A stretch of DNA of 53,199 nucleotides from Oscillospiraceae bacterium. GTDB lineage: Bacteria > Bacillota > Clostridia > Oscillospirales > Oscillospiraceae. Positions 1 through 53,199 of the stretch are shown piece after piece. Both the position numbers and the translations under genes were made by a program. The notes under the pieces were generated by a model. It was not told the origin of the DNA. It did no database searches and saw nothing but the letters and a program-made list of their open reading frames with translations. The stretch is from contig JAFQFH010000040.1 in assembly GCA_017398685.1 (NCBI GenBank), forward strand, positions 1-53,199. Direction: 5' to 3'. Positions within the stretch are counted from its first letter, which is position 1, and every line of letters begins with the position of its first letter.

Positions 1-988
1 CAGGGTTCTTCATCAGCAGCGCTTCATCGCCGCAGCGGGAACACACATGCTGCTCATTATAGTCGTGGCCCAGAGCGGGAATTTCAACGGTTTCGCTGTA
101 TTCACAGCCTGCAATTGCGCAGCGGATAGTCTCCTCGCCGGCCTCTTCACAGGTGGCTTCCTTTGTGACAACATGCTCACCCTCGGTATGTGCACCAGTG
201 GCGGGGATGATTACGCTGTAAGTTTCGCCGCAGACAGTGCAGTTCACAGACTTGCTGCCCTCAGCAATACAGGTGACCTCGGTGATGACCGTTTCTCCAC
301 CAGGGGTATGACCGGTGGCGGGGATGACCACGGTGTAGGTCTCATCGCAGACGGTGCAGTTAACAGACTTGCTGCCCTCAGCAATACAGGTGGCTTTGGT
401 GATGACAGTCTCTTCCCCAGCGGTGTGGCCCAAAGGCTCGCCTTCGGTTGCGGTGCAGACTTTGCAGGTTTTGGGTGCGGTGCAGGTGGCAGGAGCATAA
501 TCATGTCCCAAAGGCTCACCCTCGGTGGCCTCGCAGCGGCCGCAGGTTTTGGGTGCGGTGCAGGTGGCATCGGCATAATCATGGCCCAAAGGCTCACCCT
601 CGGTAAGGTGGCAGATTGCACAGGTTTTAGGTGCGGTGCAGGTGGCTGCGCCGAAATTATGGACACCGGTAGCAGAGATTGCCTCAGTATAGCTGTCGCC
701 GCAGGCACAGGTGTAAGTAGTTGAACCGGCAGCAGCACAGGTGGGCTCAGTTGTGGCCGTGACCTGATGGCTATGCCCGGTTGCGGGTATCTCCGCGTTG
801 TACGTATTTCCACAAGCGGAGCAGGTGTATCTGGCTGAGCCTGCAACAGTGCAGCTAGGATACGCCAGAATGGTCTGTGCGTAGCTGTGTTCACAGACTT
901 CACCCTCCGCCAGCGCTCCCACAGGCAGCATCGACACAAGCATACAGACCAAAAGGGCCGATGCTAAAATCTTCTTCAATCTTTCCAT
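1..988 (-). CDS. Secreted Cys-rich repeat protein, partial (3' end beyond left edge)
   Basis: The frame is open from an ATG at 988 to the left edge (329 codons), so the C-terminus is missing. The RBS AAGGAGG lies 8 nt upstream of the ATG. Residues 1-28 look like a signal peptide (basic MERLKK, a hydrophobic core, then small residues). The rest is built of short repeats with paired cysteines. One family has a period of exactly 78 nt (26 aa; copies start near 431, 509 and 587) with the pattern CTAPKTC..C...EGEPLGHDYA. The other has a period of 117 nt (39 aa; near 251 and 368) with the pattern TC...GS....CTVC..TY...IPATGH. Repeats of this kind are common in secreted or surface proteins of gut Clostridia and suggest small Cys/His modules, possibly metal-binding. 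No catalytic domain is visible. Function unknown. Confidence 0.75.
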   Translation of the reverse strand, partial: MERLKKILASALLVCMLVSMLPVGALAEGEVCEHSYAQTILAYPSCTVAGSARYTCSACGNTYNAEIPATGHSHQVTATTEPTCAAAGSTTYTCACGDSYTEAISATGVHNFGAATCTAPKTCAICHLTEGEPLGHDYADATCTAPKTCGRCEATEGEPLGHDYAPATCTAPKTCKVCTATEGEPLGHTAGEETVITKATCIAEGSKSVNCTVCDETYTVVIPATGHTPGGETVITEVTCIAEGSKSVNCTVCGETYSVIIPATGAHTEGEHVVTKEATCEEAGEETIRCAIAGCEYSETVEIPALGHDYNEQHVCSRCGDEALLMKNP

Positions 989-1136
989 AGGAATTTCCTC
1001 CTTATCTGCGTTTTATCATTGTCAAAAACGTCGACAATAAGTCAATTTTGATGCTATCACAAAATGTGGGTGAAATTCCACCATATTTTATCTGCATTTT
1101 AATCTCATAAGTGTTTCAGAATGATTTATGTAAATG

Positions 1137-1164
1137 AAAAAGGCAGCCCTCTCGGACTGCCTTT
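1137..1164 (-). terminator. Terminator of infC-rpmI-rplT operon
   Basis: An 11-bp stem (AAAGGCAGTCC with GGGCTGCCTTT, one G-T pair) closes a GAGA loop. It lies just after the rplT stop and ends in a short T run on the minus strand. Confidence 0.8.
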
Positions 1165-1183
1165 GAAAGCTTGTGCTATTTAA

Positions 1184-1537
1184 TTACTTTGCGTTCTTTG
1201 CCAGCTCGCACAGTGCGGTGAAAGCGGCGGGATCGTGGATAGCGGTCTCAGAGAGCATCTTGCGGTTCATGTTGACACCGGCCAGCTTCAGACCGTGCAT
1301 GAAGGTGGAGTAGTTCATGCCGTTCATCTTGCAGCCTGCGCTGATACGGGTGATCCACAGCTTACGGAAGTCTCTCTTCTTCTGCTTGCGGCTGACATAT
1401 GCGTAACGGCCGGACTTCATGACCTGCTCGTTTGCCATCTTATAGTGACGGGACTTGTTGCCCCAGTAACCCTTTGCAAGACCAAGAACCTTATTTCTGT
1501 GCTTGCGGGTCATCATTGCGCCTTTAACTCTTGCCAT
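1184..1537 (-). CDS. rplT: 50S ribosomal protein L20
   Basis: 117 aa, the usual length for L20. The start [24 protein letters not shown] is recognisable (only its first residues matter: MARVKG), followed by the basic helical region binding 23S rRNA. L20 is an early assembly protein of the large subunit. In Bacillota it also represses its own operon by binding the infC leader, so it is the likely regulator of the leader at 2420-2580. Last gene of infC-rpmI-rplT; a terminator follows. Confidence 0.98.
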
Positions 1538-1567
1538 TTGATTATCCTCCTATATACAGTCTACCCT

Positions 1568-1765
1568 TTATTTGTAAGGGATCATTTTCTTGATGGTTGC
1601 CTCGTTGGTCACGTCCGCATAAGCTTCGGAACGCAGACGACGGCAGCGCTTGCTGTCCTTCTTGGTGAGGATATGGCTCTTGAATGCGTGTGCGCGCTTT
1701 ACCTTACCGGTCTTGGTGAGATTGAATCTCTTCTTGGCACCGCTGTGGGTCTTCAGTTTGGGCAT
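1568..1765 (-). CDS. rpmI: 50S ribosomal protein L35
   Basis: 65 aa, small and very basic, beginning [14 protein letters not shown] as in L35 generally. Structural protein of the large ribosomal subunit. It sits between infC and rplT with 30 nt to rplT, the standard order. Ordinary in every respect. Confidence 0.97.
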
Positions 1766-1828
1766 GATTTTTCTCCTTCCGTAAATGCATAATACATGGA
1801 TTTTGCTGTATTTTGCTTAATATACAAA

Positions 1829-2419
1829 TTATTCCTCAGCCTGCTCGGCCTCGGGTGCGGGGACGGGCTTGGGAGCCTTGGGCTTTGCCGGCTTCTTTGC
1901 CGGAGCAGTGGGCTTGGGGGAGAGGAAAATGGACATGCTGCGTCCCTCAAGCTTGGGGGCCTTATCCAGATTTGCAATTTCAGTGCACTTGGCTGCAAAA
2001 TCCTTCAAAAGCACCTCGCCGATTTCGGTATGCGCCATTTCACGGCCGCGGAAACGCACGGAAACCTTGACTCTGTCGCCATCGGCAAGGAACTTCTGGG
2101 CGTTTTTCAGCTTGGTGTTCAGATCGTTGGTGTCGATGCTGGGAGACATTCTTATCTCCTTGACTTCGATAACACGCTGATTTTTCTTGGCTTCCTTTTC
2201 CTTCTTGGCCTGCTCGAAACGGAACTTACCATAGTCCATAATACGGCAGACGGGAGGATTGGAGCCGGGAGCGATCTTGACAAGGTCAAGCTCTCTTTCG
2301 GTAGCGATTTTGAGCGCTTCCTCAGCGGACATTATACCCAGCTGGTTGCCCTCATCGTCTATAAGGCGCACTTCCTTGTCTATTATCTCTTCGTTGATTT
2401 GATGTGCAGCGTTTGCGAT
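1829..2419 (-). CDS. infC: Translation initiation factor IF-3, apparent ATC start
   Basis: 196 aa from the chosen start. It has the N-domain core HQINEEIIDKEVRLID...QLGIMS, the central YGKFRFEQAKKEKEAKK linker, and the C-domain with FRGREMAHTEIG. IF-3 binds the 30S subunit and checks start-codon pairing. The start was chosen because a GGAGG (2428-2432) sits 8 nt before an in-frame ATC at 2419-2417, which puts the mature sequence at IANAAHQINEEI. The only upstream in-frame ATG (2446) has no RBS and would place GGAGG inside the coding region. Non-AUG starts are known for infC, where IF-3 discriminates against its own start codon (autoregulation). The C-terminus carries an Ala/Pro/Lys-rich tail (about the last 30 residues). 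Confidence 0.95.
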   Translation of the reverse strand: MANAAHQINEEIIDKEVRLIDDEGNQLGIMSAEEALKIATERELDLVKIAPGSNPPVCRIMDYGKFRFEQAKKEKEAKKNQRVIEVKEIRMSPSIDTNDLNTKLKNAQKFLADGDRVKVSVRFRGREMAHTEIGEVLLKDFAAKCTEIANLDKAPKLEGRSMSIFLSPKPTAPAKKPAKPKAPKPVPAPEAEQAEE

Positions 2420-2580
2420 CTCAAACACCTCCGGTTCAGAGCACATAATTAAAGCGCGGACGCACAGCATCCGCGCATAAAAACAGCGTTATCCCATAAA
2501 GGGGCTTGCTTTTATTGACCTCGACTGGCCTGTGCCGCCGGGTGAGGCTGGTGGATGCCATACCTTCTTTGTTTTAAGCT
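2420..2580 (-). promoter_or_regulatory. infC leader, L20-leader-like
   Basis: About 160 nt of untranslated leader separate the promoter from the infC start. It contains a hairpin with stem GCGCGGA/TCCGCGC at 2453-2475 followed by a short T run, and further G+C-rich arms (near 2500-2560) that can pair. Position and content match the leader through which L20 represses infC-rpmI-rplT in Bacillota (Rfam L20_leader). I could not align it to the family model, so the class is inferred from position. Confidence 0.55.
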
Positions 2581-2585
2581 TGGCT

Positions 2586-2614
2586 AGTATAACGCGAAAA
2601 GTACCTCTTGTCAA
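2586..2614 (-). promoter_or_regulatory. Sigma-A promoter of infC operon
   Basis: On the minus strand TTGACA (2614-2609), a 17-nt spacer and TATACT (2591-2586). One mismatch in total to consensus, fitting a highly expressed translation operon. Confidence 0.88.
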
Positions 2615-2671
2615 GAGATTTTCACAAGTTTTCTCTATAATTTATGCAGTCTTTCCCACTTTTATTACCTG

Positions 2672-4402
2672 TCACGAATGTGAGGCGAGATAGGCGTAAT
2701 ATGCCTCAGTATCGCCGGTGATGCCTGGCAGAGTGCCGTGGAACACATAGCAGAGTATGGCAAGGGCCAAAAGCAAAAGAGCCGCATTTCCTATAAGCGT
2801 CTTTTTCTCTATGTGGATGCCGCCGTTTCTCAGGGCAGCAGGCAGCGCAGCCAGACATTCCGCCGCTTTTGAATAGCCCATGACCGTATATGGCAAAAGC
2901 AGCACATAGTAGGGCAGGGCATACTGGCCCTTGACCTCCCACACCAGATGGAAGAGGAAGCCGCCAACCACAACCATGGCCAGAATAAGCCGGTAATGGT
3001 TTTCGCCCTGCGCTGAGCACAAAAGAGAATATAGCAGACAGCCCACAAGCATAAGAAAGCTCAGATGGTTCATATACAAAGTGACCTTGTGATTTCCCAT
3101 GGGACTTAAAATCCCCTGGGGCCACGAATTGTCCACCGACATCACCCCGTGTCTGTAGGCGTCCTGATAATGATTGATGGACACCCACACCGACTGGAAG
3201 GTCGGCTCATTCCACTGAGAGGCCGTTTTCCTCACGAAGAAGTTTCTGGCATAGTCCAGATCGGACAGCAGCTCACCTATTCTGTACTTAATGTCGGATT
3301 TGACCCATTTTATCTGCTCATGCACATCATATGAGCTTTCCGCGAAGGTATTTTCATTGTACTGATTATACCAGCCGGGGCGCTCACCGTCCTGCAGTCC
3401 CATAGCCACCCAGCTGAGTGTGGCACAGCCCTGTGGAACAGGCTTGCCGCTGATATTCTCAAGGGCCGCCACCGGGACTCTGGCCTGCACCACATAAAAT
3501 ACCGCCATGAACAGCACAATCATAAGCTTTTTTATGCCCTTTTTGCCAAAGGCCTCCAGCAGCGCATATATGAGCATTGCCGCCATGAAAATAAGATAGT
3601 TCATCTTGACCATAACAGCCAAAGCTATGCACAAGGCTGATAATATCCCGTGGCGGAGCCTGCCGTCCCTGAAATACTGTATTTCAAGTCTGATGGCTGC
3701 AAGAGAGAGCCAGAGTCCGGGGATGGTGCCGTATATAAAGCTGGAGTACAAGGCAAGAGGGACAAAGGCCGCGCCCAGAACTATTACTGCAAGCTGCTTT
3801 GCCCGGCTCATGCCAAGCAGTGCACCAAAGCATGTGAGCTCATTGAGTATAAGCACTGTCAGTCCTGCCATCAAAAGCTGATAGGCTGCATAGTTCAAAG
3901 GGCCAAAGAGCTTATCCAGAAGATATATGACCATCGTCCAGCCTATCTGGTTATTGTAAATGTAAAGATAGGAGTAGGGGCCTGTATTGGAAAAGTCACC
4001 CTGAGCGATGCTTCTGGCCGCCATCATGGTGAAGCGCTGATCGGCATTGGCAGGCACCTGCGTGCATACCACCCACAGGCTTACAAGAAACCATATCGCC
4101 AGCAGCAGCCGCCTTTTCAGCTTTGTAAAAAGGGCAGCGTCGGAGTTTATCCTGCCGATAAAGGCGACACTGGGTCTGAACTTCACGCATAAGAATATAA
4201 GCGCTGCCAGCAAAAAAGCACATTCAAGCAGCTTCAGCCAGGGAGAGTCCGGCAGAAAGTAGCTCACTTCATACTTATCTATAAAGCAGGTGCTGAACGC
4301 GGACATGAAAAACAGCGCCGCCGAAACAAGGAAAAAGAAAAAGCCTGTCACGCCGTCACATATGCGCAGTATCCATGAAGAAAAAATATCCTTTTTTTCC
4401 AT
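2672..4402 (-). CDS. Polytopic GT-C-like glycosyltransferase, paralog 2
   Basis: 576 aa with about 10-12 predicted membrane helices. The first large external loop holds an acidic segment (NADQRFTMMAARSIAQGDFS) placed like the catalytic Asp loop of GT-C fold enzymes (PMT/ArnT/PIG-V types), which transfer sugars from polyprenyl-phosphate donors on the outer face of the membrane. It is a clear paralog of the next gene upstream: shared blocks are YFLPDSPW near the N-terminus, FFVRKTASQWNEP in the large loop, LPYTVMGYSKAAE and YVFHGTL near the C-terminus. Its ATG overlaps the upstream stop by one base (TAATG), so the two are translationally coupled. Substrate unknown. Assignment to GT-C rests on topology and loop position, not on a full motif. 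Confidence 0.65.
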   Translation of the reverse strand: MEKKDIFSSWILRICDGVTGFFFFLVSAALFFMSAFSTCFIDKYEVSYFLPDSPWLKLLECAFLLAALIFLCVKFRPSVAFIGRINSDAALFTKLKRRLLLAIWFLVSLWVVCTQVPANADQRFTMMAARSIAQGDFSNTGPYSYLYIYNNQIGWTMVIYLLDKLFGPLNYAAYQLLMAGLTVLILNELTCFGALLGMSRAKQLAVIVLGAAFVPLALYSSFIYGTIPGLWLSLAAIRLEIQYFRDGRLRHGILSALCIALAVMVKMNYLIFMAAMLIYALLEAFGKKGIKKLMIVLFMAVFYVVQARVPVAALENISGKPVPQGCATLSWVAMGLQDGERPGWYNQYNENTFAESSYDVHEQIKWVKSDIKYRIGELLSDLDYARNFFVRKTASQWNEPTFQSVWVSINHYQDAYRHGVMSVDNSWPQGILSPMGNHKVTLYMNHLSFLMLVGCLLYSLLCSAQGENHYRLILAMVVVGGFLFHLVWEVKGQYALPYYVLLLPYTVMGYSKAAECLAALPAALRNGGIHIEKKTLIGNAALLLLALAILCYVFHGTLPGITGDTEAYYAYLASHS

Positions 4403-6105
4403 TATGCCAGTCTCCTCAGATACTCTGCAGTATCTCCGGTCAGGCTTTCCAGTGTGCCGTGGAACACATACCAGAGGATAGCGGCAGCGGCAAAAAGCAG
4501 CACAAGCTTTACAGCAAGAGCCTTTTTGTCAATAACAACGCTTCCTCCGTGCAAGTGAGGGAGTGCGGCAAGGCTCTTCGCCGCCTTTGAATAGCCCATG
4601 ACCGTATATGGCAAAAGCAGCATGAAATAGGGCAGAGTGTACTGGCCCTTGGCCTCCCACACCATGTGGAACGCAAAGCCGCCTATGACTATCATGGCAA
4701 GCATCAGCCAGTCATGATAATGCTCATCCTCAGAGCACAGCAGAAGATACAGCATGGCTCCGGCCACGATGATAAAGTTCAGGTAGTTAAGATACAGGCT
4801 CAGCCTGTAATTTCCCTGTTCGCTAATGAGAATCTTCGGCCATTCAAGGCCGCTGCCCAGTTCCTTGCCCTGAGATATCACAACACTTTCAAAGCTGGGC
4901 TCATTCCACTGGGAGGCGGTTTTCCTTACGAAAAAGTCCCTTGCATAGTCGGTATCATGAAGAAAAACAGAGATACGTTCCTTAAGGTCGGACTTGACCC
5001 ATATTTCCTGACGCTGAGTGTCAAACTCACTGCCGATGAGGGTGTCGAGGGTATAGCCATTATACCAGCCGGGGTTATCCCCCTCCTGAAGCCCCATGGT
5101 GACCCATGCCCATTTGGACACGCCCTCGGGTATGCCCGCGCCGCGCATCTGGGCAAAGATGCCAATGGGTATCTTCGCCTGAGCCAGATAGAAAACAGCG
5201 ACAAACACAAGCAACAGGGCTTTTTTCCCTTTTTTGCTGCGTATTATCTCAACAATGGCATAGATGAGCATACCTATCATGAATATCTGATAGTTGGATT
5301 TCAGAAGCACCGCAAAGGCGGCAGACAGCGCTGAGAGCAGAGCGTGGTACCATTTTCCCCCTGCAAAATACTTGATTTCCAGTCTTATTCCAATAAGGGC
5401 AAAAAGCAGGCCGGGAATGGTGCCATAGATGAAAGGCACATAGAGAGCAAGCGGGGTGAAAAGAATGCACAGCAGCAAAAGACCCAGCTGCTCCATGCGG
5501 CTCATCTGAAGCTGAGCCCCAAGCTCTGAGAGGCTTTTGAATATAAGGGGTATCAGCGCGGCATTTATAAGGTGATAGGCCGTGTAGTTATATTCGCCCA
5601 GCACTCTGTTCAGAAGGAATTCCACCATGGCAAGGCCAATCTGATGATTATAGTCGTAAAGGTAGTTTACGGGGCTTAATGGGGAAAAGTCCCTTTGAGC
5701 CAGACCATAGGCCGCGTCCAGTACGGTTATCTGATCGCCGCCGGAGGGCAGACGTGTACAGAGAGCCCAGAGGCTAAGCGCAATCCAGACCGCACACAAA
5801 AGCGTGTTTCTTATTTTTTTGAAAAACTGTCCGTCACTTTCCACACGGGCGCAAAAAGCGCTCAGGCGGCCCCCGGCGCATTTTTCAGCCGCCACGGCCA
5901 CAGCCACAGCCGCCGCAAATACGGCAAGGTTCGCCCACGGACTGTCCGGCAGGAAATACACCTTCTCGCCTGCACTCACAAAGCTGGTGCTGACTGCCGC
6001 CATATACAAAAATGCCGCCAGAACAAGGAAAAATATGTACCCTATCACCGCGGTGTAAAGAGCCGGAACAAGGCGCGGAAGGATTTCGGATTTTCTTTTC
6101 TCCAT
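4402..6105 (-). CDS. Polytopic GT-C-like glycosyltransferase, paralog 1
   Basis: 567 aa, multiple membrane helices and the same plan as its downstream paralog: GGDQITVLDAAYGLAQRDFS in the first external loop, FFVRKTASQWNEP in the long loop and LPYTVMGYSKAAK near the C-terminus. The ATG at 6105 was preferred over 6111 because GAGG lies 7 nt before it, but only 1 nt before the other. It follows deoC by 53 nt, with a hairpin terminator between, so the pair may be read by partial readthrough or an unseen promoter. Likely role: adding a sugar to a cell-envelope polymer or glycolipid; donor and acceptor cannot be read from the sequence. Confidence 0.65.
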   Translation of the reverse strand: MEKRKSEILPRLVPALYTAVIGYIFFLVLAAFLYMAAVSTSFVSAGEKVYFLPDSPWANLAVFAAAVAVAVAAEKCAGGRLSAFCARVESDGQFFKKIRNTLLCAVWIALSLWALCTRLPSGGDQITVLDAAYGLAQRDFSPLSPVNYLYDYNHQIGLAMVEFLLNRVLGEYNYTAYHLINAALIPLIFKSLSELGAQLQMSRMEQLGLLLLCILFTPLALYVPFIYGTIPGLLFALIGIRLEIKYFAGGKWYHALLSALSAAFAVLLKSNYQIFMIGMLIYAIVEIIRSKKGKKALLLVFVAVFYLAQAKIPIGIFAQMRGAGIPEGVSKWAWVTMGLQEGDNPGWYNGYTLDTLIGSEFDTQRQEIWVKSDLKERISVFLHDTDYARDFFVRKTASQWNEPSFESVVISQGKELGSGLEWPKILISEQGNYRLSLYLNYLNFIIVAGAMLYLLLCSEDEHYHDWLMLAMIVIGGFAFHMVWEAKGQYTLPYFMLLLPYTVMGYSKAAKSLAALPHLHGGSVVIDKKALAVKLVLLFAAAAILWYVFHGTLESLTGDTAEYLRRLA

Positions 6106-6117
6106 TTGCATACCTCA

Positions 6118-6146
6118 GAAAAAGGCCCCGCAAGCGGAGCCTTTTT
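6118..6146 (-). terminator. Hairpin terminator after deoC
   Basis: On the minus strand an arm AAAAAGGCTCCGC pairs with GCGGGGCCTTTTT around a tiny loop, and the stem ends in T residues. It lies between deoC and the glycosyltransferase pair. Confidence 0.75.
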
Positions 6147-6158
6147 GAAAAGATTTTA

Positions 6159-6842
6159 TCAATATGCCTCGTTGGGGGCGTCAGCTGCGTTTTCCAGCTC
6201 CATTGCGCACTTTACGATGCGGCTGGTGCCAAGACGCTCAGCGCCCAGAGATATAAACTCCTCAGCATCCTTAATGCTGGAAATGCCGCCTGCGGCCTTG
6301 ACCTTTACGTGGGCAGGGCTGTTTTCACGCATGAGCTTCACATCAGCAGCGGTAGCGCCGCCCTTGGAAAAGCCGGTGGAGGTCTTTATATACTCAGCAC
6401 CGCTTTCGCCGACTATTGCACAGAGGCGAAGCTTTTCTTCCTCAGTGAGAAGGCAGGTCTCGATGATGACCTTGAGAAGGCTTTCAGGGCAGGCCTCGCG
6501 GACAGCCTTGATGTCCTTCGCTACAGCGTCCCAGCAGCCGTCCTTGACCATGGATACGTTTATGACCATGTCGATCTCATCAGCGCCGTTTTTCACAGCG
6601 TCGGCGGCCTCAAAGGCCTTGGCAGCGCTTGTCATATAGCCGTTGGGGAAGCCGATGACGGTGCATATTTTCAGTTTGTCGCCCACATAGCGCTTTGCAC
6701 CTGCCACATGGCAGGGGGGAATGCAAACGCTGGCGCAGTTATATTTAATGCCCTGGTCGCAGAGCTTTCTTATCTCCTCGGCAGTGCAGTCCACACGCAG
6801 AAGAGTATGGTCGCAAGTTGCAAGAATATCCTTTATATCCAT
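6159..6842 (-). CDS. deoC: Deoxyribose-phosphate aldolase
   Basis: 227 aa, the usual length for the short bacterial DeoC. It cleaves 2-deoxyribose-5-phosphate to glyceraldehyde-3-phosphate and acetaldehyde in deoxynucleoside catabolism (cytosol). The active-site segments are visible: the LLKVIIETCLL strand with its Lys, and VKAAGGI near residue 185, whose Lys forms the Schiff base with substrate. Start MDIKDILATCDHTLL has AAAGGAG upstream. No other deo genes are next to it; its own promoter and a downstream terminator suggest a single-gene unit with possible readthrough. Confidence 0.95.
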   Translation of the reverse strand: MDIKDILATCDHTLLRVDCTAEEIRKLCDQGIKYNCASVCIPPCHVAGAKRYVGDKLKICTVIGFPNGYMTSAAKAFEAADAVKNGADEIDMVINVSMVKDGCWDAVAKDIKAVREACPESLLKVIIETCLLTEEEKLRLCAIVGESGAEYIKTSTGFSKGGATAADVKLMRENSPAHVKVKAAGGISSIKDAEEFISLGAERLGTSRIVKCAMELENAADAPNEAY

Positions 6843-6871
6843 GATAATACTCCTTTTTTCAGTCTGGTATT

Positions 6872-6900
6872 ATTATAGCAAAGCAAGCCGTCATATTCAA
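6872..6900 (-). promoter_or_regulatory. Promoter of deoC
   Basis: On the minus strand TTGAAT (6900-6895), 17 nt, TATAAT (6877-6872), 30 nt upstream of the deoC start. Confidence 0.75.
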
Positions 6901-6950
6901 GCCGTTGGCGCAATAGATTTAAATATCTTTACGAAAAGGACGGCTTTGAT

Positions 6951-7562
6951 ATGGACATGATTTCTTCCAACAACCACACACGGCTGTGCGGCGTTATGGC
7001 CGCCGCCCCTGTATATTCCCACTCCAGCAGAGGTCAGCAGTTTTTTACTTTCCCCCTTGAGGTGCAAAGGCTCTCCGGGAACATCGACACCGTCAATATC
7101 ATCGTAAGGCCGGAACAGCTGGACGCACTCGAAATTGAGGAGAGCAGCAAGCTTTGTGTTTCAGGACAGCTTCGCACCTTCAACAACAAAAACGGTGAGG
7201 GGGCAAAGCTTGTAATAAGCGTTTTTGCAAGAGAGATATGGCTGGGAGAAGAGGAGGACTGCAACCATGTGAGTCTGGCGGGGACGCTGTGTAAAGCGCC
7301 CACTTTGCGCTGCACACCTATGGGGCGGGATATCTGCGATCTGATGCTGGCTGTCAACCGCCACTACGGGCGCTCGGACTATCTGCCCTGTATCTGCTGG
7401 GGCACCAAGGCCAGAGAGGCCGCCATGTGGGATGTGGGCACACAGCTGAAGCTTGAAGGGCGTATACAAAGCCGAAACTACATAAAGCTGACCGAGGACG
7501 GCCCGGTTGAAAAGACTGCCTATGAGGTTTCCGTAACAGAGCTGAGCGAGACTGTATTATAA
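6951..7562 (+). CDS. Tandem OB-fold single-stranded DNA-binding-like protein
   Basis: 203 aa. Two SSB/PriB-like OB domains can be seen: residues about 8-95 (LCGVMAAAPVYSHSSRGQQFFTFPLEVQR... VSGQL) and about 103-200 (VSLAGTLCKAPTLRCTPMGRDICDLMLAVNRHYGRSDYLPCICWG... LEGRIQSRNY). The second half has the characteristic SSB pattern of a PxxRxTPxG turn followed by a strand and CxxWG. It lacks the acidic C-terminal tail of the housekeeping SSB, so it is probably an auxiliary ssDNA-binding protein and not the replication SSB. It is transcribed alone, divergent from deoC, and ends at a strong hairpin. Start choice: 6951, with AAAGGA upstream; 6957 is possible. Confidence 0.75.
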   Translation: MDMISSNNHTRLCGVMAAAPVYSHSSRGQQFFTFPLEVQRLSGNIDTVNIIVRPEQLDALEIEESSKLCVSGQLRTFNNKNGEGAKLVISVFAREIWLGEEEDCNHVSLAGTLCKAPTLRCTPMGRDICDLMLAVNRHYGRSDYLPCICWGTKAREAAMWDVGTQLKLEGRIQSRNYIKLTEDGPVEKTAYEVSVTELSETVL

Positions 7563-7567
7563 TTTTT

Positions 7568-7597
7568 AAAGCAGCTGTCTGAAAGGCAGCTGCTTTT
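7568..7597. terminator. Bidirectional terminator between OB-fold gene and DUF523 gene
   Basis: AAAGCAGCTGTC pairs with GGCAGCTGCTTT around TGAAA, with T-rich flanks on both strands. It separates convergent genes. Confidence 0.85.
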
Positions 7598-7602
7598 AAT
7601 GC

Positions 7603-8040
7603 TTATATAAGCTTATTCACTTGGTCTTCCGTATAAACTACGGTGCCGAGTTTTTTCAGTTTCTCCGCACTGAGGCCGTCGCCTGCCGTGAGTACGCCGG
7701 AAAATGTGCCGTCGTAGATGCTGCCAACGCCGCAGGAGGGGCTGTTGGCTTTTAAAAGAGCAGCCTTGCAGGCATATTTTTCGTATAGCACACAGGCTGT
7801 GTCCGCGCCCTTTTCAAACTGGGCGGTCACATCCTTGCCCTTGCTGCTGACCACTTTCCCATCTTTTCTTTCACTGGGGTCACGGGGCGTGGGCAGGCCT
7901 CCCGCGCTTTCCGGACAGACCGGGATGAGCCGGTATTTTTCACGGAGGGTCTTGACCGTTTCGGCAGGCATAAGATTACTGCCGCCGCAGTATTTGCACT
8001 CATAGCCTAAAAGGCAGGCGCTGACAAGAAGATTATCCAT
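7603..8040 (-). CDS. DUF523 family protein
   Basis: 145 aa covering a whole DUF523 domain: NLLVSACLLGYECKYCGGSN at the N-terminus, VCPESAGGLPTPRDPSERKDGKV in the middle, and ALLKANSPSCGVGSIYDGTFSG near residue 100. The conserved cysteines (ACL, KYC, VCPE, SCG) suggest a metal or Fe-S role; the biochemical function of the family is not established. ATG at 8040 was preferred over a GTG at 8052 because GAGG lies 6 nt before it. It starts 8 nt after the rhomboid stop, last gene of the clpE group. Confidence 0.88.
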   Translation of the reverse strand: MDNLLVSACLLGYECKYCGGSNLMPAETVKTLREKYRLIPVCPESAGGLPTPRDPSERKDGKVVSSKGKDVTAQFEKGADTACVLYEKYACKAALLKANSPSCGVGSIYDGTFSGVLTAGDGLSAEKLKKLGTVVYTEDQVNKLI

Positions 8041-8048
8041 ACCTTGCC

Positions 8049-8615
8049 TCACTTTCTCATGGCAGAGCCAAGGATAGCCCCGCAGATACCGCCCACCACA
8101 TGGGCCACCTGCGAGATATTGTCCGCCACGGTGACGCCGTCCACTATCTCGCCGCCCACAAAGAGCACCAGCACCAGAATAAGCGTCAGTGGGATGCAGC
8201 CGCTTTTCATGCCCGCAAGGGAGGACATGACGATCATCATAAAAAGGATGCCGGAGGCACCCAGAAGCATGGAGCCTTCAAAAAAGAGCCAGTGAACCAT
8301 GCCGGATACCAGCGCCGTCATGAATATGGCCCAGAAAAGGCTCTTGCTGCCGTAGCGTTCTTCAAGGGCCGGGCCGATGGCCAGTATCATCATCATGTTG
8401 CCGATATAGTGGGAATAGCCGCTGTGCCCCAGAACGTGCAGAACAAAACGGGGATATGTGAAAACATCATTGGGCGCGGAGCGGTACACAGAAAAGAGCT
8501 TTACCGTGCTCATACCGCCTGTGAGGGTATCCAGTATCAGCACAGCCAGTGACAAAAAGGCAAAGCCCAGCACCACCGGTGAATTGTACTGTATCTTCAC
8601 TACCTGCTTTTTCAT
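8049..8615 (-). CDS. Rhomboid family intramembrane serine protease
   Basis: 188 aa with six predicted membrane helices. The catalytic pieces are present: HYIGN (residues 69-73, the HxxxN of helix 2), GASG (119-122, nucleophile Ser121) and AHVVGG (His172). Rhomboids cut membrane proteins within or near transmembrane segments. The ATG overlaps the macro-domain stop as ATGA (8612-8615), so translation is coupled. Being between a macro-domain enzyme and DUF523, downstream of a ClpE unfoldase, suggests a shared stress or quality-control setting, but the substrate is unknown. Confidence 0.88.
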
Positions 8616-9136
8616 ACCGTCACCCCGGCATCTTCCAGCGCTTTGCGGTAGGCCGTTCCGGTGCGCTCATCAAAGCAGACCATGCGCACCCGCTCTATCT
8701 CGGTGTGATCGCCAAGGTAGTCAAGAATAGTGCTGACGGCAATCTTTGCAGCTCTCTCCAGCGGGAAATGGTATACGCCGGTGCTGATGGAGGGAAAGTC
8801 CACAGTGGCACAGCCGTTCTCAGAAGCAAGAGTCAGACAGGAGCGGTAGCAGCTTTCAAGAAGTGCATCCTCTCCCCTGCTGCCGCCATGCCAGATGGGT
8901 CCGGGAGTATGGATAACATACTTTGCTGGCAGCCTGTAGCCCTTTGTTATCTTGGCCTTGCCGGTTTCACAGCCGTTCAATGTACGGCATTCTGCCAGAA
9001 GCTCCGGCCCTGCTGCCCGGTGGATGGCCCCGTCCACACCGCCGCCCCCCAGAAGGGAGCAGTTGGCGGCATTGACAATGGCGTCAGCCGTCTGTTTTGT
9101 GATGTCACCAAGGATTATTTCAAGTCTGCCCATCAT
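8612..9136 (-). CDS. Macro-domain ADP-ribose hydrolase (YmdB/MacroD type)
   Basis: 174 aa, one complete macro domain: [34 protein letters not shown] at the N-terminus and [12 protein letters not shown] near residue 115. The loop Asn-Ala-Ala-Asn, the [10 protein letters not shown] run and the STGVYHFP phosphate loop are those of MacroD-type hydrolases that remove ADP-ribose from proteins or deacetylate O-acetyl-ADP-ribose. The start codons ATGATG overlap the clpE stop (9133-9135), and its own stop overlaps the rhomboid start. Cytosolic. No ADP-ribosyltransferase or sirtuin partner is seen in the window. Confidence 0.93.
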
Positions 9137-11472
9137 TCTTCTCCCCGCACATTGACCTGCACCTTGCCGTCATGGGCAGAAAGCTCTATGACGCTTGCAT
9201 TCTCGCCGCGCTTTTCGATGACCTTCTGGGCCACCACATCCTCTATCTCCTTCTGGATAAGACGGCGGAGATTTCTTGCGCCGTAGGTGACGGAGTAGCC
9301 GGACTTCACAAGATGGTCGATAAGGCTTTCGTCCCATGTGAGCTTCTTGCCCCGCTCGGAAAGAACATCGGAAAGCTCTTTGAGCATGAGCTTTGCAATG
9401 CCGCGGAAGTTTTCCTCAGTGAGCTGGTTGAAGCAGACCACTTCGTCCACGCGGTTTATAAACTCAGGACGCAGAAATTCGTTGAGGGCTTTCATGCTGC
9501 GCTCCCGGCTCATGTCACCAAGGCTGCCGCCAAAGCCCACGCTGCCGGACTTGTTGTTGGAGCCTGCGTTGGTGGTCATGACGATGATGGTATTTTCAAA
9601 GTTCACGGTTCTGCCCTGGGCATCGGTGATGCGTCCGTCGTCCAGAATCTGGAGAAGAATGTTCATCACGTCGGGGTGGGCCTTTTCTATTTCATCAAAG
9701 AGCACCACGCTGTAGGGCTTGCGGCGTATTTTCTCGGTGAGCTGCCCGGCCTCGTCATAGCCCACGTAGCCGGGAGGCGAACCGATGATGCGGGAGACGG
9801 AGAACTTCTCCATAAACTCGGACATATCAAGGCGGATAAGAGACTCGGGAGAGTCGAACATATCGGCAGCAAGCCGCTTTACAAGCTCGGTCTTGCCCAC
9901 GCCGGTGCCGCCTACGAAAATAAAGCTGACGGGCTTGCGCTTGACCTTAAGGCCCACTCTGCTGCGGCGGATAGCGGCGCATACCGAGTCAATGGCCTCA
10001 TCCTGACCGACAATATGCTCTTTCAGGCGCTCATCCAGCTTTGCAAGGCGCTCAAACTCATCCTCCCGGATACTGGAGGCGGGGATCTTGGTCCACAGCT
10101 CTATGATGCGGGCCAAATTATCCATGCTAAGCTCCGGCTTATCCTTGTGCTTAAGCTCGTTTATCTCCTGCTGGAGCTTCATTTCCTTGCTTCTCAGCTC
10201 CGCTATGCAGGCGTAGCGCTTATCCAGCATTTCATCGGTCATTTCCATGCCGGCGGGGGAATCGGCAGACATGAGCCCCTCCCGCTCAAAGCGGATATTT
10301 TCAAGCTCCCGTTCCTTGAGCATAAGCTTGTTGATGCTCTCGTCCTTCAAATTCACGTCGGAGCAGGCCTCGTCTATAAGGTCGATAGCCTTGTCGGGCA
10401 GGAAGCGGTCTGTGATATAGCGTTCGCTCATCAAAACCGCCTGACGGCACATCTCCTCGGAAATACGCACGCCGTGATATTCCTCATAGTAATGGGCAAT
10501 GCCCTTCAAAATCTCAATGCTGTCCTCAATGGAGGGTTCGTTGACGGTGACAGGCTGGAAGCGGCGCTCAAGAGCGGAGTCCTTTTCTATATGCTTGCGG
10601 TACTCGGTGAAGGTGGTGGCGCCGATGACCTGAATTTCGCCTCTGGAGAGTGCGGGTTTGAGGATGTTGGCGGCGTTCATGCTGCCCTCGGCATCCCCTG
10701 CACCCACTATGTTGTGCACCTCGTCTATGACAAGGATGATATTGCCCTGCTTTCTTATCTCCTCGATAAGACCTTTCATGCGGCTTTCAAACTGGCCGCG
10801 AAACTGAGTGCCCGCTACAAGTGCGGTAAGGTCAAGGAGAAAGACCTGCTTATCCTGAAGCTTGTAGGGTACATTCCCCATGGCAATGCGCTGGGCCAGA
10901 CCCTCGGCGATGGCGGTTTTGCCCACGCCCGGCTCGCCGATGAGGCAGGGATTATTTTTCTGGCGGCGGTTGAGAATCTGGATGACCCGCTCCAGTTCCT
11001 CGCTGCGGCCTATCATGGAGTCCAGCTTGCCTTCCCGGGCTCTTGCAGTCAGGTCGATGCAGTAGTTATCCAGAAACTTCCGCTTGCCCTTGCCATTGTT
11101 GTCCTTGGGCTCGGGTCGGGGCTTATTGTCTGAGGGATGGCTGTTGTCGCTATTTCCGGCAGCGCCGCCGAAAAGACGGGAGAGGAAGGGGAATGTGGCG
11201 GTCTTGCCGTCATCTTCCTCGCTGCCCACATCACCCTCCATGGCCATAAGATCCTCAACTCCGTTCATGGCGTTGAGCATCTCGCCGGAGATATTATCCA
11301 GATCCTCATCTGAAATACCCATGCGGTTTATCACATCATCAACGGGCTTGATGTGCAGCTCTCTGGCGCACTTGAGGCACAGCCCCTCATTTTTCGTCTG
11401 CCCGGCTTCTATCTTGGTTATGAAAATAATTGCTACGTTCTTTCCGCAGCGGGAGCAAAGTGTAGAGCGCAT
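9133..11472 (-). CDS. clpE: ClpE-type ATP-dependent unfoldase with N-terminal zinc finger
   Basis: 779 aa. The N-terminus is a C4 zinc finger (CSRC at 6-9, CLKC at 32-35) in place of the double Clp-N repeat of ClpC, which marks the ClpE type. After an acidic/polar linker (about 70-130) come AAA module 1 (Walker A GEPGVGKT at 179-186), a middle region around 400-470, AAA module 2 (GGTGVGKT at about 530) and the D2-small domain. The loop SVGFGG matches the VGF tripeptide that docks ClpP. It should unfold stress-damaged or tagged proteins for ClpP. RBS GGAG lies 5 nt before the ATG. First of a group of four packed genes; in B. subtilis clpE is CtsR-controlled, but I saw no CtsR-type repeat in the 47 nt upstream. 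Confidence 0.9.
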
Positions 11473-11519
11473 ATTAACTCCGTTCTTTCCGCCCTGTGGC
11501 GAAACTGCATTTTAAAAAA

Positions 11520-12236
11520 TCACATGAAAATATTGGCAATGAAGTCAAAGGCCAGGAAGAATCGGGCCAGTGTAGTGTCGCCTATGGTGTCCTTGCCCAC
11601 AACTATGCCGAAGAAGCTTAAAAACCAGCAGAAAAGCACACACAGCACAAAGGCCTTGACAAAGCCTATGACCGCGCCGCCTATCTCATCCAGGTTTTCC
11701 ATGTTAGGCAGTCTGAGCGAAAGATTACCCACATTGGCAACCGCCACAAGGAAAATATAAATCATCATAAAGACAAGAGCCATACCCGCCACATAGCTGA
11801 CCTTGTCGCAGACCACGGAGACTACCGCGTCCTTCATGTCTATCTGGCTGCTGTCAGAAAGCTCAACTGCCTCAACCGCCATTTTCTCAGCAGTGGTGTT
11901 GAAAATGCCGAGGAAACGGAAGGCCTCATAGGCATAGTCATAACGGAGAGAGCTGTCCTGAGCCAGAATGTCGTTGACAGAAAGCTCACTGTCGTCATAG
12001 CCCATCTCCTCCAGAATAGCATCCCGGTTTTTCTCAGAGTCCAGATAGCCGTCCACAAAGGGGTTCATGGCAGGGACTACCTCATGGGCATAGGCCGAGG
12101 ACAAAAGACTTCCTCCGAAAAGCGCAATCACGATGGCGAGGATACCTGCAATTCCGCCCACAAGGCCGCGCCTGTAGCCATTCCATGTGCAGAGCGCTAT
12201 TATTATCAATAATACAATGTCGATTACAGCTTTCAT
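11520..12236 (-). CDS. CvpA family membrane protein
   Basis: 238 aa. Four hydrophobic segments and the CvpA signature at the N-terminus (IDIVLLIIIALCTWNGYRRGLVGGI) identify the family, named for colicin V production; in Bacillota its role is tied loosely to envelope stability. A longer hydrophilic insert lies between the second and third membrane segments (about residues 60-125). ATG at 12236 has AGGTGAG 7 nt upstream; the GTG at 12248 would overlap that site. It lies 88 nt after truA with a small hairpin in between. Confidence 0.85.
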   Translation of the reverse strand: MKAVIDIVLLIIIALCTWNGYRRGLVGGIAGILAIVIALFGGSLLSSAYAHEVVPAMNPFVDGYLDSEKNRDAILEEMGYDDSELSVNDILAQDSSLRYDYAYEAFRFLGIFNTTAEKMAVEAVELSDSSQIDMKDAVVSVVCDKVSYVAGMALVFMMIYIFLVAVANVGNLSLRLPNMENLDEIGGAVIGFVKAFVLCVLFCWFLSFFGIVVGKDTIGDTTLARFFLAFDFIANIFM

Positions 12237-12261
12237 TAGCGTACTCACCTTTTATATGTAT

Positions 12262-12315
12262 TCGCCGGAAACCGGCGCTGTTATTGTCTGAGTATCTTAT
12301 ATCACAAAAATGTGA
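12262..12315 (-). promoter_or_regulatory. Leader/possible promoter region of cvpA-clpE genes
   Basis: A weak promoter candidate (TTGTTC, 17 nt, GATACT on the minus strand) overlaps a dyad TCACAAAAATGTGA (12302-12315), and a hairpin CGCCGG/CCGGCG sits at 12262-12276 just before cvpA. It may be a promoter with an operator, or simply a terminator of the truA transcript. Confidence 0.35.
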
Positions 12316-12324
12316 ACAAATATA

Positions 12325-13092
12325 TCAGTCCCGCAAAAAGAGCTGACCCACGTCTCCCTCGTACCATACTCTGTTCAGGTACAGTCCCTGGGGCGGCATG
12401 GTAGGTCCTGTCAGCCGTCTGTCCCTTTTTTCAAGGAGCAGCGGTATTTCTTCGGGTACAAGCTTGCCGTAGGAGGCGTAGACCATGGTGCCCACCATGG
12501 CTCTGCACATATTGTACAAAAAGCCGTTGGCGCAGATGGCAACGGTTATCATGTCCCCGTCCTTTTCCGCGCGGCACCAGTGTACGGTGCGGACCGTGGT
12601 TTTAGTCTCCGTTCCCACGGAGCGCACCGCCATAAAATCATGGGTACCTTCAAAGGCCTTTGCAGCCCGCTGCATAAGCTCTATATCCAGATGCTGGGGG
12701 TAAAAGCACACCCGCTTTTCCCAAAAGGGGTCACGGATATTACTATTGTGTATTTTATAGATATATTCTTTTTTTATGCACGAGGATATGGCGTTGAAAT
12801 TGTCCGGTGCGTCCACCGCCGCAACTACGGCGATATCCCCGGGCAGGCGGGCGTTCACCGCAAGTGGGATGCGGTCTGTGGGTATGCGGCAGTCGGTTTT
12901 GAAATTGGCACAGTAGCGAAGGGCATGGACACCTGCATCGGTGCGCCCGCAGCCCACCACGCGCACTGCGTGGCCGCAGACCTTTGAAAGGGCCTCTTCC
13001 AGAGTCTGGGCAACGCTTATGTCGTTTTTCTGTACCTGCCAGCCGTGGTAGCGGCTGCCGTCATATCTCAGACGCAGGGCAATATTTCTCAT
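12325..13092 (-). CDS. truA: tRNA pseudouridine(38-40) synthase
   Basis: 255 aa. TruA isomerises uridines 38-40 of the tRNA anticodon arm. The motif GCGRTDAGVHA places the catalytic Asp at residue 52, and RYDGSRYHGWQVQ opens the first repeat of the fold; FLYNMCRAMVGTM lies near residue 185. The ATG at 13092 follows the ecfT stop by 4 nt; the longer TTG start at 13107 adds only a short unrelated extension. The ecfA1-ecfA2-ecfT-truA order is common in Bacillota. Confidence 0.96.
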   Translation of the reverse strand: MRNIALRLRYDGSRYHGWQVQKNDISVAQTLEEALSKVCGHAVRVVGCGRTDAGVHALRYCANFKTDCRIPTDRIPLAVNARLPGDIAVVAAVDAPDNFNAISSCIKKEYIYKIHNSNIRDPFWEKRVCFYPQHLDIELMQRAAKAFEGTHDFMAVRSVGTETKTTVRTVHWCRAEKDGDMITVAICANGFLYNMCRAMVGTMVYASYGKLVPEEIPLLLEKRDRRLTGPTMPPQGLYLNRVWYEGDVGQLFLRD

Positions 13093-13096
13093 ATAA

Positions 13097-13894
13097 TTAT
13101 AGACCAAATTTCTTCATTACTATCATCATGGCGAGAAAGCCCACGCCGATGACGAGTGCCGCCCAGTCACGAAACTGCATTTTCAGCATTTTCATGCGGG
13201 TGCGGCCTTCGCCGCCGTGGTAGCAGCGGCTCTCCATGGCTACGGCCAGCTCGTCGGCCCGGCGGAAAGCGGAGACAAAAAGAGGCACCAGAATGGGCAG
13301 CATGGCCTTGGCGCGCTGGATAAGATTGCCGGTTTCAAAGTCCGCTCCCCTTGCCTTCTGGGCGGACATGATCTTGTCCGTCTCCTCGATGAGGGTGGGG
13401 ATAAAACGAAGTGCCATGCTCATCATAATGGTCATCTCATGGACCGGCAGCTTAATCTTCTTAAGGGGGTTAAAGAGCTTTTCAAGGCCGTCCGTCAGAG
13501 CTATGGGGCTTGTTGTGTAGGTCAAAAGGAAGGTGCCGGTTATGAGGAGGATGATGCGAAGTATCATCTGCACGGCTCTTTCTATACCCTCCCATGTGAT
13601 GGGCCAGCCGGGGAGCACAGGTGTGCCGGTGGTGTAGAAAATGTTCAGCACAGCTGTGAGCACGATGATGAATATCATGGGCTTGAGGCCCCTGAACATA
13701 TTTTTCGGGTGGATGCGGGAGAGATACATGCAGCTAAAGGTGGCTGCCGTTACCGCAAGATAGGATATCCAGCCGGTAGCCTGAAAGAGAGCTGCAATAT
13801 ACACCACCACAAGGATAAGCTTTGTGCGGGCGTCAAGCCTGTGCACGATTGTGTTGCCGGGGAAAAACTGACCCAGGGTTATATCTTTCAGCAT
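13097..13894 (-). CDS. ecfT: ECF transporter transmembrane component EcfT
   Basis: 265 aa with five to six membrane helices and the long coupling helices of EcfT. The conserved Ala-Arg-Gly coupling motif is visible (AQKARGADFE near residue 170). EcfT links a substrate-binding S protein to the two ATPases for vitamin or metal uptake; it is shared by many S proteins. It overlaps the ecfA2 stop by 7 nt. No S component is next to it, so this is a group II (shared) module. Confidence 0.95.
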   Translation of the reverse strand: MLKDITLGQFFPGNTIVHRLDARTKLILVVVYIAALFQATGWISYLAVTAATFSCMYLSRIHPKNMFRGLKPMIFIIVLTAVLNIFYTTGTPVLPGWPITWEGIERAVQMILRIILLITGTFLLTYTTSPIALTDGLEKLFNPLKKIKLPVHEMTIMMSMALRFIPTLIEETDKIMSAQKARGADFETGNLIQRAKAMLPILVPLFVSAFRRADELAVAMESRCYHGGEGRTRMKMLKMQFRDWAALVIGVGFLAMMIVMKKFGL

Positions 13895-14748
13895 ATGCCC
13901 GCCTCCTTCTCTGCAAGGATGGCAGCTTTGAGCTGCTGGGGGGTATAGCAGGGACAGCTTACGGGGAAGCCCAGCTTTTCAAGTTCCAGAGCTATGAGAC
14001 TGGAGTGGGGCACGTTCAGCCCCATGTCCATAAGCTTTCTGGGCTGGCAGAATATCTGGTTGGGGCTGCCGTCCATTGCGATGCCGCCCTCGTTGAAAAC
14101 GATGACACGCTCGGCTATTCTCGCCACATCGTCCATATTGTGACTGACGATGATGACCGTGGAGCCGCTCTCCTCGCGGTAGCGGCATATATTGTCCAGT
14201 ATCTGGCGGCAGCCGGCAGGGTCAAGACCTGCGGTGGGCTCGTCAAGAATCAAAACGCCCGGGCGCATGGCGATAACGCCGGCAATGGCTACACGGCGCT
14301 TCTGGCCGCCGGACAGCTCCAGCGGGGAGGACTCAAAAAGCTCCTCATCCACGCCCACAAAGCGGGCAGCCTCACGCACCCGCTGATCCACTTCCTCTTT
14401 GGAAAGCTTCATGTTCTCAGGGCCGAAGGCTATGTCCTTGTACACGGTTTCCTCAAAAAGCTGATACTCCGGGTACTGGAACACAAGGCCCACCTTGCGC
14501 TTTACGTCACGGCGGCTTATCTTGTCGGCATTGATGTCAGCATCGTCCACAAAAACCGTGCCGGAAGAAGGCTGCAAGAGTGCGTTGAGATGCTGGATGA
14601 AGGTGGACTTGCCGGAGCCTGTATGCCCGATTATGGCCACAAGCTCACCGTGACCTATGGTGAGATCTATATTGTCTATGGCTACTTTTTCAAAGGGAGT
14701 ATTTGCGCTGTATACATGGCGCAGACTCTCCACACGGATTGTTGACAT
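13888..14748 (-). CDS. ecfA2: ECF transporter ATPase EcfA2
   Basis: 286 aa ABC ATPase: Walker A GHTGSGKST, Q-loop FQYPEYQLFEETV, signature LSGGQKRRVAIAG, Walker B VLILDEPTAGLDP. The pairing with a second ATPase and ecfT directly around it identifies the subtype. It supplies half of the ATPase heterodimer that drives vitamin or metal uptake. Start 3 nt after the ecfA1 stop. Confidence 0.95.
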   Translation of the reverse strand: MSTIRVESLRHVYSANTPFEKVAIDNIDLTIGHGELVAIIGHTGSGKSTFIQHLNALLQPSSGTVFVDDADINADKISRRDVKRKVGLVFQYPEYQLFEETVYKDIAFGPENMKLSKEEVDQRVREAARFVGVDEELFESSPLELSGGQKRRVAIAGVIAMRPGVLILDEPTAGLDPAGCRQILDNICRYREESGSTVIIVSHNMDDVARIAERVIVFNEGGIAMDGSPNQIFCQPRKLMDMGLNVPHSSLIALELEKLGFPVSCPCYTPQQLKAAILAEKEAGIC

Positions 14749-14751
14749 ATA

Positions 14752-15585
14752 TTATCCTCTGAGCATTTTCATGATTTCTTCGGCGCAGTCCGCCGGGGAG
14801 AGGGCTTCAAGGGAAAGCTCCACGCCCTCTTTTTTAAGCTCGTAAAGAAGCCTTGTGGTATCAGGCACATCAAGGCCCTCACTCTCCATAAGCTCCACCT
14901 GAGAGAAAACCTGAGCCGGGGCACCGTCCGCCACAATATGTCCGTTGGACATGACCACAAGCCTGTCGGCATTGACGCACTCGTCCATATGGTGGGTTAT
15001 GAGCACAACCGTCATGCCCTTTTCACGGCAGAGCCTTGTGACTGTGCTTATAACCTCTTCCCTGCCCATGGGGTCCAGCATGGCGGTAGGCTCGTCAAGA
15101 ACGATTATTTCAGGCTCCATGGCGATAACTCCGGCAATTGCCACGCGCTGCTTCTGTCCGCCGGAGAGAAGATGGGGGGCGTGCTCGCGAAGCTCATACA
15201 TACCCACCTGCTTCAAGGCGGCATCCACCCGGCGGCGTATCTCTTCAGGGGCTACGCCCAGATTTTCCGGGGCAAAGGCCACATCGTCCTCCACCACATT
15301 GGCAACGATCTGGTTATCCGGGTTCTGAAACACCATGCCCACGTTGCGCCGGATATCCAGTACCCGGTTTTCGTCGGCAGTGTCTACCCCGTTTATAAGT
15401 ACCCTGCCCTCATCAGGCACAAGGATAGCGTTCATATGCTTTGCCAGAGTGGACTTGCCGGAGCCGTTATGCCCCAGCACCGCCACAAACTGGCCTTTTT
15501 CTATACTGAGGTCAATACCGCAGAGACTGGGCAGTTCATCGCCCGGATAGCTGTAGCTGACCTTTTCAAACTTGATTATGCTCAT
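14752..15585 (-). CDS. ecfA1: ECF transporter ATPase EcfA1
   Basis: 277 aa ABC ATPase: Walker A GHNGSGKST, Q-loop FQNPDNQIVANVVEDDVAF (the QNPDNQ form typical of EcfA1), signature LSGGQKQRVAIAG and Walker B IIVLDEPTAMLDP. First gene of the ecfA1-ecfA2-ecfT module. Upstream is an unusual pair of palindromes (15618-15656). Confidence 0.95.
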   Translation of the reverse strand: MSIIKFEKVSYSYPGDELPSLCGIDLSIEKGQFVAVLGHNGSGKSTLAKHMNAILVPDEGRVLINGVDTADENRVLDIRRNVGMVFQNPDNQIVANVVEDDVAFAPENLGVAPEEIRRRVDAALKQVGMYELREHAPHLLSGGQKQRVAIAGVIAMEPEIIVLDEPTAMLDPMGREEVISTVTRLCREKGMTVVLITHHMDECVNADRLVVMSNGHIVADGAPAQVFSQVELMESEGLDVPDTTRLLYELKKEGVELSLEALSPADCAEEIMKMLRG

Positions 15586-15617
15586 TTATTACACTCCAAA
15601 AGCTGGTTTTGGTGAGA

Positions 15618-15656
15618 CGCAGGAGTCCTGCGTATGCGGGACGGGAAACCCGTCCC
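15618..15656. repeat. Two adjacent perfect palindromes upstream of ecfA1
   Basis: CGCAGGAGTCCTGCG (15618-15632) and GGGACGGGAAACCCGTCCC (15638-15656) lie back to back in the 87-nt gap between the methyltransferase stop and ecfA1. Both are G+C-rich hairpins without a T run, so they look more like a dispersed intergenic repeat unit than a standard terminator. Confidence 0.6.
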
Positions 15657-15672
15657 CTACAGGCGGGGATGC

Positions 15673-16548
15673 TTACACGCTCTCCCAGCGGCAGGTTGCG
15701 CCGCAGGGCAGGAAAAGCCCCGTATCGGTCACGGGCAGGCCCAGCTCCTGACTGTCAGAACGGCCGCCGAACTTTCTTGTGAAGATGCTCTCTGTCACAT
15801 AGGAGAGCACGGAGGCGGACAGGCCGGTGGTGTAGGAGTTGATGATGACAAAAAGCGGGTCATCGGACAAGACCCCTGCACACAGTGAGACGAAAGGCCA
15901 CAAATTCTGTTCCAGCTTCCAAACCTCACCGCCGGGACCTCTGCCGTAGGAGGGCGGGTCCATGATGATAGCGTCGTACCTTCTGCCGCGGCGTATTTCC
16001 CGCTCCACAAACTTTGCACAGTCGTCCACTATCCAGCGGATGGGGGCATCGGAGAGGCCGGAGGCGGCAGCATTGTCCTTACCCCAGGCTACCATGCCCT
16101 TGGCCGCGTCCACATGGCAGACGCTGGCCCCGGCCTTGGCGCAGGCCACGGTGGCAGCGCCGGTATAGCCAAAGAGATTGAGAACACTGATGGGGCGGCC
16201 TGCTGCGCGGATCTTGGCCATGGCCCAGTCCCAGTTACAGGCCTGTTCGGGGAAAAGACCGGTGTGCTTGAAGTTCATGGGCTTTACGTTGAAAGTCAGC
16301 TCACCGTAGCGGATCTTCCAGTTTTCGGGCAGCGCACCTTTGTCCCAGCTGCCGCCGCCGCTTTCGCTGCGCTGGTAGCGGCCATGGCGGTCGTTCCAGT
16401 GCTTGTTGCGGCGCGGAGTTTCCCATATGGCCTGAGGGTCGGGACGCACAAGATAGAAGCTGCCCCAGCGCTCCAGTTTTTCGCCCTTTGAGCAGTCTAT
16501 AAGTTCAAAATCCTGCCATTTATCTGAAACAAACATTTTATTCTCCAA
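15673..16548 (-). CDS. Class I SAM-dependent methyltransferase, RlmI/RlmK-like
   Basis: 291 aa Rossmann methyltransferase. Motif I is VLNLFGYTGAATVA (about residue 123), the acidic end of strand 2 is HVDAAKGMV, and motif IV is IIMDPPSYGRGPGGEVW. The DPPSYGRG form and the position of SAM motifs are those of the RlmI/RlmK group of 23S rRNA methyltransferases, but there is no PUA domain, so the exact base is open. An N-terminal strand-rich region (1-110) precedes the SAM domain. It has its own promoter and is probably transcribed into ecfA1. Confidence 0.82.
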   Translation of the reverse strand: MENKMFVSDKWQDFELIDCSKGEKLERWGSFYLVRPDPQAIWETPRRNKHWNDRHGRYQRSESGGGSWDKGALPENWKIRYGELTFNVKPMNFKHTGLFPEQACNWDWAMAKIRAAGRPISVLNLFGYTGAATVACAKAGASVCHVDAAKGMVAWGKDNAAASGLSDAPIRWIVDDCAKFVEREIRRGRRYDAIIMDPPSYGRGPGGEVWKLEQNLWPFVSLCAGVLSDDPLFVIINSYTTGLSASVLSYVTESIFTRKFGGRSDSQELGLPVTDTGLFLPCGATCRWESV

Positions 16549-16568
16549 ATCACATAGTTTGACATGTT

Positions 16569-16597
16569 ATTTTAGCATTAAATGCCAGCAGGGTCAA
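16569..16597 (-). promoter_or_regulatory. Promoter of the methyltransferase (and ecf) genes
   Basis: On the minus strand TTGACC (16597-16592), 17 nt, TAAAAT (16574-16569), 20 nt before the gene start. Confidence 0.8.
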
Positions 16598-16643
16598 CAC
16601 AAAATACGCATGCATGACAGTGTAACAGGGCCTGTCCCCTCCG

Positions 16644-16690
16644 ATAAAAACAAAAAACAAAAAGGAACGGCGAACCGTTCCCTTTTGCTT
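16644..16690 (-). terminator. Terminator after the cca-GNAT operon
   Basis: Stem GGAACGG/CCGTTCC around a TTCG/CGAA loop, followed on the minus strand by a long T-rich run (16644-16667). The 303 nt between 16549 and 16851 hold this, the methyltransferase promoter, and AT-rich sequence without a gene. Confidence 0.75.
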
Positions 16691-16851
16691 TATGGTTGAG
16701 GACAAAATGAAAAAGATGAAAAACTGTTACTTGCACTATCAATATACCCATAATATGTTTCGTAAAAAACACTGATATTGTTACAAGAATGTTAAATCGT
16801 ATAAAATCAACATAAATTTTTCCAGTTTTTATTTTTTTCTGTCAATATTGC

Positions 16852-17658
16852 TCAATTGAAACTTAAATTCCAATGGCTGTCCGCTGGAATGGGCCTGTCC
16901 GTGAGGATATAGGCCTGACCCTTGTCAGCGCTTTCAAAAAGCTTTGCCTGTGACGCGGAAAGAGTGTGGGCAAGGCTTGCAGCGCAGCGCTCCTCCAAGC
17001 CCTCCGGGCAGATAAGCTCCCTTACGATGGCCTGTCCTTCCCACAGATAGGCCGCCGCTATGCCCTCAGCTACGGCAAAAAAGCCGCCGCCGTAGATTTT
17101 GAGCATATCTTCCTCAAAGCCCATGGACGCATCCGACAGCCGAACACGGTTTTTGCCACGGAGCAGTTTTTCCCTGAGTCTTGCATACTCCACGGCATCA
17201 ACAGGATGACAGGGCAGGGATTTTTGCGCCGGGATGCTGAGCTCCCGACGGTAAAGGGCTGGTCTGAGGGAAAGAACCTCATCGTACCATCTTACAAGGG
17301 ACTGGTTTGCAGGCTCACAGCAGATTATCTCCGCCCCCTGTTCTTTTGCCATTTCAGCCACGGCTTTTACGATGGCCCTGCCTATGCCATGACTGCGGCA
17401 GCGCGGATCAACGGCGATACCATAGATAAGGCCAAGGGGGATTATCCTGTCCCCGCTGACAAGGCTCTGCCCCGTGAGCGCGTAGCCCGCTCCCACGATC
17501 TTTCCGTCCATGACGGCCGCAAGGCCTGTGCCTGTGTGCCTGAGCGCCCCGAAAAAGGCTGTGAGCATACGCTCATCCTCATCAAAGACATCAATCCACA
17601 ACCGTGTCAGTTCCGGGATATCCTCCCTTTTATATTCACGGATGATATATTCACTCAT
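16852..17658 (-). CDS. GNAT family N-acetyltransferase
   Basis: 268 aa. The N-terminal half is a GNAT domain: YIIREYKREDIPELTRLWIDVF at the start and the acetyl-CoA loop IAVDPRCRSHGIGRAIVKAV near residues 82-100 (R-x-x-G-I-G pattern). The C-terminal 110 residues form a second, less conserved region, as in two-domain GNATs. Substrate unknown. The ATG at 17658 has GAGG upstream and overlaps the DUF2156 stop by 8 nt, so the two are coupled; longer frames would add an unlikely N-terminus. Confidence 0.82.
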   Translation of the reverse strand: MSEYIIREYKREDIPELTRLWIDVFDEDERMLTAFFGALRHTGTGLAAVMDGKIVGAGYALTGQSLVSGDRIIPLGLIYGIAVDPRCRSHGIGRAIVKAVAEMAKEQGAEIICCEPANQSLVRWYDEVLSLRPALYRRELSIPAQKSLPCHPVDAVEYARLREKLLRGKNRVRLSDASMGFEEDMLKIYGGGFFAVAEGIAAAYLWEGQAIVRELICPEGLEERCAASLAHTLSASQAKLFESADKGQAYILTDRPIPADSHWNLSFN

Positions 17659-18553
17659 CCTTCCACCTCGCGAAAAACTGGGGTACCATGAAGTCCGGCT
17701 TGTAGGACAGTTTCGAGCGGCGCAGGGCCTCAATGCCCATATCCTCCTCCCGGTTTATAAACTGCACTGTGGGATGCTTTGAGCGCACCATTCTGGCAAG
17801 CTCACGGCAGGTCATGGGATAGGCCCCCTTTACGTTGCCGTCAGCCTTTTCAAAGTGGCACACAAAACAGTTTGCGGTGCATTTTTCACCCATGGTAAAG
17901 CCCACCATGCGCCCATCGGCGTACAGCGCACCGCCCTCCATGCCCAGCTCTGAAAAGTTTTCAAAAGCAAGGGTCAGCGCCGTAAGCTCGTGGCTTGCGC
18001 TGGGGTCAAGGCGCTCGGCATTGTCCATGAGCCAGTTTTCCATAAAGTCCATACAGGCGGGGATAAGTTCGGGTGTGATGGGCACAAATTCCCAACTGTT
18101 GTTGGCTTCAAAGAAATTGCAGAAATTGCGCTTGGAGTGGAGGGATTTACCGGGGTAGTCCGCCAGATTATTTACATTATGGACATAGGCTGAATAGTCC
18201 CTGTCCCACATAAACTCAAAGCGGCCCGGGTATGCCTTCTCCAGTGCTTCCGCCTGGTCCTCACCATGGCCCATCATTATAAAGGGTATATCCTTTTCCC
18301 TGCAGAGTCCGCGGAGAGCATCCACCACCGCAGCAAGCTCTCCTGTGCCCATAGGATAGGAAAAGGCCGTTTTCTTGTAGGCTGTGAGCTTCATAATTAT
18401 CTGGTCGTTGAAATAGCAGATTTCCGGTTTATAGTGATGCTGCCAGATGAACATATTGTTAAAGCAGTTTTCGGGGCCGGGGCAGCACACATCGTAGCAA
18501 AGCTGCTCCATTTTTGTCTTGTCTTCAAGAGAAAGTTTTTTGAATTTGAGCAT
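17651..18553 (-). CDS. DUF2156 domain protein (GNAT-like fold)
   Basis: 300 aa, a full-length DUF2156 protein: FKKLSLEDKTKMEQLCY at the N-terminus, then SYPMGTGE near 66, LHSKRNFCNFFEANNSWEFVPIT near 140, GMEGGALYADGRMVGFTMGE near 207 and FINREEDMGIEALRRSKLSYKPDF at the end. The family is two GNAT-like halves, related to the aminoacyl-transferring domain of MprF/LPG synthase, but free-standing members are uncharacterised. No membrane segment, so cytosolic. Between UDG (6 nt) and the GNAT gene. Confidence 0.85.
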   Translation of the reverse strand: MLKFKKLSLEDKTKMEQLCYDVCCPGPENCFNNMFIWQHHYKPEICYFNDQIIMKLTAYKKTAFSYPMGTGELAAVVDALRGLCREKDIPFIMMGHGEDQAEALEKAYPGRFEFMWDRDYSAYVHNVNNLADYPGKSLHSKRNFCNFFEANNSWEFVPITPELIPACMDFMENWLMDNAERLDPSASHELTALTLAFENFSELGMEGGALYADGRMVGFTMGEKCTANCFVCHFEKADGNVKGAYPMTCRELARMVRSKHPTVQFINREEDMGIEALRRSKLSYKPDFMVPQFFARWKDE

Positions 18554-18559
18554 GATTTA

Positions 18560-19129
18560 TCAGTAAGTTCTGTCGCAGACAGCTCTTATCTCCTTCCGTA
18601 TGAGCCTGAGATCCGCAAAGGCCTCAGGGCGTTTGGATATGTCCCTTAAAAGCGCCGAGGGATGGTATGTGGCCACGCAGCGGCGGCCGCTTATATCGTA
18701 AAACTTACCGTGTTCCCTTGTAATTCTGAAGTTTTCGTCAATGAGGGCCTTGGCTGCTATTCTGCCAAGGCAGACAATTATTTTAGGGTCTGCAAGCGCT
18801 ATCTGGCGGGAAAGCCATTCCCGGCAGGCAGCCTGCTCCTGTTCCTGAGGGTCCCGGTTTCCGGGCGGGCGGCATTTGACGATATTGGCTATATACACCT
18901 TTGTCCTGTCCAGATCTATCATGGTCAGCATATCGTCCAGAAGCTTTCCCGCAGGCCCCACAAAGGGCAGGCCCTGTATATCCTCCTGCTCACCGGGGCC
19001 TTCACCTATAAGCATGACTTCTGCCCTTTCATTGCCCACGCCAAAAACCAGATTGCGCCTTGTGTCCCCAAGGGTGCAGCGCCGGCAAGCGGCACAGTCA
19101 TTTTTCAGTTTATCCCATGTATCGTTCAT
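18560..19129 (-). CDS. Uracil-DNA glycosylase, family 4 (Fe-S)
   Basis: 189 aa. Removes uracil from DNA in base excision repair. Motifs: GEGPGEQED (active site, about residues 50-58), LPFVGPAGKLLD, VKCRPPGNRDP and HPSALLR near the C-terminus. Cysteines at 15 and 18 (CRRC) together with KC and AAC further on fit the four ligands of the 4Fe-4S cluster of family 4. ATG at 19129 has GGAGG 6 nt upstream and starts one base after the cca stop; the longer frame is not supported. Confidence 0.93.
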   Translation of the reverse strand: MNDTWDKLKNDCAACRRCTLGDTRRNLVFGVGNERAEVMLIGEGPGEQEDIQGLPFVGPAGKLLDDMLTMIDLDRTKVYIANIVKCRPPGNRDPQEQEQAACREWLSRQIALADPKIIVCLGRIAAKALIDENFRITREHGKFYDISGRRCVATYHPSALLRDISKRPEAFADLRLIRKEIRAVCDRTY

Positions 19130-19130
19130 A

Positions 19131-20321
19131 TCAGTCCTCCGAGGTTCCGGCAAGGGACAAAAGCACCTCCCGCCGGTTGTTCTCAGGATATTCCATCACG
19201 TAGTCCAGAAGAAAGGCCAGCATATCGCCCAGCTCCCTGCCGCGCAGACCCAGCTCCAAAAGCTCATCCCCGCCGATGGCAAGGTGCTTTACGGAAAAGC
19301 ATTCTCCGCTTTTCAATACCGCTTTCAGCTCATTGTACTTTTTGCCGCCGTGCAGGGCATCATGACAGCGCACGGCACAGCTGACGGAAGCCACGCCATA
19401 GCTGTTGAGAAGTTTTTTCCATTTGTACGGACTTTCCGGCAGCTCATTTTGCAGTATTTCCCCGGTGTCCTCTCCGCAGCGGACGGTGCGGCTGTCCAGA
19501 CGAAGGGAGCTGAGAAACTTCTCCACAGAGTGTATCGCTCCCTGCTCCAGAAGTATCAAAGCCAAAAGCACCCAGCGCTCCATAGGCTTTTTTATTATGC
19601 GCCGAAGGGCTGCAAAGGGCGCAGGATGCTCTGCCCTTTCAAAAAGAAAGGCGTCCAGAAGCCCCAGCCGTACAAGCTCAAACACCCTGTCGGGTGCCGC
19701 AGTGAGCATTATTTTTTCCGTCTCATCCCGCACACGCTCAGCCGCCAGTGCCGCAGCCAAAGGAGCCTTTTTCTCAATGGCCGCCATAGTGTCCGCCTCT
19801 ATCTCAAAGCCCAGCCGTGCAGCAAAGCGCAGAGCGCGCAGCATTCTCAGCGCATCCTCTTCAAACCTTCGCTCAGGCTCGCCCACACAGCGGACAATGC
19901 CGTTTTTTATGTCCTCCATGCCGCCGAAGGGGTCGCGGATAAGACCGTCTACCGGGAGGGCAATGGCGTTCATGGTAAAGTCCCGGCGGCTCAGATCCGT
20001 GTGCAGGTCGCCCACAAAACTGACAGAGTCGGGATGGCGGTGATCGGCGTAACTGCCCTCAGAGCGAAACGTGGTGACTTCAAGGCTGCGGGAATTTATA
20101 TATACTGTGACCGTACCGTGTTTAAGTCCGGTGGGCCGGGCGGTCGGAAAAACTTCCATGACCTGATGGGGCAGGGCGCTGGTACAGATATCCCAGTCAT
20201 TGGGCTGCCTGCCCATGAGAATATCCCTTACACAGCCGCCCACAAGGTAGGCCTGATAGCCTCTGGACTGGAGCCGGATAAGGGTGTGCCGCACATATTT
20301 GGGGGGTATGCTTCTACTCAT
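19131..20321 (-). CDS. cca: CCA tRNA nucleotidyltransferase
   Basis: 396 aa class II nucleotidyltransferase that builds or repairs the tRNA CCA end. Head domain: YLVGGCVRDILMGRQPNDWDI (GG and DxD catalytic pair), KHGTVTV and RRDFTMNAIA; neck motif RRFEEDALRMLRALRFAARLGFEIE. The C-terminal part is the usual helical body/tail. First gene of the cca-udg-DUF2156-GNAT unit; divergent from murC. Confidence 0.96.
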   Translation of the reverse strand: MSRSIPPKYVRHTLIRLQSRGYQAYLVGGCVRDILMGRQPNDWDICTSALPHQVMEVFPTARPTGLKHGTVTVYINSRSLEVTTFRSEGSYADHRHPDSVSFVGDLHTDLSRRDFTMNAIALPVDGLIRDPFGGMEDIKNGIVRCVGEPERRFEEDALRMLRALRFAARLGFEIEADTMAAIEKKAPLAAALAAERVRDETEKIMLTAAPDRVFELVRLGLLDAFLFERAEHPAPFAALRRIIKKPMERWVLLALILLEQGAIHSVEKFLSSLRLDSRTVRCGEDTGEILQNELPESPYKWKKLLNSYGVASVSCAVRCHDALHGGKKYNELKAVLKSGECFSVKHLAIGGDELLELGLRGRELGDMLAFLLDYVMEYPENNRREVLLSLAGTSED

Positions 20322-20379
20322 TTTATATTCCCTGATAAAACACTTGTTCTTTGCATTAAATACTATGAATAAGATTTAC

Positions 20380-20408
20380 TTGCAATGAATGCCCGTGGGT
20401 ATTATAAT
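20380..20408 (+). promoter_or_regulatory. Promoter of murC; palindromic -35
   Basis: TTGCAA (20380-20385), 17 nt, TATAAT (20403-20408). The -35 hexamer is its own reverse complement, and on the minus strand 17 nt further is TATTTA, a weak -10 for cca, so both divergent units may share it. Confidence 0.78.
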
Positions 20409-20519
20409 TATCGGGTATGTTCAACATGATTTTAACATTTTGCTCTCCCAATAGCAAGAGTGCGAATTGTTGGATGCAAAACATCCCGCTGCATTTTTTG
20501 CGGCAGAATGGAGCTTTGA

Positions 20520-21890
20520 ATGAAACAGTTTGAAAACTACATGTCCCCGGGCAGAAAGGGCCATCTTATCGGTATAGGCGGCGTATCCATGTCCTCTCTG
20601 GCAGAGGTGCTGCACGGTATGGGCATAATCATAAGCGGTTCTGACGTGAATGACACAAACCCCAATGTGCTCTCCCTCAGGGAAAAGGGCATTGAGGTGC
20701 TCATAGGGCATTTGCCCGAAAATATCGGCGACGATGTGGATTTTATCGTCCGTACCGCTGCCGTCCATGACGACAATCCGGAGATCATGCGCGCAAAGGA
20801 GCTGGGTCTGCCCGTTTTTGAGCGCACTGAGGCATGGGGCGCCATATCCAAGGACTATACCAATGCCCTTTGCTTCTCCGGCACTCACGGCAAAACCACA
20901 ACCACTTCCATGTGCACCCATATCCTCATGGCCGCAGAAAAGGATCCCACCGTCATGATAGGCGGTACCCTGCCTCTCATAAAGGCAGGCCACAGAGTGG
21001 GTCGGGGCAATACAATCATAATGGAAGCCTGCGAATATTATAACTCCTTCCTCTCCCTCCATCCCACCGCCGCCATCATCCTCAATGTGGAGGCTGACCA
21101 TCTGGACTTCTTCAAGGATCTGGAAGATGTGAAAAAGTCCTTCCGGGAATTTGCACTGCGTGTACCCGAAGACGGCTATGTGGTGGCAAACTACGACGAT
21201 GAGAACACCATGGACACCATCAAGGGCATTGACAGGAAGGTCATTACCTTCGGTCTGAACGAGAACGCCGATGTCTACGCTGCAAACATCCGCTGCAAAG
21301 GTGCAAAGAGCCAGTTTGACATCATGTACAATGGCCGTTTCTTTACCGATGTGACCTTGCATGTGCCGGGAGTTCACAATGTGAAAAACGCCCTGGCTGC
21401 CACTGCCGCCTGCATCTGCGTGGGTGTACGCCCCACCTCCGTAAAATACGGTCTGGCAGGCTTCACCGGTGCGGGCCGCCGCTTTGAGTTCAAGGGAAAG
21501 TTCAACGGCGCTGACGTATATGATGACTATGCCCACCATCCCGGTGAGCTTAAAGTGCTGCTGGATGCAGTGGAGTCTTTAAACTACAAGCGCACCATTC
21601 TTGTGTTCCAGCCTCACACCTACACCCGCACCGCGGCTCTCTTTGACGATTTCGCCGAGCAGCTGAAAAGGCCGGAGGTACTGCTGCTGGCTGAGATATT
21701 TGCAGCAAGAGAGCAGAACACCATAGGTATCTCCTCTTCCGCTTTCGCCGCCAAGGTACCCGGCTCCCTGTTTTTCCCCAGCTTCGGTGAGCTTGAAAAC
21801 GCTCTCAGGCGCATTGCCCAGCCCGGTGACATTATTCTCACCGTAGGCGCTGGCAACGTATACAAAATCGGCGAGGACATTGTTGAATAA
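20520..21890 (+). CDS. murC: UDP-N-acetylmuramate--L-alanine ligase
   Basis: 456 aa, the usual MurC length. Adds the first amino acid of the peptidoglycan stem in the cytosol. HLIGIGGVSMSSLAEVL (nucleotide-sugar binding) at the N-terminus, FSGTHGKTTTTSM (ATP loop, near residue 120), EACEYYNSFL, and VYDDYAHHPGELK near residue 340. RBS GGAG 7 nt before ATG. It has an unusually long untranslated leader (about 105 nt) with a small CCGC/GCGG hairpin. Confidence 0.97.
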   Translation: MKQFENYMSPGRKGHLIGIGGVSMSSLAEVLHGMGIIISGSDVNDTNPNVLSLREKGIEVLIGHLPENIGDDVDFIVRTAAVHDDNPEIMRAKELGLPVFERTEAWGAISKDYTNALCFSGTHGKTTTTSMCTHILMAAEKDPTVMIGGTLPLIKAGHRVGRGNTIIMEACEYYNSFLSLHPTAAIILNVEADHLDFFKDLEDVKKSFREFALRVPEDGYVVANYDDENTMDTIKGIDRKVITFGLNENADVYAANIRCKGAKSQFDIMYNGRFFTDVTLHVPGVHNVKNALAATAACICVGVRPTSVKYGLAGFTGAGRRFEFKGKFNGADVYDDYAHHPGELKVLLDAVESLNYKRTILVFQPHTYTRTAALFDDFAEQLKRPEVLLLAEIFAAREQNTIGISSSAFAAKVPGSLFFPSFGELENALRRIAQPGDIILTVGAGNVYKIGEDIVE

Positions 21891-21891
21891 T

Positions 21892-22383
21892 ATGGATATA
21901 GAAATTCGCGCATTCGAGGAAAAATATATAAATGAGGCCAACGCAATATGGAACCGGGTGGTAGCTGACGGTGTGGCCTTTCCTCAGCTTGATGAGCTTG
22001 ACGAAAAGACGGGGCTTGAGTTTTTCTCAGAGCAGTCCTATACCGGCCTCGCTTTTGACAAGGCTTCCGGTGAGCTTGTCGGGCTCTACATCCTGCACCC
22101 AAACAATATAGGCCGCTGCGGGCATATCTGCAATGCAAGCTATGCTGTAAAGGCCGACAAGAGAGGCCTTCATATAGGCGAGGCTCTTGTTAGCCACTGT
22201 ATGGAAATGGGCAGGAAGCTGGGCTTTGGCATATTGCAGTTCAACGCTGTAGTTGCAAACAACCACTCCGCCCTGCATTTATATGAAAAACTGGGCTTTG
22301 TCAGGCTCGGCACCATCCCCGGCGGATTTCTCATGAAAGACGGCACATATCAGGACATTATCCCCCACTATCATCTTCTGTAA
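21892..22383 (+). CDS. GNAT family N-acetyltransferase
   Basis: 163 aa, a complete GNAT domain: DIEIRAFEEKYINEANAIWNRVV at the N-terminus and the acetyl-CoA loop YAVKADKRGLHIGEALVSH near residues 84-102 (R-G-x-x-I-G), then NAVVANNHSALHLYEKLGFVRLG, the classic GNAT C-terminal motif. Looks like a small-molecule or phosphinothricin-type acetyltransferase; substrate unknown. ATG at 21892 begins one base after the murC stop, so it is co-transcribed with murC. A TTG at 21880 is possible but lacks spacing to an RBS. Confidence 0.85.
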   Translation: MDIEIRAFEEKYINEANAIWNRVVADGVAFPQLDELDEKTGLEFFSEQSYTGLAFDKASGELVGLYILHPNNIGRCGHICNASYAVKADKRGLHIGEALVSHCMEMGRKLGFGILQFNAVVANNHSALHLYEKLGFVRLGTIPGGFLMKDGTYQDIIPHYHLL

Positions 22384-22387
22384 ATTC

Positions 22388-22415
22388 AAACGCCACGGCA
22401 AAAGCCGTGGCGTTT
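22388..22415. terminator. Bidirectional hairpin between convergent genes
   Basis: A perfect 12-bp stem (AAACGCCACGGC with GCCGTGGCGTTT) and an AAAA loop, between the GNAT stop and the polysaccharide deacetylase stop. Confidence 0.8.
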
Positions 22416-22427
22416 CAGATTATCTTG

Positions 22428-23393
22428 TTATCTTGAATAATACTCAGGGACTGTGTTATCCAGAGCGGCAAAGGTATAGCCGTTCTCTGTACCCCACTGC
22501 AAAAGAGGTTCCAGAGCCTTGATGCTGAAATTCAGCGTGTCATGCTGCAATATGATGGGAGTTTCGTACTGGGGTACACCGAGAGTGAAGGTATAATAGA
22601 TTTCGGTGGCAGAGCGGTAGGTATTGCCCGGCCCCTCAAGCTGGATGTTCCAGTCAAAATATCTCACGCCCATGTCGTGAAGCCGCTGCTCAATGGTGGC
22701 AAAGCCGCCGTCCACCTTGCGGTTAATGTGGGCAAATGCGGTGAGGCTGCCGCCGGGAAAGCGGCTGACCTTGGCGTATTCCCCGGTTTTGTCATACACC
22801 AGCTTCTGGGCCTTCATGAAGTCCTCGAAGAAATACTCCTCTGAAGAATAGAGCATGCCGTAATCATGATTGGTGCAGTGTATGCCTACGCTGTGACCTC
22901 TTTCGTGGATCTCCGTTATCATATCCAGATAGCCGGTATCAAGGTTTATGATGAAGAAAGTAGCCTTGGCGTCATAGGCATCAAGAAGGTCCAGAAGCCA
23001 CGCTGTATTGGCGCAGGGGCCATCATCAAAGCTGAGGTATATGGTTTTTTCCCGTACTTCTTCTTCGGGCAGCGGTGCCGGAACCACCTCCACGGTGCGG
23101 AAGGCGTTGTATTTTTCGCCGTCCTCATCCCGGTAAAAGTATCTGAGCTTATATGTACCCACCTTCCAACTGGTGACACTGCCGCTAACAGCCACATCGG
23201 CGGTCACGTCATTGCCATTTTTATCGGTGGCGGTAAAGCCCGGGTCTTCAAAAGGGACGCCGCAGGTCCACTCCAGCTCTCTGCCGCCGATAAGCTCTAT
23301 CCCGGCCTCGCCGCCGTCCTCCGCAAAGGCGCAAGGCAGGACGAGGGCGATGAAAAGCATCATTATAATGAGGTATGTTATTATCTTTTTCAT
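22428..23393 (-). CDS. Secreted polysaccharide deacetylase with Ig-like domain
   Basis: 321 aa. A signal peptide (residues 1-24, ending AFA before ED) is followed by a DUF5011/Ig-like domain (about 30-105: GRELEWTCGVPFEDPGFTATDKNG) and a NodB domain. Catalytic signs: IYLSFDDGPCANT (FDDG, metal and base Asp near 128-131), GHSVGIHCTNHDYGML (HxxxH metal pair) and SRFPGGS. It should act outside the membrane on peptidoglycan or another N-acetylated polymer. Own promoter; single-gene unit. Confidence 0.9.
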   Translation of the reverse strand: MKKIITYLIIMMLFIALVLPCAFAEDGGEAGIELIGGRELEWTCGVPFEDPGFTATDKNGNDVTADVAVSGSVTSWKVGTYKLRYFYRDEDGEKYNAFRTVEVVPAPLPEEEVREKTIYLSFDDGPCANTAWLLDLLDAYDAKATFFIINLDTGYLDMITEIHERGHSVGIHCTNHDYGMLYSSEEYFFEDFMKAQKLVYDKTGEYAKVSRFPGGSLTAFAHINRKVDGGFATIEQRLHDMGVRYFDWNIQLEGPGNTYRSATEIYYTFTLGVPQYETPIILQHDTLNFSIKALEPLLQWGTENGYTFAALDNTVPEYYSR

Positions 23394-23421
23394 TATATTT
23401 CTCCATCTTTTTCTCCGGATA

Positions 23422-23450
23422 ATTTTATATCACAAAGCAAAAATATGCAA
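23422..23450 (-). promoter_or_regulatory. Promoter of polysaccharide deacetylase gene
   Basis: On the minus strand TTGCAT (23450-23445), 17 nt, TAAAAT (23427-23422). Confidence 0.65.
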
Positions 23451-23478
23451 GAAAAAAGCAGAGCCTTTCGGCTCTGCC
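23451..23478 (-). terminator. Terminator after putP
   Basis: GCAGAGCC/GGCTCTGC stem with a GAAA loop and a run of six T on the minus strand, right after the putP stop. Confidence 0.88.
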
Positions 23479-23494
23479 CTTTTTATTTGAGTGA

Positions 23495-25030
23495 TTACTT
23501 GGCTGCCACAGCCTCGAACTCATCAACGATGTCCTTCTCAGGTGCAGCGGTGCACAGGGACACCACAACGATAACGATGGAGGAGAGGATGAAGGCGGGG
23601 AGCAGCTCGTAGATGGCGAGGATGCCGCCAAGGGGAGCGACTGCGAACTTCCACACGAAGATCATCACAGCACCGGTGAACATACCTGCGATAGCGCCCC
23701 ACTTGTTGCAGCGCTTCCAGAACAGGGAGAAGAGCATTACGGGGCCGAAGGTGGCACCGAAGCCTGCCCATGCAAAGGAAACAACGCGGAAGATGGAGCT
23801 GTTGGGGTCGCTGGCGAAGATTGCGCCGAGGACAGCAACGCCCACAACGGTGACACGGGCAATGATCATGCTCTTCTTGTCATCCAGCTTCAGGCCGAAG
23901 ACGTTATTGAGCAGGTTGTGGGTAACACCGGAGGCTGCGCCCAGAAGCTGAGCGTCAGCAGTGGACATGGTGGCTGCAAGGATACCGGCAATGATAACAC
24001 CGCCGATGAGTGCGGGAATAACACCGAAGGTGGACATGAAGCCTGCAGAATTGACCATCATGTTCTCTGCTGCGGAGGCGGAACCGGGCATGGGGATGAC
24101 ACCGGCCTTGGCCATGGAGAAGCCCACAATACCGATTATAACGGCAACGCCAAGGGAGATAACACACCAGATGGAGCCAACGCGGCGGCTGAAGCTGAGC
24201 TTGCTTTCATCGTTGATGGCCATGAAGTGCACCAGAACGTGGGGCATGCCAAAGTAGCCAAGGCCCCATGCGAGAGTGGAGACTATCATAAGCGGGGTGT
24301 AGCTGCCCACATCCGCGGCAGTTGCGTTTATGTTGGTGGTTGCGGTGAAGCTGAGGTAGCCGGGGATCTCCTTTGCGTTGGCTACGACCACATCCCAGCC
24401 GCCGGCAGTATTGATGCCGAAGAAGAGGATGATAACAAGAGCGATGGTCATAACGATACCCTGAATAAGGCTTGTGACGGAAGCTGCCATGAAACCGCCG
24501 GTGGCGCAGTAGATAACGATGACTGCGGCGGAGATGAGCATGGAGGTCATGTAGTCAAAGCCGAAAAGGCTGTTGAAGAGCTTGCCGCAGGCGGAGAAGC
24601 CGGAGGCAGTGTAGGGTACGAAGAAGACGATGATGGTCAGTGCGCCCAGAGTCTCAATGAGCTTGGTATTGTCTCTGAAGCGAAGAGCCAGATAGTCAGG
24701 AACGGTGATGGCGTTGAGCTTGACAGAGTATCTGTGAAGTCTCTTTGCAACTATCAGCCAGTTGAGGTAAGTACCGGCGGCAAGACCGATAGCCGTCCAG
24801 CTGGCTTCTGCAAGGCCGCAGAACATTGCAAGGCCGGGAACGCCCATGAGAAGGTATGCACTCATGTCGGATGCTTCGGTGCTCATTGCGGTGACAATGG
24901 GGCCGAGCTTTCTGCCGCCAAGGTAGAAGTCCTCAGAGGTCTTGTTGTTGGAGTAACGGAAGCCTATGTACATCATGCCGATAAGGTAGATGATGACAGC
25001 GACAAGGATAAGAACAGAATTCATTGCCAT
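23495..25030 (-). CDS. putP: Sodium/proline-type symporter (SSS family)
   Basis: 511 aa, the normal length, with about 13 membrane helices. Matches the PutP group: YRFSNNKTSEDFYLGGRKLGP near the start, AMSTEASDMSAYLLMGVPGLA (Na+ site region), TVPDYLALRF, GLGYFGMPHVLVHFMAI and ILAATMSTADAQLL. It imports proline, or a related solute, with Na+. Terminator downstream and a divergent LysR regulator upstream suggest a substrate-controlled single-gene unit. The symbol is by similarity; the solute is not proven. Confidence 0.88.
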   Translation of the reverse strand: MAMNSVLILVAVIIYLIGMMYIGFRYSNNKTSEDFYLGGRKLGPIVTAMSTEASDMSAYLLMGVPGLAMFCGLAEASWTAIGLAAGTYLNWLIVAKRLHRYSVKLNAITVPDYLALRFRDNTKLIETLGALTIIVFFVPYTASGFSACGKLFNSLFGFDYMTSMLISAAVIVIYCATGGFMAASVTSLIQGIVMTIALVIILFFGINTAGGWDVVVANAKEIPGYLSFTATTNINATAADVGSYTPLMIVSTLAWGLGYFGMPHVLVHFMAINDESKLSFSRRVGSIWCVISLGVAVIIGIVGFSMAKAGVIPMPGSASAAENMMVNSAGFMSTFGVIPALIGGVIIAGILAATMSTADAQLLGAASGVTHNLLNNVFGLKLDDKKSMIIARVTVVGVAVLGAIFASDPNSSIFRVVSFAWAGFGATFGPVMLFSLFWKRCNKWGAIAGMFTGAVMIFVWKFAVAPLGGILAIYELLPAFILSSIVIVVVSLCTAAPEKDIVDEFEAVAAK

Positions 25031-25095
25031 AACAGTTTTCCTCTCTTTTCACGGCGGCGCCTTGTCCTCTGAGCCCCGCCTTTTGCTATATTGGG

Positions 25096-25123
25096 ATTAT
25101 AAGGCTTTTACTCATTAAAGCAA
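25096..25123 (-). promoter_or_regulatory. Promoter of putP
   Basis: On the minus strand TTGCTT (25123-25118), 16 nt, TATAAT (25101-25096). Lies in the putP/LysR intergenic region. Confidence 0.68.
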
Positions 25124-25145
25124 GGGGTAAAAATGCACAAAGAGC

Positions 25146-25210
25146 TTGAAATATTTCAAATTATGAATATAATATAACTATCCCTAATTTAATTCATATT
25201 AAGATGAATT
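25146..25210. promoter_or_regulatory. Candidate LysR operators in putP-lysR intergenic region
   Basis: A perfect 14-bp palindrome TTGAAATATTTCAA (25146-25159) and an inverted repeat AATTCAT-6 nt-ATGAATT (25191-25210). LysR-type regulators usually bind such AT-rich dyads between their gene and the divergent target. Confidence 0.5.
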
Positions 25211-25243
25211 TTTTTCATAACTCGCTTTATGGAGTGTTGCACT

Positions 25244-26119
25244 ATGAGTCTTTCAAAATATCAGACCTTGATGAGCGTGGTGGAACTGGGCAGCCTGACC
25301 CGTGCCGCCAGTGTGCTGGGCTGCACCCAGTCCGCCATCAGCCACAGCATCACAAGTCTCGAGCAGGAGCTGGGCTTTGCCATTATCAAACGGGGACGCG
25401 CCGGGGTAAAGCTTACGGTTGAGGGTGAGACGCTGCTGCCTGCCGTGCGAAATCTGCTCAACAGCGCAGAGCAGCTCAGCCAGACCGCTTCTGCCATTCG
25501 CGGCCTTGACTCCGGTACCGTGCGCATCGGGGCCTTTACCTCAGTTGCGGTTCACTGGCTGCCACCCGTTCTGAAGCTTTTTCAGCAGGATTATCCCAAC
25601 GTTGAGTTCAGGCTTTTAAACGGCGACTATCACGATGTTGAGCAGTGGCTTTCCGACGGCAGCGTGGACATAGGCTTCATAAATCTGCCCTGCGAACTGG
25701 ACTGTGAGTATATTACCCTGATGGAGGACAGACTCCTCGCCATTCTCCCCACCAACAGCCGCTTTGCAAGCTATCCCAGATTTCCGCTTACCGAATGCGA
25801 GACGGAGCCCTTCATCAGCCTTCTTGAAAGCTCTGACCACGATGCAAGGCGCGCTCTGGAGGCAGCCGGAGTGAAGCCCAATGTGCGCTTTTACACCAAG
25901 GACGACTACGCCATCATCGCCATGGTGGAGCAGGGTCTGGGCATAAGCATAATGCCGGAGCTTCTTTTGAAAGGCAGACAGGATAAGCTTCTGAAGCTGC
26001 CCTTGGTACCGGAAGCCAAGCGCATAATCGGTCTTGCCATCGCCGCCGGTGACAAGGCCGGCCCCGCCACACGCCGCTTTGCGGATTATGTGGTGAAGTA
26101 CGTTAAGGAGAACATATAA
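25244..26119 (+). CDS. LysR family transcriptional regulator
   Basis: 291 aa. The N-terminal winged helix-turn-helix is standard (LSKYQTLMSVVELGSLTRAASVLGCTQSAISHSITSLEQELGF), followed by the effector domain (about 90-291) with IGAFTSVAVHWLPPVLKLFQQDYP and the VEQGLGISIMPEL segment. Effector unknown; divergent placement next to putP suggests it controls that symporter and itself. ATG at 25244 has GGAG 9 nt upstream; an upstream in-frame ATG (25229) would overlap that site. Confidence 0.9.
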   Translation: MSLSKYQTLMSVVELGSLTRAASVLGCTQSAISHSITSLEQELGFAIIKRGRAGVKLTVEGETLLPAVRNLLNSAEQLSQTASAIRGLDSGTVRIGAFTSVAVHWLPPVLKLFQQDYPNVEFRLLNGDYHDVEQWLSDGSVDIGFINLPCELDCEYITLMEDRLLAILPTNSRFASYPRFPLTECETEPFISLLESSDHDARRALEAAGVKPNVRFYTKDDYAIIAMVEQGLGISIMPELLLKGRQDKLLKLPLVPEAKRIIGLAIAAGDKAGPATRRFADYVVKYVKENI

Positions 26120-26146
26120 AAACCCAGCTATGCAAACCTAAAGATA

Positions 26147-26175
26147 TTGTAACTGAAATAATTTCATGCTAAAAT
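26147..26175 (+). promoter_or_regulatory. Promoter of glucosyltransferase gene
   Basis: TTGTAA (26147-26152), 17 nt, TAAAAT (26170-26175). The spacer holds a dyad TGAAATAATTTCA (26154-26166) that resembles the palindrome in the putP-lysR region. Confidence 0.65.
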
Positions 26176-26243
26176 GTCTAGAAATTTATTTTTGTTTCAG
26201 TGCTTAATTATCTCAGATAGCAAGGCTATGGAGGAAGTTGTTT

Positions 26244-27860
26244 ATGGAAAACTCCAACTCTTACTTTGGCAGGCTGTTGCAATATATATGTATATATATT
26301 GACAAGAAACATCGTAAAGTAATCATTTTCACCTTTGTTGCGGCAATAGCAGTCTTTCTTGCCGTTCATATGTACTGCTTTACCAATCAGCTTGTAAACC
26401 ACGACTATGCTCTCGTCAGCAATGGCATAGGCGGTATGTATAATTTGGGCGTTATCTATGATGAAGAAGGCGGACTAAGTTCCGGACGCTTTCTTTTGAC
26501 CGCGGCAAACTCTCTTTCATCCAGATACACGCTTCCCTGGTTTACAGGGCTTCTCTGCGCGCTGTATTTCTCCCTTTCCATGTGCGCCATAGTCTCCCTC
26601 TTTGAAATAAAAAGCAGGCTGAGTGCGGCCCTGATATGTGTGGCAGTTGCTGCTTTTCCCACCGCAGCTTCCACTTTTGCTTTCATGTACACGGCAGATG
26701 CATACTTCATGGCCCTTATGCTTTCCTGCTTTGGCGCATACTTTGCCCACAAATTCAGATGGGGCTGGCTTCCTGCGTCCCTGCTCTTCGCCGCCTCACT
26801 GGGCATATATCAAAGCTACTTTTGTTTCGGCGCGGCATTGCTGGTTTTATCCATTATATTTACGATTTTCCACAAGCCACTGTCCGTCAGGGACACTATC
26901 TGGATTTGTGTACGTGATCTTCTTTCCCTCGCTTTGGGTCTGGTGTTATACCGTGTAGTTCTTACACTCATTCTCAATGTCACCGGTACTCAGCTCAGCA
27001 CCTACATGGGACTTGATCATATGTGGTATCTCCCCGTCTGGGAGCTTGGTACAAGGTTATCAAACGCTTTCAGATATACCGTACTTTTTTATCGAGTATT
27101 TCCTTTCTATTCCAAATTTGTCAATATCATGCATATCATTATGCTGTTAATTCTGGCTGCCGCTTCCGTTTCCGCTATTATACGTAAAAAAATATACAAG
27201 TCCCCCATAAAGCTTATAATCACAGTCTGCCTCATTCTTACAGCGCCTCTGGCCTGTTCCCTGATATGGGTAATGAGCGGAAGTGTTCATCTTCTGATGG
27301 TATATCCGGTGGTGCTTATGTCCGTTGCTGCGATTGCACTGTTGGATAAGGTTGAAATACCCGCAGCTCCTGCTTTTTCACGCTTTGTCCGCTCCGCTGT
27401 ATGTACGCTTCTTCTGGTTTCCGTATTGATCCAGTGTTCTGCCAATGTAATAGCGTCCAACAAGGCATATCTCAAAATGGACACTGTTTTCAAAAATGCC
27501 TATGCCTTTTGTCTGAAACTGTCCGCGCGCATTGAGGCTACAGAAGGCTATCACATCGGTATGCCGGTTATGTTTATCGGGCAGCTTGATGAGAGCAACC
27601 GGCCGATCCAAAATCCATTTATGCATGAAGAGCTTGAAGCTTTCACCGGTGTGGACACGGAGCGTTCTCTCCTCTCCGCCGGGTGTATCCCCGCTTTTTG
27701 CAGTTTTTTCCTCGGTGATGAAATAACAAAGGTCAGCGCTGAGCAAGCTGATGCGATCCGGCTTGGCGGCAAAACGGAGGACATGAAAATTTATCCCTAT
27801 CCAGAGTCAATAAGGCTCATAGACGGAGTAATGGTAGTCAAGCTTGGGAATGAATTCTGA
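26244..27860 (+). CDS. GtrII-like membrane glucosyltransferase
   Basis: 538 aa with about ten membrane helices. The first external loop has NHDYALVSNGIGGMYNLG...EGGLSSGRFLL, the Asp plus GR pattern of the Glucos_trans_II family, which moves glucose from polyprenyl-phosphate-glucose onto envelope glycans (O-antigen in Gram-negatives, other polymers in Bacillota). The C-terminal 100 residues are probably an external domain (VFKNAYAFCLKLSARIEATEGYHIGMPVMFIGQ). ATG at 26244 has GGAGG 9 nt upstream. The first 25 residues are hydrophilic. Acceptor unknown. Confidence 0.78.
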   Translation: MENSNSYFGRLLQYICIYIDKKHRKVIIFTFVAAIAVFLAVHMYCFTNQLVNHDYALVSNGIGGMYNLGVIYDEEGGLSSGRFLLTAANSLSSRYTLPWFTGLLCALYFSLSMCAIVSLFEIKSRLSAALICVAVAAFPTAASTFAFMYTADAYFMALMLSCFGAYFAHKFRWGWLPASLLFAASLGIYQSYFCFGAALLVLSIIFTIFHKPLSVRDTIWICVRDLLSLALGLVLYRVVLTLILNVTGTQLSTYMGLDHMWYLPVWELGTRLSNAFRYTVLFYRVFPFYSKFVNIMHIIMLLILAAASVSAIIRKKIYKSPIKLIITVCLILTAPLACSLIWVMSGSVHLLMVYPVVLMSVAAIALLDKVEIPAAPAFSRFVRSAVCTLLLVSVLIQCSANVIASNKAYLKMDTVFKNAYAFCLKLSARIEATEGYHIGMPVMFIGQLDESNRPIQNPFMHEELEAFTGVDTERSLLSAGCIPAFCSFFLGDEITKVSAEQADAIRLGGKTEDMKIYPYPESIRLIDGVMVVKLGNEF

Positions 27861-27872
27861 CATACAAAACTG

Positions 27873-27901
27873 TGGACAATGAATTTTATATCTGCTATAC
27901 T
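27873..27901 (+). promoter_or_regulatory. Promoter of MATE transporter gene
   Basis: TGGACA (27873-27878), 17 nt, TATACT (27896-27901), 42 nt before the start codon. Confidence 0.7.
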
Positions 27902-27942
27902 ACGCCCGTTGCGTTTAAAATTTATTGTTCCCGGTGATAGCT

Positions 27943-29328
27943 ATGAAAATCAGAAATCTTATTGGTGACAGAGCCTTTTACAAAAGGCTGCTGGCCGTAA
28001 TGATCCCCGTTCTTATCCAGAACGTCATAACAAACTTTGTAAACCTTTTGGACAATATAATGGTCGGGCAGATAGGCACTGAGCCTATGAGCGGCGTTGC
28101 CATCGCAAACCAGCTTATTTTTGTCTTTAACCTGTGTATCTTCGGCGGAACAGCCGGTGCAGGCATATTCACCGCCCAGTTTTACGGCAAGGGTGACCAA
28201 AAGGGTGTGCGGGATACTTTCCGCATGAAGCTTATTATCTCCGCCGTGACCGTCGCGGTGGCCATGGGCATATTTGTGACTATGGGCGAAGAGCTTATTT
28301 CCCTTTTCCTCCATGAAAGCGGCGACGGGCTGGATCTGGCAGACACGCTGCAGTACGGCATGGATTATATGAAAATAATGCTCTGGCAGATGGTGCCCTT
28401 TGCCATATTGCAGGTATATGCCATTACGCTGAGGGAAACAGGCGAGACGGTATTGCCCATGAAAGCGGGCGTTACCGCCGTACTTGTAAACCTTGTTTTC
28501 AACTATATCCTTATCTTCGGCAAGTTTGGCGCTCCCGCCCTCGGCGTTGTGGGTGCCGCAATAGCAACGCTTATCGCCCGCGTTGTGGAGATGCTTATTG
28601 TCATTATATGGACTCACAGTCACAAGGACACTCATTCCTTCATCGTTGGGGCCTACCGCTCCATGCGTGTGCCTGCTCCCCTTGTAAAGCAGATACTTAT
28701 CATGGGCGCTCCCCTTCTCATAAACGAGCTTTTATGGTCCTCCGGCATGACTACCCTCAACCAGTGCTACTCCACCCGTGGCCTTGAGGTGGTTTCCGCC
28801 GTCAACATCTGTACCACGGTATCAAACCTCTTCTTCTGCGCTTTCTTTGCAATGGGTTCCACCATTTCCATTATTGTGGGGCAGCGTCTGGGTGCAGGCG
28901 AGCTTGATAAAGCCGTGGACGAGGACAGTAAGCTCATAGCCTTTTCCGTAAGCCTGTGTGTCGTGGTGGGTGCCGTGATGGCAATTCTCGCACCTTTTGT
29001 ACCTCGCATCTACAACACTACCGAAAACGCCAAGAGTATTGCGGCAAGTCTTTTGCTGGTGTCTGCCTGTATGATGCCTGTCAACGCCTTTGCTCACGGC
29101 TGCTACTTCACCTTGAGAAGCGGCGGCAAGACCCTTATAACACTTATTTTTGACAGTGCTTTCGTCTGGGTCATCGCCGTTCCCGTGGCTGTTGTCATCT
29201 CCCGCTTTACCGATATGCCCATACTGCCCCTGTACATCATCGTGCAGGCTCTGGAGTTTATCAAGGTCGGCATAGGTTTCTACATGGTGAAAAACCGGAT
29301 GTGGGTGAAAAACCTTGTTGCTGAATAA
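27943..29328 (+). CDS. MATE family efflux transporter
   Basis: 461 aa with twelve predicted helices in two similar halves. The first half opens with MIPVLIQNVITNFVNLLDNIMVGQIGTEPMSGVAIANQ, the Asn/Asp/Gly-rich MATE start, and the second half repeats it around MGAPLLINELLWSSGMTTLNQCYSTRG. Exports cationic drugs or metabolites using Na+ or H+. ATG at 27943 has GGTGA 6 nt before it; the TTG at 27925 is less likely. Own promoter and terminator. Confidence 0.93.
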   Translation: MKIRNLIGDRAFYKRLLAVMIPVLIQNVITNFVNLLDNIMVGQIGTEPMSGVAIANQLIFVFNLCIFGGTAGAGIFTAQFYGKGDQKGVRDTFRMKLIISAVTVAVAMGIFVTMGEELISLFLHESGDGLDLADTLQYGMDYMKIMLWQMVPFAILQVYAITLRETGETVLPMKAGVTAVLVNLVFNYILIFGKFGAPALGVVGAAIATLIARVVEMLIVIIWTHSHKDTHSFIVGAYRSMRVPAPLVKQILIMGAPLLINELLWSSGMTTLNQCYSTRGLEVVSAVNICTTVSNLFFCAFFAMGSTISIIVGQRLGAGELDKAVDEDSKLIAFSVSLCVVVGAVMAILAPFVPRIYNTTENAKSIAASLLLVSACMMPVNAFAHGCYFTLRSGGKTLITLIFDSAFVWVIAVPVAVVISRFTDMPILPLYIIVQALEFIKVGIGFYMVKNRMWVKNLVAE

Positions 29329-29335
29329 AAAAATT

Positions 29336-29370
29336 ACCCGGAAATGCTGAGAGCATTTCCGGGTTTTGTT
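29336..29370 (+). terminator. Terminator after MATE gene
   Basis: Perfect 13-bp stem (ACCCGGAAATGCT with AGCATTTCCGGGT), a GAG loop, then TTTGTTATTT. It lies between convergent genes. Confidence 0.9.
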
Positions 29371-29377
29371 ATTTGCA

Positions 29378-32104
29378 TCAATATTTGGGGTATTCAAACT
29401 CTATGGCCATATTGTCCACTATCTGGAATGAACCGTATTTGAGATTTTCCCCGTTGTATGTTACGCCGCTGCAACCGGAAATGCTTATTTCGGGAGTGCG
29501 GCAGTCGTGGATATCACAGTCTGAAAACGCTGCGCCGTCGGTGTCGTAGAGGGCAATTGCACCCTGAGAGCAGTCGTAGATCTCGGTTTTCTCCACGCTC
29601 AGCTTGGTGCAGCCGGAGGCAGAGATGCCCAGTATGCCGCAGCCGTAGAGGCGGCAGTCGGCAATGTCGATGCCGTTGCAGTTCTGGAAGTCCAGCACGC
29701 CGCCGACACATTCGCCGGGCTCTTCGGTGTGGCCTGCTGTGAAGCCGCGGAGGGTGATATTGTCGCAGTTTACAAAGCCGAGGACGTTGGCATATCTGGG
29801 AATGGCGGAGATCACCGCGCCGTCACCCACGATGCTGAGATTTTCAACGCCGGAGATAACAAGACCGGGGCCGTCGTACACATTGAACCAGTAGTAGTTT
29901 TCGTTGCCATAGGCGCCGTAGTCGGAGGCAGTGCTCAGGTCGAAGAGAGGTGCGTTGAGGGTGATGACAGTATTATCGTCAATGGCGGCCAGAAATTCGT
30001 CCACGGTGCTGACTGTGACCTGACGGACACCGTCTGCGTCCACGGTCTCATCAAGCTTCACAGGCTCAGCGGTCTGCGGGCCACTGTAGCTTGCAGCCGC
30101 CTGCTCCATCTCGATAAAGTCCTTCTCGGTAAGCTCCCGTCCTTCTGAATTTACGGGAGGCCGCTTGGGCTGACTACCATCTTCGTAGAGAGCCTTATAG
30201 TGATTCAGGTCAAAGCGGCAGTCTTCCACCGTGACACTGTAGCCCTCGCACCAGAACATAGGCTCGGTGAATACATTTTCCTCAACGTTGCAGCCCAGGA
30301 GACTGACCTGCTGGGAATAGCGGCTGTCAATAAGATGGAGGGCGGTATTGGCAAAGATGTTGCTGTTGACCACAGCAAAGCCGTTGGAGGAGTCCACAGT
30401 GAACACGCTTTGCACCATGCCTTCGCCGCAGTCGTGGATATCGCAGTTTTCAATACGCAGGTCCTGACTGGAAAGAGCGTACACCGCATTCTGGGAGCAC
30501 TCATAAATACTGCATTTATTGGCGTACACGCCCTTGCAGTTCTGGGCAAAGATGCCGATTATGCCGCAGCCGTAGAGATGGCAGGAGTCTATGTAGGTAT
30601 CGTTGCAGTTGTCAAAATACAGCACGCCGCCGGAACAGAAGCCCTGCTTTTCCGTATGGCCTATGACCATGGCCTCAAGATTTATGTTCTTGCAGTTTAC
30701 AAATCTGATGACATTGGCGTAACGGGGTTCGGTGGCTATGGTGGTCTCCTTATAGCTGCCGGTAATGCTCAGGCCGTCCAGACCGGGGATAACAAGCTCA
30801 TAGCCGTCGTAGACCTCTGCCCAGCTGTAGTACTTGCCTTCGGATGTTACACCGTAGTCGGCAGCTTCCGTCAGGTTGTACACGCCCATTGCAAGGCGTA
30901 TCTTTGCGCCGGGGGCAATGGCGGCGAGCAGCTCATCCACGTTGTTTACGATCACCGCGCCGTCCTCAGTGGTGTCAGGCTCTGCGGGCTGGGGGGTGGG
31001 CACGATTTTGGCGGCTGTTTCCACCAGTTCAGGCTCTGACTTTTCTTTTTCGTCCTTTACAGGGCCTGCCACGGCGCCGCAGCCTGCCAGCAAAGCCACG
31101 GACAAAACGATCGCCAGAATGGATACGAATGTTTTCTCTTTGAATTTCATGATTTTGACCAGCCTTTCTTTAAGGTCGCGCTTCTCCGTGGTGAAGGTGG
31201 TGGCCACAATACCGGCAGGCAAACGCCCGGCAGAGGCCAGAGAGATGAGGGTGTCTCCATAGGACTGCTTTTCATCCCTGTCCATCCTTGCTATCAGCAT
31301 TTCGTCACAGCTCAGCTCACAGGCCCGGTTGACCTCCCGGCGCATCAGATAGGCCAGAGGGTTGAACCACTGGGACGAGTACACCGGCACGCTCAGCCAC
31401 TTGTAGGCTATGTCCCGGCGGCGGTAATGCATAAGCTCATGGAGAAATATGTTTTCCAACTGTTCCTGGGTATACTGTGTGTCAGGCAGCACCAGCACAG
31501 GGCGGATAAGCCCCATCAGCATCGGTGTTCTGACGTATTTACTGCGTATAAGTTCCGGCTTTCTGCCCCGTTTTATCCGCTGATAGCAGCGGTTATCGTC
31601 CAGCGTGGGGCGGATACGGCTGCGGCGGATGAGAGAGGCAAAGCGAAGGTAGCCCGATACATAGCGGGCAAGGCTTATTGCAAAGCCCGCAAGCCACAAT
31701 GCAAAAAGAATTTCTTCCCAGGGGAGGCTTCGCAGGGTTTCGGCAAGAGCTAAACCATCTGCATTGCCGGATACTGCCTGCAATGGCAGGGCTTTGCTGT
31801 CATAAGTTCCAACATTTCCTGCACTGGGAAACATGCCCGGCCTTGCGTAGATGCGAAAGTCGCTGTCATGCGTGCTGACGGGGGCCACATACGGAGTCGG
31901 CACAGGGCGGGGCAGCTCCGGCCTGTCCACGGGCAGAACACCGGGTATGGGCAGAGCGAAGCGGAGAAGCACCAAAATCCACAGATAATAATAGGCCGTG
32001 GCGGGCATGGTGCGGAAAAGCACATAGCGCAGGAAAATAAGAAGCAGCACAAGCACGCTGCCGCCAGCAGTGAGCGCAAGAAAAGTATTCAAAAACTCTG
32101 CCAT
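29378..32104 (-). CDS. BlaR1-type M56 metalloprotease fused to two beta-helix domains
   Basis: 908 aa. Residues 1-345 form an M56 membrane protease: helices at about 12-30 and 36-56, a helix near 133-152, HELMH (222-226, zinc and catalytic Glu), CELSCDE (zinc Glu near 263) and a last helix at about 327-345. In BlaR1/MecR1 this domain cuts the BlaI repressor when the external sensor binds ligand. Here the external part is not a penicillin-binding domain but two copies of a right-handed parallel beta-helix (about 385-640 and 690-900) that share YANVxxFVNCxNI, HTExxGxCxGGVLxFxNCN, SCHLYGCGIxGI and NCDIHDC motifs. Such folds bind or cut polysaccharides. The stop of blaI lies one base before this start. 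Ligand unknown. Confidence 0.88.
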   Translation of the reverse strand: MAEFLNTFLALTAGGSVLVLLLIFLRYVLFRTMPATAYYYLWILVLLRFALPIPGVLPVDRPELPRPVPTPYVAPVSTHDSDFRIYARPGMFPSAGNVGTYDSKALPLQAVSGNADGLALAETLRSLPWEEILFALWLAGFAISLARYVSGYLRFASLIRRSRIRPTLDDNRCYQRIKRGRKPELIRSKYVRTPMLMGLIRPVLVLPDTQYTQEQLENIFLHELMHYRRRDIAYKWLSVPVYSSQWFNPLAYLMRREVNRACELSCDEMLIARMDRDEKQSYGDTLISLASAGRLPAGIVATTFTTEKRDLKERLVKIMKFKEKTFVSILAIVLSVALLAGCGAVAGPVKDEKEKSEPELVETAAKIVPTPQPAEPDTTEDGAVIVNNVDELLAAIAPGAKIRLAMGVYNLTEAADYGVTSEGKYYSWAEVYDGYELVIPGLDGLSITGSYKETTIATEPRYANVIRFVNCKNINLEAMVIGHTEKQGFCSGGVLYFDNCNDTYIDSCHLYGCGIIGIFAQNCKGVYANKCSIYECSQNAVYALSSQDLRIENCDIHDCGEGMVQSVFTVDSSNGFAVVNSNIFANTALHLIDSRYSQQVSLLGCNVEENVFTEPMFWCEGYSVTVEDCRFDLNHYKALYEDGSQPKRPPVNSEGRELTEKDFIEMEQAAASYSGPQTAEPVKLDETVDADGVRQVTVSTVDEFLAAIDDNTVITLNAPLFDLSTASDYGAYGNENYYWFNVYDGPGLVISGVENLSIVGDGAVISAIPRYANVLGFVNCDNITLRGFTAGHTEEPGECVGGVLDFQNCNGIDIADCRLYGCGILGISASGCTKLSVEKTEIYDCSQGAIALYDTDGAAFSDCDIHDCRTPEISISGCSGVTYNGENLKYGSFQIVDNMAIEFEYPKY

Positions 32105-32105
32105 T

Positions 32106-32480
32106 TCAGTCCTCCACTTTGAACAGCGCCCTCAGCTCGTCAATGTCTCCGTCAGAAAGGCCCTGAGAGTCCACCAGCGCTGCCACCAACGCTGCCGCGC
32201 TGCCCTTGTAGAGCTTATTTATGAGACGTGAGGTGGCCCAAGCGTTATATTCCCTTTCCGATATAAGCGGGCGGTAATAAAATACCTTACGCTTTTCCTG
32301 AGAAATAACCTCCTTATGGACAAGGCGGGAAATGAGGGTTTTTATGGTAGTTGCCTCCCAGCCCATACTGCTTTGCAGTTGTTCACGTATCACAGTGGAC
32401 GTTACAGGCTCCCCCGCTTTCCACAAAAGCTTCATAACTTCAAGTTCAGAATCGGATATACGTTCTGCTAAAATATCCAT
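32106..32480 (-). CDS. BlaI/MecI family repressor
   Basis: 124 aa, the standard BlaI size: winged helix (ISDSELEVMKLLWKAGEPVTSTVIREQL...WEATTIKTLISRLVHKEVISQEKRKVFYY) and a C-terminal dimerisation helix region. ATG at 32480 has GGAGG 5 nt upstream. The adjoining M56 protease is the expected partner that cleaves it to relieve repression. Binding sites are seen on both sides of its promoter. What else it controls is not visible in the window. Confidence 0.93.
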   Translation of the reverse strand: MDILAERISDSELEVMKLLWKAGEPVTSTVIREQLQSSMGWEATTIKTLISRLVHKEVISQEKRKVFYYRPLISEREYNAWATSRLINKLYKGSAAALVAALVDSQGLSDGDIDELRALFKVED

Positions 32481-32497
32481 ATTGACCTCCATCGGTG

Positions 32498-32551
32498 CAG
32501 ACTACACGTGTCATCTGAGCGTATAATAGCACGTCAGACTACAGTTGTCAA
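32498..32551 (-). promoter_or_regulatory. blaI promoter flanked by two operators
   Basis: On the minus strand TTGACA (32551-32546), 17 nt, TATTAT (32528-32523). Two near-identical boxes CAGACTACACGTGTCA (32498-32513) and CAGACTACAGTTGTCA (32535-32550) lie 37 nt apart. One covers the -35 and the other the start region, as expected for BlaI-type autorepression. Confidence 0.82.
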
Positions 32552-32607
32552 CTCTATTATGCAAAAAGTTTATCTCGCCTGTACATATCAATGCACCGCT
32601 GCAAAAT

Positions 32608-32647
32608 AAAATCAGACACCCACATTTTTGTGAGTGTCTGATTTTTT
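32608..32647. terminator. Hairpin terminator after the FNT gene
   Basis: Long stem AAATCAGACACCCACA with TGTGAGTGTCTGATTT (one mismatch), T-run on the plus strand and also T-rich on the minus strand. Follows the FNT gene on the minus strand. Confidence 0.85.
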
Positions 32648-32669
32648 CACAGTATAAATATGATTTTTC

Positions 32670-33485
32670 CTATTTTCCAAAACTGTTTTTGTTGCAGGAC
32701 CAGAGCAGTGCGCCCAGTCCGGCACCGCCCACAATGTTTCCAAGAGTCACGGGAACAAGGTTTTTTACAGCAAAGTTCAGCCACGTGAGGGCAGAAATAT
32801 CAACACCGGCCTTTGCAGCGGTCTGGGCATAGGCGGGGATGGAGTTTGCAAAAAGGCCTGCGGGTATGTAATACATATTGGCAACGGAGTGCTCAAAGCC
32901 GCAGATAACGAAAATGCACACCGGGAGATAGGCGCCCACAGCCTTGCCCGCAGCGGATTTTGCGGTTACACCGCACACAACCCCAAGGCAGACCAGCGCA
33001 TTACAGAAAATGCCCAGAATAAAGGCGTCAGAAAAGCTCAGCGAGCACTTTGCCGCGGCTGTTTTAATGGTGCTCACGGCAAGTGCGCCGCCAGCCAAGT
33101 CAAATCTTTCCGTCACAACGCAGCACCATGCCACAAGGGCACAGCCCACAAAATTGCCCAGATACACTATAACAAGGTTTCTCAGCATGGAAGATGCCGT
33201 TACCCGCTTTTCAAGCAGGGAAATCGCAATAAGGCAATTGCCGGTGAAAAGCTCGGCGCCGGTGTAGATAATAACGATAAGGCCAAATGCAAAGATAAAG
33301 GCGTTAATAAGCTTTGCAGCCGATACATTTTCAAAAGCAAAGCTTGCCGTGCTGGCAGCAGCGCCGGCAGTGCCGAGGATGAAACCGGACAGCAGCGCCA
33401 AAAGCAAAAGTCTCACTGCGGAGGAGGCGCACTTTGCTTTGCCTGCGTTGGAGTAGGTTTCTATAAATTCACTGGGTTTGAGCAT
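32670..33485 (-). CDS. Formate/nitrite transporter family channel
   Basis: 271 aa, the normal FNT length, with six membrane helices. Conserved segments: LLALLSGFILGTAGAAASTA, TGAELFTGNCLIA (omega loop and filter), VIYLGNFVGCALVAW, GIFCNALVCLGVVCG and GFEHSVANMYYIPAG (filter His). It moves formate, nitrite or hydrosulfide anions across the membrane. In this organism formate export fits, and formate also feeds the fhs gene of the purine operon downstream, but that link is inference. Single gene with its own promoter. Confidence 0.93.
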   Translation of the reverse strand: MLKPSEFIETYSNAGKAKCASSAVRLLLLALLSGFILGTAGAAASTASFAFENVSAAKLINAFIFAFGLIVIIYTGAELFTGNCLIAISLLEKRVTASSMLRNLVIVYLGNFVGCALVAWCCVVTERFDLAGGALAVSTIKTAAAKCSLSFSDAFILGIFCNALVCLGVVCGVTAKSAAGKAVGAYLPVCIFVICGFEHSVANMYYIPAGLFANSIPAYAQTAAKAGVDISALTWLNFAVKNLVPVTLGNIVGGAGLGALLWSCNKNSFGK

Positions 33486-33531
33486 TTTATCCCGCCTTTT
33501 TATCTTCGTTTATGTATCTCGTTTCAAGCCG

Positions 33532-33561
33532 ATTATAAGTAGGAACAACATACATTGTCAA
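33532..33561 (-). promoter_or_regulatory. Promoter of FNT gene
   Basis: On the minus strand TTGACA (33561-33556), 18 nt, TATAAT (33537-33532): both hexamers match consensus. Confidence 0.85.
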
Positions 33562-33647
33562 GAGCGGGAGGAAAACAAATCTGTATATTTGCACAAAAAC
33601 GACTAAAATTTTTCGTCTAAAATGTCTGATATTGGTTTTCTAGATAA

Positions 33648-33677
33648 TTGACATTTGAAACGCGCTCATGATATTCT
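33648..33677 (+). promoter_or_regulatory. Promoter of the purine operon
   Basis: TTGACA (33648-33653), 18 nt, TATTCT (33672-33677), about 30 nt before the riboswitch. Confidence 0.75.
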
Positions 33678-33708
33678 AAAGGCACATAAAATCAATACTT
33701 GAGGTAGC

Positions 33709-33837
33709 TTGGCTCTGACGGTTAAACAAGGTTTTTCCCTTGTCCAAAGTGGAGCACCACGTGAACCAAACTATCATAACCTGCCGACCGTCTGGGCGTA
33801 CTCAATGCTTTTTCAAGTGATGAGTGCGCCTTTTTTT
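33709..33837 (+). promoter_or_regulatory. ZTP (pfl) riboswitch with terminator, upstream of purE
   Basis: Matches the ZTP aptamer plan: P1 arm GGCTC (33711-33715) pairing with GAGC (33732-33735 region onward), the internal-loop strand TGACGGTTAAAC, a P2 hairpin ACAAGG/CCTTGT, the GTGGAGC return strand, and the 3' core CCGACCGTCTGGGC ending at 33797. ACGGT (33718-33722) and ACCGT (33787-33791) can form the pseudoknot. The GGC of CTGGGC is also the first part of a 10-bp terminator stem (33795-33804 with 33821-33830) followed by seven T. Ligand binding should therefore block the terminator and switch the operon on when ZTP/ZMP builds up, that is when 10-formyl-tetrahydrofolate is short. Confidence 0.87.
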
Positions 33838-33859
33838 AATTATGAAGGAGGATAATGCC

Positions 33860-34342
33860 GTGAAGAAAGTCGGAATAATCATGGGAAGTGACAGCGATCT
33901 GCCCGTTGTGGGCAAGGCCGCTGATGTTCTCAAGGAGTTTGGCGTACCCTATGAGATGCACATCTACTCTGCCCACCGTACCCCCGTGGAGGCAAGAGAT
34001 TTCTGCGTGAACGCAAGAGCCAATGGCTTCGGCGTTATCATCGCCGCCGCCGGTATGGCAGCTCATCTTGCCGGTGCAATGGCAGCAGGAACCACCCTGC
34101 CTGTTATCGGCATCCCCATCAAGTCCGCCCAGTTAGGCGGCATGGACGCACTGCTGTCCACCGTGCAGATGCCATCCGGCATCCCCGTCGCCACTGTAGC
34201 CATTGACGGCGCAAAGAACGCCGGTATGCTGGCTGTGGAGATGCTTTCCATCGCTGACGATGCTCTGGCTGAGAAGCTGGACGCTTATCGTATAAAAATG
34301 ACAGAAGAAGTACTCAACAAAGACAGAAAGCTCAACAATTGA
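33860..34342 (+). CDS. purE: N5-carboxyaminoimidazole ribonucleotide mutase
   Basis: 160 aa class I Pur[26 protein letters not shown] (active-site His) and [24 protein letters not shown]. It converts N5-CAIR to CAIR. Start GTG at 33860 chosen because GGAGG is 8-9 nt upstream; the in-frame ATG at 33842 would put that RBS inside the gene. No purK is found next to it, so CAIR precursor formation is either elsewhere or non-enzymatic at high CO2. First gene of the operon behind the riboswitch. Confidence 0.96.
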
Positions 34343-34361
34343 GAAAATGGAGGAGAAAAGA

Positions 34362-35039
34362 ATGGAACTCGTTTACACTGGAAAAACCAAGAATGTCTAC
34401 GCACTTGAAAACGGCAACGCTCTTTTGAAGTTCAAGGATGACTGCACCGGTAAAGACGGCAAGTTCGATCCGGGCGAAAACGCTGTGGGTCTGACCATTG
34501 AAGGCGTCGGCCTTGTCAACCTCCGCATGTCCGTGTACTTCTTTGAAAAGCTCAAAGAGGCCGGCATAAAGACCCATTATGTCAGCGCAAACCTTGATGA
34601 CTGCACCATGGAAGTTCTCAACGCCCGCGTTTTCGGTCACGGTCTTGAGGTTATCTGCCGCTGCAAGGCAGTGGGCAGCTTCATCCGCCGCTACGGTGAC
34701 TATATCGAGTCCGGCGAAGACCTGCCCTACTATGTTGAGACCACCTTCAAAAATGACGAGAAGGGCGATCCCCTGGTTACCAAGGACGGCCTTGTGGCTC
34801 TGGGCGTTATGAGCGATGAGCAGTATGACTCCCTCAAGGAGCAGACCCAGCGCATCACAAAGATAGTCGCCGATGAGATGGCAAAGCGCGGCATGGAGCT
34901 TTACGACATCAAGTTTGAGTTTGGCTACGTGGGCGACGAGGTCATCCTTATCGATGAGATCGCATCCGGCAACATGAGAGTTTACAAGGACGGCGAGTAT
35001 GTCGATCCCATGACTCTCTCCGAGCTGTTCTTTGCATAA
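34362..35039 (+). CDS. purC: SAICAR synthetase
   Basis: 225 aa, the bacterial length. ATP-dependent joining of aspartate to [37 protein letters not shown] at the start, [14 protein letters not shown], and [19 protein letters not shown] near the end. ATG at 34362 has GGAGGAG 6 nt before it; the upstream ATG (34347) spans that site. Stop overlaps the purF start by one base. Confidence 0.97.
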
Positions 35040-36460
35040 TGGGCGGTTTCTTCGGAGCGGTTTCCCGCCGCGATGTGGTTCTGGATGTGTTTTTCGGCGT
35101 TGACTACCACTCTCACCTTGGCACAAGACGCGCCGGTATGGTGGTATTCGATAAGGAAAAGGGCTTCCAGAAAGAAATACACAGGATAGACAATTCCCCC
35201 TTCCGCACCAAGTTTGAGCCGGATCTGCCCGGTTTCTCCGGCTGCAGCGCCATCGGCTGCATAAGCGACTTTGACCCCCAGCCCCTTATGGTGCGTTCAC
35301 CTCTCGGCCTTTACGCCATATCCATGATAGGTGTAATAAACAATGCCGACGAGCTTATTGAAAAATACTTTTCCCAGAATGGCACCCAGTTTATGGCCAT
35401 GAGCAACGGCGGCGTAAACTCTGTTGAGCTGCTGGCCGCCCTCATAAACCAGAAAAGTTCTCTGGTGGAGGGCATACGCTACGCTCAGGACATAATTGAC
35501 GGCTCCGCCACCATCCTCATTCTCAACGAGGACGGCATAATCGCCGCCCGTGACAAGATGGGCAGACTGCCCGTGCTGGTAGGCCGGGACGAAAACGGCT
35601 ACTGCGTTTCCTTTGAGTCTTTTGCCTATCACAAGCTGGGCTATGATGATGAGCACGAGCTTGGCCCCCAGGAGATAGTGCAGATAAGCGCCGAGGGCTG
35701 GAAGACCCTTTCTCCCGCAGGGGACAAGATGCGTATCTGCTCCTTCCTCTGGACCTATTACGGCTACCCCAACTCCAATTACGAGGGCAAAAACGTTGAG
35801 GTCATGCGCTGCCGCAACGGTGAGATCATGGCCAGAGACGACATGGAAAAGGGCAGAATGCCTGAGGTTGATTGTGTTGCGGGTGTGCCTGACTCCGGCG
35901 TGCCCCACGCCATCGGCTATGCAAACCAAAGCCATACCCGCTTCGCCCGTCCCTTCGTGAAATACACCCCCACCTGGCCCCGCTCCTTTACCCCTGCAAA
36001 TCAGGAAGTGAGAAATCAGGTGGCCAAGATGAAGCAGATCCCCGTGCCTGAGCTTATTGAGGGCAAGAAACTTCTTTTCGTGGACGACTCCATCGTCCGC
36101 GGCACCCAGCTTCAGGAAACTGTTGAGTTTCTCTACAGCAGCGGTGCCAAGGAAGTGCATATGCGCTCGGCCTGCCCTCCTGTTATGTATGGCTGCAAGT
36201 ACCTCAATTTCTCCCGCAGCAACTCCGACATGGAGCTTCTGACTCGCCGTATGATTCAGGAGCTGGAGGGCAACGCCGGTCAGCGCCATCTGGACGAGTA
36301 CGCCGATGCCTCCACTGAGCGTGGCCAGTGCCTGCTCAAGACCATCAGCGAAAAGCTGGGCTTTTCTTCCCTTGGCTATCAGAGTCTGGACGGACTTCTG
36401 GAGGCTATCGGCATCGACCCTGAAAAGCTCTGCACCTACTGCTGGACGGGTAAAGAATAA
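35039..36460 (+). CDS. purF: PurF-family amidophosphoribosyltransferase lacking the N-terminal Cys
   Basis: 473 aa. The PRTase domain has the PRPP loop LLFVDDSIVRGTQ (about residues 346-358), and four cysteines in the places used for the 4Fe-4S cluster of B. subtilis PurF (ICSF, PPVMYGC, and the C-terminal LCTYC). The glutaminase domain keeps its fold (SHLGTRRAGM) but begins MGGFFG where active enzymes have MCG: the nucleophilic Cys is Gly. It starts directly on the purC stop (TAATG), so no alternative start can restore a Cys. PurF-like proteins of this form are known in Clostridia and Bacteroidota. It may use free ammonia, or a partner glutaminase, or have a different role. Encoded in the expected place of purF. 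Confidence 0.85.
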   Translation: MGGFFGAVSRRDVVLDVFFGVDYHSHLGTRRAGMVVFDKEKGFQKEIHRIDNSPFRTKFEPDLPGFSGCSAIGCISDFDPQPLMVRSPLGLYAISMIGVINNADELIEKYFSQNGTQFMAMSNGGVNSVELLAALINQKSSLVEGIRYAQDIIDGSATILILNEDGIIAARDKMGRLPVLVGRDENGYCVSFESFAYHKLGYDDEHELGPQEIVQISAEGWKTLSPAGDKMRICSFLWTYYGYPNSNYEGKNVEVMRCRNGEIMARDDMEKGRMPEVDCVAGVPDSGVPHAIGYANQSHTRFARPFVKYTPTWPRSFTPANQEVRNQVAKMKQIPVPELIEGKKLLFVDDSIVRGTQLQETVEFLYSSGAKEVHMRSACPPVMYGCKYLNFSRSNSDMELLTRRMIQELEGNAGQRHLDEYADASTERGQCLLKTISEKLGFSSLGYQSLDGLLEAIGIDPEKLCTYCWTGKE

Positions 36461-36493
36461 TATAACTACTGCTTAGAAAGTGAGTATATAAGT

Positions 36494-37534
36494 ATGGAAA
36501 AGAGTCATTCCGCTTCCTACGCTGCCGCCGGTGTGGATATTACCGCCGGTTACAAGGCAGTTGAGCTTATGAAAAGCCATATAGCCCGCACCCTCACACC
36601 CGGTGTCTGCTCCGACGTGGGCGGCTTCGGCGGTCTTTTCGAGTTGGACGTGAAGGGCATGGAAAAGCCTGTTCTCGTCTCCGGCACCGATGGCGTGGGC
36701 ACAAAGCTTAAGATGGCTTTCCTCATGGACAAGCATGACACCGTGGGTATTGACTGCGTGGCCATGTGCGTGAACGATATCATCTGCTCCGGCGCAAAGC
36801 CCCTTTTCTTCCTTGACTATATCGCCTGCGGCAAGAATGTGCCTGAGCGCATTGCCCAGATAGTCTCCGGCGTGGCAGAAGGCTGCGTGCAGAGCGGCGC
36901 TGCCCTCATCGGCGGCGAGACTGCTGAAATGCCCGGCTTCTACCCTGTGGATGAGTACGATCTTGCCGGTTTTGCAGTGGGCATCGTGGATAAGTGCAAG
37001 GTGCTGGACAACTCCGCCATGTGCGAGGGCGACATCGTTATCGCCCTGCCCTCCAGCGGCGTGCACTCCAACGGCTTTTCCCTTGTGAGAAAGGTCTTTG
37101 ATGTGGAAAATGCCGACATAAAGACTCCTCTTGCAGAGCTTTCCGGCAAGAGCGTGGGTGAAACCCTGCTCACCCCCACCAAGATATACGTAAAGCCGGT
37201 TATGGCCCTTGTTGAGAAAATAAAGGTCAAGGGCATCTCCCACATCACCGGCGGCGGCTTCTATGAGAATATCCCCAGAAGCATCCCCGAGGGTCTGGGC
37301 GCTGTGATAGATAAAAATGCCATCCGCGTGCTGCCCATTTTTGACCTTATTGCCAAGGTGGGCAATATCCCTGAGCGTGATATGTTCAACACCTTCAACA
37401 TGGGCGTTGGCATGAGCATCGTGGTAGCCGCCGAGGACGCTGACAAGGCTCTTGAGATCCTCCGCAGCGAGGGTGAGGACGCCTACGTTATCGGCCACAT
37501 TGAGAAGATGGAAGACAAGGTGCGCATATGCTGA
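36494..37534 (+). CDS. purM: Phosphoribosylformylglycinamidine cyclo-ligase
   Basis: 346 aa AIR synthetase: [50 protein letters not shown] and [13 protein letters not shown]. Closes the imidazole ring with ATP. Overlaps purN by 7 nt. Confidence 0.97.
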
Positions 37535-38142
37535 AAGCCAAGATTGCCGTGCTGGTATCCGGCGGCGGCACAAATTTGCAGGCCCTTATTGACAGCGAAA
37601 AGTCCGGCGTTCTCAAAAGCGGTGAGATAGTGCTGGTGATATCCAACTCTGCCTCCGCCTATGCTCTTGAAAGGGCAAAAAATGCCGGTATCGAGAGTGC
37701 GGTGCTTTTAAAGAAAGAGCTTGGCTCTCAGGAAGCCTTTGAGGAGGCCCTTATAAAGCTTCTGGACGAAAAGGGCATTGAGCTTATCGTGCTTGCAGGC
37801 TTTATGAGCATACTGAGTGAAAAATTCACAAGCCACTATGAAAACCGCATCATAAATGTGCACCCCTCACTTATTCCTTCCTTCTGCGGCAAGGGCTTTT
37901 ACGGCCTTCGCGTGCACGAAGCCGCCCTTGAGTACGGCGTGAAGGTAACGGGCGCTACCGTACACTTTGTAAACGAAATCCCCGACGGGGGCAAGATAAT
38001 AATGCAGAAGGCCGTCTCCATCCTCCCCGGCGACACTGCGGAAGTTCTCCAGAAGCGTGTCATGCAGGAGGCCGAGTGGGAGATACTGCCAATGAGTGCA
38101 GAGCTGGTCTGCGCTGAAATGATAAAAACAAGAGGTGTTTGA
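37528..38142 (+). CDS. purN: Phosphoribosylglycinamide formyltransferase
   Basis: 204 aa: [15 protein letters not shown] (phosphoribosyl loop), [20 protein letters not shown] (active-site His) and [14 protein letters not shown] (catalytic Asp). Uses 10-formyl-tetrahydrofolate, supplied by fhs at the end of the same operon. Its stop is one base before the next gene. Confidence 0.96.
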
Positions 38143-38143
38143 G

Positions 38144-38863
38144 ATGGATATATACAAGATAAACTCCATAGAGGAACTTATTTCCGGCAACCCCTACGTA
38201 GGCCGCGGCATCGTCATTGGCAAGACCCCTGACGCAAAGCACGCCGCCATCGCCTATTTCATCATGGGCCGCAGCGCAAACAGCCGCAACAGAGTTTTCA
38301 CCGTGAAAAACGGCGAAGTCTTTACCGAACCCTTTGACGCCTCCAAGGTGGAAGACCCCAGCCTCATTATCTACGCCGCAGTACGCAGCTTTGAAAATAA
38401 GCTCATCGTCACCAACGGCGACCAGACCGATACCATCGTTGAAGGTCTCAAGGTCGGTATGAGCTTTTCCAAGGCACTCAACCAGCGTAAGTTTGAGCCT
38501 GATGCTCCCAACCTGACCCCCCGCATCAGCGGCATGCTCAGCTTTGAAAACGGCGACTTTGAGTACAAGATAAGCATCCTCAAGAGCGCCGATGCTGAGG
38601 GCACTGCCTGCAACCGCTACACCTTCGCCTACGAGCCCATTGCCGGTCTGGGTCACTTTATCCACACCAATGTCACCGACGGCAACCCCATCCCCACCTT
38701 CCAGGGCGAGCCTGAGCGCATGGCCATGGACAACGATATCGACGTTTTCACCAATGCCATCTGGGAAAATCTGGACGAGAACAACAAGATATCCCTCTAC
38801 ACCCGCTACATCGACCTTGCCACAGGCGAGTATGATGAGCGCCTGATAAATAAAAATATATAA
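38144..38863 (+). CDS. purO: IMP cyclohydrolase, PurO-like
   Basis: 239 aa. Begins MDIYKINSIEELISGNPYVGRGIVIG and has AYFIMGRSANSRNRVF and DPSLIIYAAVRSF, features of the archaeal-type IMP cyclohydrolase family that is also found in Clostridia. It closes FAICAR to IMP, the last step of the pathway, normally the N-terminal half of PurH. ATG at 38144 has GAGG 8 nt upstream. Sits directly before the stand-alone transformylase, so the two replace bifunctional PurH. Confidence 0.88.
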   Translation: MDIYKINSIEELISGNPYVGRGIVIGKTPDAKHAAIAYFIMGRSANSRNRVFTVKNGEVFTEPFDASKVEDPSLIIYAAVRSFENKLIVTNGDQTDTIVEGLKVGMSFSKALNQRKFEPDAPNLTPRISGMLSFENGDFEYKISILKSADAEGTACNRYTFAYEPIAGLGHFIHTNVTDGNPIPTFQGEPERMAMDNDIDVFTNAIWENLDENNKISLYTRYIDLATGEYDERLINKNI

Positions 38864-38873
38864 GGAGCGCACC

Positions 38874-40049
38874 ATGAAAGAGCTTGAACTGAAATACGGC
38901 TGCAACCCCAACCAGAAGCCCTCCCGCATTTTCGTAAAGGACGGCGAGCTGCCCATCACCGTTTTAAACGGCAAGCCCGGCTACATCAATCTGCTGGACG
39001 CATTCAACTCCTGGCAGCTGGTGCGTGAGCTGAAAGAGGCCACCGGCCTTCCCTCTGCCGCCTCCTTCAAGCACGTCTCTCCCGCAGGCGCAGCCGTTGG
39101 TCTGCCCCTGAGCGAGACTGACAAGAAAATATACTTTGTGGACGAGAACGCAGAGCTCTCTCCCATCGCCTGCGCATACATCCGCGCCCGCGGCGCTGAC
39201 CGTCTGTGCTCCTTTGGCGACTGGGCAGCTCTCTCCGACACCTGCGACGCTGCCACCGCCATGTACCTTAAGTACGAAGTTTCTGACGGCATCATCGCCC
39301 CCGACTACACTGAAGAAGCCCTTGAGATTCTCAAGACCAAGAAAAAGGGCGGCTACAACGTTGTGAAGATAGACCCCGACTTTGTCCCCGCCGCCACCGA
39401 GTGCAAGGACGTTTTCGGCGTCACCTTCGAGCAGGGCAGAAACAATTTCAATATAGACCGGGAGCTTCTGTCCAACATCGTTACCAAGAATAAGGAGCTT
39501 ACCGATGCCGCCGCAATCGACATGATGGTAGCCCTTATCACCCTTAAATATACCCAGTCCAACTCCGTGTGCTATGTTAAGGACGGTCAGGCCATCGGCG
39601 TGGGCGCAGGCCAGCAGAGCCGCATCCACTGCACCCGCCTTGCAGGCGACAAGGCCGACAAGTGGTATCTGAGACAGCATCCCATGGTGCTGGGGCTTGA
39701 GTTTGTGGACGATATCCGCCGTCCCGACCGTGACAATGCCATCGATATCTACACCTCCAACGAGTACATGGACGTGCTGGAAGAGGGCGAGTGGCAAAAG
39801 GTATTCAAGGTCAAGCCCGAAATTCTCACCGAGGACGAGAAAAAGCGCTGGATTGCCACCCAGAGTGGTGTGACCGTGGGCTCTGACGCATTCTTCCCCT
39901 TTGGCGACAATGTAAAGCGCGCCTACAAGAGCGGTGTAAAGTACATCGCCGAGCCCGGTGGCAGCATCCGCGACGACAACGTTATCGAGACTGCCGACAG
40001 CTATGACATGGTCATGTCCTTCACCGGCATGCGCCTGTTCCACCATTAA
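38874..40049 (+). CDS. Stand-alone AICAR transformylase
   Basis: 391 aa. Corresponds to the AICAR transformylase half of PurH alone: ELKYGCNPNQKPSRI, LPSAASFKHVSPAGAAVG (active-site Lys-His), RGADRLCSFGDWAALSD, SNSVCYVKDGQAIGVGAGQQSRIHCTRLAG and SDAFFPFGDNV. Formylates AICAR (ZMP) with 10-formyl-tetrahydrofolate; its substrate is the ligand class sensed by the ZTP riboswitch of this operon. RBS AAGGAG. Confidence 0.92.
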   Translation: MKELELKYGCNPNQKPSRIFVKDGELPITVLNGKPGYINLLDAFNSWQLVRELKEATGLPSAASFKHVSPAGAAVGLPLSETDKKIYFVDENAELSPIACAYIRARGADRLCSFGDWAALSDTCDAATAMYLKYEVSDGIIAPDYTEEALEILKTKKKGGYNVVKIDPDFVPAATECKDVFGVTFEQGRNNFNIDRELLSNIVTKNKELTDAAAIDMMVALITLKYTQSNSVCYVKDGQAIGVGAGQQSRIHCTRLAGDKADKWYLRQHPMVLGLEFVDDIRRPDRDNAIDIYTSNEYMDVLEEGEWQKVFKVKPEILTEDEKKRWIATQSGVTVGSDAFFPFGDNVKRAYKSGVKYIAEPGGSIRDDNVIETADSYDMVMSFTGMRLFHH

Positions 40050-40060
40050 GGAGAGAATAT

Positions 40061-41335
40061 ATGAAGCTTCTTGTTGTTGGCGGCGGCGGCCGCGAGCACG
40101 CTATTATAAAAAAGCTCAAAGAAAACCCTGAAGTTACCCAAATATTTGCCCTGCCCGGCAACGGCGGTATTGCCGCCGACGCCAGCTGCGTCAATATCGG
40201 CGCAAAGGACATTGAGGGCATCGTGAAATTCGCCGTGGAAAATCAGGTGGATTACGCCGTTGTAGCCCCTGACGATCCTCTGGTGCTGGGCGCAGTGGAC
40301 GCACTCAGTGAGGTGGGTATACCCTGTTTTGGCCCAAATAAGGCCGCTGCCATCATCGAGGGCAGCAAGGTCTTTTCCAAAAACCTTATGAAAAAGCACG
40401 GTATCCCCACCGCAGCTTATGAGACCTTTACCGATGCCGAGGCCGCGCTTGAGTACCTTGAAAGCGCCAATATGCCCATCGTTGTAAAGGCTGACGGGCT
40501 TGCGCTGGGCAAGGGCGTTATCATCGCCCAGACCCGAGAGGAAGCAAAAGAGGCTGTCCGCTCCATGATGCTGGAGGGCATGTTCGGAAAAAGCGGCTCT
40601 CAAGTGGTCATTGAGGAGTTTCTGACAGGCCCCGAAGTCTCTGTTCTGGCCTTTACGGACGGAGAGTATCTTGTGCCCATGGTTTCCTCCATGGACCACA
40701 AGCGCGCCTTTGACAATGACGAAGGCCTCAACACTGGCGGCATGGGCACCGTTGCCCCCAATCCCTACTACACTGAGAGCATAGCAAAAGAGTGCATGGA
40801 GACTATCTTCATGCCCACCATAAAGGCTATGAAAGCTGAAGGCCGTCCCTTCAAGGGCTGCTTGTACTTTGGTCTTATGCTCACCCCCAATGGCCCGAAG
40901 GTAATAGAGTATAACTGCCGCTTCGGCGACCCTGAAACTCAGGTCGTGCTGCCCCTGCTGGAAAGCGATCTTCTCACTGTGATGCAGGCCACCACCAACG
41001 GCACTCTCGCCGATACCGAGGTCAAGTTTGGCAATAAGAACGCCTGCTGTGTCATCATGGCCTCCAAGGGCTATCCCCAGAGCTACGAAAAGGGCTTTGA
41101 GATGACTATCGGTGAAGAGGCAGTGGAGCATGCCTATGTTGCAGGCGCAAAGCTTGAAGCGGGAAAGCTCCTTACCAACGGCGGCCGCGTTATCGGCCTG
41201 ACCGCAGTTGAAGATACTCTTGAAAAGGCTATAGAGAGCGCATACAGGCTGGTGGAAAAGGTGCATTTTGACAACGCCTTCTACCGCCATGATATCGGCC
41301 AGCGGGCCATGAAAGCATTCAAGGAGGTAAAGTGA
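40061..41335 (+). CDS. purD: Phosphoribosylamine--glycine ligase
   Basis: 424 aa ATP-grasp enzyme: KLLVVGGGGREHAI, VKADGLALGKGVI, EEFLTGPEVSVLAF and NTGGMGTVAPNPYY. Makes GAR from phosphoribosylamine. RBS AAGGAG. Its stop overlaps the purL ATG by one base. Confidence 0.97.
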   Translation: MKLLVVGGGGREHAIIKKLKENPEVTQIFALPGNGGIAADASCVNIGAKDIEGIVKFAVENQVDYAVVAPDDPLVLGAVDALSEVGIPCFGPNKAAAIIEGSKVFSKNLMKKHGIPTAAYETFTDAEAALEYLESANMPIVVKADGLALGKGVIIAQTREEAKEAVRSMMLEGMFGKSGSQVVIEEFLTGPEVSVLAFTDGEYLVPMVSSMDHKRAFDNDEGLNTGGMGTVAPNPYYTESIAKECMETIFMPTIKAMKAEGRPFKGCLYFGLMLTPNGPKVIEYNCRFGDPETQVVLPLLESDLLTVMQATTNGTLADTEVKFGNKNACCVIMASKGYPQSYEKGFEMTIGEEAVEHAYVAGAKLEAGKLLTNGGRVIGLTAVEDTLEKAIESAYRLVEKVHFDNAFYRHDIGQRAMKAFKEVK

Positions 41336-44300
41336 TGGTATACCGGGTATTTGTTGAAAAGAAAAAAGAGCTTGCCCACGAGGCCAGAAACCTCCTTGAG
41401 GATCTGAGAAGCCTTTTGAAGATTGAGGCTCTTGAGGAGCTTCGCATAGTTAACCGCTATGACCTTGAGAACATAAGCGAAGAGCTTTTTGACTACGCTG
41501 TAAAAACCGTTCTCAGCGAGCCCCAGCTTGATAATGTATGCTTTGAGCTCAATGGCGAGGGCTACACCCTTTTCGCCGTGGAGTATTTGCCCGGTCAGTT
41601 CGACCAGAGAGCCGACTCCGCCGCCCAGTGCATCCAGATAATTTCTCAGGCACAGCGCTGCGAGGTACGTACCGCTAAGGTCTACATGCTCAAGGGCGCA
41701 CTTTCCGACAGCGAGATAAGGGAAATCAAAAAGTACGTCATCAACCCCGTTGAGGCCCGCGAGGCCGCAATGGAGAAGCCTGAGACCTTGCTTATAAACT
41801 ACGATATCCCCACCACTGTTGAGACCCTTGAGGGCTTCACCGCCCTTTCCCGGGATGAACTTGCTGAGTTTATCCGCAATTACGGTCTTGCAATGGATAT
41901 TGACGATATTTCCTTCTGTCAGGAGTATTTTGTCAGCGAAAAGCGTGAGCCCACTATCACCGAGATCCGCATGATCGACACCTATTGGTCCGATCACTGC
42001 CGCCACACCACCTTCACCACCACTCTGGACAAGGTCAGCTTTGAAGATGAGCTTATCCAGAGCGCCTATGAGGAGTATATCGCCACACGCGAAGCCCTCA
42101 AGCGCACAAAGCCTGTGAACCTCATGGATCTTGCCACTATCGCTGTGCGCCACCTCAAGAAGGCCGGAAAGCTTTCCAAGCTTGATGAGTCCGAGGAGAT
42201 AAATGCCTGCACCGTGAAGATAAACGTGGATGTGGACGGTGTTACCGAGCCCTGGCTGCTGCTTTTCAAGAACGAGACTCATAACCATCCCACCGAGATA
42301 GAGCCCTTTGGCGGTGCTGCCACCTGCATTGGCGGCGCTATCCGCGACCCTCTGTCCGGCCGCTCCTACGTTTACGGCGCAATGCGCGTCACCGGTGCTG
42401 CCGACCCCTTAAAGCCCGTCAGCGAGACCCTTGAGGGCAAGCTGCCTCAGAGAAAGCTTGTGACTACTGCTGCCGCAGGCTATTCCTCCTACGGCAACCA
42501 GATCGGTCTTGCCACCGGCATTGTGGATGAGCTTTATCACCCCGGCTACGCTGCAAAGCGCATGGAGATAGGCGCAGTCATCGCTGCCGCTCCCGCTGAG
42601 AACGTCCGCCGTAAGCGCCCCGAGGACGGAGACGTGGTCATCCTCCTCGGCGGACGCACAGGCCGCGACGGCTGCGGCGGTGCTACCGGTTCTTCCAAGA
42701 GCCACACTGTCGAGTCCCTTGAAAGCTGCGGCGCAGAGGTGCAGAAGGGCAACGCCCCCGAGGAGCGCAAGCTCCAGCGCCTTTTCCGCAACGGCGAGGC
42801 ATGCCGCATGATAAAGCGCTGCAATGACTTTGGCGCAGGCGGCGTGTCTGTTGCCGTAGGTGAGCTGGCCGACGGTCTTGAGATAGACCTGAACGCTGTT
42901 ACCAAGAAGTACGACGGTCTGGACGGTACTGAGCTTGCTATCAGCGAGTCTCAGGAGCGTATGGCTGTTGTAATAGAAAAAGAAAATATTGAGCGCTTCA
43001 TGGCCCTTGCCGAAAGCGAGAACCTTGAGGCTACCGTTATCGCAAAGGTCACCGAGCAGCCCCGTCTGGTCATGCACTGGAACGGCAAGAAGATCGTGGA
43101 CATAAGCCGCGAATTTCTCAACTCCAACGGTGCTGAAAAGCACGCTGTTGCCCATGTTGCAAAAGCCGAGGGCTTTGAAAAAGCAGCTCCTGTGAGCTTC
43201 ACCGAAGGTATGCGCGCTCTGGCATCCGACCTGAACGTTTGCTCCAAGCGCGGCCTTTCCGAGCGATTTGACTCCACCATCGGTGCGGGCACTGTGCTCA
43301 TGCCCTTTGGCGGCAGAAATCAGCACACCCCCATTCAGGCCATGGTGCACAAGATATCCGTTGAGAAAAAGCACACTGATGACTGCTCACTTATGGCATG
43401 GGGATACAATCCCTTCATCAGCGAAAAGAGCCCATTCCACGGCGCATACCTTGCCGTTGTGGAGTCTGTGAGCAAGCTGGTTGCCACGGGCGCAAAGTTT
43501 GAGGATGTGTACCTTACCTTCCAGGAGTATTTTGAGAGACTCCGCAAAGAGCCTGAACGCTGGGGCAAGCCTCTGGCAGCCCTGCTGGGTGCTTTCCGCG
43601 CCCAGATGGAGCTGGGCATCGGCGCCATCGGCGGTAAAGACTCCATGAGCGGCTCTTTCGAGAGCATGGATGTGCCTCCCACCCTCGTCTCCTTCGCTGT
43701 CACCACCGAGAAGGTGGACAAGATAGTCCCAAACCACTTAAAGAAGTCCGGCAACAAGCTGGTGCTTATTGTTCCCGAGTATGACGAGGCAGGACTTCCC
43801 AAGGCCGAGAGCCTTATGAAGGTCTTTGACGAAGTCCACGCACTTCTCTCCTCCGGCAAGGCCGTCAGCGCCTACACTCCCACCTACGGCGGTGTTGCCG
43901 AGGCCGTCATGAAGATGAGCTTTGGTGAGATGCTGGGTGTGGACTTTGACGAAAATCTCAGCCTCGATGAACTTTTTGGCTACTGCTACGGCGCATTTCT
44001 GCTGGAAGTGCAGGGAGATGTGAATGTCGGCAAGCTTATCGGCACTGTTACCGACAAAGCTGAAATAGGCTACAAGGGCGAAAGCCTTGCTCTCAATGAG
44101 CTGCTGGGCATCTACGAAGGCAAGCTGGAGAGTGTATACTCCTGCAACATTCCCACCGTGGGCAAGAAGATAGAGCTTTTCTCCTATGAGAACACTGAGC
44201 GTCAGGCACCCGCCGTCAAGGTGGCCCGTCCCAGGGTGCTCATCCCCGTGTTCCCCGGCACCAACTGCGAGTTTGACTCCGCCAAGGTCATGCGTGATGC

Positions 44301-45027
44301 GGGAGCTGAGCCTGAGATAATGGTCATCAACAACCTGACATCCGAGGGCATTGCCCGCAGTGTGGAGAGCTTTGCAAGTGAGCTCAAGACCGCCCAGATG
44401 ATATTCATTCCCGGCGGCTTCTCCGGCGGCGACGAGCCGGACGGCTCCGGCAAGTTCATCACTGCCTTCTTCCGCAACGCTGCCGTCAAGGATGGCGTGA
44501 CGGAGCTTCTTGAAAAGCGCGACGGCCTTATCCTTGGTATCTGCAACGGCTTCCAGGCCCTTATCAAGCTGGGTCTTGTGCCCTACGGCAAGATCATCGA
44601 CACCGATGAAAGCTGCCCCACTCTGACCTTCAACACCATTGCCCGCCATCAGTCCCGCATCGTGCGCGTGCGCGTGGCCTCCAACAAGAGTCCCTGGCTC
44701 TATGACACCAATGTGGGCGATATCTACTCCGTGCCTATCTCCCATGGCGAAGGCCGCTTCATAGCAAGCGAGGAGCTGGTGCGTCAGCTCGCTGCCAATG
44801 GTCAGATATGCACCCAGTACGTTGACCTTGAAGGTCAGCCCACCGACGATGTGCACTTCAACCCCAACGACTCCGTGTTCGCTATCGAGGGCATCTGCTC
44901 TCCCGATGGCAGAGTCTTCGGCAAGATGGGCCACGCAGAGCGTATAGGCAACGGTCTTTACAGGAACGTTCCCGGCGAGTATGACATGAAGATGTTCGCC
45001 TCCGCAGTCAAGTACTTTAAAAACTGA
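41335..45027 (+). CDS. purL: Phosphoribosylformylglycinamidine synthase, single-chain
   Basis: 1230 aa, one-chain FGAM synthase with linker, two AIRS-like halves ([33 protein letters not shown] near residue 310) and a C-terminal class I glutaminase (about 960-1230: [23 protein letters not shown] with the nucleophilic Cys, ISHGEGRF). So this operon's second glutamine-using enzyme has an intact glutaminase, unlike its PurF. ATG at 41335 has AGGAGG 7 nt upstream; the GTG at 41332 is less likely. Confidence 0.97.
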
Positions 45028-45043
45028 AAGGAGCAGATGCACT

Positions 45044-46717
45044 ATGGCATGGCTTACTGATATAGAGATCGCCCAGAAATGCGAGATGAAGCCCATTTTT
45101 GAGGTGGCAAAGACCGCAAATATCGACGAGAAATATATTGAGCAGTACGGTCGCTACAAAGCCAAGATAGACCTCTCCCTCCTGAAGGAGAGCACTGCCC
45201 AGGACGGCAAGCTCATCCTTGTCACCGCCATCACCCCCACCCCCGCAGGTGAGGGCAAGACCACCACTTCCGTGGGTCTGGCTGACGGACTTCGCAAAAT
45301 AGGCAAAAACTCCATTGCCGCCCTGCGTGAGCCTTCTCTGGGCCCTGTGTTCGGCATCAAGGGCGGCGCTGCCGGCGGCGGCTACGCTCAGGTAGTGCCT
45401 ATGGAGGACATAAACCTCCACTTCACCGGCGACTTCCACGCCATCGGCGCTGCAAACAATCTGCTGGCTGCTATGCTGGATAACCACATCCAGCAGGGCA
45501 ACAGCCTTGGCATAGACCCCAAACAGATCACATGGAAGCGCGCCGTTGACATGAACGACAGGCAGCTTCGCCACATTGTAAACGGTCTTGGCGGCAGACT
45601 TCAGGGCGTACCCCGTGAGGACGGCTTTGACATCACCGTGGCCTCTGAGATCATGGCAGTTCTCTGCCTTGCAGCGGACATTACCGATCTCAAGCGCCGC
45701 CTTGCCTCCATCATCGTGGGCTACACCTACGAGGGCAAGAGCGTCACTGCCCACGACCTGAAGGCCGAGGGCGCAATGGCAGCCCTCCTCAAGGACGCAC
45801 TCAAGCCCAATCTGGTGCAGACCCTTGAGGGTACTCCCACCTTCATCCACGGCGGCCCCTTTGCAAATATCGCCCACGGCTGCAACTCCATAATCGCCAC
45901 CCGCATGGCTCTCAAGCTTGGTGACTATGTTGTGACCGAGGCCGGCTTTGCCGCAGACCTTGGCGCTGAGAAGTTCCTTGACATCAAGTGCCGCATGGCA
46001 GGGCTCAAGCCCTCCGCCGTCGTTGTTGTGGCCACTGTCCGCGCTCTCAAGTACCACGGCGGCGTTGCCAAGGCCGAGCTTAACAACGAAAATCTTGAAG
46101 CCCTTGAAAAGGGTCTGCCCAACCTTCTGCAGCACGTGGACAACATAAAGAATGTCTACGGTCTGCCCTGCGTTGTGGCTATAAACGCATTCCCCACCGA
46201 CACCAAGGCCGAGCTTGATATGGTAGAGGCTAAGTGCAATGAGCTGGGCGTGAACGTTGCCCTCTCCGAAGTCTGGGCCAAGGGCGGCGAAGGCGGCATG
46301 GCTCTTGCAGAAGAGGTCGTGCGTCTGTGCGAGCAGCCCAGTGATTTCCGCTTCTGCTACGAGGACGAGCTGAGCATAAGCGAAAAGCTCAACGCCATTG
46401 CCACAAAGATCTACCACGCCGACGGTGTTGACCTTGTGGGCAACGCTGTAAAGCAGCTCAAGCAGCTTGAAGACATGGGCTTTGGCTCCATGCCCATCTG
46501 CATGGCAAAGACCCAGTACAGCTTCTCCGATGATGCCACCAAGCTGGGCGCGCCCCGTAACTTCCGCATCAGCGTGCGTAACCTGAAAGTCAGCGCCGGC
46601 GCAGGCTTCATCGTTGCCCTCACCGGCGACATCATGACCATGCCCGGCCTGCCCAAGTCTCCCGCAGCAGAGCGTATAGACGTGGACGAAAACGGCGTTA
46701 TCAGCGGACTGTTTTGA
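45044..46717 (+). CDS. fhs: Formate--tetrahydrofolate ligase
   Basis: 557 aa, the normal length. ATP loop [14 protein letters not shown] (about residues 66-79), [39 protein letters not shown]. Makes 10-formyl-tetrahydrofolate from formate for PurN and the AICAR transformylase. Ends the operon. Having it under the same ZTP switch gives direct feedback on one-carbon shortage. Confidence 0.97.
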
Positions 46718-46740
46718 TTCATAATTATTTATAAGCTTGC

Positions 46741-46780
46741 AACCGGGTACTTTTCGAAAAAAGAAAGTACCCGGTTATTT
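46741..46780 (+). terminator. Terminator of the purine operon
   Basis: 13-bp stem AACCGGGTACTTT with AAAGTACCCGGTT, followed by ATTTTC. Rest of the 46718-47011 gap: a promoter at 46891 and no gene. Confidence 0.85.
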
Positions 46781-46890
46781 TCAAAAAAGTGCCATTATAA
46801 GAAAAGCCGAAATGTCCCTAGTCCGACAGCGCCACTGAAAACCCACACCGGGAAGGGCATCCGGAAACATATTTTTAACGCATTTGGGGA

Positions 46891-46919
46891 TTGTAAAAAA
46901 TGTGGAGATAGGGTATATT
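46891..46919 (+). promoter_or_regulatory. Promoter of decarboxylase subunit genes
   Basis: TTGTAA (46891-46896), 17 nt, TATATT (46914-46919), about 90 nt before the first gene. Confidence 0.65.
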
Positions 46920-47011
46920 ATGGCAGCAATCTTTCTAAAGCTTTCTGTTTTTTCCGGGGGCTATGACTGATAATATGTCAATGTAAATTATTTTGTGGAG
47001 GTACACATGAT

Positions 47012-47350
47012 ATGAACAAATCCGTCAGCAGCGCTGTGAGCTCCGTTGCTGGTGCGCAGCCGGACTATATTGCAATAGCCATGGTCGTAATACTTGCTTT
47101 GATAGTCATTGCCCTGGTCATACGCAAACATATGCAGCTTAAAACTGCGGCACTGAAGGCCAGCACAAAGGTGGACGCAGCGGTACAGGAACCAAAAAAT
47201 ACAGCAGCTGCGGCACCGGGCAGCGCAGGCGATATAAAATTGTATGATGTTGAGCCCAGAACCGCCGCCATGCTGATGGCGATTGTCGCTGACTCCACCG
47301 GCATCCCGCTCAACGAGCTGCGTTTTATTTCCGTCAGGGAAATAAAATAA
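47012..47350 (+). CDS. Small Na+-pump decarboxylase subunit (OadG/delta-like)
   Basis: 112 aa. One membrane helix (about 18-38), a charged and Ala/Pro-rich linker (45-75) and a short C-terminal domain (KLYDVEPRTAAMLMAIVADSTGIPLNELRFISVREIK). This layout and the neighbouring beta subunit point to the delta/gamma subunit that anchors a biotin-dependent decarboxylase to the membrane. GGAGG 10 nt before the ATG. Confidence 0.7.
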   Translation: MNKSVSSAVSSVAGAQPDYIAIAMVVILALIVIALVIRKHMQLKTAALKASTKVDAAVQEPKNTAAAAPGSAGDIKLYDVEPRTAAMLMAIVADSTGIPLNELRFISVREIK

Positions 47351-47395
47351 GAATAAAACATGACGTGTATCAAGCTTTTCAAGGAGAATTAATAA

Positions 47396-48487
47396 ATGGA
47401 TATCCTATATAAGAATTTACTCGCCTTTTCATGGCAGGATATGGTCATGATCATGATAGGCTGCTTGCTGATATACCTTGCCATCGGCAAGAATATGGAG
47501 CCCTCATTGCTGCTGCCTATGGGCTTTGGCACCATACTTGTCAACATTCCTTTTTCCGATGCACTGCACGGCCCTATTGCTGCGCTCTACAATGCCGGTA
47601 TTGCAAACGAACTGTTTCCCCTGCTGCTGTTCATCGGAATTGGTGCAATGATTGATTTCGGCCCCCTGCTCACCAACCCCAAACTGATGTTCTTCGGTGC
47701 AGCCGCACAGTTCGGCATTTTCTTCACCTTATGTATGGCCAGCGTTTTCTTTCCCACCATCGACGCCGCTTCCATCGCCATCATCGGCGCGGCAGACGGC
47801 CCTACCTCCATCGCTGTTGCCAACACGCTGGGCTCAAAGTATGTAGGTGCAATTACCGTTGCAGCATATTCCTACATGGCCCTTGTGCCTATTATCCAGC
47901 CGCCCGTTATCAAACTTCTTACCACAAAGAAAGAGCGCATGATCCGCATGCCCTATGAGCAGAAATCCGTAAGCAAAATGACCAGGATCATGTTCCCAAT
48001 CATCATCACAATCGTGGCATCCGCTATCGTTCCCCAGGCAACCGCCCTCATCGGTTTTCTTATGTTCGGCAACCTGATACGCGAATGTGGTGTGCTGGAT
48101 TCCCTGTCTGAAACAGCCCAGAAGGTTCTTGCAAACCTTATTACTATTTTCCTTGGTATCTCCGTTGCCTTCAATATGACCTCCGAGCAGTTCCTGAAAG
48201 TTGATACCCTGCTGATTTTGGGTCTGGGTCTGATTGCATTTATTGTGGATACCGCAGGCGGCGTGCTGTTTGCAAAGTTTATAAATCTGTTTTCCAAGAA
48301 AAAGATCAATCCTATGATCGGCGCTGCAGGTATTTCCGCCTTCCCCATGTCCGGCCGTATTGTCCACAAGATGGGTCTTGAAGAAGATCCCCAGAATTTC
48401 CTGCTGATGCACTCTATCGGTGTCAATGTTTCCGGACAGATCGCATCGGTTATCGCAGGCGGCATCATACTGAATCTGTTTTCCTGA
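47396..48487 (+). CDS. Na+-translocating decarboxylase beta subunit
   Basis: 363 aa, multi-helix membrane protein with the OadB/GcdB/MmdB core: LFIGIGAMIDFGPLL, IIGAADGPTSIAVANTLG (the Asp-containing Na+ site loop), IQPPVIKLLTT, GNLIRECGV and MHSIGVNVSGQIASVIAGG. It couples decarboxylation of carboxybiotin to Na+ export. RBS AAGGAG. The alpha carboxyltransferase and biotin carrier are not in the window, so the substrate (oxaloacetate, methylmalonyl-CoA, glutaconyl-CoA) cannot be named. Confidence 0.93.
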   Translation: MDILYKNLLAFSWQDMVMIMIGCLLIYLAIGKNMEPSLLLPMGFGTILVNIPFSDALHGPIAALYNAGIANELFPLLLFIGIGAMIDFGPLLTNPKLMFFGAAAQFGIFFTLCMASVFFPTIDAASIAIIGAADGPTSIAVANTLGSKYVGAITVAAYSYMALVPIIQPPVIKLLTTKKERMIRMPYEQKSVSKMTRIMFPIIITIVASAIVPQATALIGFLMFGNLIRECGVLDSLSETAQKVLANLITIFLGISVAFNMTSEQFLKVDTLLILGLGLIAFIVDTAGGVLFAKFINLFSKKKINPMIGAAGISAFPMSGRIVHKMGLEEDPQNFLLMHSIGVNVSGQIASVIAGGIILNLFS

Positions 48488-48512
48488 CATATCAGAAAAG
48501 GAGTATTGAATT

Positions 48513-48698
48513 ATGAATTTGTTGTCCAATGCCATGCTTTTTGCAACTGCATCCGCCACTCAGGACATATTCTTTGAGCTGGGCAATTTCATTCACAGCC
48601 TGAAATACATGGGAATCGGCATGTTGGTCATCTTCGTTGTGATAGGCATAATCATATTTGCCATAAATCTTATAAACTATCTTTTCTCTGAACGATAA
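48513..48698 (+). CDS. Small membrane protein, OadG-like
   Basis: 61 aa, one strong membrane helix (GIGMLVIFVVIGIIIFAINLI) near residues 34-54, followed by NYLFSER. Resembles the gamma subunit of Na+ decarboxylases, giving a second small subunit beside beta. AAGGAG upstream. Confidence 0.6.
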   Translation: MNLLSNAMLFATASATQDIFFELGNFIHSLKYMGIGMLVIFVVIGIIIFAINLINYLFSER

Positions 48699-48702
48699 TA
48701 TA

Positions 48703-48822
48703 AAAAAGGCTTACAAGAATAAGCAACTCAATTTGAGCGAGTTCGCCATAGTCTGCGGATTAAGCAGAACTACAACCTACAAATATCTTTCTCTTTTGGA
48801 AAATAAAAAACAGGGAGCTTAA
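48703..48822 (+). pseudogene. Helix-turn-helix remnant, probably of a mobile-element gene
   Basis: An open frame without a start codon reads LSEFAIVCGLSRTTTYKYL and stops at 48822. This is a compact helix-turn-helix of the kind found in recombinases or excisionases of mobile elements. Only this part is left, directly after the decarboxylase genes and at the point where base composition turns AT-rich. Confidence 0.42.
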
Positions 48823-48834
48823 TACTCCCTGTTT
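48808..48834 (-). terminator. Terminator of the hypothetical/SHOCT gene pair
   Basis: AAACAGGGAG/CTCCCTGTTT stem with a T-rich run on the minus strand, right after the 97-aa gene stop. Confidence 0.85.
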
Positions 48835-48836
48835 CG

Positions 48837-49130
48837 TTATATTTGTGCGTTTTTTCGTTCTGATCTAATCCAGTTGTAAATCTCCCAGACTATGCTTTCT
48901 TCAACACCACATTCAGTAATGCTCGTAGTCGCATTGGAAACGCATTCGTCTATATAGTATAGCTCTTTTTCCTCAATTTGAACCATACCATCTACCAAGT
49001 TTTTCTCAAAAAAATGTTCTAAAACACGGTTTAGGGGTATATCGAACATCACATCAGGCATATATGTTTCCTGATGCCATTCTACGATCTGTCTGATGCT
49101 TGACGCAAATTTTTCAGGAATACTAACCAT
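48837..49130 (-). CDS. Hypothetical protein, 97 aa
   Basis: Not recognised. Acidic, helix-rich, no membrane segment or signal peptide: MVSIPEKFASSIRQIVEWHQETYMP then DVMFDIPLNRVLEHFFEKNLVDG. It begins 3 nt after the SHOCT gene stop, so the two are one transcript. Confidence 0.6.
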   Translation of the reverse strand: MVSIPEKFASSIRQIVEWHQETYMPDVMFDIPLNRVLEHFFEKNLVDGMVQIEEKELYYIDECVSNATTSITECGVEESIVWEIYNWIRSERKNAQI

Positions 49131-49133
49131 TGC

Positions 49134-49880
49134 TTATAACCCCAGCAACTGCTTTTTCTTTGCGTCAAATTCTTCCTGTGTAATGGCTCCAATATCAAGG
49201 AGTTCTTTGAATTTCTTGATTTCATCGGCAACAGAACCTCCAACAGGCTGAATCGAAGGCTGCTTTTCAGTCATACTCTTCTCCCATTCGTCCGCAGATA
49301 GTTCTGTTAAACTGCTTGAATTACAATAAGGACATTTTGAAAAGTCCCTTATTTTACTTGTCTCCGCATCTGCTTTCTTGGATTCTTCGTTCATTAGATA
49401 TGCACTGCCAAAAACAGCATTTGCCATTGACCCCACAGCGTGAGCTGTTGCCCATTTAGCATGAGCTTGATTATCTAAAATATCTTGGTAAGAATAGCAA
49501 AAAACCTTACCACAAACATTACACCTCATTCTATACTCAACATTTTTTGACTCTTTTTTTATAATTTGCCTTAAATCGCCACAATGCTCGCGTATGTAGT
49601 CAAGTGCCATCATTCCTTCTAACATGTCAGTTTTTTCAAATATTAGGTTAGAATATAGCTTGTCTCCTACATAAAAGTAAAGCTGTCGAGAATTAAATGG
49701 ATTTGTGTCAAACTTTGTAATGTCCTCTAAAAAAATCTCTTCAACAATTTTTTCATTGTTTTTGTAGCAAACAATTCTATCGTCGAGCAGTCGCCACGAT
49801 TTAACCTTTAACAGTGTTTGCATTTTAAAGTAATAATTCACTTTTGACTCTTCTATTGATACTTTGCTCCTTGTTTCCAT
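49134..49880 (-). CDS. SHOCT-domain protein with zinc-ribbon-like cysteines
   Basis: 248 aa. The C-terminal 30 residues are a SHOCT domain (IKKFKELLDIGAITQEEFDAKKKQLLGL). Before it are two Cys pairs (CNVCGKVFCY and CPYCNSSSL) about 70 residues apart, probably one zinc site, with an Ala/Gly-rich segment in between. The N-terminal 100 residues look like a PH-like/GRAM-type strand domain (DDRIVCYKNNEKIVEEIFLEDITKFDTNPFNSRQLYFYVGDKLY). Function unknown. ATG at 49880 has AGGAGGG 5 nt upstream; the frame continues 72 codons further but that part spans the RNA structure and is not likely translated. A hairpin terminator lies just before the RBS. Confidence 0.75.
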   Translation of the reverse strand: METRSKVSIEESKVNYYFKMQTLLKVKSWRLLDDRIVCYKNNEKIVEEIFLEDITKFDTNPFNSRQLYFYVGDKLYSNLIFEKTDMLEGMMALDYIREHCGDLRQIIKKESKNVEYRMRCNVCGKVFCYSYQDILDNQAHAKWATAHAVGSMANAVFGSAYLMNEESKKADAETSKIRDFSKCPYCNSSSLTELSADEWEKSMTEKQPSIQPVGGSVADEIKKFKELLDIGAITQEEFDAKKKQLLGL

Positions 49881-49897
49881 GTTTTCCCTCCTAAAAT

Positions 49898-50061
49898 AAA
49901 AAGTGCGTGGCTCCAAAAGGAACCACGCACGAAAAATGCAGAGCTCCTTTTTGTTGCCACACAAATCTTTGACACTCACAGGGAATGCAAAAGTGGAGAA
50001 TGCATTTTTACCGAAGTAAAAACGAATTCCCTGAAAGTGTCCTATATTAGATTTGTGTGGC
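49898..50061 (-). ncRNA. Candidate structured RNA, about 164 nt
   Basis: Predicted transcript from the promoter at 50068-50096 to a T-run after a 12-bp terminator hairpin (GTGCGTGGTTCC/GGAGCCACGCAC, 49903-49933). Its 5' end forms a long hairpin: GCCACACAAATCT pairs with AGATTTGTGTGGC (49955 and 50061 ends), then GACACT/AGTGTC, then CAGGGAAT/ATTCCCTG, with a UUCG-capped inner hairpin (TTTTTAC/GTAAAAA). AAAAATGCA in that inner part is complementary to TGCATTTTT nearer the 3' end, so a pseudoknot or switch is possible. It lies directly before the SHOCT gene RBS: it could be a free RNA or an attenuating leader. I do not recognise the family. Confidence 0.6.
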
Positions 50062-50067
50062 ACTTTT

Positions 50068-50096
50068 ATAATATCACAGTAAAAACGGCAATACAA
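50068..50096 (-). promoter_or_regulatory. Promoter of the candidate structured RNA
   Basis: On the minus strand TTGTAT (50096-50091), 17 nt, TATTAT (50073-50068). Predicted start near 50061 coincides with the first base of the long stem. Confidence 0.65.
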
Positions 50097-50171
50097 GGTT
50101 TTGAGTTTTTATCTCCGCCCTTTCTTCTTTTCTCTTGGTATGCTATGATACAAGGCAAAAGGGATGGTGGT

Positions 50172-50540
50172 ATGGCTTCAACAGTTTCAAATAACAGGCA
50201 AGGCGGCAGAAAGCACGCGCAAAAGTATAAGTCTCTGCTTGTGTGGCAAATACTTCTTAAACGCACAGACGAAAACAATGGTATCACTGTCGGTCAGATT
50301 GAAGAACATCTCAAAGAATATGGAATAACCGCCGAGCGCCGCTCCATTTACAGAGATATTCGCGACCTCCAAGAGCTCTTGGAGGCTGATTATGACGCTA
50401 AAATTGAAGACAGAGAACGTCTTGGCTATGAAATAAGCTACACACGCAAAGCCCCAAGCGGTTTTAAGATTACACATCGCCCCTATGATTTTGAGGATTT
50501 GCGCCTTTTGGCAGAGTGTATCAATTCCGCAAGGGTATAA
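50172..50540 (+). pseudogene. WYL-type transcriptional regulator, 3'-truncated
   Basis: 122 aa remain. The N-terminal helix-turn-helix typical of WYL regulators is intact (KYKSLLVWQILLKRTDENNGITVGQIEEHLKEYGITAERRSIYRDIRDLQELLEADYD), then the connecting HRPYDFEDLRLLAECINSAR, at which point the frame ends after one more codon. Normal family members continue about 200 residues into the WYL ligand domain, so this is the 5' third of a gene. The end coincides with the truncated end of a recombinase on the other strand. Start at 50172 with AAAGGGATGG before it; 50145 is an alternative. Confidence 0.78.
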
Positions 50541-51096
50541 TCTGTTGTCTGCGGTTCTTCACTCTGGAAAGGAAGATAGTCATTTCCTCAAAATCAATGT
50601 CTTTGATTTTCAGGTTGATTACTGTGCTCGCTCTGTTGCCGGTAGCCACAAGATAGTTGATGGAAGCCCAAGTCCTCCACTCTGCCCAACTGTTGCTTCT
50701 GGGCTTTTTCAAAAGCCTTGCCAGTTCTGCCTCTGTGTAAGGCTCCTTGATTTCTTCGTCCTCTTTCATCAGCTTAACTGTAAAAGGCTCCATATACTCC
50801 CTGTCAGCACAGAACTTGAAGAAAACCCGCAAGCCCCTTATCCTTGAATTGAGCGAGCTAATCTTCTTTCCCGCTTCCAGTTCGCCACTTAAAAAAGCCT
50901 CATAGACTTCGAGCACAATCTCATCCACATACTTCACCTGAATGCGGGAAAAGAAATAGTTTAAGTCCTCTTCGTAGTATTTCAGAGTTCTTGGAGATAG
51001 ATTTTTTATGCGACAGTTTTGGAGGAAGATTTTCTGTGCTTCGTGGAGCGTTTTTCGTTGAATTTCCTTGGGATTTTTGATAGTTCTTCTTACCAT
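50521..51096 (-). pseudogene. Tyrosine recombinase/integrase, 3'-truncated
   Basis: 191 aa remain. SAM-like N-terminal core-binding domain (FLQNCRIKNLSPRTLKYYEEDLNYFFSRIQ, LNSRIRGLRVFFKF) and the first part of the catalytic domain with the first active Arg (YLVATGNRASTVINLKIKDID). It ends at RQQIIPLRN, before the HxxR and Tyr motifs, so it cannot recombine DNA. Its end overlaps the WYL remnant by 20 nt. Reads away from the tRNA-derived site at 51232. ATG at 51096 chosen; a longer frame to 51168 exists. Confidence 0.82.
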
Positions 51097-51197
51097 TTTT
51101 GATAGATTTTCCTTTCTCAAAAATCTAGCGACGATTTTCACAGAAAAATCTATTTTTGCAGAACCCAAATTCTCAAAAATCAGAACTTTTGAAAAAT

Positions 51198-51231
51198 AAA
51201 AGCCCCGAAGTCTTTCGACTTCGAGGCTTTT
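51198..51231. terminator. Hairpin adjoining the tRNA 3'-end fragment
   Basis: Stem AAAAGCC.CGAAGTC with GACTTCG.GGCTTTT and a TTTC loop. On the minus strand it directly follows CCA of the tRNA fragment, as a tRNA gene terminator would. Confidence 0.78.
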
Positions 51232-51254
51232 TGGTGCGCGAGGCGGGACTTGAA
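51232..51254 (-). other. tRNA 3'-end fragment, candidate attachment site
   Basis: On the minus strand TTCAAGTCCCGCCTCGCG is followed by CACCA, which is the T-loop to CCA end of a tRNA (fits tRNA-Leu: the acceptor strand would pair with GCGCGAG). Upstream of the TTC the sequence does not form the rest of a tRNA, so only the 3' end is present, as at att sites of tRNA-targeting integrases. A tyrosine recombinase remnant lies 136 nt away. The 289-nt gap 51097-51385 holds this site and its hairpin, no gene. Confidence 0.7.
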
Positions 51255-51385
51255 GTTGCTGTCCCGAATTTCATTAACTTTTTAGTGTTAAATTATGAGA
51301 TAAACAGTTCGGAATCAGGTATTTTGTGTACCAGCCAGTCCATTGATTTTATGTAGTGCAAAGCTGTTAAGGGTCAAAATTGTGG

Positions 51386-52327
51386 TCAAATCTTTATCTC
51401 TTTTGCAACCAAAGAATACCCTCTACTGCACTCGCCAAATATCATTTTGTAGACCGGTATCTTCCATGAGTCTGCAATCTCCAGCAATCTAGTTTCATGG
51501 ATTTTTAGACAGTTCATACCAATGTAAATTTCTTTCGGCTTTGCTTCTATGTATGGCATTCCTTCAGCAAGTGCCCCTGTAGTACATCTAAATTCATGTT
51601 CATAGCTCCACGAAGAATGCTTTAGATTGCATAGCAATGACGCCATAAAGATAATAGTATAATCATCAAGAATAACCGTTTTGCTGCCCTTCGATGTCTG
51701 CCGCTCAACCTCATTTGATATTTTCTGCGCCTGAGCTCTCATTAAACTTGTGACATCTAATCGTTCATCGGTATACTGAACAGGAAATGTACAACTTCTT
51801 AACCCCTTGTTCGCATTCATGTCATACGAAACACAAAAACCAGCATGATTACTGCCATAATGCGCCCACATAGGCATAGACTGGATCCCGTTATTTGTGA
51901 AAGAAGTTGCTTTTATGAAATCATTGAAATCCTCTACAATTCTGCCGCCGCAAGGCTGTAACAGTTCAATGTCCGATAACTGTTCTGGACTATAATAGAA
52001 TCCCTTTCCATCGAACGGATCATTAAAATCTTTAATGTTGGACATAAATACTTGCCCTTCATTCAAAGTATCGAACTTTTTCTTATTTAACAATTCATCA
52101 CTTGTCAACGAATAATATTTATACAGAACTTCCGGGATGTGCAGCCTAGTTATTTTATAAATTGTCTTAAACAGTTCTGCTTTGACTTCACTATTATCAG
52201 ACATATTCATAATGTGTAGCGCCTTTAAGTAATCCATAGAATTCTCTTTCCGCCATTTTTCCAAATCCCAGTTTTCTTCGTCAACTGCTTCCTTTGGCAA
52301 ATCAAAATGTAAATCTTCAATCTTCAT
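51386..52327 (-). CDS. DUF2971 domain protein
   Basis: 313 aa. DUF2971 signs: LYKYYSL...FMSNIKDFNDPFDG near the middle, MWAHYGSNHAGFCVSYD and WSYEHEFRC near the C-terminus. Function of the family is not established; members are common in defence and mobile islands, sometimes beside restriction systems. AT-rich codon use, unlike the genes left of 48.7 kb. It follows the restriction-modification gene by 26 nt on the same strand, so probably co-transcribed. RBS AAAGGGA. Confidence 0.85.
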   Translation of the reverse strand: MKIEDLHFDLPKEAVDEENWDLEKWRKENSMDYLKALHIMNMSDNSEVKAELFKTIYKITRLHIPEVLYKYYSLTSDELLNKKKFDTLNEGQVFMSNIKDFNDPFDGKGFYYSPEQLSDIELLQPCGGRIVEDFNDFIKATSFTNNGIQSMPMWAHYGSNHAGFCVSYDMNANKGLRSCTFPVQYTDERLDVTSLMRAQAQKISNEVERQTSKGSKTVILDDYTIIFMASLLCNLKHSSWSYEHEFRCTTGALAEGMPYIEAKPKEIYIGMNCLKIHETRLLEIADSWKIPVYKMIFGECSRGYSLVAKEIKI

Positions 52328-52353
52328 AAAAGTTTCCCTTTTGTGTTGCTTAG

Positions 52354-53199
52354 TTAAAGGTCATGTATGCTTTTAAGATTTTCACATATTTGTATGGTTT
52401 CAGTTATTAACCCCACCATATTTTCCAAGTGTGTAAAACTCTCTATAGTCAGCGTTTCTCCTTTGCGTTCCTTGAACCACTTTTCGATTACCTGATAACC
52501 GCCGATTTGATATTCCCATACATTCTGCGGAATACCTAAAATTTTTTTGTTTGCATTGAATTGGAGAATTCCGTTTTTATATTTGGCTGCACCAATTTTC
52601 ATATCATCCGGAGTGTTGGGTTCAAGAGTCAGTCCAGCAGGCGCCTTGCTCTGAAGCAAGTGCAGTCTTCTAAGGCGCTGGCCAAAAGTAACATAGGAAC
52701 GGTATAGTTCTTCGCTGACATAGAAAGCGTCTTCCTCTCCCTCGTGGCCCGGATCATTAATTACCGGTACGCGCGGAAAGTCTTTGCAAAGATACTCTTT
52801 GTATTTCTCGCAATAGGCAGGGTCGTGAAGAATACCATATACATAGTCAAACACATCAATTGGTTCAGGTTTCTCAACCATGTGCTGTGTCAACTTATCA
52901 TAGATCGCAGCATCAATGTTAGCCGTCCATGTTTCCCCATCCAGCTCACTTTCGGAGCGCAGATACAATGGAGCAATATAGGTAATCTCACACATTGCAG
53001 AAAACAGTCTGTGCGCAATAATACTCTTGGATACAAACGGAGAGAAGAAACTTCTGGATGTCTTGCAGAATACCAAGCCAATATTTGAGCCAACAGGACT
53101 TGTGGGCTCAGCCAAAAGATGCCCCATGGTACTTTTTTCGCGAGGCCAAAGAACCCACCCGCAAGAATTTCCTGAGTAATATGTCCAGCGATTGTCAAA
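52354..53199 (-). CDS. Type ISP restriction-modification enzyme, C-terminal part (5' end beyond right edge)
   Basis: The frame is open to the right edge (281 residues seen). It contains RWTYYSG and NIGLVFCKTSR at the start, YIAPLYL, DVFDYVYGILHDPAYCEKYKEYLCKDFPRVPVI and FGQRLRRLHLL, the C-terminal target-recognition domain of single-chain type ISP enzymes (LlaBIII-like), and ILQFNANKKILGIPQNVWEYQIGGYQVIEKWF near the end. The nuclease, helicase and methyltransferase parts would lie to the right. These enzymes cut unmethylated phage DNA and methylate self. The first Met (53127) is internal, not the start. Confidence 0.85.
   Translation of the reverse strand, partial: FDNRWTYYSGNSCGWVLWPREKSTMGHLLAEPTSPVGSNIGLVFCKTSRSFFSPFVSKSIIAHRLFSAMCEITYIAPLYLRSESELDGETWTANIDAAIYDKLTQHMVEKPEPIDVFDYVYGILHDPAYCEKYKEYLCKDFPRVPVINDPGHEGEEDAFYVSEELYRSYVTFGQRLRRLHLLQSKAPAGLTLEPNTPDDMKIGAAKYKNGILQFNANKKILGIPQNVWEYQIGGYQVIEKWFKERKGETLTIESFTHLENMVGLITETIQICENLKSIHDL

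Follow-up and report, generated by a model that had tools for sequence, protein, structure and literature searches.

Cys-less PurF homologues of Clostridia as probable ammonia-dependent PRPP aminotransferases

Purine synthesis is generally held to begin with a step that depends on glutamine. In E. coli, replacement of Cys1 of PurF by Ala or Ser abolishes the use of glutamine and leaves that of ammonia (Mei and Zalkin 1989, as cited in PMC3261824). The PurF-independent routes to phosphoribosylamine (PRA) known in Salmonella had all fallen short of what purine synthesis requires (PMC3485032). Natural Cys-less homologues, named PurF', have been described in crenarchaea, near purine genes or purF (Brown et al. 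2011, PMC3261824), and their authors put forward the use of ammonia as a hypothesis. All the crenarchaea of that study possess, in addition, a PurF with the Cys. On bacterial Cys-less PurFs, we found no literature in a search by title and abstract opening, in which subscription journals were thinly covered.

Here, we describe a Cys-less PurF homologue from an Oscillospiraceae genome, encoded in a stretch of 53,199 nucleotides that was analyzed as a whole (the window), together with its relatives, a clade to which we give the name PurF*. Like the crenarchaeal PurF', PurF* has no N-terminal Cys and has purine genes nearby, and it would work as the authors who described PurF' proposed. Unlike PurF', which occurs beside a Cys-bearing PurF, PurF* had no ordinary PurF for company in 26 of 392 genomes, as far as could be found, and was accompanied by one in 81. 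There is also a resemblance to the Cys1-mutant E. coli PurF, in the loss of glutamine use (predicted for PurF*) and in the use of ammonia (proposed), but the latter is a laboratory mutant with the rest of its glutamine site intact, whereas the site of PurF* is dismantled. Ammonia use has already been proposed for PurF', and PurF* differs in that a Cys-less protein is the only PurF found in some of its genomes.

The purF* gene and its operon

The features of the locus are collected in Table 1. The closest solved structures to the window protein by sequence are those of B. subtilis PurF (1ao0 and 1gph), and the similarities to ordinary PurFs of this type (TIGR01134) comprise the alignment of both regions of the protein, the PRPP loop, the four Fe-S cysteines, and the position in the operon. 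The differences are the lack of Cys1, R26, R72-Y73, and N102, an Asp127 retained in only 2 of 158 sequences, and a score of about half of the cut-off of the NCBIfam purF equivalog. Identity to 28 ordinary PurFs of the fetched loci is 27 to 32%. A structure model made from an 11-sequence alignment had a mean pLDDT of 64.2 in the PRPP domain, too poor for use.

The original prediction, that a PurF in the purine operon has Gly in place of the catalytic Cys and that its start is fixed by the overlap with purC, was borne out on both counts. The protein begins with MGGFFG, and Gly or Ser occupies this position in all 158 homologues. The start codon overlaps the purC stop as TAATG (35037 to 35041), and the 27 in-frame open codons upstream include no ATG, GTG, or TTG, which excludes, for these three codons, a longer purF* that would bear the Cys; a misread start was therefore ruled out. 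A decaying gene was likewise discarded by dN/dS values of 0.07 to 0.14 in pairwise comparisons with three relatives, and purF* is a gene under purifying selection.

Upstream of the window's purine operon and on the opposite strand, there is a gene for a FocA-like formate transporter (32670 to 33485), which, with the ZTP riboswitch of the leader and the formate--tetrahydrofolate ligase gene, fits a folate/formate-linked purine operon. The window also codes for a 908-aa BlaR1-type membrane sensor/peptidase (29378 to 32104, minus strand), followed by two repeats that look by eye like a parallel beta helix, and for an adjoining BlaI/CopY-type repressor (32106 to 32492).

Association with purine genes extends to other members of the clade. 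Among 120 loci (80 named and 40 fetched), purine genes lie within 400 bases of PurF* on both sides in 76, on one side in 11, and on neither in 33. The named loci, which are the best 80 of 594, include purM in 64 cases and an ordinary purF in 7. The single-contig genome G247 has a ten-gene run, purE-C-F*-M-N-O-B-AICARFT-D-L, with PurF* as the sole PurF found. A similar operon, purE-F*-M-N-O-AICARFT-D-L with a ZTP riboswitch ahead, occurs in the isolate Evtepia gabavorous. Some PurF* operons contain the short divergent PurC and others an ordinary PurC, with neither at some loci. At two loci, PurF* follows a CarB-like ORF (named by eye), by 31 bases in L182 (genome G177, 4592 to 9260) and by 17 bases in L211 (genome G208, 4481 to 9135).

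TABLE 1 Coordinates of the purine operon and of the purF* sites in the window
Feature	Position	Strand	Evidence or conservation
ZMP/ZTP riboswitch, purine operon leader, before purE	33701..33804	+	Rfam RF01750, 43.8 bits, gathering 39
purE ORF	33824..34342	+	TIGR01162 199.5 bits, cut-off 149.6
purC, short divergent form (230 aa)	34347..35039	+	TIGR00081 110.8 bits, below cut-off 189.9
purF* (Cys-less PurF homologue)	35039..36460	+	ATG start, 473 aa, N-terminus MGGFFG; TIGR01134 176.8 bits, cut-off 350
Gly2 codon at catalytic Cys position	35042..35044	+	Gly 156/158, Ser 2/158 PurF*; Cys 30/30 ordinary PurF
DYHSHLGT, in place of HRGQ region of glutamine site	35102..35125	+	near-invariant in PurF*
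Cys234, putative Fe-S ligand	35738..35740	+	aligns with B. subtilis PurF C236; 158/158
VPDSG of phosphoribosyltransferase site	35885..35899	+	P, D, S in 158/158 PurF*
KYTPTWPRSF, altered phosphoribosyltransferase-domain loop	35960..35989	+	PurF*-specific invariants Y309 T310 P311 T312 W313
DDSIVRGT PRPP loop (residues 349-356)	36083..36106	+	7/8 positions 158/158; Ile 157/158, one Val
Cys386, putative Fe-S ligand	36194..36196	+	aligns with B. subtilis PurF C382; 158/158
CTYC (C465 and C468), putative Fe-S ligands	36431..36442	+	align with B. subtilis C437, C440; 155/158, 3 gaps
purM	36494..37534	+	TIGR00878 450.2 bits
purN	37528..38142	+	TIGR00639 204.8 bits
purO-type IMP cyclohydrolase	38135..38863	+	PF07826 200 bits
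Stand-alone AICAR formyltransferase	38874..40049	+	NF005492 713.3 bits
purD, enzyme next after PRA formation	40061..41335	+	TIGR00877 529.5 bits
purL with fused glutaminase domain	41332..45027	+	TIGR01857 1874.2 bits; TIGR01737 (PurQ-type), residues 971-1227
Formate--tetrahydrofolate ligase, gene right after purL	45044..46717	+	NF010030 944.4 bits

Glutamine and PRPP sites

The two domains were compared in an alignment of 158 distinct PurF* sequences (186 matches, of which one truncated was dropped and duplicates were merged to 157, plus the window protein P0001) with 30 ordinary PurFs (29 from the fetched loci, left from 37 matches after removal of truncated ones and duplicates, plus that of B. 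subtilis). The ordinary positions C1, R26, R72-Y73, and N102 are lost in all 158 PurF* sequences and Asp127 in 156; from R26 to D127, these are residues that we take to be the glutamine-binding ones of PurF. The Arg of the HRGQ motif (R26) is Leu throughout, a gap stands opposite Arg72-Tyr73 in every sequence, and Asn102 is replaced by Val, Ile, Thr, or Ala. Residues of the glutamine domain that are still kept are His25 (158/158) and Gly103 (155/158). Use of another Cys of this domain as the nucleophile is unlikely, as the best conserved ones, C74 (142/158) and C189 (136/158), are not invariant.

On the other side of the protein, the PRPP loop and the four Fe-S cysteines (C234, C386, C465, and C468) are kept, as had been noted for the window protein, and the ordinary positions P281-D282-S283, K305, R311, F313, R321, and K328 are also found in 158/158 PurF* sequences. 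A further 43 positions are conserved in at least 98% of PurF* and in at most 10% of ordinary PurFs, including most of DYHSHLGT and part of KYTPTWPRSF. Together with the losses in the glutamine site, they mark PurF* as a distinct protein and not as an ordinary PurF minus one residue.

Amidotransferases split into separate subunits are known, HisFH and PdxST being examples. With this precedent, a separate glutaminase could hand ammonia to PurF*, and glutamine would then remain the cellular donor. The domain that was once the glutaminase is still conserved and has an invariant motif of its own, which could be a docking face, and the carbamoyl-phosphate-synthase-like ORFs (by eye) that precede PurF* in L182 and L211 would also suit such a partner. 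However, the genes on both sides are purine genes at the majority of loci (the 76 of 120 given above), no shared glutaminase was recognized by eye among the flanking ORFs of 24 loci, and the sole other match to the PurF model in the window's genome (E ≤ 1) is a 532-aa ORF of the size of AsnB. We consider a glutaminase partner unlikely.

Occurrence with and without ordinary PurF

A branch with an SH-aLRT support of 100 divides the two sets in a tree built from 52 PurF* sequences and 10 ordinary PurFs, and PurF* is a clade separate from ordinary PurF, as judged from these sequences. A profile (A1) built from 11 sequences was run on 392 genomes of the class, for which a completeness of at least 95% was asked, except that the window's own genome (G000, 94.43%) was included. 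It detected PurF* in 109 of them, and in 20 of 299 genomes sampled across the phylum, a sample that shares members with the class set. Among the best 80 of 594 named records, those from Clostridia include Flavonifractor, Intestinimonas, Agathobaculum, Evtepia, and Frisingicoccus, and those from outside the class include Adlercreutzia, Collinsella, Olsenella, and Thermophilibacter.

In the same 392 genomes, TIGR01134 had a match in 338 at E ≤ 1e-36, with 310 over the cut-off. Crossing both surveys divides the 109 PurF* genomes into 26 with PurF* only, 81 with both proteins, and two others, G183, in which PurF* is accompanied by a fragmentary ordinary PurF, and G283, in which PurF* is split across two contigs and TIGR01134 has no match at E ≤ 1e-36. 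The 26 PurF*-only genomes are spread over 15 family codes. If all 109 had an ordinary PurF, incompleteness would be expected to hide about 2.06 of them (from rounded completeness values) versus the 26 observed. On a tree of these 26 genomes and 26 of those with both, the two states changed at least 15 times, so ordinary PurF has been lost or gained repeatedly.

When the threshold was relaxed to E ≤ 0.01, the PurF*-only genomes other than G000 (25 genomes) yielded neither an ordinary PurF that passed the cut-off nor a recognizable fragment of one, and the same was true of Adlercreutzia equolifaciens DFI.6.87 and Evtepia gabavorous KLE1738. The idea of a hidden long PurF of a different type was rejected: the 15 matches that start at model position 1 (606 to 687 aa) look like GlmS, and the 10 of them that were scanned all score as GlmS. 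The shorter matches resemble the AsnB or glutamate synthase types, judged by length only. In addition, a 241-aa ORF of G184 gives a very weak match (E 0.005) at the PRPP region, and G456 and G459 have short matches to the PurF N-terminus.

The window's own genome is less conclusive. A second, Cys-containing PurF in the rest of the genome, the obvious check on the original prediction, was sought in G000 and not found, the 532-aa ORF being the only candidate at E ≤ 1. This metagenome-assembled genome (MAG) also lacks a match to GlmS and a clear PurB (two matches to the PurB model look by eye like argininosuccinate lyase and fumarase), which are probably assembly gaps. As the MAG is incomplete and these two are missing, the absence of a second PurF says little by itself.

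An ordinary PurF missed by the MAG would make PurF* a second isozyme in this organism. Besides the gaps just described, the genus offers some ground for it, with G012 and G025 having ordinary PurF and no PurF*, and G016, G022, and G028 having both. Against this, in 10 of 13 same-genus genomes with at least 90% completeness and at most 5% contamination, a set to which the window's own belongs, PurF* is present and nothing scores above the cut-off as an ordinary PurF, though G023 carries at a contig edge a 49-position piece resembling the end of an ordinary PurF. Single-contig G247, from a different family, had no ordinary PurF at E ≤ 0.01 either. A missed copy is, in our estimation, quite improbable. 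Of the other three among the 13, G012 has the ordinary protein only, and G026 and G032 have neither. The ordinary PurF of G016 (G016:C9:2276-3619), a genome in which PurF* is present, has two internal stops, which could reflect a decaying copy or a fault of binning or sequencing.

Of the 26 PurF*-only genomes, 25 carry purD, the gene for the step after PRA formation, and G241 gave no match. All five further PurF* genomes in which no ordinary match passed the cut-off, including those of Adlercreutzia and Evtepia, carry it as well. In contrast, among 20 genomes that had no PurF match (out of 54 of this kind), none had purD over the cut-off, G093 having a purD fragment. As for PurF* in the 26 genomes, 8 have it in a purine operon with purM, 4 have it with purC and/or purB, and in 14 it stands apart, as judged within the stretch read, some of these stretches ending at contig edges. 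Directly upstream of these 14 genes there is no Rfam riboswitch, and a scan of 20 loci of the stand-alone type (13 of the 14 among them) with a PurR-box pattern gave 6 matches versus 4.7 in shuffled sequences, that is, no signal.

These figures bear on whether PurF* could be a regulatory or structural partner of ordinary PurF that makes no PRA. The 81 of 109 genomes with both proteins would agree with such a role, as would the adjacency of both genes in G053, G401, G431, G360, and G210. A partner of this kind is nevertheless very unlikely, because 26 of the 109 genomes yielded no ordinary PurF and 25 of these still have purD, and because all 158 sequences retain the PRPP site.

Proposed function and significance

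An intact PRPP site, a dismantled glutamine site, and the finding of no other PurF make an ammonia-dependent PRPP aminotransferase the simplest reading of PurF*, and we regard this function as likely on the evidence of sequence and gene content. The C-terminal phosphoribosyltransferase domain would bind PRPP and make PRA from free NH3, both the product and the donor being what we infer from the conserved site and the genes around it. The N-terminal domain would keep its place in the protein with no hydrolysis of glutamine, and the old glutaminase domain may now serve structure, allostery, or ammonia entry. PurF* alone would carry out the first purine step in the genus of the window and in scattered other lineages, and elsewhere it occurs alongside ordinary PurF. 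An ammonia enzyme by itself does not account for the 81 of 109 genomes that have both.

Among the three explanations that came with the original prediction, ammonia use is thus the best supported. That of a regulator beside another PurF fared badly, given that 26 of 392 genomes have PurF* only, 25 of them with purD, and as for a separate glutaminase, none was seen recurring beside the gene. Least probable of all, and hardly to be expected, is a role for PurF* outside purine synthesis, in which a group different from NH3 would be transferred to PRPP, an idea that would suit the rebuilt KYTPTWPRSF loop, the 43 positions near-invariant in PurF* only, and the copies that stand alone on the chromosome, but that is at odds with the purine genes on both sides at 76 of 120 loci and with the need of PurF*-only genomes for a source of PRA.

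A wider scenario can be put forward tentatively, its chances falling a little short of even. The clade, which is widespread in anaerobic bacteria (in Clostridia, with members in Coriobacteriia), would have a glutamine-independent committed step of purine synthesis, in which NH3 is placed onto PRPP. The dead glutamine pocket, rebuilt around DYHSHLGT, together with the rebuilt KYTPTWPRSF loop, might form a new site for ammonia entry or allostery, and several lineages would then have dropped their ordinary PurF.

The bacteria in which PurF* is the only PurF found probably make their purines straight from free ammonia. The PurF*-only genomes would also offer a clean test of the question raised by the crenarchaeal PurF', namely, whether a Cys-less PurF uses ammonia, since in them no ordinary PurF confounds the answer. 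Should PurF* be the sole first-step enzyme in some gut anaerobes, their purine synthesis would track ammonia instead of glutamine. Predictions of pathways and of auxotrophy would then fail for such anaerobes, as would expectations of how glutamine analogues act on them.
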